This document shows, in pieces, positions 1-64,000 of a stretch of 64,000 nucleotides of DNA (within the stretch, counting starts at the first letter, position 1; the number at the start of each line of letters is the position of its first letter). Source of the stretch: Streptomyces sp. 7-21 (lineage in GTDB: Bacteria > Actinomycetota > Actinomycetes > Streptomycetales > Streptomycetaceae). The DNA lies in assembly GCF_016741785.1 (NCBI RefSeq), contig NZ_JAERRL010000003.1, forward strand, positions 124,001 through 188,000, read 5' to 3'. Both the position numbers and the translations under genes were made by a program. Under the pieces are notes generated by a model. It saw only the letters and a program-made list of their open reading frames with translations, made no database searches and had not been told where the DNA came from.

Positions 1-654
1 CTTGCCGCCGAGCGCGCCGAGCTGAGCGAAGGCCCGCAGTTCGACGGCGGACAGTTCCTGCATTCCGGCGACGACGACGCAGACGTCGGCATTGCCTTCG
101 CGAATGAGGCGCATTCCCTGGATGAGGCCGATGTTCCCGGATGCGGACGCGCCTCCGGCGGTCATTCCTTCGCCCTTGATTTCCAGGGCTTCGCTGACCG
201 TTCCCAGCAGATCGCTGTCCCACATCTGGTGCGCGTACCGCGGCGAGACGTAGGACGGTTCCTTCCGGTATTTCTCCCCCATCGCGAAGGCGAGTTCCTG
301 GGAGATGTTGTTTCCGGCGGCGACCAGTGCGACGCGGCGGCGGTCCGCGACCGCGCCGAGGCCCGCCCGCTCGTGTGCCTCGGCCGCCGCGAGCAGCGAG
401 GCCGCGATGGTGCGGCTGGCGCGGCGGCCCAGGGACGCCAGGCGGGTGTTCAGCGGGCCGCCCGCGGCGCGGCGCTCGGCGAGCAGGTCGCGCGGCTCAC
501 GGGCGAGGCGGGCGCCGAAGCCGAGTGCGCGCGGCGCGCCGGGGGCGGGCTCGGTGAAGCCGAAGCCGTGGCGTCCGGCGCGCAGCGCGGCGTCGAACGT
601 CTCCACGTCGTGCGCCACGGCGCACTGGATCCCCATGCCCGTGATCGTCACCAT
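1..654 (-). CDS. Decarboxylase-type ketosynthase (PksF/CurC-like), partial
   Basis: N-terminal 218 residues of a ketosynthase-fold protein; the C-terminal part lies beyond the left edge. It opens with the typical VTITGMG strand. The region that normally holds the catalytic Cys reads GGASASGN, so Ser170 stands where TACSS has Cys. In the HMGS (beta-branching) cassettes of trans-AT polyketide clusters, the discrete KS of PksF/CurC type has this Cys-to-Ser change and decarboxylates malonyl-ACP to acetyl-ACP for the HMG-CoA-synthase-like enzyme. That role is inferred; the HMGS, ECH and donor ACP genes would lie to the left and are not visible. The ATG is preceded by GAGGGG at 9 nt. Same strand as the AT-like and PPTase genes, after a 124-nt gap with tandem repeats. 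Confidence 0.8.
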   Translation of the reverse strand, partial: MVTITGMGIQCAVAHDVETFDAALRAGRHGFGFTEPAPGAPRALGFGARLAREPRDLLAERRAAGGPLNTRLASLGRRASRTIAASLLAAAEAHERAGLGAVADRRRVALVAAGNNISQELAFAMGEKYRKEPSYVSPRYAHQMWDSDLLGTVSEALEIKGEGMTAGGASASGNIGLIQGMRLIREGNADVCVVVAGMQELSAVELRAFAQLGALGGK

Positions 655-711
655 CGGCGGTCCCCTCTTCGGTCAGGTTCCGTGACCCGTCGTTCGGCTG
701 CGTGCGGCGTG

Positions 712-744
712 CGTGTGGTGTGCGTGTGGTGTGCGTGTGGTGTG
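712..744. repeat. 11-bp tandem repeat, three perfect copies
   Basis: Three exact head-to-tail copies of CGTGTGGTGTG lie in the 124-nt gap between the AT-like gene and the ketosynthase. On the coding (minus) strand this is a C/A-rich, unstructured stretch. Slippage during replication could change copy number and so the distance between the two genes. No hairpin terminator was seen in the gap, so read-through is plausible. Confidence 0.9.
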
Positions 745-778
745 CGTGCGCTGGTGGTGGGGTGGCTGTTGTCCGCTG

Positions 779-1780
779 TTATCCGCCGCGCGTCACCAGA
801 CCCTCGGTGAGGCGTTTGATGTTCTGCGCCTCGGCGTGGAAGGGGGTGATGACCGGGTAGATCACGGCCTTCGGCAGGCTCGCGCGCAGGATGGCGGCGA
901 GCGACGAGGAGGGCGACAGGTCCACGTACCGGTGCCCGGCGTGTCCCGGCACGGCCATCACCGTCTCGGTAAAGCGGATCGGGCCGCGGATGACCTCCCA
1001 GCACGCCTCGGGCGACACGGTGGTGAGCGGCGCGGCGGTGCGGGAGGAGTAGACGCGCGGGCCGTCCTCGGGAACAGCGAAGCGCATCCGCTGGATCAGT
1101 CCGCCCCGGGCGTGGAAGGCGGAGGCCATGGCCTCGACGGCCGGGGAGTGGAAGGCGTAGTCGACCGGGAGGTCCTGGTACAGCAGGTGGTGCGCGTCCA
1201 TAGCCCGGCGGGCGCGTGCCAGACCGGCGGCGTCGGCGCTGATGATGAAGTGCTGGGCGTTGTTGACAGAGGCGATGGTGATGTCGGACCGGGGGCGCAC
1301 GGCCTCCCGGAACCGATCGATTTCAGCCAGCACGGCGACCATTCCGCCGGGTGGCATTTCCCTGACCACGCAGGCGGAAAGTTCGCTGAGAAAGCCGAGC
1401 ACGTCCTCGGGCGGCAGATAACCGGCGACGGCGACTGCTATGAACTCGCCGAGGCTGCTGCCGATGAGAATGTCGGGGGTGATTCCCCGGTGCGCCAGGG
1501 ACGCCGCGAGCGAATACTCGATCATGAACAGACCGAGATTGGTCATCACCAGGTCGTCGCAGCGGTCACCGAAGTCGCGCGACGGGTCGTAGAGGTACTC
1601 CAGGACCGAACGGCCGCAGCGTTCGGCGGCGAGCCGGTCCAGGCGGCGGATCGTCGAGCCGAAGACCTCGTCGCCCTCCAGCAGGGTCCGGGCCATGCCG
1701 AAGTACTGCGTTCCCTGGCCGCCGAGCAGGAATACGGTCCTGCCCTCGTCCGCAGCAGCGGGGAATGAGTCGTGAGTCAT
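779..1780 (-). CDS. Discrete AT-like protein, probable trans-acting acyl hydrolase
   Basis: 333-residue stand-alone acyltransferase-fold protein. The oxyanion-region motif GGQGTQYFGM starts at residue 20, the nucleophile motif GSSLGE has Ser109, and a DYAFHSP motif carries the His. The Arg that binds the malonyl carboxylate in FabD-type enzymes (28th residue counted from the G of GHSLGE) aligns with Leu134. Loss of this Arg is known from the PedC-type acyl hydrolases of trans-AT systems, which free stalled acyl groups from carrier proteins. I therefore favour proofreading hydrolase over malonyl loader, but the alignment was by eye. Its ATG overlaps the PPTase stop (ATGA), so the two are probably translationally coupled; the decarboxylase KS follows downstream. 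Confidence 0.8.
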   Translation of the reverse strand: MTHDSFPAAADEGRTVFLLGGQGTQYFGMARTLLEGDEVFGSTIRRLDRLAAERCGRSVLEYLYDPSRDFGDRCDDLVMTNLGLFMIEYSLAASLAHRGITPDILIGSSLGEFIAVAVAGYLPPEDVLGFLSELSACVVREMPPGGMVAVLAEIDRFREAVRPRSDITIASVNNAQHFIISADAAGLARARRAMDAHHLLYQDLPVDYAFHSPAVEAMASAFHARGGLIQRMRFAVPEDGPRVYSSRTAAPLTTVSPEACWEVIRGPIRFTETVMAVPGHAGHRYVDLSPSSSLAAILRASLPKAVIYPVITPFHAEAQNIKRLTEGLVTRGG

Positions 1781-2613
1781 GGCATGCTCCCCTGTGCTGC
1801 GGTGGCGCGCGGCGCGCCGGCGGCGGTCATCGTGATCTGGCGGGGCCGGGCGACGCTCAGCACAAGATTTCCGATGACCTCGGCGGTCGCCAGAAAATGC
1901 GGGAACTGACGGAAGGTGATGTGCCAACTGCCGTCGGCCGTTTTCAGGTTGGCGACCGCGAGCAGTTCCAGGGGCACGGTGAAGCCGGTGCCCAGTGCCT
2001 TGGAAAGTGCCTCCCTGGCCGTCCACATCACCAGCGGCAGCAGGCCCCGGTTTCCGGGCGTACTGGCCTCTAGCGCTCTTTCCTCGGGGGTGAGCTGGTC
2101 GCGGGCGGCGGCGGCCGTCTGGGCGTCGACGCGCTCCAGGTCTATTCCCATCGGACAGGCGCGGGGATAGACCAGCGCCATGACCGTGCCGCCGGTGTGC
2201 GTCAGGGACACATCCAGCCCCGGATTTCCCGGAAAACGCAGTATCGGCTGGTGGAACACGCCCTTGGTGACGTCGATATCGCGGTACGGCACCGGCAGGT
2301 TGACGGCGGTGCGGACAGCAGATTTGACGGCGTATCGGGAAAAGACGAACTCGCACCGCCGCTCCGGGGTGACCAGCCGCGCCAGCTGGGCGCGCTCCCC
2401 CGCGCTGAGCAGGGCTTCCAGGCCCGGTGCCCCCTCCGCAGCAAAGGCGGGCGAGGGGGCGTCCACCCGCGTCCTGACGCAGTCACCAGCCTGCTCAGGC
2501 CCCGCCGTGCCACCGGCCGTCATAAGGCGGTAGGTGACGGAAACAGCGGGCGGCACGAGCCCCGCGAGACCGGTTGCCGGGTCCGTGACCGGACGCTCCG
2601 CGGTTCGACTCAT
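1777..2613 (-). CDS. Sfp-type 4'-phosphopantetheinyl transferase
   Basis: 278 residues. It transfers phosphopantetheine from CoA to the serine of carrier proteins, converting apo- to holo-ACP. The two signature blocks are present: MGIDLERVD (Mg/CoA binding) and WTAREALSKALGTG (the WxxKEA-type motif with Arg for Lys). The N-terminal ~50 residues before the conserved core are not obviously homologous, so a later start is possible. The chosen ATG at 2613 has no strong ribosome binding site. First gene of the minus-strand set PPTase, AT-like hydrolase, KS, and divergent from the PksB-like gene. It probably activates ACPs of the adjacent cluster and could also serve the PKS at 24.5 kb and the ACP at 14.3 kb. 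Confidence 0.88.
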   Translation of the reverse strand: MSRTAERPVTDPATGLAGLVPPAVSVTYRLMTAGGTAGPEQAGDCVRTRVDAPSPAFAAEGAPGLEALLSAGERAQLARLVTPERRCEFVFSRYAVKSAVRTAVNLPVPYRDIDVTKGVFHQPILRFPGNPGLDVSLTHTGGTVMALVYPRACPMGIDLERVDAQTAAAARDQLTPEERALEASTPGNRGLLPLVMWTAREALSKALGTGFTVPLELLAVANLKTADGSWHITFRQFPHFLATAEVIGNLVLSVARPRQITMTAAGAPRATAAQGSMP

Positions 2614-2738
2614 GACGGCACACAGCCGAAAGACGAAGGCAGTGCGTAAAAGCGATTCCTGTGCCGCGGACGACGCCCGGTCACGAGCGCGCACGCGTAT
2701 TCGTGGTCCCCGTTTATCATAGTGCTACTGCAAGTTTG

Positions 2739-2751
2739 GCGTATTTTACGC
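2739..2751. promoter_or_regulatory. Inverted repeat in divergent promoter region (possible operator)
   Basis: GCGTATTTTACGC is a perfect 5-3-5 inverted repeat. It lies in the 395-nt space (2614-3008) between the PPTase gene (minus) and the PksB-like gene (plus). That space is visibly more A/T-rich than its surroundings around 2700-2840 and contains no convincing reading frame. It probably holds the promoters of both transcription units. The repeat is a candidate repressor site; no regulator gene is seen nearby in this window. Confidence 0.45.
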
Positions 2752-3008
2752 ACGATGTCCCGCTGAGAGTACTGAGACCGTGCTGGAGTGTCAAGGCGTG
2801 TGAACTGATGTGAAGTTGCGCGGTTGTGTTGTTTTCTTTTTCTGCACACGGCTGTTACACCCGGGGCGGAGCGACGAGCGCCCGGGACCGCGTTTGCGGT
2901 GACGGCGCACGTCGGCGAGACTGCGCCACGGCAGTCCCGGCGGCAGAGGGCGGTGGTGCGGCCACCCGGGCCGGGGGTGCACCGGTTACCGTGACCAGGG
3001 AGAGCATG

Positions 3009-3683
3009 ATGCGCGGCTACAAGATTTTCCCGCTGCGGCTGCGCAACGACTGGTTCATCAACGTGAGTTACCTGGTCGTCGACGGCGCCAGCGGCCAGGC
3101 CGTGCTGATCGACCCGGCGTGGCAGCCGGACCGGATACGCCAGGCCGTCCGGAATACCGGATGCCGGGTCACCGGAATTCTGCTGACCCACGCGCACGCC
3201 GATCACACCGATCTGGCAGGCGAGTTGAGCGAGGAGTATCGCGTCCCCGCTTACATGAGCCGTGTCGAGATCGACCACTACGACTTCTCCTGCGCTCGCC
3301 TTGTTCCGCTGCACGACCGTCAGACCCTGGAGGTCGGCGGAACCACCATTACTGGCTTGCTGACTCCCGGCCACACTGCCGGAAGCATGTGTTTCTCCCT
3401 GCCCGGCGCGCTGTTCACCGGGGATACCGTGTTCATCGAGGGGTGCGGGCTGTGCAACGGCCCCGGCGGTTCGCCCGTGGACATGTTCCACAGCATCCAG
3501 CGGATCAAGCGCGAGATACCGGGCACCACGAAGATCTATCCCGGGCACCGTTACGGCAGGCGTCCAGGCGCGGAGCTTCGTGAACTCCTGATGAACAACG
3601 TTTATTTCACAATAGATTCGGCCGAGGAGTTCGTCGCCTTCAGAACCCGCGAGAACCAGTCCGGCCTGTTTGACTTCAGATAG
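3009..3683 (+). CDS. PksB/BaeB-like metallo-beta-lactamase-fold hydrolase
   Basis: 224 residues, about the length of PksB/BaeB. The zinc motif LTHAHADHTDL sits near residues 60-70 (His61, His63, Asp65, His66), followed by TPGHTAGS, FTGDTVF and YPGHRYG, which complete the binuclear zinc site. Family members (glyoxalase-II-like) are regular companions of trans-AT polyketide clusters and are thought to hydrolyse acyl thioesters. Two adjacent ATGs (3006, 3009) are possible; 3009 has the better distance (6 nt) from AGGGAG. Divergent from the PPTase/AT-like/KS genes and convergent, with an 8-bp 3' overlap, with the chorismate-lyase-like gene. Together with the PksF-type KS it marks a trans-AT-type cluster edge. 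Confidence 0.82.
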   Translation: MRGYKIFPLRLRNDWFINVSYLVVDGASGQAVLIDPAWQPDRIRQAVRNTGCRVTGILLTHAHADHTDLAGELSEEYRVPAYMSRVEIDHYDFSCARLVPLHDRQTLEVGGTTITGLLTPGHTAGSMCFSLPGALFTGDTVFIEGCGLCNGPGGSPVDMFHSIQRIKREIPGTTKIYPGHRYGRRPGAELRELLMNNVYFTIDSAEEFVAFRTRENQSGLFDFR

Positions 3684-4191
3684 GCTGGGGATCCACGCTC
3701 ACGAACTTCGGGTTGAAGTACTCCGAGACGTGCACCCGCCAGCCCGAGCGCCCCTGTATCACATACTCCTTATGGGCGCAGGGAATGTCTTTCGCCAGCG
3801 GCCACCAGTCGCATCCGGCGAACAGGATCTCCCGCCGCAGCGCCTCGTTTTTGTCGACGAGATGCTGCCCGATCGGAACTCCGGGCGGCGGGATGACATC
3901 GGCCGCGGCATACGCGGGGAAGTGGACCCGGTTGATGCTCACAACCTCGTGACCTGCGGAGATGAGCCTGGACTGGCGGCGCCCGACCAGCTCGTCCTCC
4001 GCCAGCCCGAGGGTTTTGAAAAGCCCGCTTTCTGCCTCATGAGCCGGGACAGTGGGCAGTTCCTGCTTCTCCACGGCGAGCGGACCACCAATTATCTCTT
4101 CCAGCAGAGTCGTGGTGAGCCCGTCGGTGCGCAGCAGCATGCGGGTGGACAGCGGCAGCCTACTTCGTGGTACAGCTATGGACGCATCCAT
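3676..4191 (-). CDS. Chorismate-lyase-like protein (Rv2949c/DUF98 family), copy 1
   Basis: 171 residues. The N-terminal block STRMLLRTDGLTTTLLE resembles the start of actinobacterial chorismate pyruvate-lyases such as Rv2949c, which convert chorismate to 4-hydroxybenzoate and pyruvate. Further shared blocks are a central R..SRLISAG...INR segment, VPIGQHL, and a C-terminal VSEYFNP whose Glu matches a position conserved in the family. A second, clearly related protein is encoded at 40195-40791. The ATG has only a distant GAGGGG (14 nt). Its 3' end overlaps that of the PksB-like gene by 8 bp. It may supply a hydroxybenzoate starter to the adjacent polyketide cluster; that is inference, and a non-lyase ligand-binding role is possible. 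Confidence 0.65.
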   Translation of the reverse strand: MDASIAVPRSRLPLSTRMLLRTDGLTTTLLEEIIGGPLAVEKQELPTVPAHEAESGLFKTLGLAEDELVGRRQSRLISAGHEVVSINRVHFPAYAAADVIPPPGVPIGQHLVDKNEALRREILFAGCDWWPLAKDIPCAHKEYVIQGRSGWRVHVSEYFNPKFVSVDPQPI

Positions 4192-4450
4192 GGAAACAGC
4201 CCATTCCCCTCGACAGTCTGTTTTCCAGCACGGTGCAGCACCCGGACGAGCCCCCTCCTGGGCTCGCTCAGGCTTTCGATAATCCCCCGCAGGGGCTCCT
4301 CACCTTACACCGGATCATCGCACCACAGAGCGGGGCGACTGTTTCAGTTGTGTTCCGGCATCGTCTCGATAACGGTCTGGGCAGCTCCTATCCGCACACA
4401 AAAACGACTTCACAGCCCATTACACGTGAAGAAATAGCGAAAAATTGGCG

Positions 4451-5857
4451 TCAATCACGTGAACGGACACGTGGCTGGTGGCCGAAACGGACCCCTGTCA
4501 GGGGGAGTGCGCGCACGGCCGGGTCAACCCGCCGCTGCGGCCTGACCGCCGGGGCCGCCGGCTCCACCGCCGCGATCGGCTCCCCCGCCTCGGCCGCGCG
4601 CCGCAGCAGCCGCTGCCGCAGGTCATCGGCGACGTCGCGGTGGGACGCCAGCCCGATCAGGTTATCCAGCTCGTACGGGTCGTTGGCGAGGTCGTACAGC
4701 GCCGTCTCCACGTACCGTTCGGCGCCCGCGTCCGCCCACGCGTCCGCCCCCGGCGCCGTCACGTAGTACTTCCAGCGGCCGGTGCGGATCACGCGGCCCA
4801 CCTCCGACTCGCTGACCTGGCAGTACACCTCGTCGGGCCACGGTGCGTCAGGACGCGTCACCAGCGGCAGGAAGGACCGCCCGTCCATGTCCCCGGGTAC
4901 CTCGATGCCCGCGGCGTCCAGCAGCGTCGGCGGCAGGTCCAGCGTGCTGACGGGCCGGTCGATGACCCGGCCGCCGTCAAACCCGGGGCCGCACAGCGCC
5001 AGCGGCACCCGCAGCGAACCGTCGTGGCAGGAGCGCTTGTACTCGTCGTTGCGGGTGCGGAAGTGGTTGCCGTGGTCGGAGGTGAAGGCCACGATCGTGT
5101 TGCTGCGCAGGTCCATGGAGCGCAGCGCGTCGAAGAGCCTGCCGAGCCCCTCGTCCACGCGGCGGATCTGCCCCAGGTAGCCGCTCATGTGACGGTGCGC
5201 CGTGCCGCCGTGCGCCGACAGCGTGGCGAGGTCCGGCGGCATCCACCGGCCCTGGTACCGCTCCGCGTAGCCCTCGGGCGCCGGGTAGGTGTCGACCTCG
5301 TTCTGATGGTGCGGCTCCATCAGCGACAGAAACAGGAAGAACGGCTCGGCGTGGTGGTCAGCGGCGAACCGGATCGCCGCGTCGAACAGCGCGTCAGAGC
5401 GGTAGCCCGGCAGCAGCACGGGCTGGCCGTCCTCGTCGTACAGCACCGTGCGGTAGGCGTCCGAGGTGAACTCCAGGATGTTGGCGGCCAGCCAGTGCTG
5501 GTACCCGCCGCGCTCCCCGGCCGGCACCGGTTCGGCGCTGGCGAGGTGCCACTTGCCGAGGTAGCCGGTGACGTAGCCGGCGTCGCCGAAGCAGTGGGCC
5601 AGCGTGCGGCGGTCCGGCGGCAGCGCCAGGGAGTTGCGGTACACGCCGGCCGCCGTCGGGTAACGGCCGGTCTGGAGCGCCGCCCGCGCCGGGGCGCAGA
5701 CCGGCTGCGGCGTGACGGCCTGGGTGACGTGCGTGCCGCGGCGCGCCATGCGGTCGTAGTGCGGTGTCAGGTCCAGGGGGTTGCCGTGCACGCCCGTGGT
5801 GTCCCAGCGCTGCTGGTCGGTGAGGACGACGATGACGTTCGGGCGCCGTTCCGGCAT
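4451..5857 (-). CDS. Type I sulfatase (formylglycine-dependent)
   Basis: 468 residues, alkaline-phosphatase superfamily. It starts with the metal-binding NVIVVLTDQQRWD block. The maturation motif CAPARAALQTGR at Cys54 is the C-x-P-x-R signature whose Cys is oxidised to formylglycine. Further family blocks are GYLGKWHLA, FLFLSLMEPHHQ and FTSDHGNH. No signal peptide is seen, so it is probably cytoplasmic. It hydrolyses a sulfate ester; the substrate (aryl, glycan or choline sulfate) cannot be told. AAAGGA lies 8 nt before the ATG. Divergent from the esterase at 6094. The C-terminal ~40 residues are Pro/Arg-rich and atypical. The 4192-4450 gap downstream is comparatively A/T-rich with no gene seen. 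Confidence 0.9.
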   Translation of the reverse strand: MPERRPNVIVVLTDQQRWDTTGVHGNPLDLTPHYDRMARRGTHVTQAVTPQPVCAPARAALQTGRYPTAAGVYRNSLALPPDRRTLAHCFGDAGYVTGYLGKWHLASAEPVPAGERGGYQHWLAANILEFTSDAYRTVLYDEDGQPVLLPGYRSDALFDAAIRFAADHHAEPFFLFLSLMEPHHQNEVDTYPAPEGYAERYQGRWMPPDLATLSAHGGTAHRHMSGYLGQIRRVDEGLGRLFDALRSMDLRSNTIVAFTSDHGNHFRTRNDEYKRSCHDGSLRVPLALCGPGFDGGRVIDRPVSTLDLPPTLLDAAGIEVPGDMDGRSFLPLVTRPDAPWPDEVYCQVSESEVGRVIRTGRWKYYVTAPGADAWADAGAERYVETALYDLANDPYELDNLIGLASHRDVADDLRQRLLRRAAEAGEPIAAVEPAAPAVRPQRRVDPAVRALPLTGVRFGHQPRVRSRD

Positions 5858-6093
5858 GGCGTGTCCTTTCACTCCCGTTCGCGGCCGCCGCGGCCGGCGT
5901 GCCGCCGCGGCGGATGGTGCGGCCCCCACCCTTACCAGCCGGCACCGCCGGTGTGCTTCTCCGCCGGTCCGCGCCGCGTACTCCCCGCGATGCAGTAGCG
6001 GTCTCCCCGGCGCGGATGCTGGGCCGGGCGGCCGCTGGTGCACTGGGCCATGACCGGTCTCCGCGACGAGACCCGAAGAGAGGATGCAGTCCG

Positions 6094-7110
6094 GTGTATG
6101 GAGAGGTGACGACGGCCCTGGCGGCCGTGGCACTGGCGGCGGCCCCCGGCACGGTGGTGCCCGCCGCGGCGGCGGAGCCCGCCGTCCAGGTGGTGGACGA
6201 GCAGCAGGTGACCGACCGGATCGTGGACCTGACGCTGGCCTCCCCCGCCCTCGGCGGCGAGGGCCGGGTCCGGCTGCTGACGCCCGACGGCTGGGAGGAC
6301 CGGGAGGACGGCGAGACCTGGCCGGTGCTGTACCTGCTGCCGGACGGTCTCGGCGACGAGCGGGTGTGGGTCGAGGACTACGCGATCGAGGAGTGGCCCG
6401 AACTGCGGGACGTGCTGGTGGTGATGCCCGGCATGCCGCTGTACGGCTTCTACAGCGACTGGTGGAACCACGGCGACGGCGGCCCGCCCGCCGTCGCCGC
6501 GTTCCATCTCCAGGAGGTCATGCCGGTGCTGGAGGAGGAGTACGGCGCGGGCGGCCTGCGGGCCGCGGCGGGCCAGTCCCAGGGCGGCTTCGGCGCGCTG
6601 TCCTACGCGGCCCGCAACCCCGGCATGTTCCGGGCGGTAGCCAGCTACAGCGGCTACGTCCACCCGCACCAGCACCCCCGCACGGTCGAAGCGGGCATGA
6701 CGTACCTGGGCCTGGACTGGCTGGCGCTGTGGGGCGACCCGGTCGGGCAGCGGCACCTGTGGGAGGCGAACGACCCGTACTACCTGGCCGAAGGGCTGCG
6801 CGGCGTCCCCGTGTACCTCTCCTCCGGCGACGGGCGGCTCGGCCCGCTCGACCCGCCCGGCACCGGGCCCGACGAGGAGATCCCGGGCCTGGAAGACCCC
6901 GCGGACCCGTTCCCCGAGGACGTGTACTCGCCCACGGAAATGCTCATGATGGAGGAGAGCCAGACGCTCGCCGGGCGGCTGCGGGAGGCCGGCGCCAAGG
7001 TGACGACCCACTTCTACCCGGGCACGCACTCCCCGCCGTACTGGGAGCGGGAGCTGCGCGCCTCGCTCCCGGCGCTGCTGGCCGCGCTCGGCGAAACGGG
7101 CCGGTTTTGA
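6094..7110 (+). CDS. Secreted alpha/beta-hydrolase, esterase D/Ag85-like
   Basis: 338 residues from a GTG preceded by GAGAGGA at 10 nt. Residues 5-25 form a hydrophobic Ala-rich segment ending in PAAAAEPA, consistent with a Sec signal peptide, although it lacks the usual N-terminal Lys/Arg; the true start may differ. The fold markers are the nucleophile elbow GQSQGGFGALSYAAR and a late PGTHSPPYWE that supplies the catalytic His. The PVLYLLPDG and AIEEWPELRDVLVVMPG strands are typical of the esterase family that includes S-formylglutathione hydrolase and mycolyltransferase-like proteins. Substrate unknown. Divergent from the sulfatase across a 236-nt region. Confidence 0.78.
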   Translation: MYGEVTTALAAVALAAAPGTVVPAAAAEPAVQVVDEQQVTDRIVDLTLASPALGGEGRVRLLTPDGWEDREDGETWPVLYLLPDGLGDERVWVEDYAIEEWPELRDVLVVMPGMPLYGFYSDWWNHGDGGPPAVAAFHLQEVMPVLEEEYGAGGLRAAAGQSQGGFGALSYAARNPGMFRAVASYSGYVHPHQHPRTVEAGMTYLGLDWLALWGDPVGQRHLWEANDPYYLAEGLRGVPVYLSSGDGRLGPLDPPGTGPDEEIPGLEDPADPFPEDVYSPTEMLMMEESQTLAGRLREAGAKVTTHFYPGTHSPPYWERELRASLPALLAALGETGRF

Positions 7111-7214
7111 CACAGCCGCCTTCTCATAAGATTCTCAGCATCTCCTCACTCCCGCCTCATCGCGGGCCGCCATAATGACGGCCGTCCGCGACCGAGGTAG
7201 TGCACAAGGCAACG

Positions 7215-7240
7215 TTCACCAGGGACGTTCACCAGGGACG
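7215..7240. repeat. 13-bp direct repeat upstream of membrane-protein gene
   Basis: Two adjacent perfect copies of TTCACCAGGGACG lie 20 nt before the start of the gene at 7260, within its probable 5' leader. They could be a tandem regulator site or simple duplication. The ribosome binding site (GAGGGAAAG) follows the second copy. Confidence 0.7.
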
Positions 7241-7259
7241 TACGCGAGGGAAAGAAGCG

Positions 7260-7775
7260 ATGGCGTCTGCCGCTGAGAGGGCACTGGGAAAGCTGCTGAG
7301 CAAGCACCGGACGGACAACAGACGGCGCGGCCGGATGGCCGTGCGGGAGCTGCTGCTGGGCGGGCTGGTGACCGCCGCCGCCGTCATCGCCTTCCTGGCG
7401 GGGCTGCCCCTGGCCGCCGCGGCCCCCGTCCTCGTGCTCGGCGTGCTGGAGCTGTGGCGCGGCGCCGCGCGGGCCCTCGACCACCGGCGGCTGGGCGCGG
7501 AGCTGTACGCCGTGCGCGAGCGCGGGTTCATCCACCGCCGCGCCGGCAAGGCCCGGGCCGTCCGGTGGGAGCAGCTCGCGTCGGTGCGGCCCGTCGGGAG
7601 CGGCGGCCGGGCGCTGCTGCGGCTGTTCGGCCGCGACGTGACCTGCGTGATCCGGCTCGACGACGGCGAGTCCCTGCGGCTGACCCGCTTCACCCACGAC
7701 GCGGACGGGCTGGCCGAGGCCCTCGCCGCCCGCGCCGGCACGCGGGACGGCGCCCGCGACCTCACCCCCGCCTGA
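7260..7775 (+). CDS. Small membrane protein with PH-like C-terminal domain, unknown function
   Basis: 171 residues. A basic N-terminus of about 35 residues is followed by two close hydrophobic segments (roughly residues 38-70) and a soluble tail. In the tail, LRLFGRDVTCVIRLDDGESLRLTRF reads as alternating beta strands, much like bacterial PH-like membrane proteins. I do not recognise a named family. The ATG at 7260 is chosen over the upstream start at 7200 because GAGGGAAAG lies just before it and the upstream extension covers the 13-bp repeat. Single gene between the esterase and the convergent oxidoreductase. Confidence 0.65.
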   Translation: MASAAERALGKLLSKHRTDNRRRGRMAVRELLLGGLVTAAAVIAFLAGLPLAAAAPVLVLGVLELWRGAARALDHRRLGAELYAVRERGFIHRRAGKARAVRWEQLASVRPVGSGGRALLRLFGRDVTCVIRLDDGESLRLTRFTHDADGLAEALAARAGTRDGARDLTPA

Positions 7776-7802
7776 CGCGGCCGGGACCGCGGCGGCGCCC
7801 CG

Positions 7803-8873
7803 TCAGCCCGGCGCCGTCACCACGCCCGCGACGTTCGGCACCGGCACCGGGCGGGACCCCTCGGCCAGCGACACCGCCCCGGCCGTGCCGGTCAGCGAGG
7901 CCGCCACGGCCGGCCGCACCGGCACCAGCGGCGGGGCACCGTCCTCCACCGTGGCGCGGAACCCCTCGATCACCCGGGCCGTGCCCTCCGCGTGCCGCTC
8001 GACCGGCTCCCCGGCGAAGATGAACGGCGGCGGCACCCGCTCCTCCTCGCGGACCCGCCCGTCCGGCGTCGCCCACGCCTCCGCCCGCAGCCGCACCGAC
8101 CAGGCCCGCTCGCCGGGGGCGCGCAGCGACTCGGCCAGCGCCCGGGTGCCGCGCACCGACAGCCAGCTCCAGTGGCTGTCCGGCTCGCCCTGCAGAAAGC
8201 CGTGGCGGGTCAGGGCCAGCGCCCCGCTGGAGAGCCGCACGGCCATCACGACCGCCGAGCGCGGATCGGCCTCGTCCACGACGTGCGCCGCCACCGTCAC
8301 CGGCCAGGCGCCGGTCAGCGCCAGCACGGGCGAGAGGGTGTGCGTGCAGTAGGCCGTGGGCGCGATCCGGCTGCGCCAGTGGTCCGGGCCGCCCAGCAGC
8401 TCGGCGACGCCGTCGGGCGGCAGGCCGTGCAGGTAGTCGGCCTCGACGAGGCTGATCCGGCCCAGCTCACCGGCCTCCACGGCCTGGCGCAGCAGCAGCG
8501 TGTGCGGGTGGCACACGTAGTTCTCGGCGAACGAGTAGCTGGCGGCGGACCGTTCGGCCGCCGCGATGAGCGCGCGCCCCTCCTCCTCGGTGACGCAGGC
8601 GGCGCACTCGGACAGCACGTGGACGCCCCGGTCGAGAAACGCGATGGCCAGCGGGGCGTGGGCGTCGAAGTCGTTGGCCAGGATCACGCCGTCGAGATCC
8701 TGGTGCAGCAGCTCCTCCCAGCGGGAGCACAGCACCGCCCCCGGCAGCCGCTCCCGCGCGGACCGCCGTCGCTCCGCGTCCGTGTCGCAGGCCGCCACCA
8801 CCTCGATCCCCGCCCGCAGGCACAGCTCCGCCAGATACAGGCCCCTGACCAGCCCGACTACTCCGACACGCAT
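7803..8873 (-). CDS. Gfo/Idh/MocA-family oxidoreductase lacking the EKP lysine
   Basis: 356 residues. The N-terminal Rossmann start MRVGVVGLVRGLYLAELCL and the following VVAACDTDAERR are typical NAD(P)-sugar dehydrogenase features. The catalytic EKP motif after GVHVL is replaced by SECAACVTEEEG, so the usual Lys is Cys. The C-terminal half keeps a HWRSRIAPTAYCTHTLSP segment like the substrate domain of the family. Without the Lys it may be catalytically altered or act on a different substrate class. Three in-frame starts exist (GTG 8891, ATG 8882, ATG 8873); the last has GAGGAAG at 9 nt. Divergent from the flavoenzyme at 9179. Confidence 0.75.
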   Translation of the reverse strand: MRVGVVGLVRGLYLAELCLRAGIEVVAACDTDAERRRSARERLPGAVLCSRWEELLHQDLDGVILANDFDAHAPLAIAFLDRGVHVLSECAACVTEEEGRALIAAAERSAASYSFAENYVCHPHTLLLRQAVEAGELGRISLVEADYLHGLPPDGVAELLGGPDHWRSRIAPTAYCTHTLSPVLALTGAWPVTVAAHVVDEADPRSAVVMAVRLSSGALALTRHGFLQGEPDSHWSWLSVRGTRALAESLRAPGERAWSVRLRAEAWATPDGRVREEERVPPPFIFAGEPVERHAEGTARVIEGFRATVEDGAPPLVPVRPAVAASLTGTAGAVSLAEGSRPVPVPNVAGVVTAPG

Positions 8874-9178
8874 GCCCCGCATCTTCCTCACTGCTGCTCA
8901 CCGGGACCACCCGTTTTCCGCGGGGCACCTCGCGGGCAGCGCGGCGGGGGGCATCGCGCGCGGTCCGGCACGCGGCCGGGACAGCCCGGCCGCCACGGCC
9001 GCTTCTCTTTCCCCTCGCCGGCCCGTCACACGCGCTGCCCGCGTGCGCGGTTGCCCGGCCCGCTGGCCAGTACGCCCGCCATTCCGTATGCATCCCTGAT
9101 GGCGAAGAAAATCCGCTCCGCTCCGCTTTAGGCTCGGCGCGACGCCGATGCGGCCGCGAGCGCCCTGGGGAGGCAACC

Positions 9179-10666
9179 GTGAGAATCGAGCCGGGAGATC
9201 CCCGGTACAGCACGCTGGTGCGGGGCTACAACCAGCGGTTCCGGGCGGCGCCCGGGGCCGTGCACCTGGTCCGCACCACGCAGGAGGCCGTCGCGGCGGT
9301 GGAGGAGGCGCTGCGCGGCGGCAAACGGCTGTCCGTGCGCAGCGGCGGGCACTGCTACGCGGACCTCGTCTACCACCGCGACACCGAACTCATCGTGGAC
9401 CTGTCGCTGATGACCAACGTCACCTACGACCCGCGCCGCCGGGCGTTCATGGCGGAGGCCGGGGCGCGGCTGACGGACGTGTACGCCACGCTGCACCGCG
9501 GCTGGGGCGTGCTGCTGCCGGGCGGGGTGTGCCCGCACATCGGGCTGGGCGGTCACCTCACTGGCGGCGGATACGGCTACCACAGCCGCCGGTACGGGGT
9601 GGCGGCCGATCACGTCGAGGCGGTCGAGGTCGTCGTCGCCGACCAGGGCGACCGGGCGCGCGCGGTGATCGCCTCGCGCGGTTCGCACGGCACGCTCCAC
9701 GACCTGTGGTGGGCGGTGTGCGGCGGTGGCGGCGGCACGTTCGGCATCGTGACCCGGTTCTGGCTCCGCGCGCCGTGGGCCGAGGGCGGCGACCCGCTGC
9801 GGCAGCTGCCGCCCGCGCCGCAGGAGGTCCTCATCAGCATGTCGCAGCGGTCCTGGGAGGGGCTGTCGCAGGCGGAGTTCACCAGGCTGCTGCGCAACTT
9901 CGGCCGCTGGTGTGAACGGCACGTGGCGGCCGGCCCGCCGCAGGACGCCCTGTCGGCGACGCTGGTCACTCCGCACCGCTCCTCCGGCGCCCTCCGGCTG
10001 ATCGCGGTGATCGACGCGGGCGTGCCGGGCGCGCGGGCGGCGCTGGACCGGCTCGCCGCCGAGGTCGGCGCGGGCACGGCCCTGGTGACCGCGCCCCACC
10101 GGCGGCTGCCGTGGGCGCAGGCGGAGCGGCTGCTGTCGGCCACGGACCCGGAGACGATGGTGACCGCGGCGAAACGGGTGGCGGTCAAGTCCGGCTACCA
10201 CCGGGCGGCGTTCACCGAGGAGCAGGGCGCGGCGGCGTACCGGCACCTGACGCGGGAGGACTACGGCAACCCGCTGGCGCGGGTGCTGTACTTCGCCGCG
10301 GGCTCGCGGCTCAACGCGGTGCCGCGCGACACCATCGCCTATGTGCACCGCGATTCGTCTTTCGCCGCCCAGTACGAGGTGTTCTGGACCCAGCCGCAGG
10401 AGGACTCGCTGCACCTGAACTGGCTGCGCGGCCTGTACGGCGAGGTGTACGCGGCCACCGGCGGCTATCCCGTGCCGGACGGGCGGACCGGCGGCTGCTA
10501 CATCAACTCGCCCGACCCGGACATCCTCGATCCGCGGTACAACGCCTCAAAAGTGCCCTGGCAGGCGTTCTACTGGCGGGAGAACTACCCCCGCCTCCAG
10601 CGTGCCAAGGCCCGCTGGGACCCGGACGACGTCTTCCGCCACGCCCTGTCGGTGCGCCTGCCCTGA
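9179..10666 (+). CDS. FAD-linked oxidase, berberine-bridge type with bicovalent flavin motifs
   Basis: 495 residues. The FAD domain (about 30-200) contains RSGGHCYAD, whose His is the 8-alpha-linkage position, and GGVCPHIGLGGHLTGGGYG, whose Cys is the 6-S-cysteinyl position. Both together predict bicovalent FAD. The C-terminal BBE segment (YINSPDPDI ... YWRENYPRLQRAKARWDP) is present. Family members oxidise sugars, alcohols or natural-product intermediates. No signal peptide is seen. The GTG start has GGGGAGG at 5 nt. Single gene, ended by a strong hairpin; adjacent to the SMP-30-like gene (convergent). Its role may be in a biosynthetic pathway, since such enzymes often are, but no partner is evident. 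Confidence 0.88.
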   Translation: MRIEPGDPRYSTLVRGYNQRFRAAPGAVHLVRTTQEAVAAVEEALRGGKRLSVRSGGHCYADLVYHRDTELIVDLSLMTNVTYDPRRRAFMAEAGARLTDVYATLHRGWGVLLPGGVCPHIGLGGHLTGGGYGYHSRRYGVAADHVEAVEVVVADQGDRARAVIASRGSHGTLHDLWWAVCGGGGGTFGIVTRFWLRAPWAEGGDPLRQLPPAPQEVLISMSQRSWEGLSQAEFTRLLRNFGRWCERHVAAGPPQDALSATLVTPHRSSGALRLIAVIDAGVPGARAALDRLAAEVGAGTALVTAPHRRLPWAQAERLLSATDPETMVTAAKRVAVKSGYHRAAFTEEQGAAAYRHLTREDYGNPLARVLYFAAGSRLNAVPRDTIAYVHRDSSFAAQYEVFWTQPQEDSLHLNWLRGLYGEVYAATGGYPVPDGRTGGCYINSPDPDILDPRYNASKVPWQAFYWRENYPRLQRAKARWDPDDVFRHALSVRLP

Positions 10667-10672
10667 CAGGGG

Positions 10673-10705
10673 CGCGCCCCCGGGGAGGGGAGGCCCGGGG
10701 GCGCG
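10673..10705 (+). terminator. GC-rich hairpin after flavoenzyme gene
   Basis: CGCGCCCCCGGG (10673-10684) and CCCGGGGGCGCG (10694-10705) form a perfect 12-bp stem with a 9-nt loop, starting 6 nt after the stop codon. There is no T-run. It can serve the convergent gene at 10784 as well. Downstream (about 10731-10761) are repeated GGCCGGGGGAC units. Confidence 0.7.
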
Positions 10706-10783
10706 TGCGGAGGGTCGCGGCGGTCAGAGGCGGCCGGGGGACGGCCGGGGGACGGCCGGGGCTGAGCGGGGGGCGAGCGGGGG

Positions 10784-11869
10784 TCAGGACAGCAGCGGCA
10801 GCCCCTGGATGCCGGGGAGGGTCATGCGCACCACCACGGCCGCGCCCGGGTCGTCCAGGTCGTAGCCCAGGTGGGCCGTGATGAACAGCTGGCCCAGGTC
10901 GGGCCCGCCGAAGGCGAAGTTGGTCAGGCACGGGGTGCGGCTGTCCAGCGAGCCCAGGTCGCGGCCGTACCGGTCGCGCACCCGCACCAGGCCGGTGCCG
11001 AAGTGCGCGATGTACAGCCGTCCCTCGCTGTCCACGGCGAGCCCGTCGGGCTGCGCCTCGGCGATGGGCGACCAGGTGTTGGGCTGCGAGGGCAGCCGGG
11101 TGAACACCGTGCCGCGGCCCACCTGCCCCGGGGCCGTCAGCGGGTAGCGCAGCACGCGGTTGCGGCGGCCCTCGGAGATGTACAGGACGTCGTTGTCCGG
11201 GCTGAGGGCCACCCCGTTGGGGAAGTCGATGACGCCCTCGTCGACGAGCACGCGCGGCCGCTCGCCGGGGCCCTCGACGTAGAACACCCGGCCGGGCTCC
11301 CGCTCGGTGAACGAGCCCGGGTCGGTGAAGTACACGCCGCCGGTGCGGGGGTCGATGGCCAGGTCGTTCAGGCAGCGCAGCGGCCGCCCCTGGTGGTCCT
11401 CGGTGAGGGTGTGCAGGACGGTGCCGTCGGGGTCGAGCCAGACGACGGCGGCGGGCGGGCCCATCTGCACGACGACGTGGGTGCCGTCGGGCAGCACGCG
11501 GTGGCCGTTGGGGGAGACCAGCTCGCCCGAAGTCCACTCGCGCCAGGTGCCGTCCTGCGCGATCTCGAAGATCTCGCTGCCCTGCGTGTTGGACATGAAC
11601 ATCCGGCCTTCGGCGTCGAAGACCAGGCCCTCGCAGCCGTGTTCGCCGAGCCGCGCGATCTCGGTGACCTCGGGGACCGGCAGCCAGGGTCCCTCGCCGG
11701 GCGGCGTCCCGCCGGCCTGCGCCGGGGCGGCGGCGGCCGCCTGGCCGGTGCCGAGCGCGGAGACGCCGAGGGCGGCGAGGCCCGCGCCGCCGCCGGTGAG
11801 CAGCGCCCGGCGGCTGGGGCGGAGGGATCGTGCGGACCGTGCGGACCGTTCGGAAGCTGACGCGCGCAT
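10784..11869 (-). CDS. Tat-exported SMP-30/gluconolactonase-like protein
   Basis: 361 residues. The N-terminal SRRALLTGGGAGLAALG followed by an Ala-rich stretch is a twin-arginine signal, cut near residue 50. The mature part is a six-bladed propeller of the SMP-30/gluconolaconase/LRE type: the hallmark NDLAIDPRTGGVYFTDPG carries the Ca-binding Asn/Asp residues, and FPNGVALSPDNDVLYISE is the next blade. Members hydrolyse lactones or phosphotriesters. Lies 81 nt downstream of the DAHP synthase gene on the same strand, so it might be co-transcribed with the six-gene operon, but a secreted lactonase is not obviously part of it. Confidence 0.82.
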   Translation of the reverse strand: MRASASERSARSARSLRPSRRALLTGGGAGLAALGVSALGTGQAAAAAPAQAGGTPPGEGPWLPVPEVTEIARLGEHGCEGLVFDAEGRMFMSNTQGSEIFEIAQDGTWREWTSGELVSPNGHRVLPDGTHVVVQMGPPAAVVWLDPDGTVLHTLTEDHQGRPLRCLNDLAIDPRTGGVYFTDPGSFTEREPGRVFYVEGPGERPRVLVDEGVIDFPNGVALSPDNDVLYISEGRRNRVLRYPLTAPGQVGRGTVFTRLPSQPNTWSPIAEAQPDGLAVDSEGRLYIAHFGTGLVRVRDRYGRDLGSLDSRTPCLTNFAFGGPDLGQLFITAHLGYDLDDPGAAVVVRMTLPGIQGLPLLS

Positions 11870-11950
11870 GGGGGGTTGGTTCTTCTCTTTCGACTCGTGA
11901 GGGGTAACTCGTGCGGGAAGGAAGACGGCTGATGCCGCGAGGGCGGCCGG

Positions 11951-13174
11951 TCAGGACGACCGGCGCGTGACGAGGGAGGCGGCGAGCCGGACGACCCGCT
12001 CGGACTGGGCGGGGCTCAGCCGCGGGTCGCAGGCCGACTCGTAGCGCGGCAGCGGGGCCTCGTCGTCGAGGTCTTCGCCGTGCGCGACGCACTCGGTCAC
12101 GTCGTCGGGCGCGGTCTCCAGGTGCAGGCCGCCCGGGGGCAGGCCGTGGGCGCCGAGCGCCGCGAAGAACGCCTCGGTCTCGGCGAGCACGTCGTCGAGC
12201 ACGCGCGTCTTCTGCCCCGCCGCGTTGGTCTTGGTGTTGCCGTGCATCGGGTCGATCAGCCAGATAGCCCGGGAGGCCAGCGGGCCGAGCGCCGACAGCA
12301 GCGGCGGCAGCCGGTGCGGCAGGCTGGCGGCGCCCATCCGCACGATGAGCGCGAGCCTGCCGGGCTGGCCGGCCGGGTTGAGCCGCTCGATGAGCGAGGC
12401 GACCTCGGACGGCTCGGTGCGCGGGCCGATCTTGACGCCCACCGGGTTGCTGATGGCGGCGGCGTACTCGACGTGCGCGTGGTCGAGCTGCCGGGTCCGC
12501 TCGCCGATCCACAGGAACGGCGCGGAGGAGCCGTAGCGGCCGCCCCGCTCGTCGGCGCGGGTCAGGGCGTGCTCGTACTCCAGCAGCAGCGCCTCGTGGC
12601 TGGTGTAGGTGGGCGCGAGCGCGGCGCGCACGGCCTGGCCGCTGGCGTCACCGGGGCGCGCCGGGTAGTGGGTGGCGAGGGTGTCCAGCGCCTGGCGCGC
12701 GTGGTCGTAGGCGGCGAGCAGCCGCTGCGGGTCGGGCTGCCGGGCGGCCTCGGTGGCCTCGGCGCTGTTGACCGCGTCGCCCCGGTAGACGGGCAGCACG
12801 GTTCCGTCGGGCAGCGTCTCGTGGGAGTTGGAGCGGGGCTTGGCGTACTGGCCGGCCAGGCGGCCGATGCGCACCACCGGCAGCTTGGTCAGCGACTCGA
12901 ACAGGTCGGCGAGCCGGTGGAGTTCGTTGGCCTTGGCGCGCACCCGCTCCGGCGAGCTGTCCGCGAACAGCTCGGCGCAGTCACCGGTCTGGATGACGAA
13001 GGCCGAACCGCGGGCGACGAAGGCGAGTTCCTCGGTGAGGGCGGCCGGCACGGCGGGCGACACCAGCGGCGGGCGTTCGGTCAGCTCACCGAGCACGGCG
13101 TCGAGTTCGTCCCAGCGGGTCCAGTCGGGCTGCTGTACGGCCCTGGTGGCGATCAGCAGTCGGGTGGTTGACAT
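11951..13174 (-). CDS. Class II DAHP synthase (3-deoxy-7-phosphoheptulonate synthase)
   Basis: 407 residues; joins phosphoenolpyruvate and erythrose-4-phosphate, the first shikimate step. Class II signatures are all present: IQTGDCAELF with the metal Cys, RIGRLAGQYAKPRS, WIGERTRQLDHAHVEY, and DPMHGNTKTNAAGQKTR. The length matches the short forms found in natural-product clusters (PhzC-like), which lack the N-terminal extension of feedback-regulated housekeeping enzymes. GAGAGGA lies 6 nt before the ATG. Last gene of a six-gene minus-strand operon (54 nt after the adenylating enzyme). Its presence implies that the pathway consumes chorismate or another shikimate-derived aromatic in quantity. 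Confidence 0.93.
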   Translation of the reverse strand: MSTTRLLIATRAVQQPDWTRWDELDAVLGELTERPPLVSPAVPAALTEELAFVARGSAFVIQTGDCAELFADSSPERVRAKANELHRLADLFESLTKLPVVRIGRLAGQYAKPRSNSHETLPDGTVLPVYRGDAVNSAEATEAARQPDPQRLLAAYDHARQALDTLATHYPARPGDASGQAVRAALAPTYTSHEALLLEYEHALTRADERGGRYGSSAPFLWIGERTRQLDHAHVEYAAAISNPVGVKIGPRTEPSEVASLIERLNPAGQPGRLALIVRMGAASLPHRLPPLLSALGPLASRAIWLIDPMHGNTKTNAAGQKTRVLDDVLAETEAFFAALGAHGLPPGGLHLETAPDDVTECVAHGEDLDDEAPLPRYESACDPRLSPAQSERVVRLAASLVTRRSS

Positions 13175-13228
13175 GCGTCCTCTCTCGTTCCGGCACTGGT
13201 CGGGTGTCGGTTTCCGGTCGCCTGGGTG

Positions 13229-14320
13229 TCAGGCGTGCGCCGCGTGCGTCTGGTCCGCCAGGCCGCGCAGGGCGGGCAGGCGGACCTTGCCCGTGTCCGT
13301 GCGGGGGATGCGGGGGACGAAACGCACGGCCCTGGGGCCGGGAACCCCGGGGAGTGCGGCGGTGAGGGACTCGCGGACGAGCCGCGCCCCGTCGGGCGGC
13401 CCGCCCGGCCCGGCCGGGTCGGCAGGTGCTGAAACGTACAACTCGTAGTGCTCGCCGCGTACGTCATCGTTGACCGGCAAGCAGGCGGCGTCCGCTCCGG
13501 GCAGCGCGCCGCGCACGGCGTTCTCGACGTGGTCCAGCCAGACCCGCCGCCCGTTGACCTTCACCAGGCGCGAGGCGCGGCCGAGGTGGTCGAAGGTGCG
13601 CGGGCCCCGCCGGCGGATCAGGTCGGTGAGCCGCCACGAGTGCGGTGCCTGGCTCATGCCGGGCCCGCGTGCGATGCGCGGGCTGGCGACGTGCAGGTAG
13701 TCGGCGCCGGCGTCGTCGCCGCGGTCGGGCACGAGGTACACGTCCGGCAGCAGCCGCCAGGGCGTGGTGCCGGGCGCGCCTGCGGGCTCGATGGGGCGGT
13801 GCGCGACGGCACCGGTCTCCGTGGCGCCGAGCAGGGACTCGGCGCGGAAGCCCCGGTCGTGCAGGCCGGCGACGACCTCCCGGGCCGCGTCAGTCGGCGC
13901 GGCCGAGGAGTGGAGCGCCACCACGCCGGGCAGGTCGCGCAGCGCGGGCACCAGGTGACGCAGCAGCGGCCACGAGGACGGCAGGCACACCAGCAGCGTG
14001 CGGGCGCCCTCGCGCAGCGGCGGCACGTCGGTGGGGTCCCGGTGCCAGGCCTGGTGGACCTCGGCGCCGCACAGCCGCGGCAGGATCTCGCCGAAGAGGT
14101 GCCCGTACATGTGGTGCACCGGGGCGAAGTTGATGATGTAGTCCACCGGCCCGATGAGCGTGTCCGCCACGAGCGCGGCCTCGTAGTCCAGCAGGTCGCG
14201 GGGGCGCCGCCAGGTGACGGGCTCGCCGGTGTGTCCGGAGGTGGCGAACGCGGCCTCGTCCGCTGCCTCCCGTGCCCCCGTGGTGGCCGCCGCCGGGGCG
14301 GCCGGAGCGGTGGCGGTCAC
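13229..14320 (-). CDS. Short adenylate-forming enzyme lacking the usual N-terminal third
   Basis: 363 residues. The first recognisable element, FATSGHTGEPVTW at about residue 26, is the A3 (P-loop) motif that normally occurs well over 100 residues into an acyl-CoA ligase. LLGATETGAV (A5), WRLTDLI (A7, TGD-like), HLGRASRLVKVNGRRV (A8) and PRTDTGKVRL (A10, catalytic Lys) follow in order. So the N-terminal subdomain before A3 is absent but the core and C-terminal lid are kept. The GTG start overlaps the ACP stop (GTGA). It probably activates an acid and loads it on the ACP encoded immediately upstream, or works with the PaaK-like enzyme; both are inference. The upstream DNA in this frame is ACP coding sequence, so the shortness is not a start-site error. 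Confidence 0.75.
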   Translation of the reverse strand: MTATAPAAPAAATTGAREAADEAAFATSGHTGEPVTWRRPRDLLDYEAALVADTLIGPVDYIINFAPVHHMYGHLFGEILPRLCGAEVHQAWHRDPTDVPPLREGARTLLVCLPSSWPLLRHLVPALRDLPGVVALHSSAAPTDAAREVVAGLHDRGFRAESLLGATETGAVAHRPIEPAGAPGTTPWRLLPDVYLVPDRGDDAGADYLHVASPRIARGPGMSQAPHSWRLTDLIRRRGPRTFDHLGRASRLVKVNGRRVWLDHVENAVRGALPGADAACLPVNDDVRGEHYELYVSAPADPAGPGGPPDGARLVRESLTAALPGVPGPRAVRFVPRIPRTDTGKVRLPALRGLADQTHAAHA

Positions 14321-14625
14321 CGGCCGCCACCCTGGAGGACGGCGCCGTCCTCCAGGCGCTCGCGGACGAACTGCGTCATGCGGTCGATGGTGGAGAACCA
14401 GTGGCGGACATCGTCGGCGACGAAGTCGACCTCGATGTTGAAACGGTTCTCCACGGCGGTGATGCACTCCATGGCGGTGAGGCTGTCGTAGCGCTCGCCG
14501 AGGGCCTGGTTCAGCTCGGCGTCGTCCGTCACGGACGCCAGCGCGTCGCCGAGCGGACCGGCGAGCGCCTCGCGTATGCCCTCGCGGATCTGGGTCTCTT
14601 CGGGCACCGAGGTGGGGGCGGTCAT
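14317..14625 (-). CDS. Acyl carrier protein
   Basis: 102 residues, acidic. The phosphopantetheine attachment motif is YDSLTAME with Ser48 (DSL core). Helices II/III (AVENRFNIEVDFVADDV and TIDRMTQFV) follow as in type II ACPs. Start ATG overlaps the tautomerase stop (ATGA), and an AAGGAG ribosome binding site lies inside the tautomerase C-terminus. It is the only carrier protein of the operon, so the two adenylating enzymes and any substrate-modifying enzyme presumably act on it. The Sfp-type transferase at 1.8-2.6 kb could modify it. Confidence 0.88.
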   Translation of the reverse strand: MTAPTSVPEETQIREGIREALAGPLGDALASVTDDAELNQALGERYDSLTAMECITAVENRFNIEVDFVADDVRHWFSTIDRMTQFVRERLEDGAVLQGGGR

Positions 14626-15119
14626 GCTGCTGTCTCCTTCGTGTGGGTATCCGTGCGGGAATTCGTGCCGGGGGCCGCGTGGGGATCCGTGCCAGGGGTG
14701 CCGAGGGTGTCGACGCGGCGCAGCTTGCCGTGGTCCGAGATGTAGACGTGGCCGCGCGCCGTCGGCTGGAGATCGAGGTAGAAGAACGCCGTCGCCGGTC
14801 CGACGCCGAGGGCCGCCGCGATCTCCCCGGCGAGCTGGTCGCGGAAGACCTCGTCGCGGTCGACACCGATCTGGCAGACGACGGTCGCGTGGTGAATGGT
14901 TTCGCCATCGCTGGTCTCGCCGTCGCCGCTGGCCGGGGTGCGGATGGCCTCCACGGGCATGGCGCCCGAGTAGAGGGTGCCGGGCTCCTCCGTCACGAAG
15001 CGGACCACGGCGTGGCTGGGGGTGACGCCCTGGCCGGTGAGCCAGCGGGTCAGGCGCACAGCGATGGCGCGCCGCCTTCTGGGGGGCAGTTCCGGGCTGG
15101 TGATGGTGATGGTGGGCAC
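14622..15119 (-). CDS. Tautomerase-superfamily protein (Pro1 type)
   Basis: 165 residues starting GTG-CCC, so Met removal exposes Pro1, the catalytic base of the 4-oxalocrotonate tautomerase superfamily. The N-terminal strand PTITITSPELPPRRRRAIAV, followed by a basic helix, fits this fold, and the length fits the fused (two beta-alpha-beta) forms such as cis-CaaD or MSAD rather than the ~62-residue monomers. A second strand IHHATVVCQIGVDRDEVF would be the second half. The last ~30 residues are Thr/Gly-rich. It may isomerise or hydrate an enoyl/enol intermediate of the operon's product. It sits 14 nt after the toroid gene's stop and overlaps the ACP start. Confidence 0.7.
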   Translation of the reverse strand: MPTITITSPELPPRRRRAIAVRLTRWLTGQGVTPSHAVVRFVTEEPGTLYSGAMPVEAIRTPASGDGETSDGETIHHATVVCQIGVDRDEVFRDQLAGEIAAALGVGPATAFFYLDLQPTARGHVYISDHGKLRRVDTLGTPGTDPHAAPGTNSRTDTHTKETAA

Positions 15120-15133
15120 GGTGGTCGCCTGTC

Positions 15134-16882
15134 TTACGAGAGTGTCAGGGCGGGCAGGGTGCCGGGCTGGCCCTTGGCGCGCCGCAGCAGCAGCGTGCCG
15201 AGGCAGTCGGCGAGCCGGTCGGAGCCCTCGGGGGGCGCGAGCGGCGTCCAGGCGGTGCCGCCGGGGGTCACCACGCGGTCGCAGAAGGCCCGCAGGTGCG
15301 CGATGTCCACGGGGATCTGGTAGCGGTCGGCGGTGAGCACCGCCTCGTAGGTGGTCAGCAGGTCGGGGATGCGGCGTCCCTCGTTGGCGTAGCCGCCGCT
15401 GCTGACGCGGTGCCGGTCGAGCGCCTCGCGGACGGCACCGGGCTCGGGCCGCCCGGCGAGCTCCCGGGCGCGCAGCGCCTGGAGGGTGGCGCGCAGCGTG
15501 GGCGCGGCGCCGGGCACGTTGCCCGAGCCCTCCTCGGTGCGGCAGGCGTCGAGGAACCCGAGCAGCGCCTCGGTGTCCAGGGCGTCCCGGTGGGACGGCC
15601 CGAGCAGCCGCCGCACCTCGATGGCGGAGACGGTCGAGACGACGTCGGAGCCGCGTCCCTCCCAGTAGCCGAAGCCGCCGTCGGGGTTCTGCAGGTCGCG
15701 CAGCCAGTCGGCGACGCGCTTGCGGCTGGCCTGGTCGCGGCGGAACGCCCCGGCCTCCAGCGCCCACAGGGTGCAGCGGACCTCGCTGCCGCGGGCGGGC
15801 ATGTACATCACGCCGCCTTCGTTCGGCAGCAGGCAGCCCTCCAGCCAGCGCCGCAGCGGCTCGCCGTCGTCGGCCGCGGCCTCGGGGGAGCCGGCCAGCA
15901 GCGCGGCGGAGGTGGCGAGCGCGTCGGCGGCCAGCGCGGGCTCGCGGTAGGTGTAGCCGCCGCCGGCGCAGGCGAGTTCGGTCATCCGGCGGGTGACGTC
16001 CTCGGCGTAGGCGTCGGCCGGCTTGCCCATGGCGACGAGCGAGCCGACGGCACAGAACGACGCCCACACGTCCTCGACGCCGTAACCGTCCCACCGAACG
16101 AAAGCGCCGCCCGGTCCGCGCAGTCGCGCGATCCAGGCGGCGCATGCCTCCGGGTCGGCGGGGCCGGTTCCCAGGGCGGCCAGGGCGGCGGTGGTTCGAT
16201 ACGTCGCCCACATGCATGGCACGTCGGCGGCGGGCGAGAACCGGAAGCCGCCCTCGGCGCTCTGCTGGTCGCGCATCCAGCTGATGAGGCGTCCGGTGTC
16301 CCAGGGCGCGGGCGCGTCCCCGGTGCGGGTCAGGGCCCGCCAGGCCATGACGCCGTAGAAGCAGGCACGGACGTCGGAGACGCCGTCCTCGGCGTACTCG
16401 GGGGTCCAGCCCAGGCCGCCGTCCGGCGCCTGGAGCGCGCCGAGCCAGGCCAGCAGCCGCTCCCGGTCGGGCACGTCCTCGCCGCAGGTCTCCAGCGTGG
16501 TGCGCGTAGAAAAGAACGTCGCCCAGGCGTCGGGAAGCTGGCCGGGCATCATCGCGAATGCACTGCCGGACCAGGTGGAGCGCAGCCAGTCGCGGGTGCG
16601 GTCCAGGCCGGCGGCCTTCTGGTCGCTGACGCCGAGGCGGGCGAGGTCGGCCAGGCCCTGCGTGCAGTAGTAGGTGGCCCAGGCGTCGGAGGCCATGCCG
16701 CGGCTCCAGGCGTAGCCGCCGTCGGCGTTGCGCCGGCTGGCCAGGTAGCGGGCGGTGGCCTGCGGCTGGACCACGCCGTCGGGGCGGCGCAGCCAGGCGA
16801 GGGTCCGCAGCGCGGCGTAGGTGCACCACAGGTCGGGCTGACCGGTGGCGACGCCGCGTGCCTCGGTGGTGGTCAGGGTCAC
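15134..16882 (-). CDS. Alpha/alpha-toroid protein (prenyltransferase/squalene-oxidase repeats)
   Basis: 582 residues made of about ten repeats of roughly 50 residues. Most contain the GG(F/Y/L) turn of terpene cyclases and prenyltransferase beta subunits, for example DGGYAWSRGMASDAWATYY, DGGLGWTPEYAEDGVSD, EGGFRFSPAADVPCMWATY and DGGFGYWEGRGSDVVSTVS. I do not see the DxDD motif of class II cyclases nor a clear Zn triad of protein prenyltransferases, so the catalytic type is open: cyclase-like enzyme, acyl-chain-modifying enzyme or scaffold. The GTG start overlaps the PaaK-like gene's stop (GTGA) with GGAGG 4 nt upstream. No membrane segment or signal peptide. Central gene of the six-gene operon. 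Confidence 0.75.
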   Translation of the reverse strand: MTLTTTEARGVATGQPDLWCTYAALRTLAWLRRPDGVVQPQATARYLASRRNADGGYAWSRGMASDAWATYYCTQGLADLARLGVSDQKAAGLDRTRDWLRSTWSGSAFAMMPGQLPDAWATFFSTRTTLETCGEDVPDRERLLAWLGALQAPDGGLGWTPEYAEDGVSDVRACFYGVMAWRALTRTGDAPAPWDTGRLISWMRDQQSAEGGFRFSPAADVPCMWATYRTTAALAALGTGPADPEACAAWIARLRGPGGAFVRWDGYGVEDVWASFCAVGSLVAMGKPADAYAEDVTRRMTELACAGGGYTYREPALAADALATSAALLAGSPEAAADDGEPLRRWLEGCLLPNEGGVMYMPARGSEVRCTLWALEAGAFRRDQASRKRVADWLRDLQNPDGGFGYWEGRGSDVVSTVSAIEVRRLLGPSHRDALDTEALLGFLDACRTEEGSGNVPGAAPTLRATLQALRARELAGRPEPGAVREALDRHRVSSGGYANEGRRIPDLLTTYEAVLTADRYQIPVDIAHLRAFCDRVVTPGGTAWTPLAPPEGSDRLADCLGTLLLRRAKGQPGTLPALTLS

Positions 16883-18189
16883 GGTGCCTCCACGACACGG
16901 AGATTGGTGCGCTTCCAGCTCTTCTGCGAGGCGCCGCTCTTGGTGTTGGCGGGCAGGGCGTTGACGAAGCGGACATCGCCCCAGCTCAGGCGGAGCGAGT
17001 CGAGCGACGCGGCCCGTACGGCATCGGCGAGTTCGGCCTCGGCGGCGCGGTCCCCGTCGCTGTCGCGCTCCAGCAGCAGGCGCAGCGGCTGGCCGTCGGG
17101 GTCGACCTCCATCAGGTAGCCGGTCGCGCTGGTGGCCCCGTAGACGATCTCCTCGACCTCGCGGACGGTGATCTTCTCGCCGCCGATGAGCAGGGCGTCG
17201 CTGCTGCGGCCGTGCACGGTGACGGTGGGCGCGGGGCTGCCGCAGGGGCAGTCGCTGGCGACCGTCACCTCGTCGCCGGTGTCCAGGCGCAGCAGCGGCC
17301 GGGCGTGCTGGTTGAGCGGCGTGACGACCAGCCGGCCGCGTACCCCGGCCGTCAGCGGCGTCACGCCGCTGTCGGTGGCCAGTTCGAAGTAGTTGGTGGC
17401 CAGCAGCAGGTGCTGGCGGCCCTCGCGGCAGGAGGTGGCGAGGGTGCCGGTCTCGGTGGAGCCGTAACTGGCGTCGTAGGCGGCGGCGTTCCACCAGGAG
17501 CCGAGCCGGGAGCGGAACGGCGCGGTGTTGACCTCGCCGAGCAGCATGATCTTCTCGACCGACTCGGCGTGCCAGTCCAGCTCGCCGCGGCGCTTGAGCA
17601 GCCGCGTCAGCTGCTGGGCGACGCCGGGGGCGATGAACAGGGTGGTGGGGCGCAGCGTGCGCCAGATCTGCGTGAGCCGGTCCCAGTCGCAGATGCCGGT
17701 GGCGAACGGGTACGCCCGGGTGTGCACGTGGCCCAGGTACTCGCAGGCGTGGACGATCAGATCGCCGACGGGCACCACGTCCGAGGGCATCATGATCAGG
17801 ACGCGCTCGTTCTCGCCCAGCAGCGTCCGCCACGCCTCGGCGACGGAAACGGCATTGCGCACGGAATCTTCCGCGAGGCGGGGAGTCGGCGTGGCCCTGC
17901 CCGTGGTGCCGGTGGTTTCGTAGTACTTGGCGGCTTCGCCGGGGGTAACGACGCAGTAGTCCAGCGGACGCTGCTTCAGGTCGTCCTTGAGCGTCACCGG
18001 GAGTTTCTCGAAGGCCTCCATCGAGAAGGCGCCGAGGCCCGCGTAGGCAGGGGCGGATGAGGCCCTTTCCCAGACCTTTTCAAGCTTCCGCTTGTGAAAG
18101 GAATGCGGGGGATTCTCCTGTCGATATCTTGTGACCTCTTCGCGTGCGTCGAGGAGGTTCTGGAGCTGGGCTGGTGTCGTGATCAGCAC
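16879..18189 (-). CDS. PaaK-like adenylate-forming ligase
   Basis: 436 residues in the phenylacetate-CoA-ligase subgroup: early FHKRKLEKVWERAS..YAGL and FEKLPVTLKDDL segments, P-loop ETTGTTGRATPTPR, YGSTETGTLA (A5), LRLDTGDEV (A7) and LIGGEKITVREVEE (A8-like). It would activate an aromatic or other carboxylic acid as acyl-AMP, for CoA or for the ACP three genes downstream. GTG 18189 is preferred to GTG 18201 because GGAG lies 6 nt before it. First gene of the operon PaaK-like, toroid, tautomerase, ACP, short adenylating enzyme, DAHP synthase; the first five genes overlap or nearly touch. Confidence 0.85.
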   Translation of the reverse strand: MLITTPAQLQNLLDAREEVTRYRQENPPHSFHKRKLEKVWERASSAPAYAGLGAFSMEAFEKLPVTLKDDLKQRPLDYCVVTPGEAAKYYETTGTTGRATPTPRLAEDSVRNAVSVAEAWRTLLGENERVLIMMPSDVVPVGDLIVHACEYLGHVHTRAYPFATGICDWDRLTQIWRTLRPTTLFIAPGVAQQLTRLLKRRGELDWHAESVEKIMLLGEVNTAPFRSRLGSWWNAAAYDASYGSTETGTLATSCREGRQHLLLATNYFELATDSGVTPLTAGVRGRLVVTPLNQHARPLLRLDTGDEVTVASDCPCGSPAPTVTVHGRSSDALLIGGEKITVREVEEIVYGATSATGYLMEVDPDGQPLRLLLERDSDGDRAAEAELADAVRAASLDSLRLSWGDVRFVNALPANTKSGASQKSWKRTNLRVVEAP

Positions 18190-18240
18190 GTCACTCTCCA
18201 CCTGTGGAAGATGTGCAGGCTGTGCTTTTTGGCGTTCACG

Positions 18241-18269
18241 AAACTATCGACTTAGAGCGCGCGATGCAA
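18241..18269 (-). promoter_or_regulatory. Candidate promoter for the six-gene operon
   Basis: On the minus strand TTGCAT (18269-18264) and TAGTTT (18246-18241) are separated by 17 nt, matching actinomycete vegetative promoters (TTGACA, TAGNNT) at most positions. It lies about 50 nt upstream of the GTG at 18189, in an A/T-richer stretch than the flanking genes. No inverted repeat operator was evident beside it. Confidence 0.4.
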
Positions 18270-18419
18270 TGAAGTACTGATTATGTTTGAGGCCGCTTTA
18301 TGTGCGAGGGGCGAAATAATGCCAGGCGGTTCACGGGCTCGTCACATCCGGCGGTACGGGAGAGGGCTGAGTGGCGTCTGTTGAACGACTGACGGGTAGC
18401 TCCGGTGCGGCAGACGCAA

Positions 18420-18446
18420 AAACGGCCCGCCGGTGACGGGCCGTTT
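18420..18446 (-). terminator. Rho-independent terminator after the membrane-protein pair
   Basis: AAACGGCCCG and CGGGCCGTTT form a perfect 10-bp stem with a 7-nt loop. On the minus strand it ends in a run of five T. It lies about 30 nt past the stop of the gene at 18475 and separates that pair from the six-gene operon. Confidence 0.85.
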
Positions 18447-18474
18447 AATTCAACGCTGAAAAAAGAGAGATGTA

Positions 18475-18957
18475 TCACGTATAAGCGAGGAGCCGGCCGC
18501 AGACGATGACGCCGGTCCAGGAAAGCGTGGAGACCACGCCCGCCAGTCTGGCCGTGACGGGCGCGGGGGCGTTCAGATCCCAGCGGTCCACCGACCGGTA
18601 GACGCCAAGGTGGAAGACCGCGATGTTGACGCCGGCCAGCAGGAGCAGCCCCAGCTTCCAGGGCGCGGCCCCGCTGTTGCCCACAGCCATGGCGCCCGAG
18701 ACGAACATCACCGCGCCGGAGAGGACGGCGATGAGGAAGCCCACGCGCGACAGCGGCAGCAGGTGGCGCGCCGCCGAGGTGACCGGCAGCAGCCGCTGGC
18801 CGACGCCCAGCAGCCGCAGGTCGAACGCGAGGGCGGGACCGACGAGCAGGGCGATACCGAGGATGTGCACGCTCTCCAGAGAGGAGTACACCCAGGGCGT
18901 GGTGCGGACAGCCTCGCCGAGCGTCGTGTGCTCAAGCCACTCGAAGAAGGAGTCCAC
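18475..18957 (-). CDS. Four-helix membrane protein, unknown function
   Basis: 160 residues with about four membrane segments: SLESVHILGIALLVGPALAF, VGFLIAVLSGAVMFVSGAMAV, KLGLLLLAGVNIAVFHLG and LAGVVSTLSWTGVIVCGRLL. The first ~20 residues (SFFEWLEHTTLGEAVR) are amphipathic. It resembles uncharacterised DUF6644-type proteins, often beside exported proteins like its upstream neighbour. The GTG start has GAGGG at 6 nt, overlapping the preceding stop region (2-nt gap), so the two are an operon. His residues in helices could bind metal or haem, but no defined motif is seen. Confidence 0.7.
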   Translation of the reverse strand: MDSFFEWLEHTTLGEAVRTTPWVYSSLESVHILGIALLVGPALAFDLRLLGVGQRLLPVTSAARHLLPLSRVGFLIAVLSGAVMFVSGAMAVGNSGAAPWKLGLLLLAGVNIAVFHLGVYRSVDRWDLNAPAPVTARLAGVVSTLSWTGVIVCGRLLAYT

Positions 18958-18959
18958 GC

Positions 18960-19736
18960 CTACCCTCGGTTGCTTCGGCGGACGATGTAGAAGCCGCCTC
19001 CGGCCACGACCACGACGCCCGCGGCGACCAGGACCCAGATGACGGCGGACGACGAGCCGTCATCCGCCTCAGCCGCACTGTCGCTGGCGCTGTCGCTGGA
19101 GCTCTCACTGGAGCTGCCGCCGGACGCGGTGGCGTCGTCTTCCCCGTCTCCGCTGTCCCCGCTGCCCTCGCCGCCGGCCGCGTCACCGGAGCCGGCCTCC
19201 GCGCCGCTGCCGTCCGCGGGCGCCTCGGGCGGATCGGCCAGCGGCACGGAACGCTGCCGCACCACCTGGCCGGACTCCAGCACGATCAGCTCGGGCCGCA
19301 GATGCCCGTTGTCGTCCCGGTCGATGTAGCCGACGGCCTCGATCCAGTCGCCCGGCTCGACCTGGCCGTCCATGCCCCAGGCCGACAGCCGCTCGATCGG
19401 GGCGAGGTCCATCGTGATGGTCTCGGCCTCACCGGCGTACGCCTGGGTGGCGTCCAGCACGTCCTGGCCGCCGATCTCCTCCAGTTCGGGCGGGATGTCG
19501 AGTTCGGTCCAGTCGTCCGGCACGGTGACCGGGCGCTCGATCTCGATGGTCACCTGGGGGTGGGGGTTGCCCCACCTGACGTCCGTGGTCGTACCGGAGA
19601 CGTAGTAGGCGGCTGTCGTGTCGTACTCCTCCCAGCCGTGGTGCGCGGCGGCGGGGACGGCCGCGAGGAGGGTGAGCGGGGCAGCCAGCAGGGCGGACAG
19701 GGTCATCGACCGGGCGGTGAACCTCATGGATGTCAT
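18960..19736 (-). CDS. Exported, C-terminally membrane-anchored protein (DUF6152-like)
   Basis: 258 residues. Signal peptide in the first ~35 residues ending VPAAAHHGWEEYD; the HHGW start of the mature protein is typical of DUF6152 proteins. The domain (about 35-165) is followed by a Ser/Gly/Asp/Glu-rich linker of some 60 residues and a C-terminal membrane helix (SSAVIWVLVAAGVVVVAGGG) with a basic tail. It is therefore probably tethered to the outer face of the membrane. Function unknown; the His pair suggests metal binding. The ATG at 19736 is a choice among 19748 (TTG), 19736 and 19727. First gene of the pair with the four-helix protein, divergent from the LysR gene. Confidence 0.7.
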   Translation of the reverse strand: MTSMRFTARSMTLSALLAAPLTLLAAVPAAAHHGWEEYDTTAAYYVSGTTTDVRWGNPHPQVTIEIERPVTVPDDWTELDIPPELEEIGGQDVLDATQAYAGEAETITMDLAPIERLSAWGMDGQVEPGDWIEAVGYIDRDDNGHLRPELIVLESGQVVRQRSVPLADPPEAPADGSGAEAGSGDAAGGEGSGDSGDGEDDATASGGSSSESSSDSASDSAAEADDGSSSAVIWVLVAAGVVVVAGGGFYIVRRSNRG

Positions 19737-19803
19737 GCTGTCCGACAACTCGCCCAGCAGGTCTATAGTTTCATGCTGGGGTCATAACTGATGCAATGGC
19801 CGT

Positions 19804-20691
19804 ATGAATCTCGACCAGCTCAGGTACATCGTCCTGCTCGCCGAGGAGCTGCACTTCGCACGGGCCGCGACCAAGCTCGGGCTCCAGCCTCCGCGGCTGA
19901 GCCAGCAGGTGCGCAAGCTGGAAGATGAGCTGGGCGTCCAACTCTTCGAGCGCACGACCAGGGAGGTGCAGATCACCTCGGCCGGGAAGAACTTCGTGGC
20001 CGAGGCGGCGCAGGCGCTCCACCACGCGGAGCGCGCCAAGCGGGTGGCACGGCAGACGGGACGCGGCGAGGTGGGACAGCTGTCCCTGGGGTTCGTCGGG
20101 TCCGCCGCGCACGAGCTGCTGCCGCGCCTGCTGCGACGCTTCCGTCGCAACTACCCCAACGTCAAACTCCAGTTGAGGGAGCTCGCCTCAACCGAGCAGA
20201 TCGATGAGCTGCTCGCTGGCAGCCTCGACGTGGGCATCCTGCACGCGCATGAGAAGGGCGTCGACCAGGACGAGGTGGTCACGCAGGAGATCTCGCGGGA
20301 CCGGCTCGTCGCCGCGCTCTCCAGGCGCCATCCCCTGGCCCACCGCGATCCGTTACCGATAGCCAGCCTGGCGGAGGAGTCCTTCGTGCTGTTCCCCCGC
20401 CACCTGGGCCCTTCCCTTCACGACAACATCACCCGCCTCACCCGCGCCGCCGGGTTCGAGCCCCAGGTCTCGCAGGAGGCGGTCCACATGCACACCATCA
20501 TCGGGCTGGTCGCCGCCGACATCGGGGTGTCGATCGTGCCGGGGTCGATGGCCACGCTCAGACGCACCGACGTGGTCTTCCGGACGCTCACCCCGCAGAC
20601 CCGCTCGATCTCGCTCCACCTGGCCTGGCGGCGGGGCGACACCAGTCCCGTCGTGAGAAACTTCCGGGCGCTCAGCGCACCTCGTCTGTAA
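19804..20691 (+). CDS. LysR-family transcriptional regulator
   Basis: 295 residues. The N-terminal winged helix-turn-helix is plain (MNLDQLRYIVLLAEELHFARAATKLG and LSQQVRKLEDELGVQLFERTTR), followed by the usual periplasmic-binding-like effector domain. It is divergent, with only 67 nt between starts, from the exported protein/membrane protein pair, so it probably controls those genes and itself. Its 3' end overlaps the end of the next LysR gene (convergent) by 20 bp. Confidence 0.93.
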   Translation: MNLDQLRYIVLLAEELHFARAATKLGLQPPRLSQQVRKLEDELGVQLFERTTREVQITSAGKNFVAEAAQALHHAERAKRVARQTGRGEVGQLSLGFVGSAAHELLPRLLRRFRRNYPNVKLQLRELASTEQIDELLAGSLDVGILHAHEKGVDQDEVVTQEISRDRLVAALSRRHPLAHRDPLPIASLAEESFVLFPRHLGPSLHDNITRLTRAAGFEPQVSQEAVHMHTIIGLVAADIGVSIVPGSMATLRRTDVVFRTLTPQTRSISLHLAWRRGDTSPVVRNFRALSAPRL

Positions 20692-21595
20692 CGTCCGTCG
20701 TCACCTTCTCCGTAAGCTCCTTCTCCGCGTGCCGCAGGAAGCGCCGCAGTAACGGGCTCCCACGGTCGCCGCGCCAGGCGATGCCGAGCGGAACGGTCGG
20801 CACCGGCGCGGCGAACCGCCGCACGGCGACTCCTGGCACGCGGAGCCGGCTTGCCCTCCCCGCCACGACCAGCGTCACGCCGTGCCCCTGCGCGACGGCG
20901 TGCAGCATGCCCTCCTCGTCCGGCTCCCACCGCGACACCCGGGGCCGCTCCCCCTCCCCGAACACCTGGTCCAGCATCGCGTCCCACATGCCCGGCCCGT
21001 GCTCCCTCGGCCACCACACCAGCGGCTCCGCCGCCAGGTCCGCGCCCCGCACGCTGCGCCGCCGCGCCAGCGGATGCCCGGCCGGCACCGCCGCCACCAC
21101 CGCCTCCCGGGCGATCACCCGGCACGTCAGGCCGCCGTCCAGGCCGATCGGCGGGCGCACGAACGCCACGTCCAGCTGGCCCGCGCGCAGCATGTTCTCG
21201 TGCAGCGCCGTATAGCCGCTCGACAGCCGCACATCCACCGCCGGGAACGCCTGGCGGAAGCCGTCCACCAGCCGCTCGGTCAGCTCCCACGCCGCCGAGC
21301 GCGTCAGCCCCACCCGCAGCAGCCCCGCCTCTCCCGCGCCGTGCGAGCGCACCAGCTCCTCGGCGGCGCGCGCGGTGTCCAGCACCTCGCGCGCCAGCGG
21401 CAGCAGCGCCTCGCCGGCCGGCGTCAGCGCCACCCCGCGCCGGTCGCGGACGAACAGCGCGGCCCCCAGGTGCCGCTCGAACCGCTTGATCTGCTGGCTC
21501 AGGCCCGGCTGCGCGATCCCGAGCCGCCGCGCCGCCCGCCCGAAGTGCAACTCCTCCGCGACGGCGACGAAATACCGCAACAGCCGAAGCTCCAC
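20672..21595 (-). CDS. LysR-family transcriptional regulator of the adjacent exporter
   Basis: 307 residues from a GTG. HTH region VELRLLRYFVAVAEELHFGRAARRLG with LSQQIKRFERHLGAALFVRDRR, then a ligand-binding domain with an extra C-terminal TEKVTTDVTDEV tail. Divergent from the MFS exporter gene across about 100 nt that hold a near-perfect inverted repeat (21624-21646). This layout predicts direct control of the exporter, probably with an exported compound as inducer. Sequence between 21596 and 21655 stays open in frame, so an earlier start cannot be fully excluded. Confidence 0.93.
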   Translation of the reverse strand: MELRLLRYFVAVAEELHFGRAARRLGIAQPGLSQQIKRFERHLGAALFVRDRRGVALTPAGEALLPLAREVLDTARAAEELVRSHGAGEAGLLRVGLTRSAAWELTERLVDGFRQAFPAVDVRLSSGYTALHENMLRAGQLDVAFVRPPIGLDGGLTCRVIAREAVVAAVPAGHPLARRRSVRGADLAAEPLVWWPREHGPGMWDAMLDQVFGEGERPRVSRWEPDEEGMLHAVAQGHGVTLVVAGRASRLRVPGVAVRRFAAPVPTVPLGIAWRGDRGSPLLRRFLRHAEKELTEKVTTDVTDEVR

Positions 21596-21623
21596 GGCCG
21601 GCAGTCTAGGGCGGCCGGCCACC

Positions 21624-21646
21624 GGTGATAAGCGCCGCTTCTCACC
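21624..21646. promoter_or_regulatory. Probable LysR operator between regulator and exporter
   Basis: GGTGATAAGC (21624-21633) and GCTTCTCACC (21637-21646) are inverted repeats separated by GCC, matching at 9 of 10 positions. The site lies 29 nt upstream of the LysR start and 54 nt upstream of the MFS start, where a LysR recognition site is expected. The internal T-N(11)-A spacing rule for this family is compatible. Confidence 0.7.
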
Positions 21647-21699
21647 TGACAACAAACCGGACTTGGACGTTCCGGCTGCCGGCGTGGATCAATGCTGGC

Positions 21700-23172
21700 G
21701 TGCCCACACTCCAGGACACCCACGCCACCGGCGACCGCGGCACCGCGCCGGCCCCGCGCCGTGCCGCCGCGGTCGCCCTGACCGCGATCCTGCTCGCGGC
21801 CTTCATCGGGCAGTTCGACGCCAGCGTGATCGTGCTGGCCGTGCCCGCGCTGCGGGACGAGCTGGGCGCCACGCACGGGCAGGCGCAGTTCGTCCTCGCC
21901 GGGTACACCGCGGCCTACGCCGCCGGGCTCGTCACCGGCGGCCGGCTGGGCGACCTGCTCGGCCGCCGGCGCGTCTTCCAGCTGGGCGTCACCGCGTTCA
22001 CGCTGCTGTCGCTCTCCTGCGCGCTGTCGCCCGGGCCGGGCGCCCTGATCGCCGCCCGCACCGGGCAGGGCCTGGCCGCCGCGCTGATGCTGCCGCAGGT
22101 GCTCGCCATCGTGCACGCCACTTTCCCGCCCCGCGCACGCGCCCGCGCCGTCGGCCTGTACGGCGCCACCATCGGCATGGCCTGGATCGCGGGCCCGCTG
22201 GCCGGCGGCGCCCTGCTGTCGTGGAACCCCTTCGACCTGGGGTGGCGCGCCCTGTTCCTGATCAACCTGCCGGTCGGGCTGGTGGTGGCCCTGGGCGCCC
22301 GCTACGCCGTCACCGAGAGCCACGGCGACCGGCAGCGGCTCGATCTCGCCGGCGCCGTGCTGCTGGCCGGCGCCCTGTACGGCCTGCTGCTGCCCGCCAG
22401 CGCGGCCGAGGGCGGCGACTGGCCGTCGTGGGCGCCGCTGGCGGCGGCGGGCGGCGCCGTGCTGCTGGTGGCGTTCTGGCTGCTGCAACGCCGCCTGGAG
22501 GCACGCGAGCTGGCGCCGCTGCTGCCGCCGCGGCTGCTGCGGCAGCGGCGGGTGGCGCGCGGCCTGGTCACCGTGCTGGCCTTCTACGGCGGCAACATGG
22601 GCTTCTTCACCCTCGTCGCCTACCACGTGCAGGACGGCCTGGGCCGCACCCCGCTCGTCGCCGGGCTCGTCTTCTCCCCGCTGGCCGCCGGGTTCGCGCT
22701 GGGCTCGGTCGGCAGCAAGCGGCCCCACGCCCGCTACGGCCACCGGCTGCTGGTCGCCGGCGCGCTGCTGATGGCGGTCAGCCTGGCGGCCGTCCTGGCC
22801 GTGGTGGCGCTGGCGCCGGAGGAGAGCCAGCTGTGGTGGCTGCCGCTGCCGCTGGCGCTGTCCGGCCTCGGCGAGGGCGTCGTCGCCGCGCCGCTCATCG
22901 CGACCGTGCTGGGCGGCGTGCCCGCCCGGGACAGCGGCGCCGCCAGCGGGGTGCTGCTGACGGCGACGCAGGTCGCGCACGCCGGCTCCGTGACCGTCAT
23001 CGGCGGCCTGTTCGTCACCGTCCTCGGCGAAACGCACGGGGGCGCCTCGGAGTTCGCGTCCTACGCGCGCGCCACCAGTACCGGGTGCGCCGTCGTGCTC
23101 GTGCTCGCGCTGCTGACCGCGCTCGCGGCCCGGCGGCTCGGCCCCGAGCCCCGTTCCGCCGGGGGCGGCTGA
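21700..23172 (+). CDS. MFS drug-efflux transporter (DHA2-like)
   Basis: 490 residues with about 14 membrane segments. First helix ALTAILLAAFIGQFDASVIVLAVPAL; the loop 2-3 signature GGRLGDLLGRRRVF and the AAALMLPQVLAIV helix are typical of proton-linked drug exporters. GTG 21700 is chosen; an upstream GTG at 21625 would run through the operator. Control by the divergent LysR regulator is likely. It could export one of the products made nearby, but the nearest PKS is separated by the GH43 gene. Confidence 0.9.
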   Translation: MPTLQDTHATGDRGTAPAPRRAAAVALTAILLAAFIGQFDASVIVLAVPALRDELGATHGQAQFVLAGYTAAYAAGLVTGGRLGDLLGRRRVFQLGVTAFTLLSLSCALSPGPGALIAARTGQGLAAALMLPQVLAIVHATFPPRARARAVGLYGATIGMAWIAGPLAGGALLSWNPFDLGWRALFLINLPVGLVVALGARYAVTESHGDRQRLDLAGAVLLAGALYGLLLPASAAEGGDWPSWAPLAAAGGAVLLVAFWLLQRRLEARELAPLLPPRLLRQRRVARGLVTVLAFYGGNMGFFTLVAYHVQDGLGRTPLVAGLVFSPLAAGFALGSVGSKRPHARYGHRLLVAGALLMAVSLAAVLAVVALAPEESQLWWLPLPLALSGLGEGVVAAPLIATVLGGVPARDSGAASGVLLTATQVAHAGSVTVIGGLFVTVLGETHGGASEFASYARATSTGCAVVLVLALLTALAARRLGPEPRSAGGG

Positions 23173-23224
23173 GCCGCCGCCGGGCCGCTGGCCAGGTGAC
23201 CGGGCGGGCCGGAGGGCGGGGCGG

Positions 23225-24259
23225 TCAGTGGACGTAGGGCCAGCCGTCCGCGTCGTAGCTGAGCCAGTTGATGCCCAGCAGCGCGGTGCCGTCGTCGGCG
23301 TAGTAGTGGTACATGAGGATGTCGTAGTCGCTGTCGGCGAACACCGCCTGGTGGCCCGGGCCGTGGACGGAGCCGTGGCCCGCCAGGATCTCGGTGCCGC
23401 CGCCGTCGTTCATGTCCACCCCGGCGCGGTCGAGGTAGGGGCCGGTGACGCTGGTGGAGCGGCCGACCATGATGCGGTAGGTGCTGTCGGCGCCCGCGCA
23501 GCAGCGGTCGAACGACACGTACAGGTAGTAGTAGCCGCCGCGCCGGAAGATGAACGGCGCCTCGATCGCGCCGCCGCCGCGCCCGGCGATCGGCAGCAGC
23601 GTGTCGTCGGCGCGCTTGCCGGTGGCCGGGTCGAGCCGGATCAGCTTCAGCCCCGACCAGAAGGACCCGAACGCCAGCCACCAGTTGCCCTGTTCGTCGA
23701 CGACGAGGTTGGGGTCGATGGCGTTGTAGTCGTCCTCGGGGAACGTCTCGATGACCAGGCCCTGGTCGGTCCAGGTGCCGGAGTCGCCGGTGCTGCTGGT
23801 GGCCAGGAAGATCGCGGAGCGGTTGGAGCCGAACGTCGAGGCGGAGTAGTACAGGTAGTACGTGCCGTTGTGGTACGAGATGTCGGGCGCCCACAGGTTG
23901 CGGCTGCCGCCGGTGTAGGGCTCGGTCCACGGTGCCCCGTCCGGGAAGGCAGGCCCGGCATCGGTGAACGCGGTGCGGTCGGGCGAGGTCTTCAGCGCGA
24001 TGTTGTCCCCGGTATGGGCGACGAGGTAGCTGCCGTCGGGCCGGATGACGGCGGTCGGGTCGTGCACGGTGATATCCCCGGTGACCAGGCCGGGGTGGGG
24101 ATAGCCCTGCCGGGCGGCGGGCGGCGCGGCGCTGGCGCGCGCGGTGGCGGCCGTGGCGAGCCCGGCGAGGCTCACGGCGGCGCCGCCGCCGAGGACGGCC
24201 CGCATCAGCCGCCGCCGTGAGGGTCCCGGCACCGGTTCCGGCTGCTGCTGCTCGGTCAC
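23225..24259 (-). CDS. Tat-exported GH43 endo-arabinanase-like enzyme
   Basis: 344 residues. Tat signal SRRRLMRAVLGGGAAVSLAG. The five-bladed propeller catalytic residues appear as VHDPTAVI (base Asp), NAIDPNLVVDEQG (pKa modulator Asp) and IEAPFIFRRGGYYYL (acid Glu). SYHNGTYYLYYSASTFGSN and GGGTEILAGHG are characteristic of arabinan endo-1,5-alpha-L-arabinosidases. AAGGAG lies 7 nt before the GTG. Divergent from the PKS gene; the shared 243-nt region carries a perfect palindrome close to this gene (24286-24301), which more likely belongs to sugar control. Confidence 0.88.
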   Translation of the reverse strand: MTEQQQPEPVPGPSRRRLMRAVLGGGAAVSLAGLATAATARASAAPPAARQGYPHPGLVTGDITVHDPTAVIRPDGSYLVAHTGDNIALKTSPDRTAFTDAGPAFPDGAPWTEPYTGGSRNLWAPDISYHNGTYYLYYSASTFGSNRSAIFLATSSTGDSGTWTDQGLVIETFPEDDYNAIDPNLVVDEQGNWWLAFGSFWSGLKLIRLDPATGKRADDTLLPIAGRGGGAIEAPFIFRRGGYYYLYVSFDRCCAGADSTYRIMVGRSTSVTGPYLDRAGVDMNDGGGTEILAGHGSVHGPGHQAVFADSDYDILMYHYYADDGTALLGINWLSYDADGWPYVH

Positions 24260-24285
24260 GTGTGGCTCCTTCACTGGACGCCTTC

Positions 24286-24301
24286 GTTCGGAATACCGAA
24301 C
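24286..24301. promoter_or_regulatory. Perfect palindrome between arabinanase and PKS genes
   Basis: GTTCGGAATACCGAAC is a 6-4-6 perfect inverted repeat centred about 35 nt upstream of the arabinanase GTG. A second, weaker one (TTCGT and ACGAA around 24306-24323) follows. Such sites are typical operators of LacI or ROK sugar regulators. The rest of the 24260-24502 region holds the start of the PKS transcript but no other motif that I can defend. Confidence 0.6.
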
Positions 24302-24502
24302 ACTATTCGTCATCGTGAACGAAACCTAGAAGTGAGCCATGACCACGTCAAGACTGCGCGCGGCCCCCTTCCGCTCACTCGTCTGACTAACCCCCCGAAC
24401 GGGTCAATCGGAGGCGCCCGCGGGCTGCACCGCGCGGCATGCGGGCAGCCTCAGCGCGGACAGCCCGGAAGTACGCACCGTGCATGGGGAGTTGTGAACG
24501 CA

Positions 24503-27500
24503 ATGGCTGAGGTGGCGATCGTGGGGATCGGCCTGCGGCTGCCCGGAGGCATCGTCTCGCTCGACGGGCTGTGGCAGGCCCTCACCGAGGCGCGTGACCT
24601 GGTAGGCGAGGTGCCGCCCGACCGCTACGACAAGGAGGCGTTCACCTGCGGCGACCCCGACCGCCCCGGCCGGGCCTGCACCGCGGCCGGCGGGTTCCTC
24701 GGGCAGGACCTGGCCGGCTTCGACGCCGAGTACTTCGGTATCTCGCCGAAGGAGGCGTCCCGCATCGACCCGCAGCACCGGCTGCTGCTCGAATGCGCCG
24801 TCGAGGCGCTCGACGACGCCGGCATCGACCCGGCTGCCCTGGCGGGCAGCGACACGGCCGTCATCACCGGCGTCTCCTCGCACGACTACGCCGACCTCCA
24901 GCAGCGCCGCCCGCGGGAGATCACCGCCTACACCAACACCGGCACCGCGGCGGGCAACGCGGCCAACCGCCTGTCGCACGTCCTGGACCTGACCGGCCCG
25001 TCGTTCACCGTCGACACCGCCTGCTCCTCCGCCCTGACCGCCGTGCACCAGGCGTGCGAGGCGCTGCGGTCCGGGCGCAGCCGCCTGGCGCTGGCCGGCG
25101 CGGTCAACGTCCTGCTCAACCCGGCCGTCCACGTCGGCTTCTCGGCCGCCCGCATGCTCTCGCCCACCGGCACCTGCCGGCCGTTCGCCGAGCACGCCGA
25201 CGGCTACGTGCGCGCCGAGGGCGCCGGGGTGCTGGTGCTCAAGCCGCTCGCGGCCGCGGTGGCCGACGGCGACCGGATCCACGGCGTGATCGCGGCGAGC
25301 GCCGTCAACGCCGACGGCCGCACCAGCGGCCTGTCGCTGCCCGACGCCCGCAGCCAGGCCCGGCTGCTCGCCAGCGTCTACGGCCCCGGCGGCCTGGACC
25401 CGCGCGAGGTGGCGTACGTGGAGGCGCACGGCACCGGCACCCCGGCCGGGGATCCCGTCGAATGCGAGGCGCTCGGCGCGGTGCTGGGCCGCGCGCGCGG
25501 CGAGCGGGAGGGCCCGCTGCCCATCGGCTCCGTCAAGGGCAACCTCGGCCACCCGGAGGCCGCCTCGGGTATCGCGGGCATCGCCAAGGCGCTGCTGGTG
25601 CTCCGCGAGCGCGTCATCCCGCCGACCCCGCACGCCGAACCCCGCAGCGGCCGCATCGACTTCGAGGGCCTCAGGCTGGCCCCGGTGCCCGTCGCCCGGC
25701 CGCTGCGCGGGCACGGCCGGACGCTCGCGGGCGTCAACTCCTTCGGCTTCGGCGGCGCCAACGCCCACGTCGTGCTCGCCCCGGCGCCGCCGCCGCGGCC
25801 CGCGCCGCCCCCGCCCCCGGGCCCGCTGCCGCTGGTCGTGACCGCCCGCTCGCGCAAGGCGCTGGACGCGGCCGCGACCGCCTGGGCCGACCACCTGGAC
25901 GCCCTGGCGGACGCCGGCGCCGGCCCGGCGGACTTCGCCGACGCCGCCTACACCGCGTGCCGCCGCCGCGCCGCCCATCCGCACCGCGTCGCGCTGCTGG
26001 CACGCTCCCCCGGCCAGGCAGCCGAGGCGCTGCGGTCGCTGACGCGCGGCGCGCCGGCCGAGGCGGCTGTCGCGGGCACGGCCGTGCGGCACGGGCGCGT
26101 GGGCTTCGTCTTCAGCGGCAACGGGTCCCAGTGGCCGGGCATGGGCGCGGCCCTGCTGGCGCGGGCCGCCGGCAGCGACGGCACGGAGACCACAGCCGGC
26201 ACCGACGGCACCGACGGCACGGCAGCGACCGCCGTGGCCGCGGCGTTCGCCCGCGAGATCGACGCCATCGACGCCGAGTCACGCCCGCTGCTGGGCTGGT
26301 CCATCCGCGAGGAGCTGCTGCGGCCCGATCCGGCCCGCTGGTCGCGCACCGAGGTGGCGCAGCCGCTGCTCTTCGCCGTGCAGGCGGGCCTGGTGGCGGC
26401 GCTCGCCGCACGCGGCGTCACGCCGCACGGCGTGTGCGGGCACAGCGTCGGGGAGGTCGCCGCCGCCTACGCCGCCGGGGCGCTCGACCGCGCCGCGGCC
26501 TGCCGCGTCGTCGCCGCCCGCAGCCGCGCCCAGGCCGTCACCGCCGGGTCGGGGCGGATGGCGGCGCTGGGCCTGGGCCCGGCCGCGGCGCGCCAGCTGC
26601 TCGCCGAGGCCGCGGAGGCGGGCGGCCCCGGCCTGTGCCTCGCCGCCGTCAACAGCGACCGCGACGTGACGGTCACGGGGGACGCCGCCGCACTGGCCGC
26701 GCTCGGCTCGCTCGCCGCCCAGCGCGGCGTGTTCTTCCGCGACCTGGGCCTGGACTACGCCTTCCACGGCCCGGCCATGGACCGCCTGCGCGCGCCGCTG
26801 GCCGGCGCCCTGGCTGGCCTCACCCCCCAGCCGGGGCGGGTGCCGGTGGTCTCCACCGTCACCGGCGGCCTCATCGACGGCGCGGCGCTGGATGCCGGCT
26901 ACTGGTGGCGCAACGTCCGCGAGCCGGTGCTCTTCGCCGACGCCGTCGCGGCACTGACCGCGCCCGGCAAGGGAAGCGACGGCTGCGACGTGCTGCTGGA
27001 GATCGGCCCGCACCCGGTGCTCGGCGGCTACCTGCGCCGCGCCGCGGCCCGCGCCGGGCGGCCGGTCGAGGTCGTGCCCACCCTGACCCGCACCAGCGGC
27101 GGCGCGCCCGCGCTCGACGCGGCGCTGGCCCGGCTGCTGGCCGCGGGCGCGCGCGTCGACCTCGACCGGTTCTTTCCCGCACCGCGCCGCGTCGTCAGCC
27201 TGCCGCCGTACCCGTGGCAGCGGGAGCGGCACTGGCACGGCCACCCCGACTGGTGGCTCGGCGACGAGGCCGGCGACGCCCCGGCCGCGGCCGGCCGCGC
27301 CCGGCACCCGCTGCTCGGCGCCCGCGCGTCCGGGCCGGAGCCGGGCTGGCGGTGGCGGCCCGAACCCGGCACCCCGGCCTGGCTGGGCGACCACACGCTC
27401 GCCCGCGCCGTGGTCGTGCCCGGCGCCGCCTACGTGGACATGGCGCTGGCGGCCGGCCAGGAGGTTTTCGGCGCCGCCGCCGAGGTGACGGGCCTGACCA

Positions 27501-30500
27501 TCGAACGCGCCCTGGCCCTGCCGTTCGACGACCCCGCCATGGACGTGCGCGTGCACACCGCCCTGTCGGCCGACGGCGTGTTCACCGTCTCCAGCCGCGA
27601 CGGGCGCGAGGGCCGCGACGGCGAGTGGATCCGGCACGCGCGCGGCCGGGTGCGGCGGCTGCTGCGCGACCGGCCCGCCCCGCTGCCGCTGGACGCGCTG
27701 CGCGCCCGGCTGCCGAAGGCGATGAGCGCGGACGAGCACTACGCCACCTGCGCCGGGGCCGGGCTGACCCTGGGGCCGGCGTTCCGCGTGCTCACCGCCA
27801 TCCGCGCGGGCGGCGGCGGCCCGGACGGCGGGCCGCTGGCCGAGCTGCTGGTCGACTACGCCGCCGCCACCGCCCTCGGCGAGGGCCACCTGGCCCATCC
27901 GACGCTGCTGGACGCCGCGTTCCAGGGCGCGCAGCCGCTGATGCGCACGGCCGTGGGCGAGCCGGTGCCGTTCCTGCCCGCCGGGGTGGACACCGTCCGC
28001 TGCTGGGGCCCGATGCCCGCCCGGGGCGCCGTCCACCTGCGCACCCGCCGCTTCAGCCGCCAGGAGGTGTGCTGGGACGCCACCGTCACCGACGAGCGGG
28101 GCGAGGTCGCCCTGGAGCTTCTCGGCTGCGTCGCCCGCCGGTTCGACGGGGCGCGCGCGGAGGCGCCCGCCCGGCTCGTGGAGGTGATGCGCGCCGCCCC
28201 CCTGCCGCCGGGCGCCGGCGGGCCGCCCGGCGGCGCGGAGCAGGCGCCGCCGGTTCCGGTCTCCCCCGCCGCGCTGCTCGCCGCGGCCGGGCGGCGGCTC
28301 GCCGCGCTGCGGGACCGCTGGCACGAGCATCCCTACGGCCGCGCCCGGCACAGCGCCGCCGAGCTCGCGGCCCACTTCACGGGCGCGGCGCTCACCGAGC
28401 TGCTTCCCGGGCTGCGGCCGGGTGGCGAAACGTTCACTGTGGCGGACCTGCTGGCCGCCGGCGCCGCGCCGGAGCACGAACGGCTGCTGTCCGCGCTGCT
28501 CGCCATGGCCGCCGAGTGCGGGCTGCTCGCGCCGGCGGGCGGCGGGCGGTGGCGGCTGGCCGCCGCGCCTGACCCGGCGGGGCGGTTCGCCGCCGCGCTG
28601 CGCGAGTTCCCCGGCGAGCTGACGACGGCGCAGCTGCACGGCGTGGTCGGGCGGCGGCTGGCGGCCGTGCTGCGCGGCGAGTGCGACGTGCGCGAGCTGC
28701 TGTTCTCGGGGCCCGAGCCGCTGGCCACGCGGTTCTACGACGCCAGTCCCGTGATGGCGTTCCATAACGGCGTCGCGGCCGAGCTGCTGCGGGAACTGGT
28801 GGCGCACTGGCCCGCGAGCCGGCCGCTGCGGGTGCTGGAGGTGGGCGCGGGCACCGGCGGCACCACGGCCTGCCTGCTGCCGCACCTGCCGCCGCGGCGC
28901 ACCCGGTACACCTACACCGACGTCTCCGCGTCGTTCCTCGTCCCGGCCGAACGCCGCTTCGCCGGCTGCGGGTTCATGGACTTCCGGCGGCTGGACCTGG
29001 ACCAGGACCCGGCCGCGCAGGGCTTCGCTCCCGGCTCGTTCGACCTGGTCATCGCCTCCAACGCGCTGCACACCGCCCGCGACCTGGCTGCCGCCGTGCG
29101 GCGTGTGGCGGGCCTGCTGGTGCCCGGCGGGCACCTGCTGGCCATCGAGTCGCACGAACCGCGCGTGCTGCTGCCGCTGTTCGGGCCGCTGCCGTCGTTC
29201 TGGTCGACCGAGGACCGCGGCCTGCGGCCCCACGGCATGCTGCTGCCGCGCGAGCGCTGGCCCGCGCTGCTGGCCGGCTGCGGCTTCACCGGCGCCGTGC
29301 AGGCCGGTGACGACCGGGAGCCGGCGCGCGGCGACTGCTCGGTGATCCTGGCGGCCCGGGACAACAGCGCCGCAGCCGCGACGGCGGCGCCCGCCGGGCC
29401 GGCGGACCGGGCACGGCGCGACGGCCAGCAGGGCCAGGAGGAGGAACGCCGCTGGGCCGTGCTCGGCGCGGCGGGCGCGCCGCTCGCCCAGGCCCTGCGG
29501 GAACGGTTCACCGCCGCGGCCGTCACCACCGCCGGCCCCGAGGGCGCCACCGACGTGGTCCTCGTGCTGCCGGCCCGCCCCGGCCTCGCGCCCGCCGCCG
29601 TCACCGAGGCCGCCGCCGGGGCGCTCGCCGCCCTGCGCGACGCCGCCGCGGCCAACCCCCGGCGGCTGTGGCTGGTCACCCTCGGCGCGGACGGCGAACC
29701 CGGCGCGCTGCGCCCGCCCGCCGCCGCGGACCCCGTCACCGCCGCCGCGTGGGGCGCCGCCCGCACCCTGGCCAACGAACGCCCCCGGCTGGACGTCCGG
29801 CGTGTGAGCGTGCTCAGCGAGGCCGGGCCCGCGCCCGCGTCGCTGCTGCACGAGCTGCTCGCCGCCGGCAGCGGGCGCGGCGGCGAGACGGCCCGTGCGG
29901 ACACCGCCGGTCCCTCCCTCGAGGCCGCCCGCGAGTCCGCTGAGGACGCCCGTGAGGATGAGGTGCTGCTCACCGCCACCGGCCGGTTCGTGCCGCGCGT
30001 GGTGCCGCTGCCCGCCGCCCCGCGCCCCCGCCCGGCCGCGGCCCGCTCCTGCGTGCTGCGGCTGACCAGCCCCGGCTCCCACTACCGGCTCACCTGGGAG
30101 GAGACGCCGGTACCCGAGCCGGGCCCCGGGCAGGTCCGCGTCCGCGTCGCCGCGGCCGCGCTCAACTACCGCGACGTCATGATGGCCACCGGCCGCCTCC
30201 CGCTCGGCGAGGCGCTGCTGCGGCCCGGCGTCGAGGCCATCGGCCTGGAGTGCTCGGGCACCGTCGACGCCGTCGGCCCCGGCGTGACGTCCGTGGCGCC
30301 CGGCGACCGCGTGTTCGGCGGCGCCGCCGGCTGCTTCGCCTCGCACGCCCTGCTGCGCGCGGACCGGGTGATGACCGTGCCGCCCGGGATGTCGTTCGCG
30401 TCGGCCAGCACCCTTCCCATGGTGTGGATGACGGTCCACCACAGCCTGCGCCACCTGGCCCGGCTGGCGCCAGGCGAAACGGTCTTGGTGCACGGCGCGG

Positions 30501-32218
30501 CCGGCGGCGTGGGCCTGGCCGCACTGCGGTACGCGCAGCTGGCCGGTGCCCGCGTCATCGCCACCGCCGGCACCGGGGCCAAGCGGGACCTGCTGCGGCT
30601 GCTCGGCGCCGGCGCCGTGCTGGACTCGCGCAGCCTCCGCTTCGCCGAGGACGTCATGGACCTCACGGACGGCCAGGGCGTGGACGTCGTGCTCAACTCC
30701 CTCGCCGGGGAAGGCCAGTGGCGCAGCCTCGGCCTGCTGCGGCCGCACGGGCGGTTCGTCGAGCTGGGCAAGCGCGACTTTCTCGCCGACAACCAGCTGC
30801 CGCAGGGGCCGTTCGCCCGCAACCTCACGTTCTTCGGCGTGGACGTCTCCCCGCTCATCGACGAGCCGTCCGCCCTGGCCGACTCCCACATCAGCGAGCT
30901 CCGCCGCGCGGTGGCCCGCGGCGACTACCCGCCGCTGCCGCACCGCGTCTACCCGGCCGCGCGGATCGACGAGGCGTTCACGGCCATGCGGCACTCCCGC
31001 CACACCGGCAAGCTGGTGGTGACGTTCGACGAGCCGCTGCCGGTGCGGCAACGCTGCCCGCGGCGCCGCCTCGACCCGGACGCCACCTACCTGATCACCG
31101 GCGGCTTCACCGGACTCGGCGCCGACCTCGCCCTCCGCATGGCCGAGCGCGGTGCCCGCCACCTGACGCTGGTGGGCCGCCGGGGCGCCGCCACCCCGGG
31201 CGCCGAGCCGCTGCTGGCGCGGCTGGCCGCCCTGGGCACGGGCGTGGACGCGCACGCCGCCGACGCCTCCGACGAGGCCGCGATGCGCGCCGTGTTCGCC
31301 CGCCTCGACGCCTCGGGCCGGCGCCTCGCCGGCGTGGCCCACGCCGCCATGGTCCTCGCCGACGCGCCGCTGGCGGAGCTGTCGGACGAGGACGCGCGAG
31401 CGGTGCTGACGGCCAAGCTCACCAGCGGCTGCGTGCTCGACAGCCTCACCCGCGGGCGCGACCTGGACTTCTTTGTGGTCTTCTCGTCCGCCGCCGCCCT
31501 CGTGGGCAACCTGCGGCAGGCGGCGTACGCGGCGGCCAACACCGGTCTGGAGGCGCTGGTGCACCGGCGGCGCCGCGACGGACTGCCCGGCCTGGCCGTG
31601 CAGTTCGGCGCCCTGTCCGGCACCGGCTACCTGCGGCGCACCGGCCGTGAGGAGGAGATGGCCGCCGTCGGACTCGGCGGTGTCTCCGCGCAGGAGGCCC
31701 TGTCCGCGCTGGACGACCTGCTGGACCGGGGCGACCAGGCCTCCGTCGCCGTCGGCCGGTTCGACTGGGGGCGGATGCGCGGGTTCCTGCCGCGCCTGAC
31801 CGCGCCGCGCACCCGGGCGCTGCTGCCGGACGAGGGCGAGGCCGACGGGCCCGGCACGCTGCGCGCGGCGCTCGCCGCCGCCGGCTCCGAGGAGGAGGCG
31901 CTGCGGCTGGCTGAGGACGCCCTGGCCGGGCTGGTCGGGCGCGTGCTCCAGACGGACCCGGCGACGCTGGACCGCAGCCGCCGCCTGAACCTGCTGGGCA
32001 TGGACTCGCTGATGGCGGCGGAGCTCGCCCGCGACCTGCGCACCCGGCTCGGCTGCGACATCCCCGTTGTCGAGCTGTCCGGCGCCGCCAGCCTCACCGC
32101 CCTGGCCCACCGCGTGCTCACCGACCGCACCGGGCCGCCCGCGCCGCGGGTGCCCGGCCTCCGGGCCCCCCAGGACCCCGGCGCCCGGGCCGGCGCCGGT
32201 GAGGAGGCGGTCCGATGA
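24503..32218 (+). CDS. Single-module highly reducing iterative type I PKS (KS-AT-DH-MT-ER-KR-ACP)
   Basis: 2571 residues. KS with VDTACSSA (Cys174), EAHGTGTPAGDP and GNLGHPEAA; AT with GHSVGEVAAAY (Ser648), the malonyl-binding Arg and YAFH, pointing to malonyl; DH with GDHTLARAVVVPG (His964, the usual Gly of HxxxGxxxxP is Arg) and HPTLLDAAFQ; C-methyltransferase with LEVGAGTGGTT (about 1445); a structural pseudo-KR; ER with VHGAAGGVGLAA (about 2000); KR with LITGGFTGLGAD (about 2200) and Tyr in AAYAAANTG; ACP with LLGMDSLMA (Ser2502). This order and the MT between DH and ER match fungal highly reducing PKSs; no TE domain. It would build a methyl-branched reduced chain iteratively. ATG 24503 has GGGGAG at 11 nt; GTG 24494 is the alternative. 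The stop overlaps the thioesterase start. Confidence 0.95.
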   Translation: MAEVAIVGIGLRLPGGIVSLDGLWQALTEARDLVGEVPPDRYDKEAFTCGDPDRPGRACTAAGGFLGQDLAGFDAEYFGISPKEASRIDPQHRLLLECAVEALDDAGIDPAALAGSDTAVITGVSSHDYADLQQRRPREITAYTNTGTAAGNAANRLSHVLDLTGPSFTVDTACSSALTAVHQACEALRSGRSRLALAGAVNVLLNPAVHVGFSAARMLSPTGTCRPFAEHADGYVRAEGAGVLVLKPLAAAVADGDRIHGVIAASAVNADGRTSGLSLPDARSQARLLASVYGPGGLDPREVAYVEAHGTGTPAGDPVECEALGAVLGRARGEREGPLPIGSVKGNLGHPEAASGIAGIAKALLVLRERVIPPTPHAEPRSGRIDFEGLRLAPVPVARPLRGHGRTLAGVNSFGFGGANAHVVLAPAPPPRPAPPPPPGPLPLVVTARSRKALDAAATAWADHLDALADAGAGPADFADAAYTACRRRAAHPHRVALLARSPGQAAEALRSLTRGAPAEAAVAGTAVRHGRVGFVFSGNGSQWPGMGAALLARAAGSDGTETTAGTDGTDGTAATAVAAAFAREIDAIDAESRPLLGWSIREELLRPDPARWSRTEVAQPLLFAVQAGLVAALAARGVTPHGVCGHSVGEVAAAYAAGALDRAAACRVVAARSRAQAVTAGSGRMAALGLGPAAARQLLAEAAEAGGPGLCLAAVNSDRDVTVTGDAAALAALGSLAAQRGVFFRDLGLDYAFHGPAMDRLRAPLAGALAGLTPQPGRVPVVSTVTGGLIDGAALDAGYWWRNVREPVLFADAVAALTAPGKGSDGCDVLLEIGPHPVLGGYLRRAAARAGRPVEVVPTLTRTSGGAPALDAALARLLAAGARVDLDRFFPAPRRVVSLPPYPWQRERHWHGHPDWWLGDEAGDAPAAAGRARHPLLGARASGPEPGWRWRPEPGTPAWLGDHTLARAVVVPGAAYVDMALAAGQEVFGAAAEVTGLTIERALALPFDDPAMDVRVHTALSADGVFTVSSRDGREGRDGEWIRHARGRVRRLLRDRPAPLPLDALRARLPKAMSADEHYATCAGAGLTLGPAFRVLTAIRAGGGGPDGGPLAELLVDYAAATALGEGHLAHPTLLDAAFQGAQPLMRTAVGEPVPFLPAGVDTVRCWGPMPARGAVHLRTRRFSRQEVCWDATVTDERGEVALELLGCVARRFDGARAEAPARLVEVMRAAPLPPGAGGPPGGAEQAPPVPVSPAALLAAAGRRLAALRDRWHEHPYGRARHSAAELAAHFTGAALTELLPGLRPGGETFTVADLLAAGAAPEHERLLSALLAMAAECGLLAPAGGGRWRLAAAPDPAGRFAAALREFPGELTTAQLHGVVGRRLAAVLRGECDVRELLFSGPEPLATRFYDASPVMAFHNGVAAELLRELVAHWPASRPLRVLEVGAGTGGTTACLLPHLPPRRTRYTYTDVSASFLVPAERRFAGCGFMDFRRLDLDQDPAAQGFAPGSFDLVIASNALHTARDLAAAVRRVAGLLVPGGHLLAIESHEPRVLLPLFGPLPSFWSTEDRGLRPHGMLLPRERWPALLAGCGFTGAVQAGDDREPARGDCSVILAARDNSAAAATAAPAGPADRARRDGQQGQEEERRWAVLGAAGAPLAQALRERFTAAAVTTAGPEGATDVVLVLPARPGLAPAAVTEAAAGALAALRDAAAANPRRLWLVTLGADGEPGALRPPAAADPVTAAAWGAARTLANERPRLDVRRVSVLSEAGPAPASLLHELLAAGSGRGGETARADTAGPSLEAARESAEDAREDEVLLTATGRFVPRVVPLPAAPRPRPAAARSCVLRLTSPGSHYRLTWEETPVPEPGPGQVRVRVAAAALNYRDVMMATGRLPLGEALLRPGVEAIGLECSGTVDAVGPGVTSVAPGDRVFGGAAGCFASHALLRADRVMTVPPGMSFASASTLPMVWMTVHHSLRHLARLAPGETVLVHGAAGGVGLAALRYAQLAGARVIATAGTGAKRDLLRLLGAGAVLDSRSLRFAEDVMDLTDGQGVDVVLNSLAGEGQWRSLGLLRPHGRFVELGKRDFLADNQLPQGPFARNLTFFGVDVSPLIDEPSALADSHISELRRAVARGDYPPLPHRVYPAARIDEAFTAMRHSRHTGKLVVTFDEPLPVRQRCPRRRLDPDATYLITGGFTGLGADLALRMAERGARHLTLVGRRGAATPGAEPLLARLAALGTGVDAHAADASDEAAMRAVFARLDASGRRLAGVAHAAMVLADAPLAELSDEDARAVLTAKLTSGCVLDSLTRGRDLDFFVVFSSAAALVGNLRQAAYAAANTGLEALVHRRRRDGLPGLAVQFGALSGTGYLRRTGREEEMAAVGLGGVSAQEALSALDDLLDRGDQASVAVGRFDWGRMRGFLPRLTAPRTRALLPDEGEADGPGTLRAALAAAGSEEEALRLAEDALAGLVGRVLQTDPATLDRSRRLNLLGMDSLMAAELARDLRTRLGCDIPVVELSGAASLTALAHRVLTDRTGPPAPRVPGLRAPQDPGARAGAGEEAVR

Positions 32219-32952
32219 GGCTGGTCACGCTGCGCAGCAGGCCAGCGGCCAGGGTACGGCTGTGCTGCCTGCCGCCCGCGGGAACCGGACCGGCGTTCTA
32301 CGCCGGCTGGCCCGCGTCGCTGCCGCCTGACGTCGAGCCGGTGTCGGTGCAGCTGCCGGGCCGCGGCCCGCTGGCGGACCTGCCCTCGGTGACCGCGCCC
32401 ATGGAGCTGGTCCGCCGCCTGGCCGAACTCCTCGGCGGGGAAGAGGAGAACGACGGCCGGCCCCTCGCGCTCTTCGGCCACTCGCTCGGCGCGCTGCTCG
32501 CCTACGAGACCGCCCGCGCGCTGCGCCGGACGCGGCGCCGCCCGCCGGTGCTGCTGGCCGTCTCGGCGTTCCCCGCGCCCCATCTCGACACCTACACCTC
32601 GGTGTTCTCCGACCGGCTGCTCGCGGGGCCGGAGGGACTGGCGGACCTGCTCGGGCAGGTCCCGCCGTCCCCGGCGGCGGTGGTGCCGTTCCTGGCCGAC
32701 GCGCTGCTGGCACTCCAGTACCGGCACCACGACGAGCCGCCGCTCGACGTGCCGCTGGCGCTGTACGGCGGCGCGTCCGACCCGCTCGCGCCGGGCCCCC
32801 GGCTCGCCGCGTGGAACGACCTGGTGACGGCCCCCGTGGAGCCCGTGCTGTTCCCCGGCGGCCACATGTACCTGCGCCAGGCGCCAGGAGGCCTGCTGCG
32901 CCGCCTCGGCGACGAGGTGCTGGCGGCGGCCCGGTACGCCGCCGCGCCGTGA
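32215..32952 (+). CDS. Stand-alone thioesterase (type II)
   Basis: 245 residues, alpha/beta hydrolase. LCCLPPAGTGPAFYAGW at the N-terminus, nucleophile motif FGHSLGALLAYE, Asp in YGGASDPLAP and catalytic His in FPGGHMYL are the type II thioesterase pattern. Its ATG overlaps the PKS stop (ATGA), so the two are coupled. Because the PKS ends in an ACP with no thioesterase domain, this enzyme may release the finished chain, besides or instead of the usual editing role. No tailoring gene follows directly; the next gene encodes a lipoprotein. Confidence 0.92.
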   Translation: MRLVTLRSRPAARVRLCCLPPAGTGPAFYAGWPASLPPDVEPVSVQLPGRGPLADLPSVTAPMELVRRLAELLGGEEENDGRPLALFGHSLGALLAYETARALRRTRRRPPVLLAVSAFPAPHLDTYTSVFSDRLLAGPEGLADLLGQVPPSPAAVVPFLADALLALQYRHHDEPPLDVPLALYGGASDPLAPGPRLAAWNDLVTAPVEPVLFPGGHMYLRQAPGGLLRRLGDEVLAAARYAAAP

Positions 32953-33023
32953 GGGGACCCCTCCCGGGCGATCCGGGGTAGAACCGTCCGGGGGACCACG
33001 CTGTCTGCCGGGAGGACTGCACC

Positions 33024-33587
33024 ATGACCACGCGCACCACCACGGTCGCCGTCATCAGGGTCACGGGGGCCCTGCTCACCGGGCTGCTCACCGTCGGGCT
33101 GGCGGCGGGCTGCGGATCGGACGACGACGGCACCGGCGAATCCGCCGCCGAGGCGCCGGACACTCCCCGCGAGGAGAGCCCCCGCCAGGAGCCGTCCGAG
33201 GAGCAGCCGCCCGCCGACAACGCCTCGCAGGAGCCCGCGCAGGAGGAGCCGGAGGAACCGTCAGGGGATCCGGATGAGCCCGTGGAGGCGCCCGCCGGGG
33301 ACCCGCCGGACGACACGGACGGCGGCACGGGCATCGACGCCTGCTACGACGGGGTCTGCGAGGTGACGCTGGAAGGCCCGGCCACCATCCCCGTCGACCC
33401 GGCCCTGGCCCCGGGCCTGGAGGAGATCTACGTTTCCAGCGTCTCCGGCGGCAGCGTGACGATCAGCCATGCCTACGGCTACGTGTACGGCAGCGGCAAC
33501 AGCACCACCACCATCAACGGCCTCACCGTCGAGGTGGTGGACATCGAAGGCAGCACGGTCACGCTGAAGTTCAGCTACGACGGCTGA
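33024..33587 (+). CDS. Lipoprotein with Pro/Glu-rich linker, unknown function
   Basis: 187 residues. Signal sequence with lipobox VGLAAGC near residue 30, then about 70 residues rich in Glu, Pro, Asp and Ser, and a C-terminal domain of about 80 residues. This domain begins with a DACYDGVCEV disulfide-like pair and has beta-strand patterns ending VDIEGSTVTLKFSY. Exported and lipid-anchored. GGGAGGA lies 7 nt before the ATG. The C-terminal domain is not one I recognise. It follows the PKS/thioesterase pair by 71 nt with its own ribosome site; no functional link is evident. Confidence 0.75.
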   Translation: MTTRTTTVAVIRVTGALLTGLLTVGLAAGCGSDDDGTGESAAEAPDTPREESPRQEPSEEQPPADNASQEPAQEEPEEPSGDPDEPVEAPAGDPPDDTDGGTGIDACYDGVCEVTLEGPATIPVDPALAPGLEEIYVSSVSGGSVTISHAYGYVYGSGNSTTTINGLTVEVVDIEGSTVTLKFSYDG

Positions 33588-34008
33588 TCCGGTCCCAGCC
33601 GCCGCGGCGCGGTCCCCGCACGCCGGCGACCAACGCGGCGAACCGCCCGCGCGGCAGCACCAGCGCGCCCGTCCGGCACCGTGGCGTCACGCACGGCTAC
33701 GGCGCCGGGCACACGGCGGCCTCCCACAGGCCCTGCCGGTGCCGCGGTACGACGCGCGGCCCGGCGGACGCCCCGCAGATCCCGGCCATGCCCGTGGCGG
33801 AGCGGGTGGTCATGTGGCTGCCTCTCCCGGAAACCGCTGAAGTAACCCTGGCGTCTCCCCTGGCGGTGCAAGGCAAACGAACGGTCACTGTCGTGTACCA
33901 GTACGTCCGCTGACGACCCGGCAGCAGCGCGTTCGTGGCAACCTGCCCTTGGCCGCTCGCGGACGGGCAGCGGCCGTGTGGCATAAGTCATTTCCCGGGG
34001 GATCAGCG
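33588..34008. other. 421-nt intergenic region, no gene seen
   Basis: Between the lipoprotein and the RDD gene. A minus-strand frame (33575-33991) is open but lacks a ribosome site and natural codon bias, and its translation is Arg/Gly/Ala noise. The A/T-richer stretch near 33830-33910 is where a promoter for the RDD gene would be expected. No RNA structure stood out. Confidence 0.5.
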
Positions 34009-34752
34009 ATGGTGGCAGACCAGTGGGGGCAGCAGCAGCCGGTGCGGCCCTCGTCGTGGCGGCGCGGGTTGGCCTGGCTGGTGGACTTCTCGCTCGTGAT
34101 AGCGGCGGCCGTTCTCCTCGGCATCGTCACCTTCAACCGCATCAGCGGCATGGTGACCGACGTTCCCGGCCTGGTGGAGACCGGCGTCTGGGAGGTCGTC
34201 ACCTCCGGCGGCGACATCGCCGGCGCGGGCCAGGAGTTCGGCGAGCGGCTGTGGAACCGCGCGATCCGGGCCGTGCAGCAGGCGTTCGGTGCCCTGGTGA
34301 TTCTCACCTTCCTCTACCAGTGGCTGGCGCTGTGGCTGACCGGCACGACGGCCGGCAAGGCGCTGCTCAACCTGCGGGTGGTGCGGCGGGACGACGGCGC
34401 CTCGCGGCTGGGCCGGGGCCGGGCCGCCGGCCGCGCGGCGGTGACCACGGCCGCTGACGTCGGCGTGTTCTCCCTGGCCTGCTGCCTGCTGCTGAGCGGC
34501 GGGTTCGCCCTGTCGGCGCTGGTGTGGCTCGCCGCGATCGTGCTGTTCTGGGCCAACGCCCTGCCCGCGGTCGCCGGCCAGGGCCGGTCGCTGGCGGACC
34601 GGGCGGCGGGCAGCGCCGTCACCGGCGGCCTGCTGCGCGCCGCCGCGACCGCCGCGGCCAGCGGCACGCGCGCGGTGGTCACTTCCGGCCGTACCGCGTT
34701 CGACCGGGTCCGCGACCGGAACCGGCGCGAGGACCAGGGGCTTCAGGCGTAG
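34009..34752 (+). CDS. RDD-family integral membrane protein
   Basis: 247 residues. The RDD signature appears as SWRRGLAWLVDFSLVIAAAVLLG (Arg and Asp in the first helix), with three or four further membrane segments, including LVILTFLYQWLALWLTGTTAGKALLNLRVV, where TAGKALLNLRVV is the conserved cytoplasmic motif. The C-terminus is basic and soluble. Function of the family is mostly unknown (some are ion antiporters). CGGGGGAT precedes the ATG at 34009; upstream start 33949 lacks a ribosome site. Confidence 0.85.
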   Translation: MVADQWGQQQPVRPSSWRRGLAWLVDFSLVIAAAVLLGIVTFNRISGMVTDVPGLVETGVWEVVTSGGDIAGAGQEFGERLWNRAIRAVQQAFGALVILTFLYQWLALWLTGTTAGKALLNLRVVRRDDGASRLGRGRAAGRAAVTTAADVGVFSLACCLLLSGGFALSALVWLAAIVLFWANALPAVAGQGRSLADRAAGSAVTGGLLRAAATAAASGTRAVVTSGRTAFDRVRDRNRREDQGLQA

Positions 34753-34792
34753 GGGCAGCCTCTGCCGGAAGGCCGGTGCGGCCGGTCGCCGG

Positions 34793-36580
34793 TCAGGCCG
34801 CGCCGGTCTCCGGCAGGCGTGCGCAGTCGCCGTGGAGAGCGGCGTAGGCGCCGCCGCGGCGCAGGAGTTCGTCGTGGGTGCCGGTCTGAAGGATGCGGCC
34901 GTCCCCCATGACGACGATGCGGTCGGCGTCGCGGACCGTGGACAGCCGGTGGGCGACGACGAACGTGGTGCGGCCGGCGACCAGCCTGCGCAGCGCCTGC
35001 TGCACCAGCCGCTCGGAGCGGGTGTCGAGCGCCGACGTCGCCTCGTCGAGGATCAGCACCCGCGGGTTGCGGATCAGGGCGCGGGCGATGGCCAGCCGCT
35101 GCCGCTGGCCGCCGGAGAGGCGCGCGCCCTGGTCGCCGACGAGGGTGTCGAGGCCGTCGGGGAGGCGTTCGACGAACTCCAGGGCGTTGGCGTCGCGCAG
35201 CGCGGCCCGGACGGTCTCCTCGTCGGCGTCGGGCATGCCGTAGGCGACGTTCTCCCTGACGGTGCCCTCGAAGAGGATCGACTCCTGCGGCACGACCGAC
35301 AGGAAGCGGCGGTAGCTGCGCAGGTCGAGGTCGTTCATGTCGGTGCCGTCGAGCAGCAGCCGGCCCGACGTGGGGCGGATGAAGCCGATGACCAGGTTGA
35401 GCACGGTCGACTTGCCCGCGCCGGAGGCGCCGACCAGGGCGATGGTCTCCCCGGGCTGGACCGTCAGGTCGAAGCCGGTGACGGCCTGGCCGCCGGCGTC
35501 GTCGTAGGCGAAGCTGACGCGCTCGAACGTGAACTGGCCGCGGACTTCCTCGACCGTCGTCTTGCCGGCGTTGTCCTCGACTTCGGGCGCCTGGAGCACC
35601 TCGCCCGCCGAGCGGACGGACTCAAGCCCTCTGGCGATGACGGGTGCCAGGCCCATCAGGGTGCTGGCGGAGTTGGTCAGCGTGGTCAGAAAGCCGCTGA
35701 GCATGACGACGTCGCCGGCCGTCAGGCCCCACAGGCCGTGGTAGGCGATGAGCGCCGATACGGTGAGGAACACCACGCCCAGGATGTTGAGGAACACCCA
35801 CGCCGCGGAGGCGAACCGGCCGTTCATCAGGTCCAGCCGCAGGCCCGAGCGCAGCACCCGGCGCAGCGTCTCGTTCATGCGGCGCAGCGCGTCGGCCTCC
35901 AGGCCGTGGGCGCGGGTGACGGAGATCAGCCGGGTCATCTCGCTGACGCGCGACGACAGATGCTCGACCTCCTGGCGGAACTCCTCGTTGTGGCGGCGGA
36001 GCCGGGAGCGGAGCCGCATCACCAGCAGCCCGGCGAGCGGCACGACGACGAGGAAGACCGGCAGGAACTCCGGGGTGCGGACGGCGATGATGACCAGGCC
36101 CCCGATCAGCACGGTCGCCGCGCCCAGGCCGGTGTCGCTGGACTGCTGCACCATCTGCTCGATGGTCTCGACGTCGCGGACGACCTTGGTCTGGAGCACG
36201 CCGGCGCTGGTGCGGTTGTGGTAGCCGATCGACAGCTGCTGGAGCCGCGTGCACAGGGCGGAGCGCAGGGCGGTGCCGGTGCGGCGGACGGAGCCGTAGA
36301 GCAGCCGCACGTAGAGCAGGTGCAGCGGATAGTTGACGACCAGGATGAACATGATCGCCCCGGCGGCCAGCCACAGCTGGCTCAGCGGCCGGTGCTCCAC
36401 CACCGTGTCGATGATGGCGGCGGTCACCAGCGGCAGCAGCCAGACGGGGCTGTGCTTGACGGTGAAGACGCACAGCGCGCCGGCCACGCGCCACCGGTCC
36501 TCCCGGAAGAGGTACGCCAGAGTCCTGACCGGGTGTTCACCCCGGTAGTGGTGGTCGAGCGGGCCCTCGGCGGACGCCAT
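34793..36580 (-). CDS. ABC exporter half-transporter (permease fused to ATPase)
   Basis: 595 residues. An N-terminal six-helix transmembrane domain (about 20-320) is fused to a nucleotide-binding domain with Walker A GASGAGKST, signature LSGGQRQRLAIARAL, Walker B RVLILDEATSALD and H-loop FVVAHRLST. Type I exporter architecture (MsbA/multidrug or peptide/lipid), acting as a homodimer or with a partner not seen here. Divergent from the Icmt-like gene over about 200 nt. Possible exporter of a product from the neighbouring prenyl cluster, by position only. Confidence 0.95.
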   Translation of the reverse strand: MASAEGPLDHHYRGEHPVRTLAYLFREDRWRVAGALCVFTVKHSPVWLLPLVTAAIIDTVVEHRPLSQLWLAAGAIMFILVVNYPLHLLYVRLLYGSVRRTGTALRSALCTRLQQLSIGYHNRTSAGVLQTKVVRDVETIEQMVQQSSDTGLGAATVLIGGLVIIAVRTPEFLPVFLVVVPLAGLLVMRLRSRLRRHNEEFRQEVEHLSSRVSEMTRLISVTRAHGLEADALRRMNETLRRVLRSGLRLDLMNGRFASAAWVFLNILGVVFLTVSALIAYHGLWGLTAGDVVMLSGFLTTLTNSASTLMGLAPVIARGLESVRSAGEVLQAPEVEDNAGKTTVEEVRGQFTFERVSFAYDDAGGQAVTGFDLTVQPGETIALVGASGAGKSTVLNLVIGFIRPTSGRLLLDGTDMNDLDLRSYRRFLSVVPQESILFEGTVRENVAYGMPDADEETVRAALRDANALEFVERLPDGLDTLVGDQGARLSGGQRQRLAIARALIRNPRVLILDEATSALDTRSERLVQQALRRLVAGRTTFVVAHRLSTVRDADRIVVMGDGRILQTGTHDELLRRGGAYAALHGDCARLPETGAA

Positions 36581-36783
36581 GGCTCACCACACTCCCCACA
36601 GATTCCAACCCGGACACACAATCTCCCACGCTACGGGACGCCGGGGCGTCCGGGTGCGCCCGCCTTCCGCCCGTTCCCGCCGTTTCCGCTCGGCTCCACG
36701 GGCCCCGCGGTGCGCTCCCGCCGCGCCTCTTCACCACCTTTCAGCGCGGCATGAAGGCTTGCGGCCCAGGTGAGATACCGGGC

Positions 36784-37287
36784 ATGCGTACGCGTACCGC
36801 TGCGGTGATCAGCGCTGCCTGGTTCCTCGTGCCCGTCATCGTCACCTACGGCATCCCCTACCTGCTCACCCGCTGGGAAACCTCCGTGGACTGGGACAAC
36901 GGCTGGCTGCTGGCCCCGCGCGTGCTCGCCGGCGTGGTCATCGCCGGAGCGGCGGCGTTCATCATCGACGCCTTCGTCCGGTTCGTGCGCGAGGGACGCG
37001 GCACCCCGGCCCCAGCGGCCGCACCCGAGCACCTGGTGGTCACCGGCCCGTACCGCTGGGTCCGCAACCCCATGTACTGCTGCGTCGTCAGCGGCATCCT
37101 CGCCCAGGCGCTGCTGCTGTGGCGCTGGCCGCCGCTGGTGTACGGCCTGCTGGTCTGGTCCGTGTTCGCCTCGGTGGTGCGGTTCCGCGAGGAGCCGTTC
37201 CTGCGGGAGACCCACGGCGAGGAGTTCGAGCGGTACCGCGCGGCGGTCCGCGCCTGGATTCCGCGGCTGCGGCCCTGGCACGGCTGA
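36784..37287 (+). CDS. Icmt/PEMT-like membrane methyltransferase
   Basis: 167 residues with about four membrane segments. The conserved catalytic segment VVTGPYRWVRNPMYCCVV and the C-terminal FREEPFLRETHGEEFERYRAAV (RHP-like plus EE.L...G..Y motif) are the isoprenylcysteine methyltransferase / phospholipid methyltransferase pattern. It probably uses SAM at the membrane. Its position, convergent and 8 nt from the SAM methyltransferase of the prenylation gene set, makes a role with a prenylated product conceivable. ATG 36784 is preceded by AGGTGAG at 11 nt. Confidence 0.8.
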   Translation: MRTRTAAVISAAWFLVPVIVTYGIPYLLTRWETSVDWDNGWLLAPRVLAGVVIAGAAAFIIDAFVRFVREGRGTPAPAAAPEHLVVTGPYRWVRNPMYCCVVSGILAQALLLWRWPPLVYGLLVWSVFASVVRFREEPFLRETHGEEFERYRAAVRAWIPRLRPWHG

Positions 37288-37295
37288 CGCCGCGC

Positions 37296-37901
37296 TCACC
37301 CGCCGTGCGGCGCCCGGTAGACGAGCAGGTAACGCCAGAACAGCAGGCGCCGCAGCCGGGACCCGGGCAGCAGCCGGGCGCTCTCCGCCCGGATCTCGGC
37401 CAGCGTCATGCCGGGCTCGGCCACCGGCGGCCGTGGCGGCGCCGCCACCCCGCGCACCCGGTCGGCGGCGGACACCGCCACGCGCGCGGCGGTGTTGGCG
37501 GGAACGGCCGCCAGGCTCCAGGCACGGTCGGCGAGCGTCGCCTCCCGGTAGCAGCCGAGCACCGCCAGCACCCCGCCGGGCGCGAGCGCCGCGCGCAGCG
37601 CCGTGACCGTGGCGAACGGCACGTGGTGGAGGCTGGCCAGGCAGGAGATGAAGTCGTAGCGCCCAGCGGGCAGGCGCGCCGCCGTCACGTCCTCGCACCG
37701 GTAGCGCGGCCCCGGGTGCGCGCGCCGCGCCGCCTCGATGACCCAGGCGTCCGGGTCGAGCGCGTCCACCTCGATGCCGCGGGCCGCCAGCGTCCCCGCG
37801 AACCGGCCCGTGCCGCAGCCGACGTCCAGGGCCGTCCGGCAGCCTGGCGGCAGCTGCCGGAGCAGCAGCCGGTGGTAGTGGTCGTTGTGGTCGAACGGCA
37901 T
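37296..37901 (-). CDS. Class I SAM-dependent methyltransferase
   Basis: 201 residues. Motif I ALDVGCGTGRFAG near residue 31, acidic loop VDALDPD, and motif post-I YDFISCLASLHHV are those of Rossmann-fold methyltransferases of the UbiE/UbiG or Methyltransf_11 type. AGGGTGGG precedes the ATG. Last in a minus-strand series with polyprenyl diphosphate synthase (180 nt upstream), UbiA and chorismate-lyase-like genes. It may O- or C-methylate the prenylated aromatic acid, as UbiG/UbiE do in ubiquinone synthesis; this is inference from context. Confidence 0.85.
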   Translation of the reverse strand: MPFDHNDHYHRLLLRQLPPGCRTALDVGCGTGRFAGTLAARGIEVDALDPDAWVIEAARRAHPGPRYRCEDVTAARLPAGRYDFISCLASLHHVPFATVTALRAALAPGGVLAVLGCYREATLADRAWSLAAVPANTAARVAVSAADRVRGVAAPPRPPVAEPGMTLAEIRAESARLLPGSRLRRLLFWRYLLVYRAPHGG

Positions 37902-38081
37902 GTGCCCACCCTGGCACGTCCGTTCACTCCATTGCGTGGTTTCCGGTCACGGAACGTGTCCGCGGCGGGCCGGCGGCCCAGTCTTATCAGAGGACGTGCA
38001 CGGGGGTCCGCCCGCCAGCCCGCCCGGCCCGCCGCGTGTCGCGCCCGCGGCGGGCCGGGCGACCTCACCGGCGGCCGCCGG

Positions 38082-39089
38082 TCAGCGGTCGCGGCGCCCC
38101 AGCCGCGTCATCAGGTCCTCCCAGGCGGCGCGCGCGGCGGCCGGCAGCCGCGCCTCGTCCAGCGCCTTCGCGGCCCGCCGGGTGTGCTGGGCCGCCATCT
38201 CGCGGGCGCCCTCCCGCGCCCCGGCCTCCTCCAGCAGCCCCAGCAGCACCGGCACGTCGTCCTCTTCCAGCTTTCCCGTGCCGAGCATCGCGGCCGCCCG
38301 GCGGCCCGCGCCGGTGCCCGAGCCGACCGCCAGCAGCACCGGCAGCGTCTTCTTGCCGCGCAGCAGGTCCGCCCCGACCGGCTTGCCCGTCACCGCGTGC
38401 TCGCCCCACAGCCCCAGCACGTCATCCGTGATCTGGAACGCCACCCCCAGCTCCTCGCCCGCCCGCCGCAGCGGCCCCGTCACGGCGGCCGGAGCACCGG
38501 CCAGTTCGGCGCCGAGCGCGGCGGCGCAGGCCAGCAGCGCGCCCGTCTTGCCGGCCACCATCGCCAGGTACTCGGACACCGTCACGTCGCCGGCCTCGCG
38601 CCGCTCCAGCGCCAGGTCGCGCGCCTGGCCGTTCACCGTGGCCTCCAGCGCCGCCACCAGGCTGCCCGCCGCCGTCGCCGCCCCCGGCCCCGGAGCGGCC
38701 GTGACCGTGCGCACCGCCTGCACCAGCAGCGCGTCCCCCGCCAGCACGGCATGCCCCGTGCCATACGCCACCCACGCCGCGTCCCGGCCCCGGCGGCTGC
38801 GGTCGCCGTCCATGATGTCGTCATGCAACAGCGAAAACTGGTGTACGAGTTCGACGGCGGCGCCCGCCGCTGCCGCCAGCTCACCGGCGCCGCCGGCCGA
38901 GCGGGCCGACAGCGCCGCGAGGGCCGCCCTGACCCGCTTGCCGCCGGCGCCCCGGGTACCGGACACGCCGCTCCAGCCGAGGTGGTAGCGGCACACCCGC
39001 GCCACATCCGGATCGAGCCGGTCCACGGCGCGCTCCAACTCCGCCTCCACGCGAGCCAGGTCGTCGTCCCCCGTCAGTCTGTCACTCAT
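38082..39089 (-). CDS. Polyprenyl (trans-isoprenyl) diphosphate synthase
   Basis: 335 residues. First Asp-rich motif LLHDDIMDGD (Asp90, Asp91, Asp94), second FQITDDVLGLWG, plus GGKRVRAAL near residue 50. Condenses isopentenyl diphosphate units on an allylic primer. The residue five before the first Asp is Phe (QFSLLHDD), which in this family usually limits the product to about C15-C20, so a farnesyl or geranylgeranyl donor is more likely than a long quinone tail. Lies 64 nt after the UbiA gene, same strand, and would supply its prenyl donor. Confidence 0.9.
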   Translation of the reverse strand: MSDRLTGDDDLARVEAELERAVDRLDPDVARVCRYHLGWSGVSGTRGAGGKRVRAALAALSARSAGGAGELAAAAGAAVELVHQFSLLHDDIMDGDRSRRGRDAAWVAYGTGHAVLAGDALLVQAVRTVTAAPGPGAATAAGSLVAALEATVNGQARDLALERREAGDVTVSEYLAMVAGKTGALLACAAALGAELAGAPAAVTGPLRRAGEELGVAFQITDDVLGLWGEHAVTGKPVGADLLRGKKTLPVLLAVGSGTGAGRRAAAMLGTGKLEEDDVPVLLGLLEEAGAREGAREMAAQHTRRAAKALDEARLPAAARAAWEDLMTRLGRRDR

Positions 39090-39153
39090 GTCGGCCCGTC
39101 CGATCGTCTCGCGCCTCAGGCGGCCACCCGGCCTGGCCGGCGGCGGTGGCCTC

Positions 39154-40089
39154 TCAGTGGATGACCAGGCCGGCGCACAGCGCGGCCAGCACCCACACAG
39201 GATGGAACGACGCCCGGTTGAACGCCGCGAGCGCGGTCGGCGGGTCGGCGCGCCGCAGCAGCGCCACACCCGGACGCAGCAGTGCCAGCCACCCCGCCAG
39301 CGCGGTCCCCGCCACCCCGGCGGGCCCGAAGACGTCCCAGGCGGCGACCGCCAGCCCCAGGCTCGCCCCCGCCGCCGCCAGCAGGCACCCGAACGCCAGC
39401 ACGGCGCTGGCCCGCATCCCGTACCGCACGGGCACGGTCGCGACGCCGAGCCGGGCGTCGCCGGCGACGTCGGCCATGTCGTTGGGCACGTTGCGCCCGC
39501 CGGCCTCCCACGCCGCCAGCCACAGCGCCAGCCACCCAAGCCGCGCCCAGTCCGCCCCATCGGTGACGGCGGCCCAGCCCACCGCCCCGCCGGCCGCCAC
39601 CATCACGCCGCTCACCACCAGCTTCAGCGGGGAGACCGTCGCCAGCAGGCAGTACAGCGCCTGAAGCGCCACGGCCACCGCGAACAGCAGCACGCACCAC
39701 CAGCTCAGCAGCGCCGCGAGCCCAACCGCCAGCCCTGCCAGCGCCGTTGCCCACGCCATGGCGGCGGCCACCGGCAGCAGGCCCGCCGCCACCGGATGCC
39801 GGGCGCCCGCCCCGTCGACGTCCCAGCCCGCCGCCCCGTCCCGGGCGCCCGGCCGCTCACCGGCGGCGGCCCGCCGGTCCAGCGGCAGGTCCAGCAGGTC
39901 GTTGGCGGCGAAGACCGCCCAGAAGCCCGCCAGCGACGCCACCACCAGCACGCCCAGGCGCCACGGCGGCGCGTCCGGCGCCGCCACCAGCGCACCCACC
40001 AGCGGCTGCGCCACGCTCAGCGTCGCCTGCGTGCCGCGCGACAGCCCGTACAGCGCTCTGGCGTGTTCCGCCGCCGTAAACGCCGCCAT
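39154..40089 (-). CDS. UbiA-family aromatic prenyltransferase
   Basis: 311 residues, eight or nine membrane helices. First Asp motif NDLLDLPLD (Asn63-Asp71), second NDMADVAGD (Asn203-Asp211), which bind Mg-diphosphate. YCLLATVSPLKLVVSG corresponds to the conserved YP..KR-type loop. An insertion of about 20 Gly/Ala/Asp-rich residues follows the first motif. It attaches a prenyl chain to an aromatic acceptor in the membrane; with a chorismate-lyase-like gene 105 nt upstream, 4-hydroxybenzoate is the natural guess. The UbiA neighbourhood is not that of menaquinone biosynthesis (no men genes), so it is probably secondary metabolism. Confidence 0.88.
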   Translation of the reverse strand: MAAFTAAEHARALYGLSRGTQATLSVAQPLVGALVAAPDAPPWRLGVLVVASLAGFWAVFAANDLLDLPLDRRAAAGERPGARDGAAGWDVDGAGARHPVAAGLLPVAAAMAWATALAGLAVGLAALLSWWCVLLFAVAVALQALYCLLATVSPLKLVVSGVMVAAGGAVGWAAVTDGADWARLGWLALWLAAWEAGGRNVPNDMADVAGDARLGVATVPVRYGMRASAVLAFGCLLAAAGASLGLAVAAWDVFGPAGVAGTALAGWLALLRPGVALLRRADPPTALAAFNRASFHPVWVLAALCAGLVIH

Positions 40090-40194
40090 CCGCGCCTCTC
40101 ACTCCTCTCAGCCCAGGGGAATCCCGCACCCGCCGCCAGGCGGACACCGCCAGCCCAAGGGCGCCCGGGGCGGCACGCGCTCCCCCGCCAGGGC

Positions 40195-40791
40195 TCACCC
40201 CTGCCATGGCAGGTACGGCCCGCGCAGCATCGCGGGGACCGCCTCCGGGCTGAAGACCTCGCGGACCGCCGCCACCGGCTCCCGCCCGTACCACAGCAGG
40301 TACGACCGGAACGCGGCGGGGGCGCGGGGGCCTTCGGCGTGCGGCCAGGGCACGCGGCCCGCCGTGAGCACGGTGCGCGTGCACAGGGCGCCGCTGTTCT
40401 TCAGCGCCGCGCCGATCGGGGTCTCGGCGTCCGTCAGGCAGGCGGCGGCCCGGGGCGGCAGCACGGACTCGCGCGCCGCCAGGCGGTTCACCGCCAGCGT
40501 CCGCCGCCCGGCGGTGAACACCGAGCGGCGCAGGACGAGCGTTTCACCGTCCGCCGCGCCCAGCGAGGCGATGGCGCGGTGCGGCGCCTCACGGGCCGGG
40601 ATCCGGCGGCACCGGACTTCGCGGACGGAGACCTCCTCGCCGGCCAGGGCGGTGAGCATCGTCGTCGTCAGCCCGTCGGAGGTCAGGAGCATGCGCGTGA
40701 CGGGAGAGGCGAACCGGTTCACGGCGTCAGCCACTTCCTCCGGCCCGTGGTCACCAGAGCCGTCGGGAACACGGGCGTGAGGCGGCGGCAT
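40195..40791 (-). CDS. Chorismate-lyase-like protein (Rv2949c/DUF98 family), copy 2
   Basis: 198 residues. Shares VTRMLLTSDGLTTTML, RRSVFTAGRRTLAVNR, ETPIGAAL and the terminal VREVFSPE with the protein at 3676-4191. By family, it removes pyruvate from chorismate to give 4-hydroxybenzoate. It opens a minus-strand run with UbiA, polyprenyl diphosphate synthase and methyltransferase, which repeats the early logic of ubiquinone synthesis (UbiC, UbiA, IspA/B, UbiG). ATG 40791 gives a 33-residue lead before the conserved block; GTGACGAG is only a weak ribosome site. An upstream in-frame start at 40863 also exists. Confidence 0.72.
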   Translation of the reverse strand: MPPPHARVPDGSGDHGPEEVADAVNRFASPVTRMLLTSDGLTTTMLTALAGEEVSVREVRCRRIPAREAPHRAIASLGAADGETLVLRRSVFTAGRRTLAVNRLAARESVLPPRAAACLTDAETPIGAALKNSGALCTRTVLTAGRVPWPHAEGPRAPAAFRSYLLWYGREPVAAVREVFSPEAVPAMLRGPYLPWQG

Positions 40792-41269
40792 GCTCGTCAC
40801 TTGCTGGTCTGAGGCCTTCCTGGATCGGTTCAGCCGGACGGTCCATCCCACTAACCCCGTCACGCGGCCACCGTTACGCCGGCCCGCTACGGCTCATCCC
40901 CCCGTGGGAACCAGACCGTTCCCTGCCTACTCCTTCGAGTGAACTCCCCCGTCACGGCTGCGTCCTTGCTCCCTCAACACAGCTGATCCGCCGCGGCCTG
41001 ACGCACCGCAGCGGGGCCGGCGAGCGGTCGGCCGCGGCGGTGCGACGCAAGCGCCGGCAGGGTACGTGCGCGGGGTGGCGGTGGGCCGCTGCTGGACGGT
41101 GCGGTGATCGCAGGCCCCGGCGCCGGGGACGGCATGTCCCGGTTCCGTCACGGGCGCGTCGCGGTCCCGTGCCCACGCCAAACCCAGCCGCTGCGGGGCG
41201 CCATCGAACGGGCCGTACGGACAAGCGAGACCGCCTGATCCAGCGGTCGCTCACCTGGAGGACAGGACC
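40792..41269. other. 478-nt intergenic region, no gene seen
   Basis: Divergent spacer between the chorismate-lyase-like gene and a lipoprotein gene. Frames here give Arg/Pro-rich shadows only. CCCCGGCGCCGGGG around 41115-41130 is a perfect 14-bp palindrome. The A/T-richer part near 40850-40985 may hold promoters, but no convincing -10/-35 pair was found. Confidence 0.45.
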
Positions 41270-41635
41270 ATGCGCGTACGGAGCCGCACGATGCCGGTGC
41301 TCGGCCTCGCCGTCGTGGCCGCGAGCCTGGCTCTCACCGCCTGCGAGGGGAACGGCGACGAGGCGGCGGCCGCGTCCAGCGCGGGCGGGACGCGCTGCAC
41401 CGACCAGATCGACTACACCGGGGACCCGCGCTCCCACGCCGAGATCAACTCCATCGGCGCGGAAACCGGCGCATGCCCCGCGCCCCTCACCGACGAAACA
41501 CCCGAGGGCACCCCCAAGGAACCCGGCCTGCGCTGCACCGACCAGATCGACTACACCGGAGACCCCCGCTCCAACGCCGACATCAACAGCATCGGCGAAT
41601 GGACCGGCTACTGCCCGCCCGTCGAGCAGGGGTGA
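41270..41635 (+). CDS. Small lipoprotein with two near-identical internal repeats
   Basis: 121 residues. Lipobox ALTAC at about residue 25. The mature part is two copies of a 29-residue unit (about 42-70 and 87-115), each reading RCTDQIDYTGDPRS then a short INSIG, TG and CP block, with two Cys per unit. Joined by a Thr/Pro/Glu linker. Export and lipid anchoring are clear, function unknown. The repeat with its paired Cys suggests a small disulfide-bonded module. GGAGGACAGGACC lies just before the ATG. No homologue that I recognise. Confidence 0.8.
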   Translation: MRVRSRTMPVLGLAVVAASLALTACEGNGDEAAAASSAGGTRCTDQIDYTGDPRSHAEINSIGAETGACPAPLTDETPEGTPKEPGLRCTDQIDYTGDPRSNADINSIGEWTGYCPPVEQG

Positions 41636-41757
41636 CCCCCCGCCGCGCCGCCCGGCCGGTACCCCGGCCCGAGACGCGGTCTGCGGCCCGCGGTACCTGC
41701 TGACCGGCGGCCTGTCCGTGGCGGACGGGCAGGCCGTGCAGCACCGGTCGCCCGGCT

Positions 41758-42108
41758 CTAGCCCTTCCGCGTCTTCGCGGGCGCGGATTCCCACACCACC
41801 CTGCGCAGGAAGAACCTGATCAGCATGCCGGACCTGCGCCCCTGGAGGACGAGGAGGTAGCCCTGGTTCTCCTCCAGCACGAGGCGTCGCTTCTCAGCGA
41901 GGAGAGCATTCGTCTGGTACCGCGCCGCGTGCTGGCACAGGGTGGCCATGGCCTGTTCACGCGTCCCGTACACCTCGTCGAGCAGCCGTTCCCGCCAGTG
42001 CTGGGCTTGCGGCGCCCCCCGGAGTTCTACGACGAACAACCCCCAGTGGTCCACATATCCCCCGTCGATGTCGTTGCGATGATGGCGATCGCAAACGATG
42101 ACGCCCAC
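41758..42108 (-). CDS. Small protein of unknown function, paralogue of next gene
   Basis: 116 residues, no signal peptide or membrane segment. It is clearly related to the product of 42134-42430: both read W.L.V.ELRG, HW....L.EV.GT.EQA.A.L.QHA..Y, RR.VL and R.V.W(E/D)S. Pattern W..GT.EQA suggests a small alpha/beta fold. Start GTG 42108 lacks a good ribosome site. The two genes are 25 nt apart and the second reads into the first. I know no function; similar small proteins occur in multiple copies in Streptomyces. Confidence 0.65.
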   Translation of the reverse strand: MGVIVCDRHHRNDIDGGYVDHWGLFVVELRGAPQAQHWRERLLDEVYGTREQAMATLCQHAARYQTNALLAEKRRLVLEENQGYLLVLQGRRSGMLIRFFLRRVVWESAPAKTRKG

Positions 42109-42133
42109 GTTCAGTCCGGCGGTTGCACCACCG

Positions 42134-42430
42134 CTACGGGTTCGGGGCCTGGGCCTTGGAGTCCCACAGAACTTCCCGCACCCGGAACTCGGAAGAGACC
42201 TGGCGGGTTACCCCCTGGTCGATGGCGATGAAGCCGTCGCCGTCCCGGAGCACCCACCGCCGGGAGGACCCGCCGATGGGGTGGAAGCCGCGGTAGTGCA
42301 CCGCGTGCTGGTACAGCGCGGCGAGCGCCTGCTCATACGTCCCGGTGACCTCGCCGAGTATCTTGGTGTCCCAGTGAAGCCATTGCTGTCGCCCGCGCAG
42401 CTCTCTCACGGTCAGGGCCCAGCGCTGCAT
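42134..42430 (-). CDS. Small protein of unknown function, upstream paralogue
   Basis: 98 residues: WALTVRELRGRQQWLHW, EVTGTYEQALAALYQHA, RRWVLRDGDGFIAID, VREVLWDSKA. Shares these blocks with its downstream neighbour (41758-42108), so the pair arose by tandem duplication and then diverged. GGGGGACAG lies right before the ATG. Cytoplasmic, small and acidic/basic mixed. No family recognised. Confidence 0.68.
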   Translation of the reverse strand: MQRWALTVRELRGRQQWLHWDTKILGEVTGTYEQALAALYQHAVHYRGFHPIGGSSRRWVLRDGDGFIAIDQGVTRQVSSEFRVREVLWDSKAQAPNP

Positions 42431-42534
42431 CTGTCCCCCAATCCTTAGTCGTGCGGCATCCCCAGGTGGGACGGCCCGCGGGCCCGGGACGGTTGCCGCG
42501 CCGCCGGGCGCTGGTGATCACTGTGACACCACCA

Positions 42535-43743
42535 TTACACCGGGCCGCCCAGGACGTAGCGCTGGATGGCGGTGACGGCGGCGCCCCTGGCCCAGACGGA
42601 GAAGTCGATGGGCCGCACGATCGTGGTGACGTCGCTGGCCCGCCGGTCCCGCCCGGCGCGCAGCCCCTCGCGGACGGCGTCGCGGGCGACCTCGGCGAGG
42701 CGGATGCCTTCGCCGGTGAGGATGACCGTGCCGGCCATGGTCAGGTTCGCGACGGCCGCGATGAGGCGGCCGAGCGCGCGGCCGGCCGCCGTGACGACGG
42801 ACGCGGCGACCGGTTCTCCGGCGGCGGCGAGGTCGAGGCACTCCTCGTAGCCGGTCTCGCGGCGGCGGCCGACCGAGACGGCGGCGCTGATGCTGGGCGC
42901 GGTGAGCATGGCGGTGGCGCAGCCCCGGTGCCCCTCGGGGCAGGCGGGCCCGAGCGGATCGAGGGGAAAGTGGCTGACCATGCCGATGCCCGCGTCGGGG
43001 CTCTCCACGAGCCGGCCGTGCATGACGACGGCGTAGCCGACGCCGATGCCGGTGGTCAGCAGCGCGAACCGGTCCAGGCCGCGGCCGGTGCCGAACCAGT
43101 GCTCGGCGCGGGCGAGGGCGAGCAGGTCGTTGTCCACGACCACAGGCAGCCCGAGCGCCTCGCCGAGCCGGGCGCCGAGCGGCACGTCCTCCTCCCAGCC
43201 GAGGAACGGGGCGCGCAGGACGGTGGCGTGCCCGGCGACCTGGCCGCCGAGGCTGACGCCGGCGGCGGTGACGCGCGGCACGCCGGCGGCCAGGTCGCGG
43301 GCCAGCGCGGTGAGCGTGGTGACGACGGCGGCCGGGTCGCGGCCGGGCAGGGGGGCGCGGCCGGAGGCGACGACCTCGGCACGCAGGTCGGTGACGACGA
43401 CGTGCACGTCCTCGTCGGTGATCTTGGCGCCGATGAAGTGGTGGGTGCCGGCCACGACGTCGAGCGGCCGGCTGGGGCGGCCCCGGGCAGCGTTGCCGGC
43501 GGTGCCGTCCTCGACGAGCAGGCCGCGGTCGAGGAGCGACCGGACGAGGCGGGTGAGGGTTCCGGCGGAGAGGTCCAGGCGCCGGGCCAGCTCGCTGCGG
43601 GGCAGCGGACCGCGCAGCAGCACCTCCAGGGCGATGCGGTGCGCGGCGCCGGACAGCGGGGTCCAGGCGGGAGCGGCAGGCGGCTCGGGCGGTGCCTCGG
43701 GCCGCGGCTCGGGACTCACCTGGGGGGTCGCCTCACGGGTCAC
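42535..43743 (-). CDS. ROK-family transcriptional regulator
   Basis: 402 residues. N-terminal winged helix (about 30-90: PLSGAAHRIALEVLLRGPLPRSELARRLDLSAGTLTRLVRSL), then a ROK kinase-like fold with the ATP-binding-like TTGIGVGYAVV and the zinc-site-like ACPEGHRGCATA. It resembles NagC/XylR-type repressors that sense sugars. Divergent from the alpha-glucosidase/ABC sugar operon over 190 nt, so it almost certainly regulates that operon. The GTG at 43743 has AGGA 7 nt upstream; an extension to 43854 would run into the shared promoter region. Confidence 0.9.
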   Translation of the reverse strand: MTREATPQVSPEPRPEAPPEPPAAPAWTPLSGAAHRIALEVLLRGPLPRSELARRLDLSAGTLTRLVRSLLDRGLLVEDGTAGNAARGRPSRPLDVVAGTHHFIGAKITDEDVHVVVTDLRAEVVASGRAPLPGRDPAAVVTTLTALARDLAAGVPRVTAAGVSLGGQVAGHATVLRAPFLGWEEDVPLGARLGEALGLPVVVDNDLLALARAEHWFGTGRGLDRFALLTTGIGVGYAVVMHGRLVESPDAGIGMVSHFPLDPLGPACPEGHRGCATAMLTAPSISAAVSVGRRRETGYEECLDLAAAGEPVAASVVTAAGRALGRLIAAVANLTMAGTVILTGEGIRLAEVARDAVREGLRAGRDRRASDVTTIVRPIDFSVWARGAAVTAIQRYVLGGPV

Positions 43744-43843
43744 TCCGCCATCCTGCCACCGGCCCCAATATTTTCCAGAGCGATAGTAAAAACAGCGGCG
43801 TTCCGTTCCGTTGATGCGGCTATGCCGGGTTCTGCACGGAGGG

Positions 43844-43872
43844 TTGACGGGCACATCGTTGCGCCGTAGAAA
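43844..43872 (+). promoter_or_regulatory. Promoter of alpha-glucosidase/ABC sugar operon
   Basis: TTGACG (43844-43849) and TAGAAA (43867-43872) are 17 nt apart, a good match to vegetative actinomycete promoters. The start of translation lies about 60 nt further on. A/T-rich motifs CAATATTTTCC and GATAGTAAAAA (43766-43793), between this promoter and the ROK start, are possible regulator sites. Confidence 0.6.
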
Positions 43873-43933
43873 TAACCAGCCCTATCGCAGACCGGGCACT
43901 GGCCCGTCATTCCCGCGCATTGCGAGGTCAGTG

Positions 43934-45658
43934 GTGAGCAAGGCCCCCTGGTGGCAGTCCGCCGTCGTCTACCAGATCTATCCGCGCAGCTTCGCTGACA
44001 GCAACGGCGACGGGATCGGTGATCTCCCCGGCATCACCAGCCGCCTGGACTACCTGGCCGAGCTGGGCGTTGACGTGCTGTGGCTGTCGCCGGTGTACCC
44101 CTCGCCGCACGACGACAACGGCTACGACATCAGCGACTACCAGGACATCGACCCGCTGTTCGGCACGCTGGCCGACTTCGACCGCCTGCTGGCCGAGGTC
44201 CACGCCCGCGGCATGCGGCTGATCATGGACCTCGTCGTCAACCACACCTCCGACGAGCACCCGTGGTTCCGCGAGTCCCGCGGCGGCGGGCCCGGCGGCC
44301 CCAAGCGCGACTGGTACTGGTGGCGCCCCGCCCGGCCCGGCATGACCCCGGGCACGCCGGGCGCCGAGCCGACCAACTGGGGCTCGTTCTTCTCCGGCCC
44401 GGCCTGGGAGTTCGACCCGGCCAGCGGCGAGTACTACCTGCACCTGTTCTCGCGCAAGCAGCCCGACCTCAACTGGGAGAACCCGGAGGTCAGGCAGGCG
44501 GTCTACGCGATGATGCGCTGGTGGCTGGACCGGGGCGTGGACGGCTTCCGGATGGACGTCATCAACCTCATCTCCAAGGACCCGGCGCTGCCCGACGGGC
44601 ACGTGCGGGAGGGCGCCCGCTACGGCGACGGCAGCCCGGCGTTCGTCTGCGGGCCCCGGATCCACGAGTTCCTGGCGGAGATGCGCCGCGAGGTCTTCGC
44701 CGGCCGCCCCGGCACGTACCTGACCGTGGGCGAGATGCCCGGCGTGACCGTCGACGAGGCGCGGCTGTTCACCGACCCGGCGCGCGGCGAGGTGGACATG
44801 GTGTTCCAGTTCGAGCACGTCGGTCTCGACGACGGGCCGGGCGGCAAGTTCGACCCGCGCCCGCTGCTGCTGACCGACCTGAAGGGCTCGCTGGCCCGCT
44901 GGCAGACCGGGCTGAGCGGCACCGGCTGGAACAGCCTGTACTTCTCCAACCACGACCAGCCCCGGGTCGTCTCCCGCTACGGCGACGACTCGCCCGCGTA
45001 CCGGACGCGTTCGGCCACGATGCTGGGGACCGTGCTGCACCTGCACCGGGGCACGCCGTACGTGTACCAGGGAGAGGAACTCGGCATGGCCAACTACCCG
45101 TTCGCCTCGATCGCCGACTTCCGCGACATCGAGTCGCTCAACCACTACCGCGAGGCGCTCGACGCCGGGGAGAGCCCCGCGCGCGTGCTCGACGCGCTGC
45201 GGGCCCGCGGCCGGGACAACGCCCGCACCCCCATGCAGTGGGACGCCAGCGCGCACGCGGGCTTCACCACCGGCACGCCGTGGCTCGCCGTCAACCCGGA
45301 CTACGTCGAGGTCAACGCCGAGGCCCAGCGGGCCGATCCGCACTCGGTCTTCCACCACTACCGGCGCCTGATCGCGCTGCGCCACTCCGAACCGGCCGTG
45401 CAGCACGGCGAGTTCCGGCTGCTGGCCCCCCACGACGAACGCGTCTACGCCTTCACCCGCACCCACCCGGACAGCGGCACGGAGCTGCTGGTCCTCGGCA
45501 ACTTCTCGGGTGAACCCGCGCCGTTCGACATCCCGGCCGGCTGGGAGGACAGCGAGCCGCTGCTCAGCAACCTCCCGGACGCCCCGCCGCTCACCCGCCC
45601 CTACTCCCTCGCCCCGTGGGAGGCCCGCGTCCAGCGGCGCCGCATCCCCAGCGCCTGA
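43934..45658 (+). CDS. GH13 alpha-glucosidase / oligo-1,6-glucosidase
   Basis: 574 residues. WWQSAVVYQIYPRSFADSNG at the N-terminus, then conserved GH13 regions: DLVVNHT, DGFRMDVINL (nucleophile Asp), the acid Glu in VGEMPG, and FSNHDQPR. QPDLNWENPEVR is typical of oligo-1,6-glucosidase/alpha-glucosidase. No signal peptide, so it works in the cytoplasm on oligosaccharides imported by the ABC transporter encoded next. GTG 43934 (or 43931) follows GAGG. Confidence 0.93.
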   Translation: MSKAPWWQSAVVYQIYPRSFADSNGDGIGDLPGITSRLDYLAELGVDVLWLSPVYPSPHDDNGYDISDYQDIDPLFGTLADFDRLLAEVHARGMRLIMDLVVNHTSDEHPWFRESRGGGPGGPKRDWYWWRPARPGMTPGTPGAEPTNWGSFFSGPAWEFDPASGEYYLHLFSRKQPDLNWENPEVRQAVYAMMRWWLDRGVDGFRMDVINLISKDPALPDGHVREGARYGDGSPAFVCGPRIHEFLAEMRREVFAGRPGTYLTVGEMPGVTVDEARLFTDPARGEVDMVFQFEHVGLDDGPGGKFDPRPLLLTDLKGSLARWQTGLSGTGWNSLYFSNHDQPRVVSRYGDDSPAYRTRSATMLGTVLHLHRGTPYVYQGEELGMANYPFASIADFRDIESLNHYREALDAGESPARVLDALRARGRDNARTPMQWDASAHAGFTTGTPWLAVNPDYVEVNAEAQRADPHSVFHHYRRLIALRHSEPAVQHGEFRLLAPHDERVYAFTRTHPDSGTELLVLGNFSGEPAPFDIPAGWEDSEPLLSNLPDAPPLTRPYSLAPWEARVQRRRIPSA

Positions 45659-45683
45659 GACCGACCGCAGCAGGAGGGCCCGC

Positions 45684-46931
45684 ATGATCTCCCGCAGAGG
45701 GCTCCTGACCACCGGACTGTCCGCCGCCGCCACCGCCGCCCTCACCAGCGGGTGCGGCCGCATCGGCGGCTCAGACGGCCGGGTGACCCTGGAGTTCTTC
45801 CAGTTCAAGCCCGAGGCGGTGGCCACCTTCCACCGCCTGATCGACCAGTTCGAGGCCGAGCACCCCGGCATCCGCGTCGTCCAGAACAACGTCCCGGCCT
45901 TCGAGACGGCGATCCGCACCCGCCTGGTGCGGGGCGACATACCCGACGTCGTCTCGCTCAACGGCAACTTCACGTTCGGCGAGATAGCCTCGTCCGGGGT
46001 CTGGCACGACTTCGCGGCCGCCCCGGACGCCTGGGACATCGCTCCCGGCATCCAGGACGTGCTCGACACCCTGGGCACGTACCAGCCCGGCGAGCATAAC
46101 GGTCTTCCCTTCGCCGCCAACGCCAGCGGCATCCTGTACAACCGGCGGCTGTTCGCCCAGCACGACGTGGCGGTCCCCACCACCTGGGGCGAACTGATCG
46201 ACGCCGCCCGCACCTTCCGCCGCGCGGGCATCACGCCGTTCTACGGCACGCTGGCGGACGCCTGGACCTCGATGCCCGCGTTCAACGCGCTGGCCTCCAG
46301 CCTGCATCCGCCCCAGGAGTTCTTCCCCGAACGGCTGGCCGGGCGCACCACCTTCACCGAGGCGTACGCCGAGGTCGCCGACAAGCTCGCTGAGCTGTAC
46401 TCCTACACCCAGGACGACATGGCCGCCCGCACCTACGACGAGGGCAACCAGGCGTTCGCGCAGGGCCAGTCGGCGATGTACCTGATGGGCAGCTTCGCCA
46501 TCCCGCCCATCAAGTCCTTCCAGCCGGACTTCGAGATCGGCTCCTTCGCGCTGCCCGCCTCCGACGACCCCGCCGCCACGCGCCTGGTCTCGGGCGCTGA
46601 CGTGGCGCTGACGATCGGGCGCGATCCGGCCCACCGCGAGGAGGTCATGACGTTCCTGCGCTTCCTGATGCGCCCGGACGTCATGCGCTCCTACGCCGAC
46701 GAGCAGCTCGCCGTCCCCACGCTCAACGGGCTCCAGCCGGAGTCGCCCGAACTCGCCGAGGTCCGGCCGTTCATCGACGAGGGCCGGATCGTCGGCTTCA
46801 CCGACCACATGATTCCCCGCGCCGTCCAGCTGGAGGCCGTCACCCAGCAGTTCCTGCTCGACGGCGACCGCGACGGCTATCTCGCCACGCTCGACGAGGA
46901 GTGGGACACGTACCAGGACCGCCACGCCTGA
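45684..46931 (+). CDS. ABC sugar transporter, solute-binding lipoprotein
   Basis: 415 residues. N-terminus MISRRGLLTTGLSAAATAALTSGC with lipobox Cys24 and an Arg pair, so possibly Tat-exported and then lipidated. The mature part is a family 1 solute-binding protein: VTLEFFQFKPEAVATFHRLI, EHPGIRVVQNNVP, GQSAMYLMGSFA. Captures oligosaccharides outside the cell. GGAGG 7 nt before the ATG, 25 nt after the glucosidase stop: same operon. Confidence 0.92.
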   Translation: MISRRGLLTTGLSAAATAALTSGCGRIGGSDGRVTLEFFQFKPEAVATFHRLIDQFEAEHPGIRVVQNNVPAFETAIRTRLVRGDIPDVVSLNGNFTFGEIASSGVWHDFAAAPDAWDIAPGIQDVLDTLGTYQPGEHNGLPFAANASGILYNRRLFAQHDVAVPTTWGELIDAARTFRRAGITPFYGTLADAWTSMPAFNALASSLHPPQEFFPERLAGRTTFTEAYAEVADKLAELYSYTQDDMAARTYDEGNQAFAQGQSAMYLMGSFAIPPIKSFQPDFEIGSFALPASDDPAATRLVSGADVALTIGRDPAHREEVMTFLRFLMRPDVMRSYADEQLAVPTLNGLQPESPELAEVRPFIDEGRIVGFTDHMIPRAVQLEAVTQQFLLDGDRDGYLATLDEEWDTYQDRHA

Positions 46932-46962
46932 ACCGCCCACCCCACCCACCAGGGAGCCGCAC

Positions 46963-47865
46963 ATGGCCAGCCTCTTCACGAGCCGGAGGGCGGACGGGAC
47001 CAGCAAGCGCGGGTCCGCCGCGTACTACTGGATGGTCCTGCCCGCGCTCGCGCTCTTCTTCTTCCTGCACACCCTTCCGGTACTCCAGGGCATCTACTAC
47101 AGCTTCACCGACTTCGCGGGCTACGGCGACTACGACTTCGTCGGGCTGCGCAACTACGTCAACCTCTTCCGCGACGACGGGATCTGGGAGTCGTACCTCT
47201 TCACGGTCCAGTTCGCCGTCACCGCCACCATCCTGACCAACGTCATCGCGCTGGCCCTCGCGCTCGGCCTGAACGCCAGGATCCGGTTCCGCACGACACT
47301 GCGCGCCATCTTCTTCGTGCCGAACGTGCTGGCGATCCTGATCGTCTCCTACGTCTTCAACTACCTGTTCAGCCACTCCCTGCCGTACCTCGCCGGGAAG
47401 CTGGGCATCGGCTGGCTGAGCGAGCCGATGCTGGCCGACCCCGACCGTGCCTGGATCCCCATCGTCATCGTGGCGGTGTGGCAGGCCGTCGCGTTCAACG
47501 TGATCATCTTCCTCGCCGGGCTGCAGACCATCCCGGGCGAGCTGCACGAGGCGGCCCTCATGGACGGCGCGGGCCCCTGGCAGCGGTTCCGCTCGATCAC
47601 GCTGCCGATGATCATGCCGTTCGTCACCATCAACATGATCCTGGCGCTGAAGAACTTCCTTCAGGTCTTCGACCAGGTGGTGGCCCTCACCAACGGCGGC
47701 CCCGGCACGTCCACCACGTCGGTGTCCTTCCTCATCTACAACATGGGCTTCCTCGGCGGCGAGTACTCCTACCAGACGGCCAACGCCGTCCTGTACTTCC
47801 TGCTGATCATCGCCATCTCCCTCTTCCAGCTGCGGCTGCTGCGGTCCCGCGAGGTGACGTACTGA
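46963..47865 (+). CDS. ABC sugar transporter permease (MalF-like)
   Basis: 300 residues, six predicted membrane helices. The cytoplasmic EAA loop reads LHEAALMDGAGPWQRFRSITLPM. It pairs with the next permease. No ATPase gene is in this operon; the import ATPase must come from elsewhere, such as a shared MsiK-type protein, as is common in Streptomyces. Its stop overlaps the start of the next gene. Confidence 0.93.
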   Translation: MASLFTSRRADGTSKRGSAAYYWMVLPALALFFFLHTLPVLQGIYYSFTDFAGYGDYDFVGLRNYVNLFRDDGIWESYLFTVQFAVTATILTNVIALALALGLNARIRFRTTLRAIFFVPNVLAILIVSYVFNYLFSHSLPYLAGKLGIGWLSEPMLADPDRAWIPIVIVAVWQAVAFNVIIFLAGLQTIPGELHEAALMDGAGPWQRFRSITLPMIMPFVTINMILALKNFLQVFDQVVALTNGGPGTSTTSVSFLIYNMGFLGGEYSYQTANAVLYFLLIIAISLFQLRLLRSREVTY

Positions 47866-48758
47866 TGACCACCACGACCACGACCGCAGGCGCCGCGGCG
47901 ACGGCCGCTCCGGCGCCCCCACCGCGCCGCCGCCGGTCCCACCGCCCGCGCGTGAACTGGTGGCTGACGGCGCTGCTCGCCGTGTGCGCGCTGACCGTGC
48001 TGGTCCCGCTGTACTTCACGGTCGTCACCGCCCTGAAGACCCCGGACCAGCTGGGCGGCACCGGCTTCGGCCTGCCGGACGAGGTGCGCTGGCAGAACTT
48101 CGCCGACGCCTGGCGGCTGACCGACTATCCGCGTGCCGCGCTGAACAGCGCCCTGATCACCGTCGGCGCCGTGGGCCTGACGCTGCTGACGAACTCGCTG
48201 GTCTCCTACGCCATCGCCCGCAACATGCATCGGCGGCGGTTCCGCGTCCTGTACTACTACTTCGTCTCGGCACTGTTCGTGCCGTTCCCGATCATCATGC
48301 TGCCGGTCGTCAAGCAGACGGCGGTGCTCGGCCTGGACAACCAGGCGGGCCTGATCCTGCTGTATGTCGTCTACGGGCTGGCGTTCAACATCTTCCTGTA
48401 CGTGGCCTACCTGCGGTCCATCCCGCGCGAGCTGGAGGAGGCGGCGCGCACGGACGGCGCCGGCACGTGGACCGTCTTCTGGCGCGTGATCTTCCCGGTG
48501 CTCGGGCCGATGAACGCCACGGTCGGCATCCTCACCTGCCTGTGGGCCTGGAACGACTTCCTGCTGCCGCTTGTCATCCTCTCCAGCCCGGAGGCCAGGA
48601 CGCTGCCGCTGGTGCAGTACGTGTTCCAGAGCCAGTTCTCCACCGACTACACCACGGCCTTCGCCTCCTACCTGATGGCGATGGCGCCCATGCTGCTCGT
48701 GTACGTCTTCGCCCAGCGCTGGGTGATCTCCGGCGTCATGCGCGGCTCGGTCAAGTGA
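47865..48758 (+). CDS. ABC sugar transporter permease (MalG-like)
   Basis: 297 residues. A Pro/Arg-rich N-terminal tail of about 30 residues precedes six membrane helices. EAA loop ELEEAARTDGAGTWTVFWRVIFP. ATG overlaps the previous stop by one base (TGATG). Last gene of the glucosidase/binding protein/permease operon, followed by a strong hairpin. Confidence 0.93.
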   Translation: MTTTTTTAGAAATAAPAPPPRRRRSHRPRVNWWLTALLAVCALTVLVPLYFTVVTALKTPDQLGGTGFGLPDEVRWQNFADAWRLTDYPRAALNSALITVGAVGLTLLTNSLVSYAIARNMHRRRFRVLYYYFVSALFVPFPIIMLPVVKQTAVLGLDNQAGLILLYVVYGLAFNIFLYVAYLRSIPRELEEAARTDGAGTWTVFWRVIFPVLGPMNATVGILTCLWAWNDFLLPLVILSSPEARTLPLVQYVFQSQFSTDYTTAFASYLMAMAPMLLVYVFAQRWVISGVMRGSVK

Positions 48759-48800
48759 CGCAGCCCCGCCCGGCGCGCGGCGTGACGCCGGACGGAAGCA

Positions 48801-48831
48801 CGGCGCGGCGGCCGGGCGGGCCGCCGCGCCG
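48801..48831 (+). terminator. Hairpin terminator after the sugar operon
   Basis: CGGCGCGGCGGCC and GGCCGCCGCGCCG form a perfect 13-bp stem with a 5-nt loop, about 40 nt after the permease stop. No T-run. The region 48759-49149 otherwise holds the deacetylase promoter and operator. Confidence 0.8.
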
Positions 48832-49112
48832 CGGTGGGGGGTGTGACAGATGGTCGGGGAGGGCTTGCTGCTGAAGCCTCGGGGAGTATCGCGGCGCTGT
48901 GGCGAGCACGTCAACCTGTTCTTCCGGAATACTTTCGGTTTCTTGCGGAGCCCTGCCCGCCCCCGTCGCCGCTCACAACATCCCCCCGTTGATGAAGGTT
49001 TCGACCGTTCAACCGTTCGTCGTGCCAAACCGACCGCTCGTCGCACGGAGGGTGTCCGGGCGTATTGACGCCCCTTGGCGGCCTCCTTACTGTCCCCACA
49101 TCACCGGAAGGA

Positions 49113-49129
49113 ACCGAAAGATTTTCGGT
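49113..49129. promoter_or_regulatory. CGAAA-N3-TTTCG operator upstream of deacetylase gene
   Basis: ACCGAAAGATTTTCGGT is a perfect 7-3-7 inverted repeat 20 nt before the deacetylase ATG. It resembles the GAAA(N)TTTC boxes before actinomycete xylanase genes. An isolated half-site-like CTTTCGG occurs at about 48933-48939. A regulator bound here would overlap the ribosome binding region or the transcription start. Confidence 0.65.
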
Positions 49130-49149
49130 CACCGTGGAGAGGAGTGGGC

Positions 49150-49926
49150 ATGAGCGACACCCTGGACGGGACTGGGGCTCTCTCCCCCACCCCGCCCCTT
49201 TCCCCGCGCCGCCTGCGACGGACCGGACGGACCGGCTGGCGGGGCCTGCGGCTCGTCACGCTGCTGGCCGCCGCCCTGTGCCTGGTCACCGCCGGAGCCG
49301 CGACCGCCGCCCCGGCCGCCCCCACCGCGACGCCGCAGATCGTCGACTCGACCCGCAGCGGCGGCTACAGCGTCGCGCTGACCTTCGACGACGGCCCGAA
49401 CCCCGCGGACACCCCCCGCCTGCTGGAGATCCTGCGGCAGAACAACGTCACCGCCGTGTTCTGCCTGTGGGGCACCTACGCCCAGCAGTACCCGTACATC
49501 GTCCAGCAGATCGTTGCCGACGGGCACGTGCTGTGCAACCACACGATGGCCCACGAGGACCTGGGCTACTGGTCGCCCGACCAGATCCGGCAGAACCTGG
49601 AGCAGACCAACGCCGCCATCCAGTCCGCCGTCCCCGGCGCGGAGATCCCCTACTTCCGCGCCCCGAACGGCAACTGGGGCCAGAGCCCGCAGGTCGCCGC
49701 CGACCTCGGGATGCAGCCGCTCGGCTGGCGCCTGGCGATCAACGACTGGGAGCCCGCCACCTCCGACCAGCTGCTTGACCGCCTCCGCCAGGGCGTGACC
49801 CCGGGCGCGGTCGTCCTGCTCCACGACGGCGGCGGCGACCGCTCCGCCACGGTGGACGCCGTCAGCCGGTACATCCCGGAGATCCGCTCCCAGGGCTGGA
49901 CCCTCGACCTGCCCGCGCTGCCCTGA
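49150..49926 (+). CDS. Secreted polysaccharide deacetylase (CE4, NodB domain)
   Basis: 258 residues. Signal peptide (about 18-57; basic RRTGRTGWRGLR then hydrophobic LVTLLAAALCLVTAGAATAA). Catalytic motifs: ALTFDDGPNP (base Asp and metal Asp), NHTMAHED (metal His pair), RAPNGNWG, LLHDGGGDR. Removes N- or O-acetyl groups from chitin oligomers, peptidoglycan or xylan. GAGAGGAG precedes the ATG. The xylanase-type operator upstream hints at acetyl-xylan as substrate. Confidence 0.93.
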   Translation: MSDTLDGTGALSPTPPLSPRRLRRTGRTGWRGLRLVTLLAAALCLVTAGAATAAPAAPTATPQIVDSTRSGGYSVALTFDDGPNPADTPRLLEILRQNNVTAVFCLWGTYAQQYPYIVQQIVADGHVLCNHTMAHEDLGYWSPDQIRQNLEQTNAAIQSAVPGAEIPYFRAPNGNWGQSPQVAADLGMQPLGWRLAINDWEPATSDQLLDRLRQGVTPGAVVLLHDGGGDRSATVDAVSRYIPEIRSQGWTLDLPALP

Positions 49927-49960
49927 CCTTCCCGCGTTCTCCCTGACCTTCCCGAGTTCT
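49921..49960. repeat. 20-bp tandem duplication at convergent gene ends
   Basis: Two adjacent copies (49921-49940 and 49941-49960) beginning CCCTGACCTTCCCG and differing at one base. The first contains the stop of the deacetylase gene (TGA), and the second ends at the stop of the phosphoesterase gene (TAG on the minus strand). The duplication thus spans nearly the entire space between the two convergent genes. Confidence 0.9.
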
Positions 49961-50564
49961 AGCCGGCTCGCTCGGCCTCGCGGCGCACCTGCCCGAGAGT
50001 CCTGCCCGAGCGCGCCGAACGGGCCCGCGCCGGGTCCGGGGCGCCCCTTGCCCCCGCGTTGCCACCGGACCCGGCGCGCTTCACCAGCAGCCACGCCTCG
50101 CCCCGCCCGCCCGGGCCGCCGTCACGGAAGCGCGTCAGCGCCCAGCCGCCGCGCAGCTTCCGCCCGGCCAGCCGGAACGACAGGTGGCCTGCCCGCAGCG
50201 CCCGCGCCACCGGCACGTCGTGCTCCGGCTCCCAGGTGCCCTCGTCCCAGATGATCACCGGCCCCGCGCCGTACTCACCCTGCGGGATGACGCCCTCGAA
50301 GTCCCGGTACGCGAGCGGATGGTCCTCCGTCGGCATGGCCAGGCGCTTGACCCCCGGGTCCGCCGAGGGGCCCTTCGGCACCGCCCACGACATGAGGACC
50401 CCGTCCGCCTCCAGCCGGAAATCGAAGTGGACCCGGCGGGCGTCGTGCAGCTGCACCACGAAGCACGGCCGGTCCCCCGCCCCGGCCCCGCCGCCGCGCG
50501 GCTCGGCGGTCCTGGCGAAGTCCCGCCTGCGGAGGTAGGCATCCAGCGGCCGCTCACGCGTCAC
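49959..50564 (-). CDS. LigD-type 3'-phosphoesterase, stand-alone
   Basis: 201 residues. Conserved PE-domain blocks: FVVQLHDARRVHFDFRLE (His and Asp metal ligands), LMSWAVPKGPSADPGVKRLA, EDHPLAYRDFEGVIPQGEYG and VIIWDEGTWEP. In bacterial non-homologous end joining, this domain of LigD removes 3'-phosphates and ribonucleotides. Here no ligase or polymerase domain follows. The GTG at 50564 is directly after GGAGGT with no spacer, so the real start is uncertain. Convergent with the deacetylase and divergent from the PhoD gene. Confidence 0.88.
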   Translation of the reverse strand: MTRERPLDAYLRRRDFARTAEPRGGGAGAGDRPCFVVQLHDARRVHFDFRLEADGVLMSWAVPKGPSADPGVKRLAMPTEDHPLAYRDFEGVIPQGEYGAGPVIIWDEGTWEPEHDVPVARALRAGHLSFRLAGRKLRGGWALTRFRDGGPGGRGEAWLLVKRAGSGGNAGARGAPDPARARSARSGRTLGQVRREAERAG

Positions 50565-50706
50565 ACCTCCATCGTCGCAGTGACCGGCCGGCCGCGCATG
50601 CCGGCCGTTCGTCCGCCGTTCGCCAGGCGTTCGGCCAGCGGCGCCATGCTGCCAGGCGGCCGCCGGAAGGCCACGGGGGGACGCACGACGAAAGGGGAAC
50701 ACCACC

Positions 50707-52278
50707 ATGGCAGCGACAGCCAGCGGACCCGGGCGCCGCACCGTGCTGCGGGGCACACTCGCCGCTACCGCCGGGCTGGCCGCGGCGGGCGCGGGAGCCG
50801 TGCCGGCGTTCGCGCGCGGCGGGCGGCCGCAGGCGCGCTGGGGCGTGCAGGCCGGGGACGTCACGGCCCACTCGGGCCTGGTCTGGGTGCGGTCCGACCG
50901 CCCCGCGCGCATGATCGTCGAGACGTCAGCGACCGAGTCGTTCGCCCGCACCCGCCGCTACCCCGGGCCGCTGCTCGGCCCGGGCACCGACTTCACCGGC
51001 ACCACGGCGCTGCACGGCCTGCCCGCCGGCGAGCAGGTGCACTACCGCGTGCTGCTGGCCGATCCCGACGACCCGCGGCGCGTCAGCGCCCCGGTCACCG
51101 GCACCTTCCGCACCGCCCCGGGCCGGCGGCGCGGCGGCGTCCGGTTCGTGTGGTCCGGCGACCTGGCCGGGCAGGGCTGGGGCATCGACCCCGCGTTCGG
51201 CGGCTACCGCACGTTCGAGGAGATGCGGCGGCTCGACCCCGACTTCTTCCTCTTCAGCGGCGACACGGTCTACGCCGACGGCCCGCTGGAGCGCACCGTG
51301 ACGCTGCCCGACGGCCGGGTGTGGCAGAACGTGACCACCGAGGAGAAGTCCAAGGTCGCCGAGACCCTGGCGGAGTACCGGGGCAACTTCCGCTACAACC
51401 TGCTCGACGAGCACCTGCGCCGCTTCAACGCCCAGGTGCCCGCGATCGTGCAGTGGGACGACCACGAGGTCACCAACAACTGGTACCCCGGCGAGATCCT
51501 CGACGACGACCGCTACACCGAACGGTCGGTGGACGTGCTGGCGGCCCGCGCCCGCCGCGCGTTCTCCGAGTACTTCCCGCTGCCCGCGCTGCCGGGCGGC
51601 GGCCTGGCCGGGCGCCTGTACCGGGTCGTGCGGTACGGGCCGCTGCTGGACGTGTTCGTGCTCGACATGCGCACCTACCGCAACGCCAACTCCCCGAACG
51701 ACCAGCCCCTCGACGAGCAGGGCGTGCTGGGGCGGCGGCAGCTGCAATGGCTCAAGCGCGAGCTGGCCCGCTCCACCGCCACCTGGAAGGTGCTGGCCGC
51801 CGACCTGCCCCTCGGCCTGGTCGTGCCCGACGGCGACACCGACTTCGAGGCCATCGCCAACGGCGACCCGGGCGCGCCGCTGGGCCGCGAGGCGCAGCTC
51901 GCCGAGCTGCTGCGGTTCATCAAGCACCACCGCATCACCGGCACGGTGTGGCTGACCGCCGACGTGCACCACACCTCCGCGCAGCACTACCGGCCCGAGG
52001 GCGCCGCGTTCGGCGACTTCGCCCCGTTCTGGGAGTTCGTCACCGGCCCGCTGCACGCGGGGGCGTTCCCCGCCAGCGAGCTGGACGGCACCTTCGGGCC
52101 GGAGCGCGTCTACCTCAAGGCGCCGGACCGCGCCAACGTCTCACCCGCCGAGGGCTTCCAGTTCTTCGGCGAGGTGGAGATCGACGGCGGCAGCGGCGAC
52201 CTGACCGTCCGGCTGCGGGAGACCGGCAACGGCGTGCTGTTCACGAAGACGCTCCGTCCCGGCCTGGTCGGCCAGTAG
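50707..52278 (+). CDS. PhoD-like alkaline phosphatase, Tat-exported
   Basis: 523 residues. Tat signal GRRTVLRGTLAATAGLAAAG. An N-terminal fibronectin-like domain (GVQAGDVTAHSGLVWVRSDR) is followed by the metallophosphatase: FVWSGDLAGQGWGID, DFFLFSGDTVYADG, VQWDDHEVTNNW and a late TADVHHTSAQHY. Ca/Fe-dependent phosphodiesterase/monoesterase, made under phosphate limitation. AGGGGAAC precedes the ATG. The 3' end overlaps the mannosidase 3' end by 38 bp. Confidence 0.93.
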   Translation: MAATASGPGRRTVLRGTLAATAGLAAAGAGAVPAFARGGRPQARWGVQAGDVTAHSGLVWVRSDRPARMIVETSATESFARTRRYPGPLLGPGTDFTGTTALHGLPAGEQVHYRVLLADPDDPRRVSAPVTGTFRTAPGRRRGGVRFVWSGDLAGQGWGIDPAFGGYRTFEEMRRLDPDFFLFSGDTVYADGPLERTVTLPDGRVWQNVTTEEKSKVAETLAEYRGNFRYNLLDEHLRRFNAQVPAIVQWDDHEVTNNWYPGEILDDDRYTERSVDVLAARARRAFSEYFPLPALPGGGLAGRLYRVVRYGPLLDVFVLDMRTYRNANSPNDQPLDEQGVLGRRQLQWLKRELARSTATWKVLAADLPLGLVVPDGDTDFEAIANGDPGAPLGREAQLAELLRFIKHHRITGTVWLTADVHHTSAQHYRPEGAAFGDFAPFWEFVTGPLHAGAFPASELDGTFGPERVYLKAPDRANVSPAEGFQFFGEVEIDGGSGDLTVRLRETGNGVLFTKTLRPGLVGQ

Positions 52279-55200
52279 CGGCGGCCGGGCGGGTCAGCCG
52301 CACCGTCACCACCTGGAACGGCGCCAGCTCCAGGCGGGCGCCGCCGCCCTCCGCGCCGCGCAGCGCCCGCCGCACGCCGTCATCCCCGCGCAGCGGGCGT
52401 TCCAGCAGGTCGGTCTCGCGCACGGTCACCCCCGGCGCACCGGCACCGGCCCGCCCGTCGCCGCCCAGCTCGTCCGCCCAGCGCAGCACCGCCGAGGCCC
52501 GCCCGCCGCGCGCCTCGTAGATCCGGGCGACCACGTCGCCGGAGCCGTCATCGGCCAGTTTCACCGTGTCGATCACCGGCATGCCCGTGGCGTCCTGGAG
52601 CCACAGCAGCGGCGGCAGGTCCTGCGGCAGGCCCCGCACCAGCGGCGCGCCGAGCGCGTACCCGGCGGTGACCGTCTCGCCGATGTCCGGCGAGGGCAGC
52701 ACGGCCCAGCGCAGCCGGTGCTCACCGGTATCGGCCCCCGGGTCCGGGAACGCCGGGGAGCGCAGCAGCGACAGCCGCACGTCCACCCCGCCGGCGGGGC
52801 CGCCGAGGCGGGCGATGTCGCAGCCGTAGACCGTGTCGTTGACGACGCCGACGCCGAAACCCGGCTCCGACAGGTGCACATAGCGGTGGGCGCAGTCCTC
52901 GAAGTGGGCCTCGTGCCAGCTGGTGTTGTCGTGCACGGCCCGCTCGGTGAAGCCGAACTGCGTCTCGTAACGCGCCGAGGCGGTGTGCAGGTCCAGCGGC
53001 AGCGACACCTTCAGCAGCTTCTCGCGCTCGCGCCAGTCGGCGTGCAGGTCGAACTCCAGCTGGCGCGCGCCCGGCGGCAGGCTGATCGTCAGCGTCAGCC
53101 GGGATCCGCCCGGCAGCGCGGCGCCCTGGTGCGTGACGGTGACGCGCCCCGGTCCCGGCGTGACGCTGACCGGCGTGTCCAGGGCCGTGAACAGCCGCCG
53201 GGCGTCCCGCTCGACGTCCCAGGCGTCCCAGCGCACCGGCTCGTCGCGGTGCACGCGCAGCACGCCCAGCGCCTGCCCGGGCGGCACGATCTCGCGGCCG
53301 GTGCCCTCCTCGCGCAGCGACACGACGTAGCCGCGGGCGTCGATCACGGCGCGCAGCAGGCCGTTGTCGAGCACGAGCGCGCCGTCGTCAGCGGCCGGCG
53401 CGGGCGCCGTGGCGGTCTCCCGCTCGGGCAGCGGGCGCCAGGCGGCGGCGCCGGAGCCGGACCAGTCCGCCGGGACGAGCCGGGCCGGGGGGCCGGCCTC
53501 GCGGTCGCCGCGCAGGGCGCCGGCCGCCCGGTCGATCAGCTCCGTCAGCCTGCGCTCCACCTCGGCGTAGGTGGCGCGGGCCTCGCGGTGCACCCAGGCG
53601 ATGGACGAGCCGGGCAGGATGTCGTGGAACTGGTGCAGCAGCACCGTCCGCCAGATCTCGTCCAGTTCGGCCGCCGGGTAGGGGGCGCCCGCGCGGACCG
53701 CCGCGCTGGCCGCCAGGTACTCGGCGGTGCGCAGCAGCGCCTCGGCGCGGCGGTTGCCCGCCTTCATGGCGTGCTGCGAGGTGAACGTGCCCCGGTGCAG
53801 TTCCAGATACAGCTCGCCGACCCACACCGCCGCCGCGTCGCCCAGCTCCGCCTCGGCGTCCGCGAAGAACGCGGCGGGCTCACGCACGGTCACCCGGGCG
53901 GCGCCCTCGCAGTCGGCGAACCGGGCGGCGCGGGCCAGCATCTCGCGGGTGGGACCGCCGCCGCCGTCGCCGTGGCCGAACGGCACCAGGGAGTGGGAGG
54001 AGTAGCCCTTCTCGCGGAAGTTCCGCACGGTATGGCGGAGTTCGGCGGCCGTCACCTCGGCGTTGTAGGTGTCGGCGGGCGGGAAGTGCGTGAAGATGCG
54101 GGTGCCGTCGATGCCCTCCCACCAGAAGGTGTGGTGCGGGAAGCGGTTGGTGTCGTTCCACGAGATCTTCTGCGTGAGGAACCACCGGAAACCCGCCAGC
54201 CGCGCCAGCTGCGGCAGCGCGCCCGAGTAGCCGAAGCTGTCCGGCAGCCACACCTCGCGCGGCTCCACGCCGAACCGCTCCAGGAAGTACCGCTTGCCGT
54301 ACGTGAACTGGCGCACCATCGCCTCGCCGCCCGGCATGTTGGTGTCGGACTCCACCCACATCCCGCCGACCGGCACGAAGCGGCCCTCGGCGACCCGGTC
54401 CCGCAGCCTGCCGAACAGCTCCGGGTAGTGCTCCTCCAGCCAGGCGTACTGCTGCGCCGAGGACATGGCGTACACCAGCGAGGGGTCGTCGTCCATGCGC
54501 TCCAGCACGCTGGCGACCGTCCGCGCCACCTTCCGCACGGTCTCGCGCACCGGCCACAGCCACGCCGAGTCGATGTGCGCGTGCCCGACGGCGGTGACGC
54601 GGTGGGCGCTGGCGTGCGCCGGCTTCGCCAGCTCGGGGGCGAGCGCGGCGCGCGCCACGGCCGGCTCGTCGGCGGCGTCGAGCGCCGCGTCAACGGCGCG
54701 CAGCAGCGTCCAGCGGCGCGGGTCCTCGTCCGGCAGCCCGGCCGCGATCCCGGCCGCCACCTCCAGGTCGCGCAGCAGCGCCCAGGTCTCCTCGTCGAAC
54801 ACGCACAGCTCCGCCCGGTTCAGGCGGTAGTGCGGGGCGGGCCCGGCCGTGTCTTTCTCGCCCACGGCCGTGGGCTCGAAGGCGTGCGGGCCCTCGCAGT
54901 GGACCAGCGGGTTGGCGGCGGCCTCCAGGTAGACGGTGAACGGGCCCGGCGGCAGCCGCACCCAGCCGCTGCGCGGGTGCACCGCCTTGAGCGCCCGGCC
55001 GTCCGCGTCGTAGACCAGGCCCTCGGCCTGGCCGCCGATCATGCCCTCGCGCCAGCCGAGGTCCACGACCAGCTCCACGGGCCCCCGTCCCTCGGGCACG
55101 GTGCCCTCGATGCGGAACCACGTCGTGCCCCAGGCGGGCCCCCACTCCTGGCCGACCTCGAACGGCTCGTAGTCGGCGGCGAGCGCCTCGGCCACCGGCA

Positions 55201-55336
55201 CGGGCTCGCCGGTGCCGCCGCCGACGTGCCAGGCGCCGATCGTGACGCCGCCGATCCGCACGTGCGTACGCGGCTCCAGGCGCTGCCGCGCCACTCGTTC
55301 CCAACGCCCCAGTGTTCGTACTAGCCCCTCGTGCAT
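52241..55336 (-). CDS. GH38 alpha-mannosidase
   Basis: 1031 residues. VTAVGHAHIDSAWLWPVRET (zinc-binding His/Asp) and WLPDSFGYSGALPQ (nucleophile Asp region) define GH38. WVESDTNMPGGEAMVRQ and HQFHDILPGSSIAWVH are further conserved blocks; a large beta-sandwich C-terminal half completes the enzyme. No signal peptide: cytoplasmic processing of mannose oligomers. AAGGG 8 nt before the ATG. Its last 38 bp overlap antisense with the PhoD gene. Confidence 0.94.
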   Translation of the reverse strand: MHEGLVRTLGRWERVARQRLEPRTHVRIGGVTIGAWHVGGGTGEPVPVAEALAADYEPFEVGQEWGPAWGTTWFRIEGTVPEGRGPVELVVDLGWREGMIGGQAEGLVYDADGRALKAVHPRSGWVRLPPGPFTVYLEAAANPLVHCEGPHAFEPTAVGEKDTAGPAPHYRLNRAELCVFDEETWALLRDLEVAAGIAAGLPDEDPRRWTLLRAVDAALDAADEPAVARAALAPELAKPAHASAHRVTAVGHAHIDSAWLWPVRETVRKVARTVASVLERMDDDPSLVYAMSSAQQYAWLEEHYPELFGRLRDRVAEGRFVPVGGMWVESDTNMPGGEAMVRQFTYGKRYFLERFGVEPREVWLPDSFGYSGALPQLARLAGFRWFLTQKISWNDTNRFPHHTFWWEGIDGTRIFTHFPPADTYNAEVTAAELRHTVRNFREKGYSSHSLVPFGHGDGGGGPTREMLARAARFADCEGAARVTVREPAAFFADAEAELGDAAAVWVGELYLELHRGTFTSQHAMKAGNRRAEALLRTAEYLAASAAVRAGAPYPAAELDEIWRTVLLHQFHDILPGSSIAWVHREARATYAEVERRLTELIDRAAGALRGDREAGPPARLVPADWSGSGAAAWRPLPERETATAPAPAADDGALVLDNGLLRAVIDARGYVVSLREEGTGREIVPPGQALGVLRVHRDEPVRWDAWDVERDARRLFTALDTPVSVTPGPGRVTVTHQGAALPGGSRLTLTISLPPGARQLEFDLHADWREREKLLKVSLPLDLHTASARYETQFGFTERAVHDNTSWHEAHFEDCAHRYVHLSEPGFGVGVVNDTVYGCDIARLGGPAGGVDVRLSLLRSPAFPDPGADTGEHRLRWAVLPSPDIGETVTAGYALGAPLVRGLPQDLPPLLWLQDATGMPVIDTVKLADDGSGDVVARIYEARGGRASAVLRWADELGGDGRAGAGAPGVTVRETDLLERPLRGDDGVRRALRGAEGGGARLELAPFQVVTVRLTRPAAATGRPGRDGASS

Positions 55337-55438
55337 GCTGGGGCCCTTGCCCCGCATCGCCCCGCTTTAAAAGCACCTGGCGCAGCCGCCACCGCGGCCT
55401 CCCCCGTCCCCTGGCGCCTGGTCCGCGCGGGCGGCCGG

Positions 55439-56002
55439 TCACCGGGAGCGGGTGAGGACCCCGGGATCGATCGCGGCGGGGAACGGCTCCTCGACGCGCA
55501 CGGCGAACCCGCCCAGCGCCGCGGCGGTCTCCTCGTAGACGCCGCGGCGCAGCCGCCCGGCGCGGAAGAGCGGCAGCGGGGCGAGTTCCAGCTGCCACAG
55601 CTGCGGGATGCCGGCGGCCGCGTAGAGCGCGGGCCGCACGGTGTGGTCGGCGACGCGCGTGTCCGGGGAGACGATCTCGACGGCGACGCGGACGTCGCGG
55701 GCGTCGAGCGCCGCACCGGCACCGGCAGCCGCCCGGCGCACGGCAGCGGCGTCCGCCACCACCAGATCGGGCACGGCGAATCCGTCCGGCAGGCGCACGG
55801 CGACGGCGGGCAGCGCCTCGACCTCCGCGCCGGCCTCGCGGGCGGCGTCGTCCAGGAGCGCCAGGAGGCGGCGCGCCGCCCGCTGGTGCGTCACCGACCG
55901 GGGGCCGCCGGGGGGCGCGGGCAGCAGCGTGGCCGGGGGTTCCTCTCCCGGGGGCGCGGGCACGGCGGGGGAGCCGGTCCCGGTGGCGGGGATGCGCGGC
56001 AT
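55439..56002 (-). CDS. Uma2-family (PD-(D/E)XK-like) protein
   Basis: 187 residues. A Pro-rich N-terminal tail of about 35 residues precedes a core with FAVPDLVVADA, VAVEIVSPDTRVADHTVRPALYAAAGIPQLWQLEL, the pattern of Uma2/DUF820 proteins (E..S...R..D...K.. with the usual Lys as Arg: VRPALY). These are common in many copies in actinomycetes, with a nuclease-like fold and unknown role. Convergent arrangement absent; GntP gene follows on the same strand downstream side at 56101 upstream. Confidence 0.85.
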   Translation of the reverse strand: MPRIPATGTGSPAVPAPPGEEPPATLLPAPPGGPRSVTHQRAARRLLALLDDAAREAGAEVEALPAVAVRLPDGFAVPDLVVADAAAVRRAAAGAGAALDARDVRVAVEIVSPDTRVADHTVRPALYAAAGIPQLWQLELAPLPLFRAGRLRRGVYEETAAALGGFAVRVEEPFPAAIDPGVLTRSR

Positions 56003-56100
56003 CCCTCTTTCATACCTCCCTCCGTACCGCCCCGTCCCGCCAGGGCCGTGTGCCGGGGGGCGGGGCGCCTCCGGACGGTGCCAGCCGGTGCCAGCCGGTG

Positions 56101-57498
56101 TCAGGCGATGGCGTACAGGAGGCAGGCGAGGGTGAAGCCGGACAGGCCGATGGTGGTCTCCACGACCGTCCAGGTCTTGAACGTGGTCTTGACGTCCATC
56201 TCGAAGAAGCGGCCGACGAGCCAGAAGCCGGAGTCGTTGACGTGGCTGGCCACGACGGACCCGCCGCCCAGCGCCAGGACCAGAGCGGCGAGCTGGAGGG
56301 CGTTGTAGTCGCCCGCCTCCACCACCGGCTGCACGATCCCGGCGGCGGCGGTGAGCGCGACGGTGGCCGAGCCCTGGGCTATTCGCAGCACCACGGCGAT
56401 GATGAACCCGGCGACGATCACCGGCAGGCCCAGGTCCTCCAGGGCCTCGGCCAGCGCGTCGCCGATGCCGCTGGCGCGCAGCACGCCGCCGAACATGCCG
56501 CCCGCGCCGGTGATCAGGATGATCGCGCAGACCGGGGCGAGCGCCGAGTCGATGGTCTTCTCGAGCATCTCCTGGCCGCGGCCGCGCCGGGTGCCGAGCA
56601 CGTAGGAGGCGGCGAACACGGCGATGAGCAGCGCGACCGGCGTCGAGCCCAGGGCCTGCGCCAGGCTGTACCACCCGGCCTCGCCGTCGACCCACCCGGC
56701 GGCACGGGCGGCGTCCAGCCCGGTGTTGGCGAAGATCAGCACCAGCGGCAGGAGCAGCAGCCACACCACGGTCGAGGCGCGGGGCGGGGCGGCCATCTTC
56801 TCGGCGGGCTCACCGCCGCTGAGCAGCGACGGCACGGGCAGCACGATCCGCTTGCCGATCCACAGGCCGTACAGGTGGCTGGTCACGAACCAGATCGGCA
56901 CCGAGCAGACGATGGCCACCGCCGTGACGAGGCCGACGTCGGCGCCGAGCAGCTCAGTCGCGGCCACCGGGCCGGGATGCGGCGGGGAGAAGATGTGGAT
57001 CGTCGAGAAGGCGCCGGCCGCCGGGAGGCCGTACCGCAGCAGGCCGCCGCCGAGGCGGCGGGCGACGGCGAAGATCACCGGCAGCATGACGACCAGGCCC
57101 GCGTCGAAGAAGATCGGGAAGCCGAAGAGCAGCGAGGCGACGCCGAGCGCCAGCGGCGCCCGGTCCTCACCGAACCGCGCGATGAGCGCGTCGGTCAGCG
57201 ACTGTGCGCCGCCGCTGACCTCCAGCAGCCGGCCGAGCATCGCGCCGAGGCCGACGAGGAGCGCGACGCTGCCGAGCGTCGTGCCGAAGCCGTCGGTCAT
57301 GGTCGGGACCACCATGTCGGCGGGGATGCCGGTCGCAAAGGCGGTCAGCAGGCTGATCACGACCAGCGCCAGGAAGGCGTGCACCTTCAGGCGGATGATG
57401 AGGAAGAGGAGCGCGGCGATCGCGAGACCTGCGATCGCCAGCAGCGGCCCCGCGTCCAGGGTCTGTGTCCACTCGTCGGTCGTGTCTTGTGCAAGCAC
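56101..57498 (-). CDS. GntP-family gluconate/organic acid permease
   Basis: 465 residues, 12-14 membrane helices. ALLFLIIRLKVHAFLALVVIS, the FGFPIFFDAGLVVMLPVI segment and IFSPPHPGPVAATEL are hallmark GntP family sequences, and GSATVALTAAAGIVQP and HVNDSGFW occur near the C-terminus. Imports gluconate or a related hydroxy-acid with protons. GTG start with GAGGGA at 8 nt. No gluconate kinase gene is adjacent. Confidence 0.95.
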   Translation of the reverse strand: MLAQDTTDEWTQTLDAGPLLAIAGLAIAALLFLIIRLKVHAFLALVVISLLTAFATGIPADMVVPTMTDGFGTTLGSVALLVGLGAMLGRLLEVSGGAQSLTDALIARFGEDRAPLALGVASLLFGFPIFFDAGLVVMLPVIFAVARRLGGGLLRYGLPAAGAFSTIHIFSPPHPGPVAATELLGADVGLVTAVAIVCSVPIWFVTSHLYGLWIGKRIVLPVPSLLSGGEPAEKMAAPPRASTVVWLLLLPLVLIFANTGLDAARAAGWVDGEAGWYSLAQALGSTPVALLIAVFAASYVLGTRRGRGQEMLEKTIDSALAPVCAIILITGAGGMFGGVLRASGIGDALAEALEDLGLPVIVAGFIIAVVLRIAQGSATVALTAAAGIVQPVVEAGDYNALQLAALVLALGGGSVVASHVNDSGFWLVGRFFEMDVKTTFKTWTVVETTIGLSGFTLACLLYAIA

Positions 57499-57733
57499 CG
57501 CCGTGTCCCTCGTTCGGGTATGCGGGTGGTCATCCCGGCATGGTCGCGCCGGACCGTAGCACCCTTTCGCCTAGGAGGGGAAGGTTCGCGCAGGTGGGAC
57601 CGGCCGACCGCGGTCCCGCGGCGTGGTAGGCTGCCTGGGCGACCTCAACCCGGTGGCGCGCACGCCAGCACACCACCGGACTCCCGTTGGGGACACGCGA
57701 CTTCCTGTGCGAGACTAGTCCTCGCGCATGCAA

Positions 57734-57808
57734 GGTCCTGTGGAGCAGTTTGGAGTGCTCGCCACCCTGTCAAGGTGGAGGCCGCGGGTTCAAATCCCGT
57801 CAGGACCG
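57734..57808 (+). tRNA. tRNA-Asp (anticodon GTC)
   Basis: 75 nt. Acceptor stem GGTCCTG/CAGGACC, D arm, anticodon stem CCACC/GGTGG around loop CTGTCAA giving anticodon GTC, T arm CGGG-TTCAAAT-CCCG. The CCA end is not encoded. The sequence matches the usual Streptomyces tRNA-Asp. Four nt separate it from tRNA-Phe. Confidence 0.97.
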
Positions 57809-57812
57809 CTCC

Positions 57813-57889
57813 GGCTGGGTAGCTCAGTTGGTACGAGCGTCCGCCTGAAAAGCGGAAGGTCGCCGGTTCGACCCCGGCCCCAGCCACCA
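57813..57889 (+). tRNA. tRNA-Phe (anticodon GAA)
   Basis: 77 nt with encoded CCA. Acceptor GGCTGGG/CCCAGCC, anticodon stem TCCGC/GCGGA with loop CTGAAAA, anticodon GAA; T arm GCCGG-TTCGACC-CCGGC. Co-transcribed with the preceding tRNA-Asp. A TAGGCT-like -10 box lies near 57627, about 100 nt upstream of tRNA-Asp. Confidence 0.97.
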
Positions 57890-57892
57890 GCG

Positions 57893-57924
57893 AACGCCCT
57901 CTCCGCAGCCGTGGAGAGGGCGTT
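57893..57924 (+). terminator. Terminator of the tRNA pair
   Basis: AACGCCCTCTCC (57893-57904) and GGAGAGGGCGTT (57913-57924) form a perfect 12-bp stem with an 8-nt loop, immediately after tRNA-Phe. Confidence 0.88.
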
Positions 57925-57928
57925 GACG

Positions 57929-57970
57929 TGTGCCTGTGAACGTCTGCCTGTGCACGTGTGCCTGTGACAG
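57929..57970. repeat. 14-bp tandem repeat, three imperfect copies
   Basis: Three adjacent 14-mers following the pattern TGTGCCTGTGAACG: copies 57929-57942, 57943-57956, 57957-57970, each sharing the TGCCTGTG core. They lie just past the tRNA terminator and before the PPOX gene's 3' end. Confidence 0.8.
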
Positions 57971-58077
57971 CCGTGCCCGGCAGCAGCGGCACGAGGCAGC
58001 ACGAGGCAGTCTTCGGCTCAGCCACCCAGCTCGCACCCGGCAGCCGCCGCCCCCTTAAGGGTGAGCCGCGCGGCGGC

Positions 58078-58494
58078 TCAGCGCTGCGCCGACCAGCCGG
58101 TGCAGCGGGTCACGGTGAGGACGAGCACCGGCCCAGCCGGGGGCCGCTCGCGGTACTGCGGGTACTTGGCGGCGAGCCAGGCCAGCGGGGCGCGGCGGGC
58201 GTCCCCGCGCGCGACGGCCGCCAGGCAGTCAGCGCGCACCCACCACAGCCGGGACCAGTCCTCCTCATAGGCGTCGGCCAGCACGCACACCCGCGCGTTC
58301 TCCTCGGCGTTCCGCAGCCGCCGCAGACCGTCGTGGCGCTTGGGCTTGCCGTCGACGGCGGTGGCCAGCAGCCCGCCGCGGACGGCGAAGGTGACGGGCA
58401 CCAGGTGCGGCACGCCCGCGGCGCCGGCCGTCGCCAGCCGCGCCACCCGTGCCCCGGCGAGCCGCCGCCGCGCCTCTGCCTCGGGTAGCTCCAT
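58078..58494 (-). CDS. PPOX-class flavin/F420-binding split-barrel protein
   Basis: 138 residues. ARVARLATAGAAGVPHLVPV and FAVRGGLLATAVDGKPKR, followed by RLRNAEENARVCVLADAYEEDWSRLWWVRADC, are characteristic of the F420-dependent PPOX (pyridoxamine-phosphate-oxidase-like) group of actinobacteria. Reduces or oxidises small substrates with F420; specific substrate unknown. The start ATG has GGGGG next to it. GntR gene lies 76 nt upstream on the same strand. Confidence 0.88.
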   Translation of the reverse strand: MELPEAEARRRLAGARVARLATAGAAGVPHLVPVTFAVRGGLLATAVDGKPKRHDGLRRLRNAEENARVCVLADAYEEDWSRLWWVRADCLAAVARGDARRAPLAWLAAKYPQYRERPPAGPVLVLTVTRCTGWSAQR

Positions 58495-58570
58495 CCCCCA
58501 CGTGTACCGCGCCGGCCCGCCAGCGGCACGCCCGCCGCCGCCTGACGGGTGAGACGGGCCGGCCGGGCCG

Positions 58571-59356
58571 CTACCAGCGGGCCAGCCGGGTCGTGCACAC
58601 GAACTCCGCCCGGTCGCCGGGGAGGGTCACGTCGGCGACCTCCACCACCCGCCCGGCCGTGTCCACGCACGTCTTGCGGAGCAGGAGCACCGCCATCCCC
58701 GGCCCCATCCCCAGCAGCGCCGCCTCCTCCCGCGTCGGCGGCCGCGCCCCGGTGACGCGCTCGACGACGCGGTCCAGCTCGATGCCGACCGTCAGCAGCT
58801 GGGCCTGGGTGCCGCCCGGCCACGGCTCGCACGCCGGGCTGAGCAGGTCCGGGTTGGCGGCGACGTGCTCGCGCACCAGGTACGAGCGGACCAGCGACAT
58901 CGGCACCGGCTCGGTGGCGCAGCGGGTGCGGTAGACCCGCTCGACCAGCGGCGTGCCCGGGGCGACGCCGAACGCCGCCGCCAGCTCCCCGCTGGCCCGC
59001 CGCTCGGCGTAGTCGATGCTGAACACCAGGTCGGTGACGGCCAGCCCGGTCTGGCGTTCGGTGGCGCCGGTGCCGCGCCGGATCTCGTCGGACGCCCGCG
59101 CGCGGTCCTTCTCCCACTGGTGGCTGCCGCACTCCCGGCGGATCCGCCGCCGCGGCGACCGGACGTACGGTCCCTGCCCGGGATGGACCGCGATCAGGCC
59201 CTCGGCGACGAGCACCGCCAGCGCCTGCCGCAGCGCCCCCGGCCCCTCGGCGGCGTAGCGGCGCCGCAGCTCCTGCGGCGGCGGCAGCGCCCGGCCCGGC
59301 GGCCACTCGCCGTCCGCGATGCGCCGCCGCAGGTCGTCCGCGACCGTCTGCCACAC
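58571..59356 (-). CDS. GntR-family regulator, HutC/UTRA type
   Basis: 261 residues. Winged helix at the N-terminus (ADDLRRRIADGEWPPGRALPPPQELRRRY and GALRQALAVLVAEGLIAVHPGQGPYV), then a UTRA effector domain beginning about residue 95 with VFSIDYAERRASGELAAAFGV and ending PGDRAEFV. The HTH is shorter than average by about one helix (A-E-G-P instead of the usual SR.T). GTG start with weak ribosome site. Upstream of the PPOX gene; its target is unknown. Confidence 0.88.
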   Translation of the reverse strand: MWQTVADDLRRRIADGEWPPGRALPPPQELRRRYAAEGPGALRQALAVLVAEGLIAVHPGQGPYVRSPRRRIRRECGSHQWEKDRARASDEIRRGTGATERQTGLAVTDLVFSIDYAERRASGELAAAFGVAPGTPLVERVYRTRCATEPVPMSLVRSYLVREHVAANPDLLSPACEPWPGGTQAQLLTVGIELDRVVERVTGARPPTREEAALLGMGPGMAVLLLRKTCVDTAGRVVEVADVTLPGDRAEFVCTTRLARW

Positions 59357-59366
59357 GCCGGCCCGC

Positions 59367-59705
59367 CTATCTGCCGCCCGGGCGCCGCGCCCAGCACACC
59401 GCGCACGTAGCCACGGCCCGCCGCGCGTGCTGGTGATCGCGGAAATGAACGGCCGTGTGCTGCCCGTTGACCGGGGCCCCGGGCGGTACCCACCGCCCGG
59501 TGGCGCCCAGCGGCGACGGCAGCAGCGGCCACGGCACCGCCCCGCCCGGGGAGGGGTTGCCGGTCATCACCATCAGCCCCCACGGGGGAAGAAGTGCCCA
59601 GCGCCCCGCCTGGGCGCTGCACATCGTGAACACCATGCCGGAGGCGAACATCGTCACCGCCAGGATCAGCCAGGACTCCGCGAACGGCATCTCGACGGCG
59701 TCCAC
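59367..59705 (-). CDS. Small membrane-associated hypothetical protein
   Basis: 112 residues; a hydrophobic helix ESWLILAVTMFASGMVFTMC near residues 10-30, then a Pro/Gly-rich tail and a His/Arg/Cys-rich C-terminus. Start GTG 59705 or ATG 59690, neither with a good ribosome site. The open frame and consistent third-base bias favour a gene, but there is no homologue that I recognise. Confidence 0.45.
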   Translation of the reverse strand: MDAVEMPFAESWLILAVTMFASGMVFTMCSAQAGRWALLPPWGLMVMTGNPSPGGAVPWPLLPSPLGATGRWVPPGAPVNGQHTAVHFRDHQHARRAVATCAVCWARRPGGR

Positions 59706-59728
59706 AGCCTGTGGACAGGAAGGGGAGG

Positions 59729-59923
59729 TTAAGGGAGGCGCGGCGCAGGATCGGCCATGGCGTACGCGGAGGAGCCCGCGAAGAGCCCCGCCGAGGCGGC
59801 GGGGAGCAGCACCAGCACCGCCGCGGGGAAGAACGGCGAGACGCGGAATCTCCGCCAGCGCTCCGCAGGGCTCACCCGGCTCAGCCTAGGCCGCCCGCCC
59901 CCGCAAACCAGGCATAAACGCAC
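59729..59923 (-). CDS. Short N-terminal-like fragment of a membrane protein
   Basis: 64 residues at most: a basic segment (SPAERWRRFRVSPFF), then one hydrophobic helix PAAVLVLLPAASAGLFAGSSAYAMADP. Such an N-terminus is like that of YhgE/Pip-type ABC-2 permeases, which go on for several hundred residues; here TAA follows within ten codons after the helix. It may be a remnant of such a gene or an unrelated small membrane protein. Weak evidence. Confidence 0.35.
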   Translation of the reverse strand: MRLCLVCGGGRPRLSRVSPAERWRRFRVSPFFPAAVLVLLPAASAGLFAGSSAYAMADPAPRLP

Positions 59924-60014
59924 ATATCACCCACGTACCGCACCGATCGGTGCCCCGTCTGCCCCCGGATAAGGGTTCGCCGCCGGGGAAGCGGAGTGAG
60001 ACCCTTGGGTGCGT

Positions 60015-63000
60015 ATGTCTACACACGCCTCCCCACCAGCCTCACCGCCCTCCGCACCGCTGTCACCGCGCGCCCTGGCCGAGCGCCTGCCCCAGCTGAT
60101 GCTCCGCGACGAGCGGCGGCTGCGGCGGCGGCTCGACGGGGTGCGCCGCGTGCGCGCGGGCGAGGCGCGGCAGGCCGTGCTCGCCGAGATCGCCGCCGCC
60201 ATCGACGCCGCCGAGGAGCGCGTGGCGCTGCGGCGGGCCGCCGTTCCCGCGATCACGTATCCGGAGCAGCTGCCAGTCAGCCAGAAGAAGGACGAGATCC
60301 TGGCGGCCGTCCGCGACCACCAGGTCGTCATCGTCGCGGGCGAGACCGGCTCCGGGAAGACCACGCAGCTGCCCAAGATCTGCCTGGAGCTGGGCCGCGG
60401 CGTGCGCGGCCTGATCGGCCACACCCAGCCGCGCCGGATCGCCGCGCGCACCGTGGCGCAGCGCGTCGCCGACGAGCTGAAGACGCCGCTGGGCGAGGCC
60501 GTCGGCTACAAGGTCCGCTTCACCGACCAGTCCAGCGACGACACGCTGGTGAAGCTGATGACCGACGGCATCCTGCTGGCGGAGATCCAGCACGACCGGG
60601 AGCTGCGCGCGTACGACACCCTCATCATCGACGAGGCCCACGAACGCAGCCTGAACATCGACTTCCTGCTCGGCTACCTCGCCCAGCTGCTGCCGCGCCG
60701 CCCCGACCTGAAGGTGATCATCACCTCGGCGACGATCGACCCGGAGCGCTTCGCCCGCCACTTCGCCGACCGCGAGGGCCGCGAGGCCCCGATCATCGAG
60801 GTCTCGGGCCGCACCTACCCCGTCGAGGTCAGGTACCGGCCGATCGGCGAGGGCGACGCGGACGGCGACGGCGAGACCGACCAGATCACGGCGATCTGCG
60901 ACGCCGTGGACGAGCTGCGCCGCGAGCCGCCCGGCGACATCCTCGTCTTCCTCTCGGGTGAACGGGAGATCCGCGACACCGCCGAGGCGCTGGAGAAGAA
61001 GAAGCTGCCCCACACCGAGGTGCTGCCGCTGTACGCGCGGCTGTCGCACGCCGAGCAGCAGCGCGTCTTCCAGCCGCACAGCGGCCGCCGCATCGTGCTG
61101 GCGACGAACGTGGCGGAGACGTCCCTGACGGTGCCGGGCATCAAGTACGTGATCGACCCCGGCACGGCCCGCATCTCCCGCTACAGCCACCGCACGAAGG
61201 TGCAGCGGCTGCCGATCGAGCCCATCTCGCAGGCCAGCGCCAACCAGCGCAAGGGCCGCTGCGGCCGCACCAGCGACGGCATCTGCGTGCGGCTGTACTC
61301 CGAGGAGGACTTCCTGTCCCGGCCGGAGTTCACCGACGCCGAGATCCTGCGGACCAACCTGGCGTCCGTCATCCTCCAGATGAACGCCGCCGGGCTCGGC
61401 GACATCGAGCGGTTCCCGTTCATCGACCCGCCGGACCACCGCTCCATCCGCGCGGGCGTGCAGCTGCTCGAGGAGCTGGGGGCACTGGCGGGCTCCCGGC
61501 TCACGCCGCTGGGCCGGAAGCTGGCGCAGCTGCCGGTGGACCCGCGGCTGGCGCGCATGGTGCTGGAGGGCGAGCGCAACGGCTGTGCCCGGGACGTGAT
61601 GGTGATCGCCGCCGCGCTGTCGATCCAGGACCCGCGCGAGCGGCCGGCGGACAAGCAGCAGCAGGCGGACGCCAAGCACCAGCGGTTCCGCGAGGGCCCG
61701 GCCGAGGAGTCGGACTTCCTGGCGTTCCTCAACCTGTGGGAGTACGTGCGCGAGCGGCAGCGGGCCCTGTCCTCCTCGGCGTTCCGCCGGATGTGCCGCG
61801 CGGAGTTCCTCAACTACCTGCGGATACGGGAGTGGCAGGACATCTACGCCCAGCTGCGCGCCATCGGCCGGAGCCTGGGCGTGACCGTCCGGGAGCGCGA
61901 GGAGGGCGACCCGCCCGCCGATCCCCGGCTGATCCACCAGTCGCTGCTCGCCGGGCTGCTGTCGCACATCGGGCTGAAGGACACCGACAAGAACGAGTAT
62001 CTGGGCGCCAGGAACGCGAAGTTCGCCGTCTTCCCCGGCTCCGCCCTGTTCAAGCGCCCGCCGCGCTGGGTGATGTCGGCGGAGCTGGTGGAGACCTCCC
62101 GGCTGTGGGCGCGGATCAACGCCAGGATCGAGCCGGAGTGGATCGAGCCGCTCGCGGGGCACCTGGTGAAGCGGACCTACAGCGAGCCGCACTGGGAGCA
62201 GAAGCAGGCCGCCGTGATGGCGTACGAGCGGGTGACGCTGTACGGCGTGCCCATCGTGGCGCAGCGGAAGGTCAACTACGGGCGGATCGACCCGGAGACC
62301 TCCCGTGACCTGTTCCTGCGGCACGCCCTGGTGGAGGGCGACTGGCGCACCCGGCACCGCTTCTTCCACGAGAACCGCCGCCTGCTGGCGGAGGTCGAGG
62401 AGCTGGAGCACCGGGCGCGGCGGCGCGACATCCTCGTGGACGACGAGACGCTGTACGACTTCTACGACCAGCGCATCCCCGACCACGTCGTCTCCGGGGC
62501 GCACTTCGACGCCTGGTGGAAGAAGAAGCAGCGCGAGGACCCCGACCTGCTCAGCTTCGAGAAGTCGATGCTGATCAACGAGCGGGCAGCGGACGTCACC
62601 AAGGCCGACTACCCGGACGTCTGGCGCCAGGGCGGCCTGTCGCTGCGCGTGACCTACCAGTTCGAGCCGGGCGCGGACGCCGACGGCGTGACCGTCCACG
62701 TGCCGGTGCAGGTGCTCAGCCAGCTTGAGCCGGAGGGGTTCGACTGGCAGATCCCCGGCCTGCGCGAGCAGCTGGTGACGGAGCTGATCCGCTCGCTGCC
62801 CAAGCCGCTGCGGCGCCACTGCGTGCCCGCCCCGGACTTCGCCCGGCGCTTCCTGGCGACGCCGGCGGCGGACCGGGAGACCGGCGCGGGCGGCGAACCG
62901 CTGCGGGCGGCGCTGGCGCGGGAGCTGACACGGCTGACCGGGCAGCGGATCACGGCGGAGGACTTCGACCCGGACCGGGTGCCGGACCACCTGAAGATCA

Positions 63001-64000
63001 CCTTCCGGGTGGTGGACGAGCGCCGCAAGACGCTGGGCGAAGACAAGGACCTGGCCGCGCTGAAGCGTGCGCTGCGCACGCAGGCGCGGGCGGCCGTCAG
63101 CCGGGCGTTCTCCGGGGCCGGGAAGCCGGGACGGCAGCGGCGCGGCGGCGAGCCCGCCGGGCGGCCGGGCGGCGGCGCGGCGGCGGAGCCCGCGGCGCCG
63201 TGGCTGCGTGAAGGGCTCACGTCGTGGACGATCGGGACGCTGCCGCGCGTGGTGGAGACCCGGCGCGGCGGGCAGCCGGTCAAGGCGTACCCGGCGCTGG
63301 CGGACGAGGGCGCCACGGTGGCGGTGCGGCTGTTCGACAGCGAGGCGGCGCAGCGTCAGGCCATGGCACGCGGCACGCGGCGGCTGCTGCTGCTCACCCT
63401 GCCCGTGGACCCGGCGAAGTTCGCCCAGGACCGGCTGGACAACGCCGCGAAGCTGACGCTGGCAAGCACGCCGCACGGGGGCGTGCGGGCGCTGCTGGAC
63501 GACTGTGTGACGGCGGCGGCCGACCGGCTGGTCGCGGCGCACGGCGGGCCCGCGTGGGATGAGGCGGCCTTTACGCGGCTGCGCGAGGCGGTGCGCGGCG
63601 ACATCGTGGACGCGACCATGCGGACGCTGCGGCAGGCCCGGGAGGTGCTGGCCGCCTGGCAGGCGTGCGAGCGGCGCCTGGCGGGCCTGCGCGGGGCCTC
63701 GCTGCGCGACTCGGTGGCGGATGTGCGGCAGCAGCTGGACGAGCTGATCCGCCCGGGGTTCGTCACCGAGCACGGGGCGCGGCGCCTGCCGGACCTGCTG
63801 CGGTACCTGCGGGCGGTGGACCGCCGCCTCCAGCAGCTGCCGCAGCACGCCGAGCGCGACCGGGCGCGGACGGCGAAGGTGCGGCAGATGCGCGACGAGT
63901 ACGAGTGGCTGCGTGAGCAGTTCCCGCCGGGCGAGCCGCTGCCGCCGGAGGTCACCGAGGTGCGCTGGATGATCGAGGAGCTGCGGGTGAGCTACTTCGC
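60015..64000 (+). CDS. hrpA: HrpA-type ATP-dependent RNA helicase, partial
   Basis: At least 1328 residues, open to the right edge. Order of motifs: Walker A VAGETGSGKTTQLPK near residue 110, QPRRIAARTVAQRVA (Ia), DEAH box LIIDEAHERSLNIDFLLG, SATID (III), TNVAETSLTVPGIKYVID (V) and QRKGRCGRTSDGICVRLY (VI), then the HA2/OB region and a long C-terminal HrpA-specific extension (DUF3418). DEAH/RHA family, processing of mRNA or ribosome rescue. ATG 60015 follows a weak ribosome site. The C-terminus is cut; the family is about 1300 residues, so only a few are missing. Confidence 0.95.
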   Translation, partial: MSTHASPPASPPSAPLSPRALAERLPQLMLRDERRLRRRLDGVRRVRAGEARQAVLAEIAAAIDAAEERVALRRAAVPAITYPEQLPVSQKKDEILAAVRDHQVVIVAGETGSGKTTQLPKICLELGRGVRGLIGHTQPRRIAARTVAQRVADELKTPLGEAVGYKVRFTDQSSDDTLVKLMTDGILLAEIQHDRELRAYDTLIIDEAHERSLNIDFLLGYLAQLLPRRPDLKVIITSATIDPERFARHFADREGREAPIIEVSGRTYPVEVRYRPIGEGDADGDGETDQITAICDAVDELRREPPGDILVFLSGEREIRDTAEALEKKKLPHTEVLPLYARLSHAEQQRVFQPHSGRRIVLATNVAETSLTVPGIKYVIDPGTARISRYSHRTKVQRLPIEPISQASANQRKGRCGRTSDGICVRLYSEEDFLSRPEFTDAEILRTNLASVILQMNAAGLGDIERFPFIDPPDHRSIRAGVQLLEELGALAGSRLTPLGRKLAQLPVDPRLARMVLEGERNGCARDVMVIAAALSIQDPRERPADKQQQADAKHQRFREGPAEESDFLAFLNLWEYVRERQRALSSSAFRRMCRAEFLNYLRIREWQDIYAQLRAIGRSLGVTVREREEGDPPADPRLIHQSLLAGLLSHIGLKDTDKNEYLGARNAKFAVFPGSALFKRPPRWVMSAELVETSRLWARINARIEPEWIEPLAGHLVKRTYSEPHWEQKQAAVMAYERVTLYGVPIVAQRKVNYGRIDPETSRDLFLRHALVEGDWRTRHRFFHENRRLLAEVEELEHRARRRDILVDDETLYDFYDQRIPDHVVSGAHFDAWWKKKQREDPDLLSFEKSMLINERAADVTKADYPDVWRQGGLSLRVTYQFEPGADADGVTVHVPVQVLSQLEPEGFDWQIPGLREQLVTELIRSLPKPLRRHCVPAPDFARRFLATPAADRETGAGGEPLRAALARELTRLTGQRITAEDFDPDRVPDHLKITFRVVDERRKTLGEDKDLAALKRALRTQARAAVSRAFSGAGKPGRQRRGGEPAGRPGGGAAAEPAAPWLREGLTSWTIGTLPRVVETRRGGQPVKAYPALADEGATVAVRLFDSEAAQRQAMARGTRRLLLLTLPVDPAKFAQDRLDNAAKLTLASTPHGGVRALLDDCVTAAADRLVAAHGGPAWDEAAFTRLREAVRGDIVDATMRTLRQAREVLAAWQACERRLAGLRGASLRDSVADVRQQLDELIRPGFVTEHGARRLPDLLRYLRAVDRRLQQLPQHAERDRARTAKVRQMRDEYEWLREQFPPGEPLPPEVTEVRWMIEELRVSYF

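Follow-up and report, generated by a model that had tools for sequence, protein, structure and literature searches.

What might an operon be doing that combines two adenylating enzymes (A1 and A2) and a single acyl carrier protein (ACP) with a tautomerase-superfamily protein, an alpha/alpha-toroid protein and a DAHP synthase? This question is raised by a locus in the window, the 64,000-nucleotide stretch of Streptomyces sp. 7-21 DNA analysed here. A preliminary description of the window had placed six such genes at 11951-18189 and considered them to be one unit. The six-gene set was confirmed: all genes lie on the minus strand at these coordinates and are joined by overlaps or short gaps (Table 1). 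The overlaps of A1 with the toroid gene, of the tautomerase gene with the ACP gene and of the ACP gene with A2 are 4 bp each. Gaps of 14 bp and 54 bp separate toroid from tautomerase and A2 from DAHP synthase. That the genes belong together is borne out by the related loci, since the order A1-toroid-tautomerase-ACP-A2 and the tight spacing recur in every one for which enough sequence was available.

Organisation of the locus

The unit probably comprises seven genes rather than six, because an SMP-30/SGL-type gene follows the DAHP synthase gene after 81 bp on the same strand and is found at the corresponding position in L002 and L003, the two closest relatives. The region upstream of A1, with the DUF6644 and DUF6152 genes, two LysR-type genes and an MFS gene, is likewise common to the window and these relatives. 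Between the DUF6644 gene and A1 a GC-rich inverted repeat with a T run after it was read from the sequence at about 18442-18415, which suggests that A1 and the following genes have a separate transcript. The repeat was not listed by a scan for consensus-type terminators with a stricter tail rule. The unit is flanked by genes for a Gfo/Idh oxidoreductase (7803-8891, minus strand) and a berberine-bridge-type FAD oxidase (9179-10666, plus strand); neither is shared with L002 or L003.

Table 1. Genes of the unit and of the region upstream of it (positions in the window)
Product	Position	Strand	Basis
A1, PaaK-like AMP ligase, 436 aa, GTG start	16879..18189	-	Motifs and solved relatives
Toroid, two alpha/alpha-barrel protein, 582 aa	15134..16882	-	Pfam Prenyltrans, 115 bits; AlphaFold2 model
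Tautomerase-superfamily protein, 165 aa, Pro at position 2	14622..15119	-	MPT start; model fold
Acyl carrier protein (ACP), 102 aa, Ser48 in DSL	14317..14625	-	Pfam PP-binding
A2, short AMP ligase, 363 aa, start just before P-loop motif	13229..14320	-	Ligase motifs
Class II DAHP synthase, 407 aa, accessory	11951..13174	-	Pfam DAHP_synth_2 (PF01474), 419 bits
SMP-30/SGL-type protein, TAT-like N-terminus, probable last member	10784..11869	-	Pfam SGL, 117 bits; same place in L002 and L003
DUF6644 membrane protein, type I accessory	18475..18957	-	Pfam; kept in L002 and L003
DUF6152 exported protein, type I accessory	18960..19748	-	Pfam; kept in L002 and L003
LysR-type regulator	19804..20691	+	Copies 83% (L002) and 68% (L003) identical
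Second LysR-type regulator	20672..21655	-	Copies 74% (L002) and 63% (L003) identical
MFS transporter, likely exporter	21625..23172	+	Copies 68% (L002) and 55% (L003) identical

A conserved five-gene core

Five genes, A1, toroid, tautomerase, ACP and A2, form a core, and 33 distinct loci, one of them truncated, carry it with the same gene order. Thus the association of toroid, tautomerase and ACP, which the preliminary description had proposed to look for by a genome-neighbourhood search, is a recurrent one with a fixed gene order. The 33 loci comprise the window, 27 loci from a toroid search of genome contigs, the Rhizobium rhizogenes plasmids pAtK84c and pC5.7c, and three Streptomyces loci from whole genomes; L037 and L039, to go by the lengths of their contigs, repeat L003 and L006 and were not counted as distinct. 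The hosts belong to two phyla and include Streptomyces, five other actinobacterial genera, Pseudomonas, a Hyphomicrobiales MAG and the Rhizobium plasmids. Among the loci with enough sequence, overlaps at the A1/toroid and ACP/A2 junctions were most often 4 bp. L012 and L028 showed an apparent frameshift inside the block, and the sequence of L023 stops within the toroid gene.

The blocks on the Rhizobium plasmids (L035, 6586-19319 on pAtK84c; L036, 13637-26499 on pC5.7c) possess the same five genes, with tautomerases starting MPT, DSL carrier proteins and toroids of about 40% identity. Genes for an amidase, an ATP-grasp protein, an SDR, a third AMP ligase and transposases lie near the blocks. 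pAtK84c belongs to the biocontrol strain K84. A link between the plasmid block and agrocin 434 was considered, and a literature look-up gave no support for it.

Of 296 Streptomyces genomes six, including that of the window, had the toroid, which corresponds to about 2% of Streptomyces species; all 395 other genomes drawn across the phylum lacked it. On account of this distribution the block is taken to be an accessory element of patchy occurrence. Within the block, alignments gave a mean column identity of 64% for A1 and 60% for the toroid, with 46-49% for the tautomerase, ACP and A2. The high conservation of A1 and toroid hints that these two might act together on a constant substrate.

The toroid resembles prenyltransferases and terpene cyclases but lacks their motifs

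In the AlphaFold2 model (pLDDT 92.4) the toroid protein consists of two alpha/alpha-toroid domains. Residues 9-293 form a barrel that superposes on the beta subunit of protein prenyltransferases such as RabGGTase and FTase (Z 28.5 over 266 residues), and further toroid repeats follow beyond residue 293. The top Foldseek match was SHC, with a modest TM of 0.49; over sequence and fold together the matches were FTase beta, SHC and drimenyl diphosphate synthase. With the latter two the protein shares the two-toroid fold and repeats of the GGFG type, but the catalytic DxDD is replaced. At the position of this motif in the drimenyl synthase D413, V415 and S416 are invariant, V415 and S416 standing in place of Asp residues. 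The preliminary description had noted no obvious DxDD in the window protein, and the motif proved not to be conserved anywhere in the family: it was absent from 24 of 25 toroids, and the lone DGDD, in L002, occupies a non-conserved C-terminal spot. The comparison with prenyltransferase beta subunits is limited in a similar way, for the zinc positions are changed, a second barrel follows and no alpha subunit was seen. Inner helices 5 and 6 of barrel 1 start at residues 224 and 272, and mapping by helix order rather than by measured coordinates puts the invariant residues C223, W225 and W273 where prenyltransferases have their zinc ligands (Asp and Cys on inner helix 5, His on inner helix 6). 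The candidates class II terpene cyclase and protein prenyltransferase were therefore rejected, the former for want of DxDD, the latter for want of the zinc triad. Fold and Pfam family might still be thought to indicate a terpene cyclase or prenyltransferase of an unusual kind, with a prenylated aromatic as its substrate. This is very improbable given the loss of both motifs, and no prenyl diphosphate synthase or UbiA-type gene was found among the conserved neighbours examined.

What the toroids have kept is of a different kind. About 100 residues are invariant across the two phyla, and W19, W68, W120, R172, W225, W273, R127, R229, E355, E367 and D413 were retained in nearly all 28 sequences, those from Rhizobium included. 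The inner helices of barrel 1 mostly begin with DxW (W19, W68, W120 and W273; W225 follows a Cys), and the fourth begins with D170-x-R172. In our reading of this inferred geometry the barrel would present an aromatic mouth with one arginine, suited to a flat acyl group. The invariant residues argue for catalysis on a constant substrate. The protein might instead be a non-catalytic binding scaffold joining A1 and acyl-ACP, which would agree with the disappearance of the cyclase and zinc motifs and with the 4-bp overlaps that couple the toroid gene to A1 in most loci. However, the residues that are invariant down to 40% identity include so many charged and buried-type ones (R, E, D, W and C) that the needs of a scaffold are exceeded, and we regard this explanation as unlikely.

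The tautomerase, the ligases and the carrier protein

The tautomerase had no match in Pfam or NCBIfam and was assigned to its superfamily from structure alone. The model (pLDDT 86) has the beta-alpha-beta fold and matches cis-CaaD, Cg10062 and fused 4-OT; the start MPT is invariant in 27 aligned sequences, giving Pro1 after removal of Met. Thus fold and N-terminal proline are those of the superfamily. In a weak alignment with cis-CaaD (E 0.09) R88 corresponds to Arg73, but His28 and Arg70 are seemingly not kept; Glu114 falls outside the aligned part. Apart from the proline, the catalytic residues thus do not clearly agree with the cis-CaaD set.

Both ligases have intact motifs of ANL adenylating enzymes (P-loop, YGSTETG/GATETG and acidic ATP-binding), namely TTGTTG, YGSTETG and LDTGD in A1 and TSGHTG, GATETG and TGK in A2. 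The closest solved relatives of A1 are PaaK-like ligases, and its NCBIfam matches (DVU1553, BagE/FevW and FlxY) all fall below the cut-off. For A2 the best-scoring NCBIfam model was TIGR02372, the short form of 4-coumarate-CoA ligase, which has a similar compact length. All 22 members of the A2 family matched it below the cut-off, the window protein with 84.9 against 334.7 bits. Another difference from this model is the overlap of the A2 and ACP genes; because of it the acceptor of A2 is probably ACP rather than CoA. The A2 homologue of L013 (12466-13491) seemingly lacks the C-terminal TGK lysine motif kept by the others and may be decayed or miscalled. The ACP of the window scored 23.4 bits with Pfam PP-binding (cut-off 20.8), and DSL is invariant in the alignment.

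Aromatic precursor supply and the likely substrate

A class I or class II DAHP synthase gene was found near the core in 25 of the 33 loci. The window enzyme exceeds the cut-off of PF01474 by far (419 against 27 bits) and stays below that of the stricter NCBIfam equivalog (400 against 615 bits). The suggestion of the preliminary description that this enzyme boosts the supply of aromatic precursors is supported by its frequency and by the EPSP and chorismate synthase genes of L003, but the enzyme is accessory and stands outside the core.

The same description had an aromatic acid adenylated and loaded on the single ACP. Here the neighbouring genes are informative. A gene for an MIO-type aromatic ammonia-lyase or tyrosine aminomutase occurred in the fetched flank of 21 of the 33 loci; as the genomes examined carry only few MIO genes, we estimate that such linkage would arise by chance with a probability below about 1% per locus. 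The linked enzymes fall into three lineages. One is BagA-like TAL, another has an RHL motif, and the third consists of tyrosine 2,3-aminomutases above the cut-off. Because of this linkage and the match of all A2 proteins to the 4-coumarate ligase model, we consider 4-coumarate the most likely acid. The proposal of a loaded aromatic acid thus gains from the TAL or aminomutase genes and from the relationship of A2 to 4-coumarate ligases, but the argument from a lyase does not extend to the genome of the window. A genome-wide search revealed a single MIO gene there, which is hutH (628 bits, cut-off 539), and no TAL. This is the main weakness of the coumarate reading, and the strain would therefore have to take coumarate from elsewhere or use a different acid. 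As for other genomes, L006 had one strong MIO match, and no such match was found in L002 or L021.

The module might accordingly serve a different aromatic acid from the shikimate pathway, such as a hydroxybenzoate, with TAL or TAM supplying a second building block in some clusters. Such an arrangement would explain why the window genome and several others have no linked TAL or no TAL at all, and why DAHP synthase genes are more widespread among the loci than MIO genes. It does not account for the recruitment of three unrelated MIO lineages beside the same block, nor for the resemblance of A2 to 4-coumarate ligases in all members, and we consider it a serious but rather unlikely alternative. 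The loaded unit might also be beta-tyrosine from a tyrosine 2,3-aminomutase, in which case the TAL-like enzymes would be aminomutases as well. The enzymes of L007 (819 bits), L005 (775 bits) and L026 are indeed well over the tyrosine aminomutase cut-off of 501 bits. Most of the other linked MIO enzymes, however, gave their best scores with models for TAL or for lyases in general, and they possess the HL selectivity pair, which we take as a mark of TAL; moreover, the best match of A2 is to 4-coumarate ligases and not to enzymes adenylating amino acids. Beta-tyrosine is thus a quite improbable substrate.

Cluster types around the core

A matrix of neighbouring genes revealed that the core sits in at least five cluster types. 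In the toroid tree types I and III were single clades at 100/100; the other types clustered without forming single clades. Type I (the window, L002 and L003) has a class II DAHP synthase, the SGL protein and DUF6152/DUF6644, to which L003 adds TAL, SDR, EPSP synthase and chorismate synthase directly after the block. Type II is characterised by an AsnB-like amidotransferase, an amidase and a class II DAHP synthase, often with an aldo-keto reductase and MarR. In type III a class I DAHP synthase is found together with a LuxC-like dehydrogenase, a LuxE-like ligase (both our own reading of proteins that Pfam assigns to Aldedh and AMP-binding), an SDR, usually TAL, and a secreted protein of the AOC/dirigent-barrel type. 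Types IV and V share a third AMP ligase, an SDR and an amidase; type IV also has an ATP-grasp protein similar to dapdiamide synthase.

The secreted allene-oxide-cyclase/dirigent-barrel protein (17198-17680 in L014, with equivalents in L015-L020, L022 and L041) is kept beside the block with TAL, the LuxC/LuxE-like pair and SDR, a set that recalls the plant route from monolignols to lignans.

A possible function of the core

Evidence at the level of sequence covers the gene set and its conservation, together with folds and motifs, including the missing cyclase and zinc motifs. From these we propose, with a probability of roughly 0.55, that the core is a 4-coumaroyl-ACP processing module feeding the five or more cluster types. 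DAHP synthase, to judge from its family, would raise the supply of aromatic precursors, and TAL, where present, would convert tyrosine to 4-coumarate. One of the ligases, most likely A2, would adenylate 4-coumarate and load it onto the phosphopantetheine arm that Ser48 of ACP carries. The aryl-acyl group may then be held by the Trp-rich, Arg-containing barrel of the toroid. From their co-conservation we infer that toroid and Pro1 tautomerase act on the carrier-bound group, which could undergo a proton shift, an addition or a change of the cyclisation type. Chemistries that would fit the toroid are a proton shift through a phenol/quinone-methide system, a conjugate addition, or the coupling of two acyl units. 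A1 could activate a second such acid or, like some PaaK-like relatives, form an ester or amide and so release the product. The variable partners would finish the product by reduction (SDR or aldo-keto reductase), by amide formation (AsnB-like or ATP-grasp enzymes, with amidase) or through the LuxC/LuxE-like pair and the secreted barrel protein, presumably giving aldehydes, amides or reduced products, and the MFS transporter may export them.

More tentatively, and at somewhat less than even odds, the toroid may belong to the prenyltransferase/squalene-cyclase superfamily as a non-terpenoid member and carry out, with the Pro1 tautomerase, a novel reaction on the hydroxycinnamoyl group bound to the carrier; the block would then define a class of phenylpropanoid biosynthetic clusters, so far unrecognised, that do without PKS or NRPS. 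That a toroid without the motifs of either enzyme class is conserved next to an ACP and two ligases for aryl acids speaks for an enzyme activity not yet described. Five soluble proteins would suffice to test the idea. The block also provides a handle for genome mining, and once a single product is characterised, a family of clusters would be explained.

Relationship to known systems

Searches of the open-access literature found no description of a cluster with toroid, tautomerase and ACP, in keeping with the initial impression that the gene combination matches no described pathway; a product of the block may nevertheless have been described elsewhere. The nearest parallels are partial. In the bagremycin/ferroverdin (bag/fev) clusters of Streptomyces the genes for DAHP synthase (fevY), a PaaK-like synthetase (fevW/bagE) and TAL (fevV/bagA) are adjacent in one cluster (PMC6692506), and one TAL lineage at the core loci (TAL1) is BagA-like. 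However, in the text examined no toroid, tautomerase or ACP was seen for these clusters, and A1 lies far below the BagE/FevW cut-off (88.4 against 800 bits). Flexirubin initiation by FlxA and FlxY also employs TAL and an AMP ligase; FlxY is a biochemically tested 4-coumarate ligase in a carrier-based pathway (PMC3992019). A1 is similar to FlxY, below the cut-off as noted, but the flexirubin unit is extended by ketosynthases, whereas the core block has no PKS-type extension gene.

Other genes in the window

A single-module PKS of 2652 aa (KS, AT, DH, C-methyltransferase, ER, KR and ACP) followed by a thioesterase is encoded on the plus strand at 24260-32952. We take the domain order to be like that of fungal highly reducing iterative PKSs. 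Neither of the closest relatives, L002 and L003, has a counterpart of the PKS gene (24260-32218), which was treated as separate from the unit. Two tandem tRNA genes are located on the plus strand at 57734-57886.
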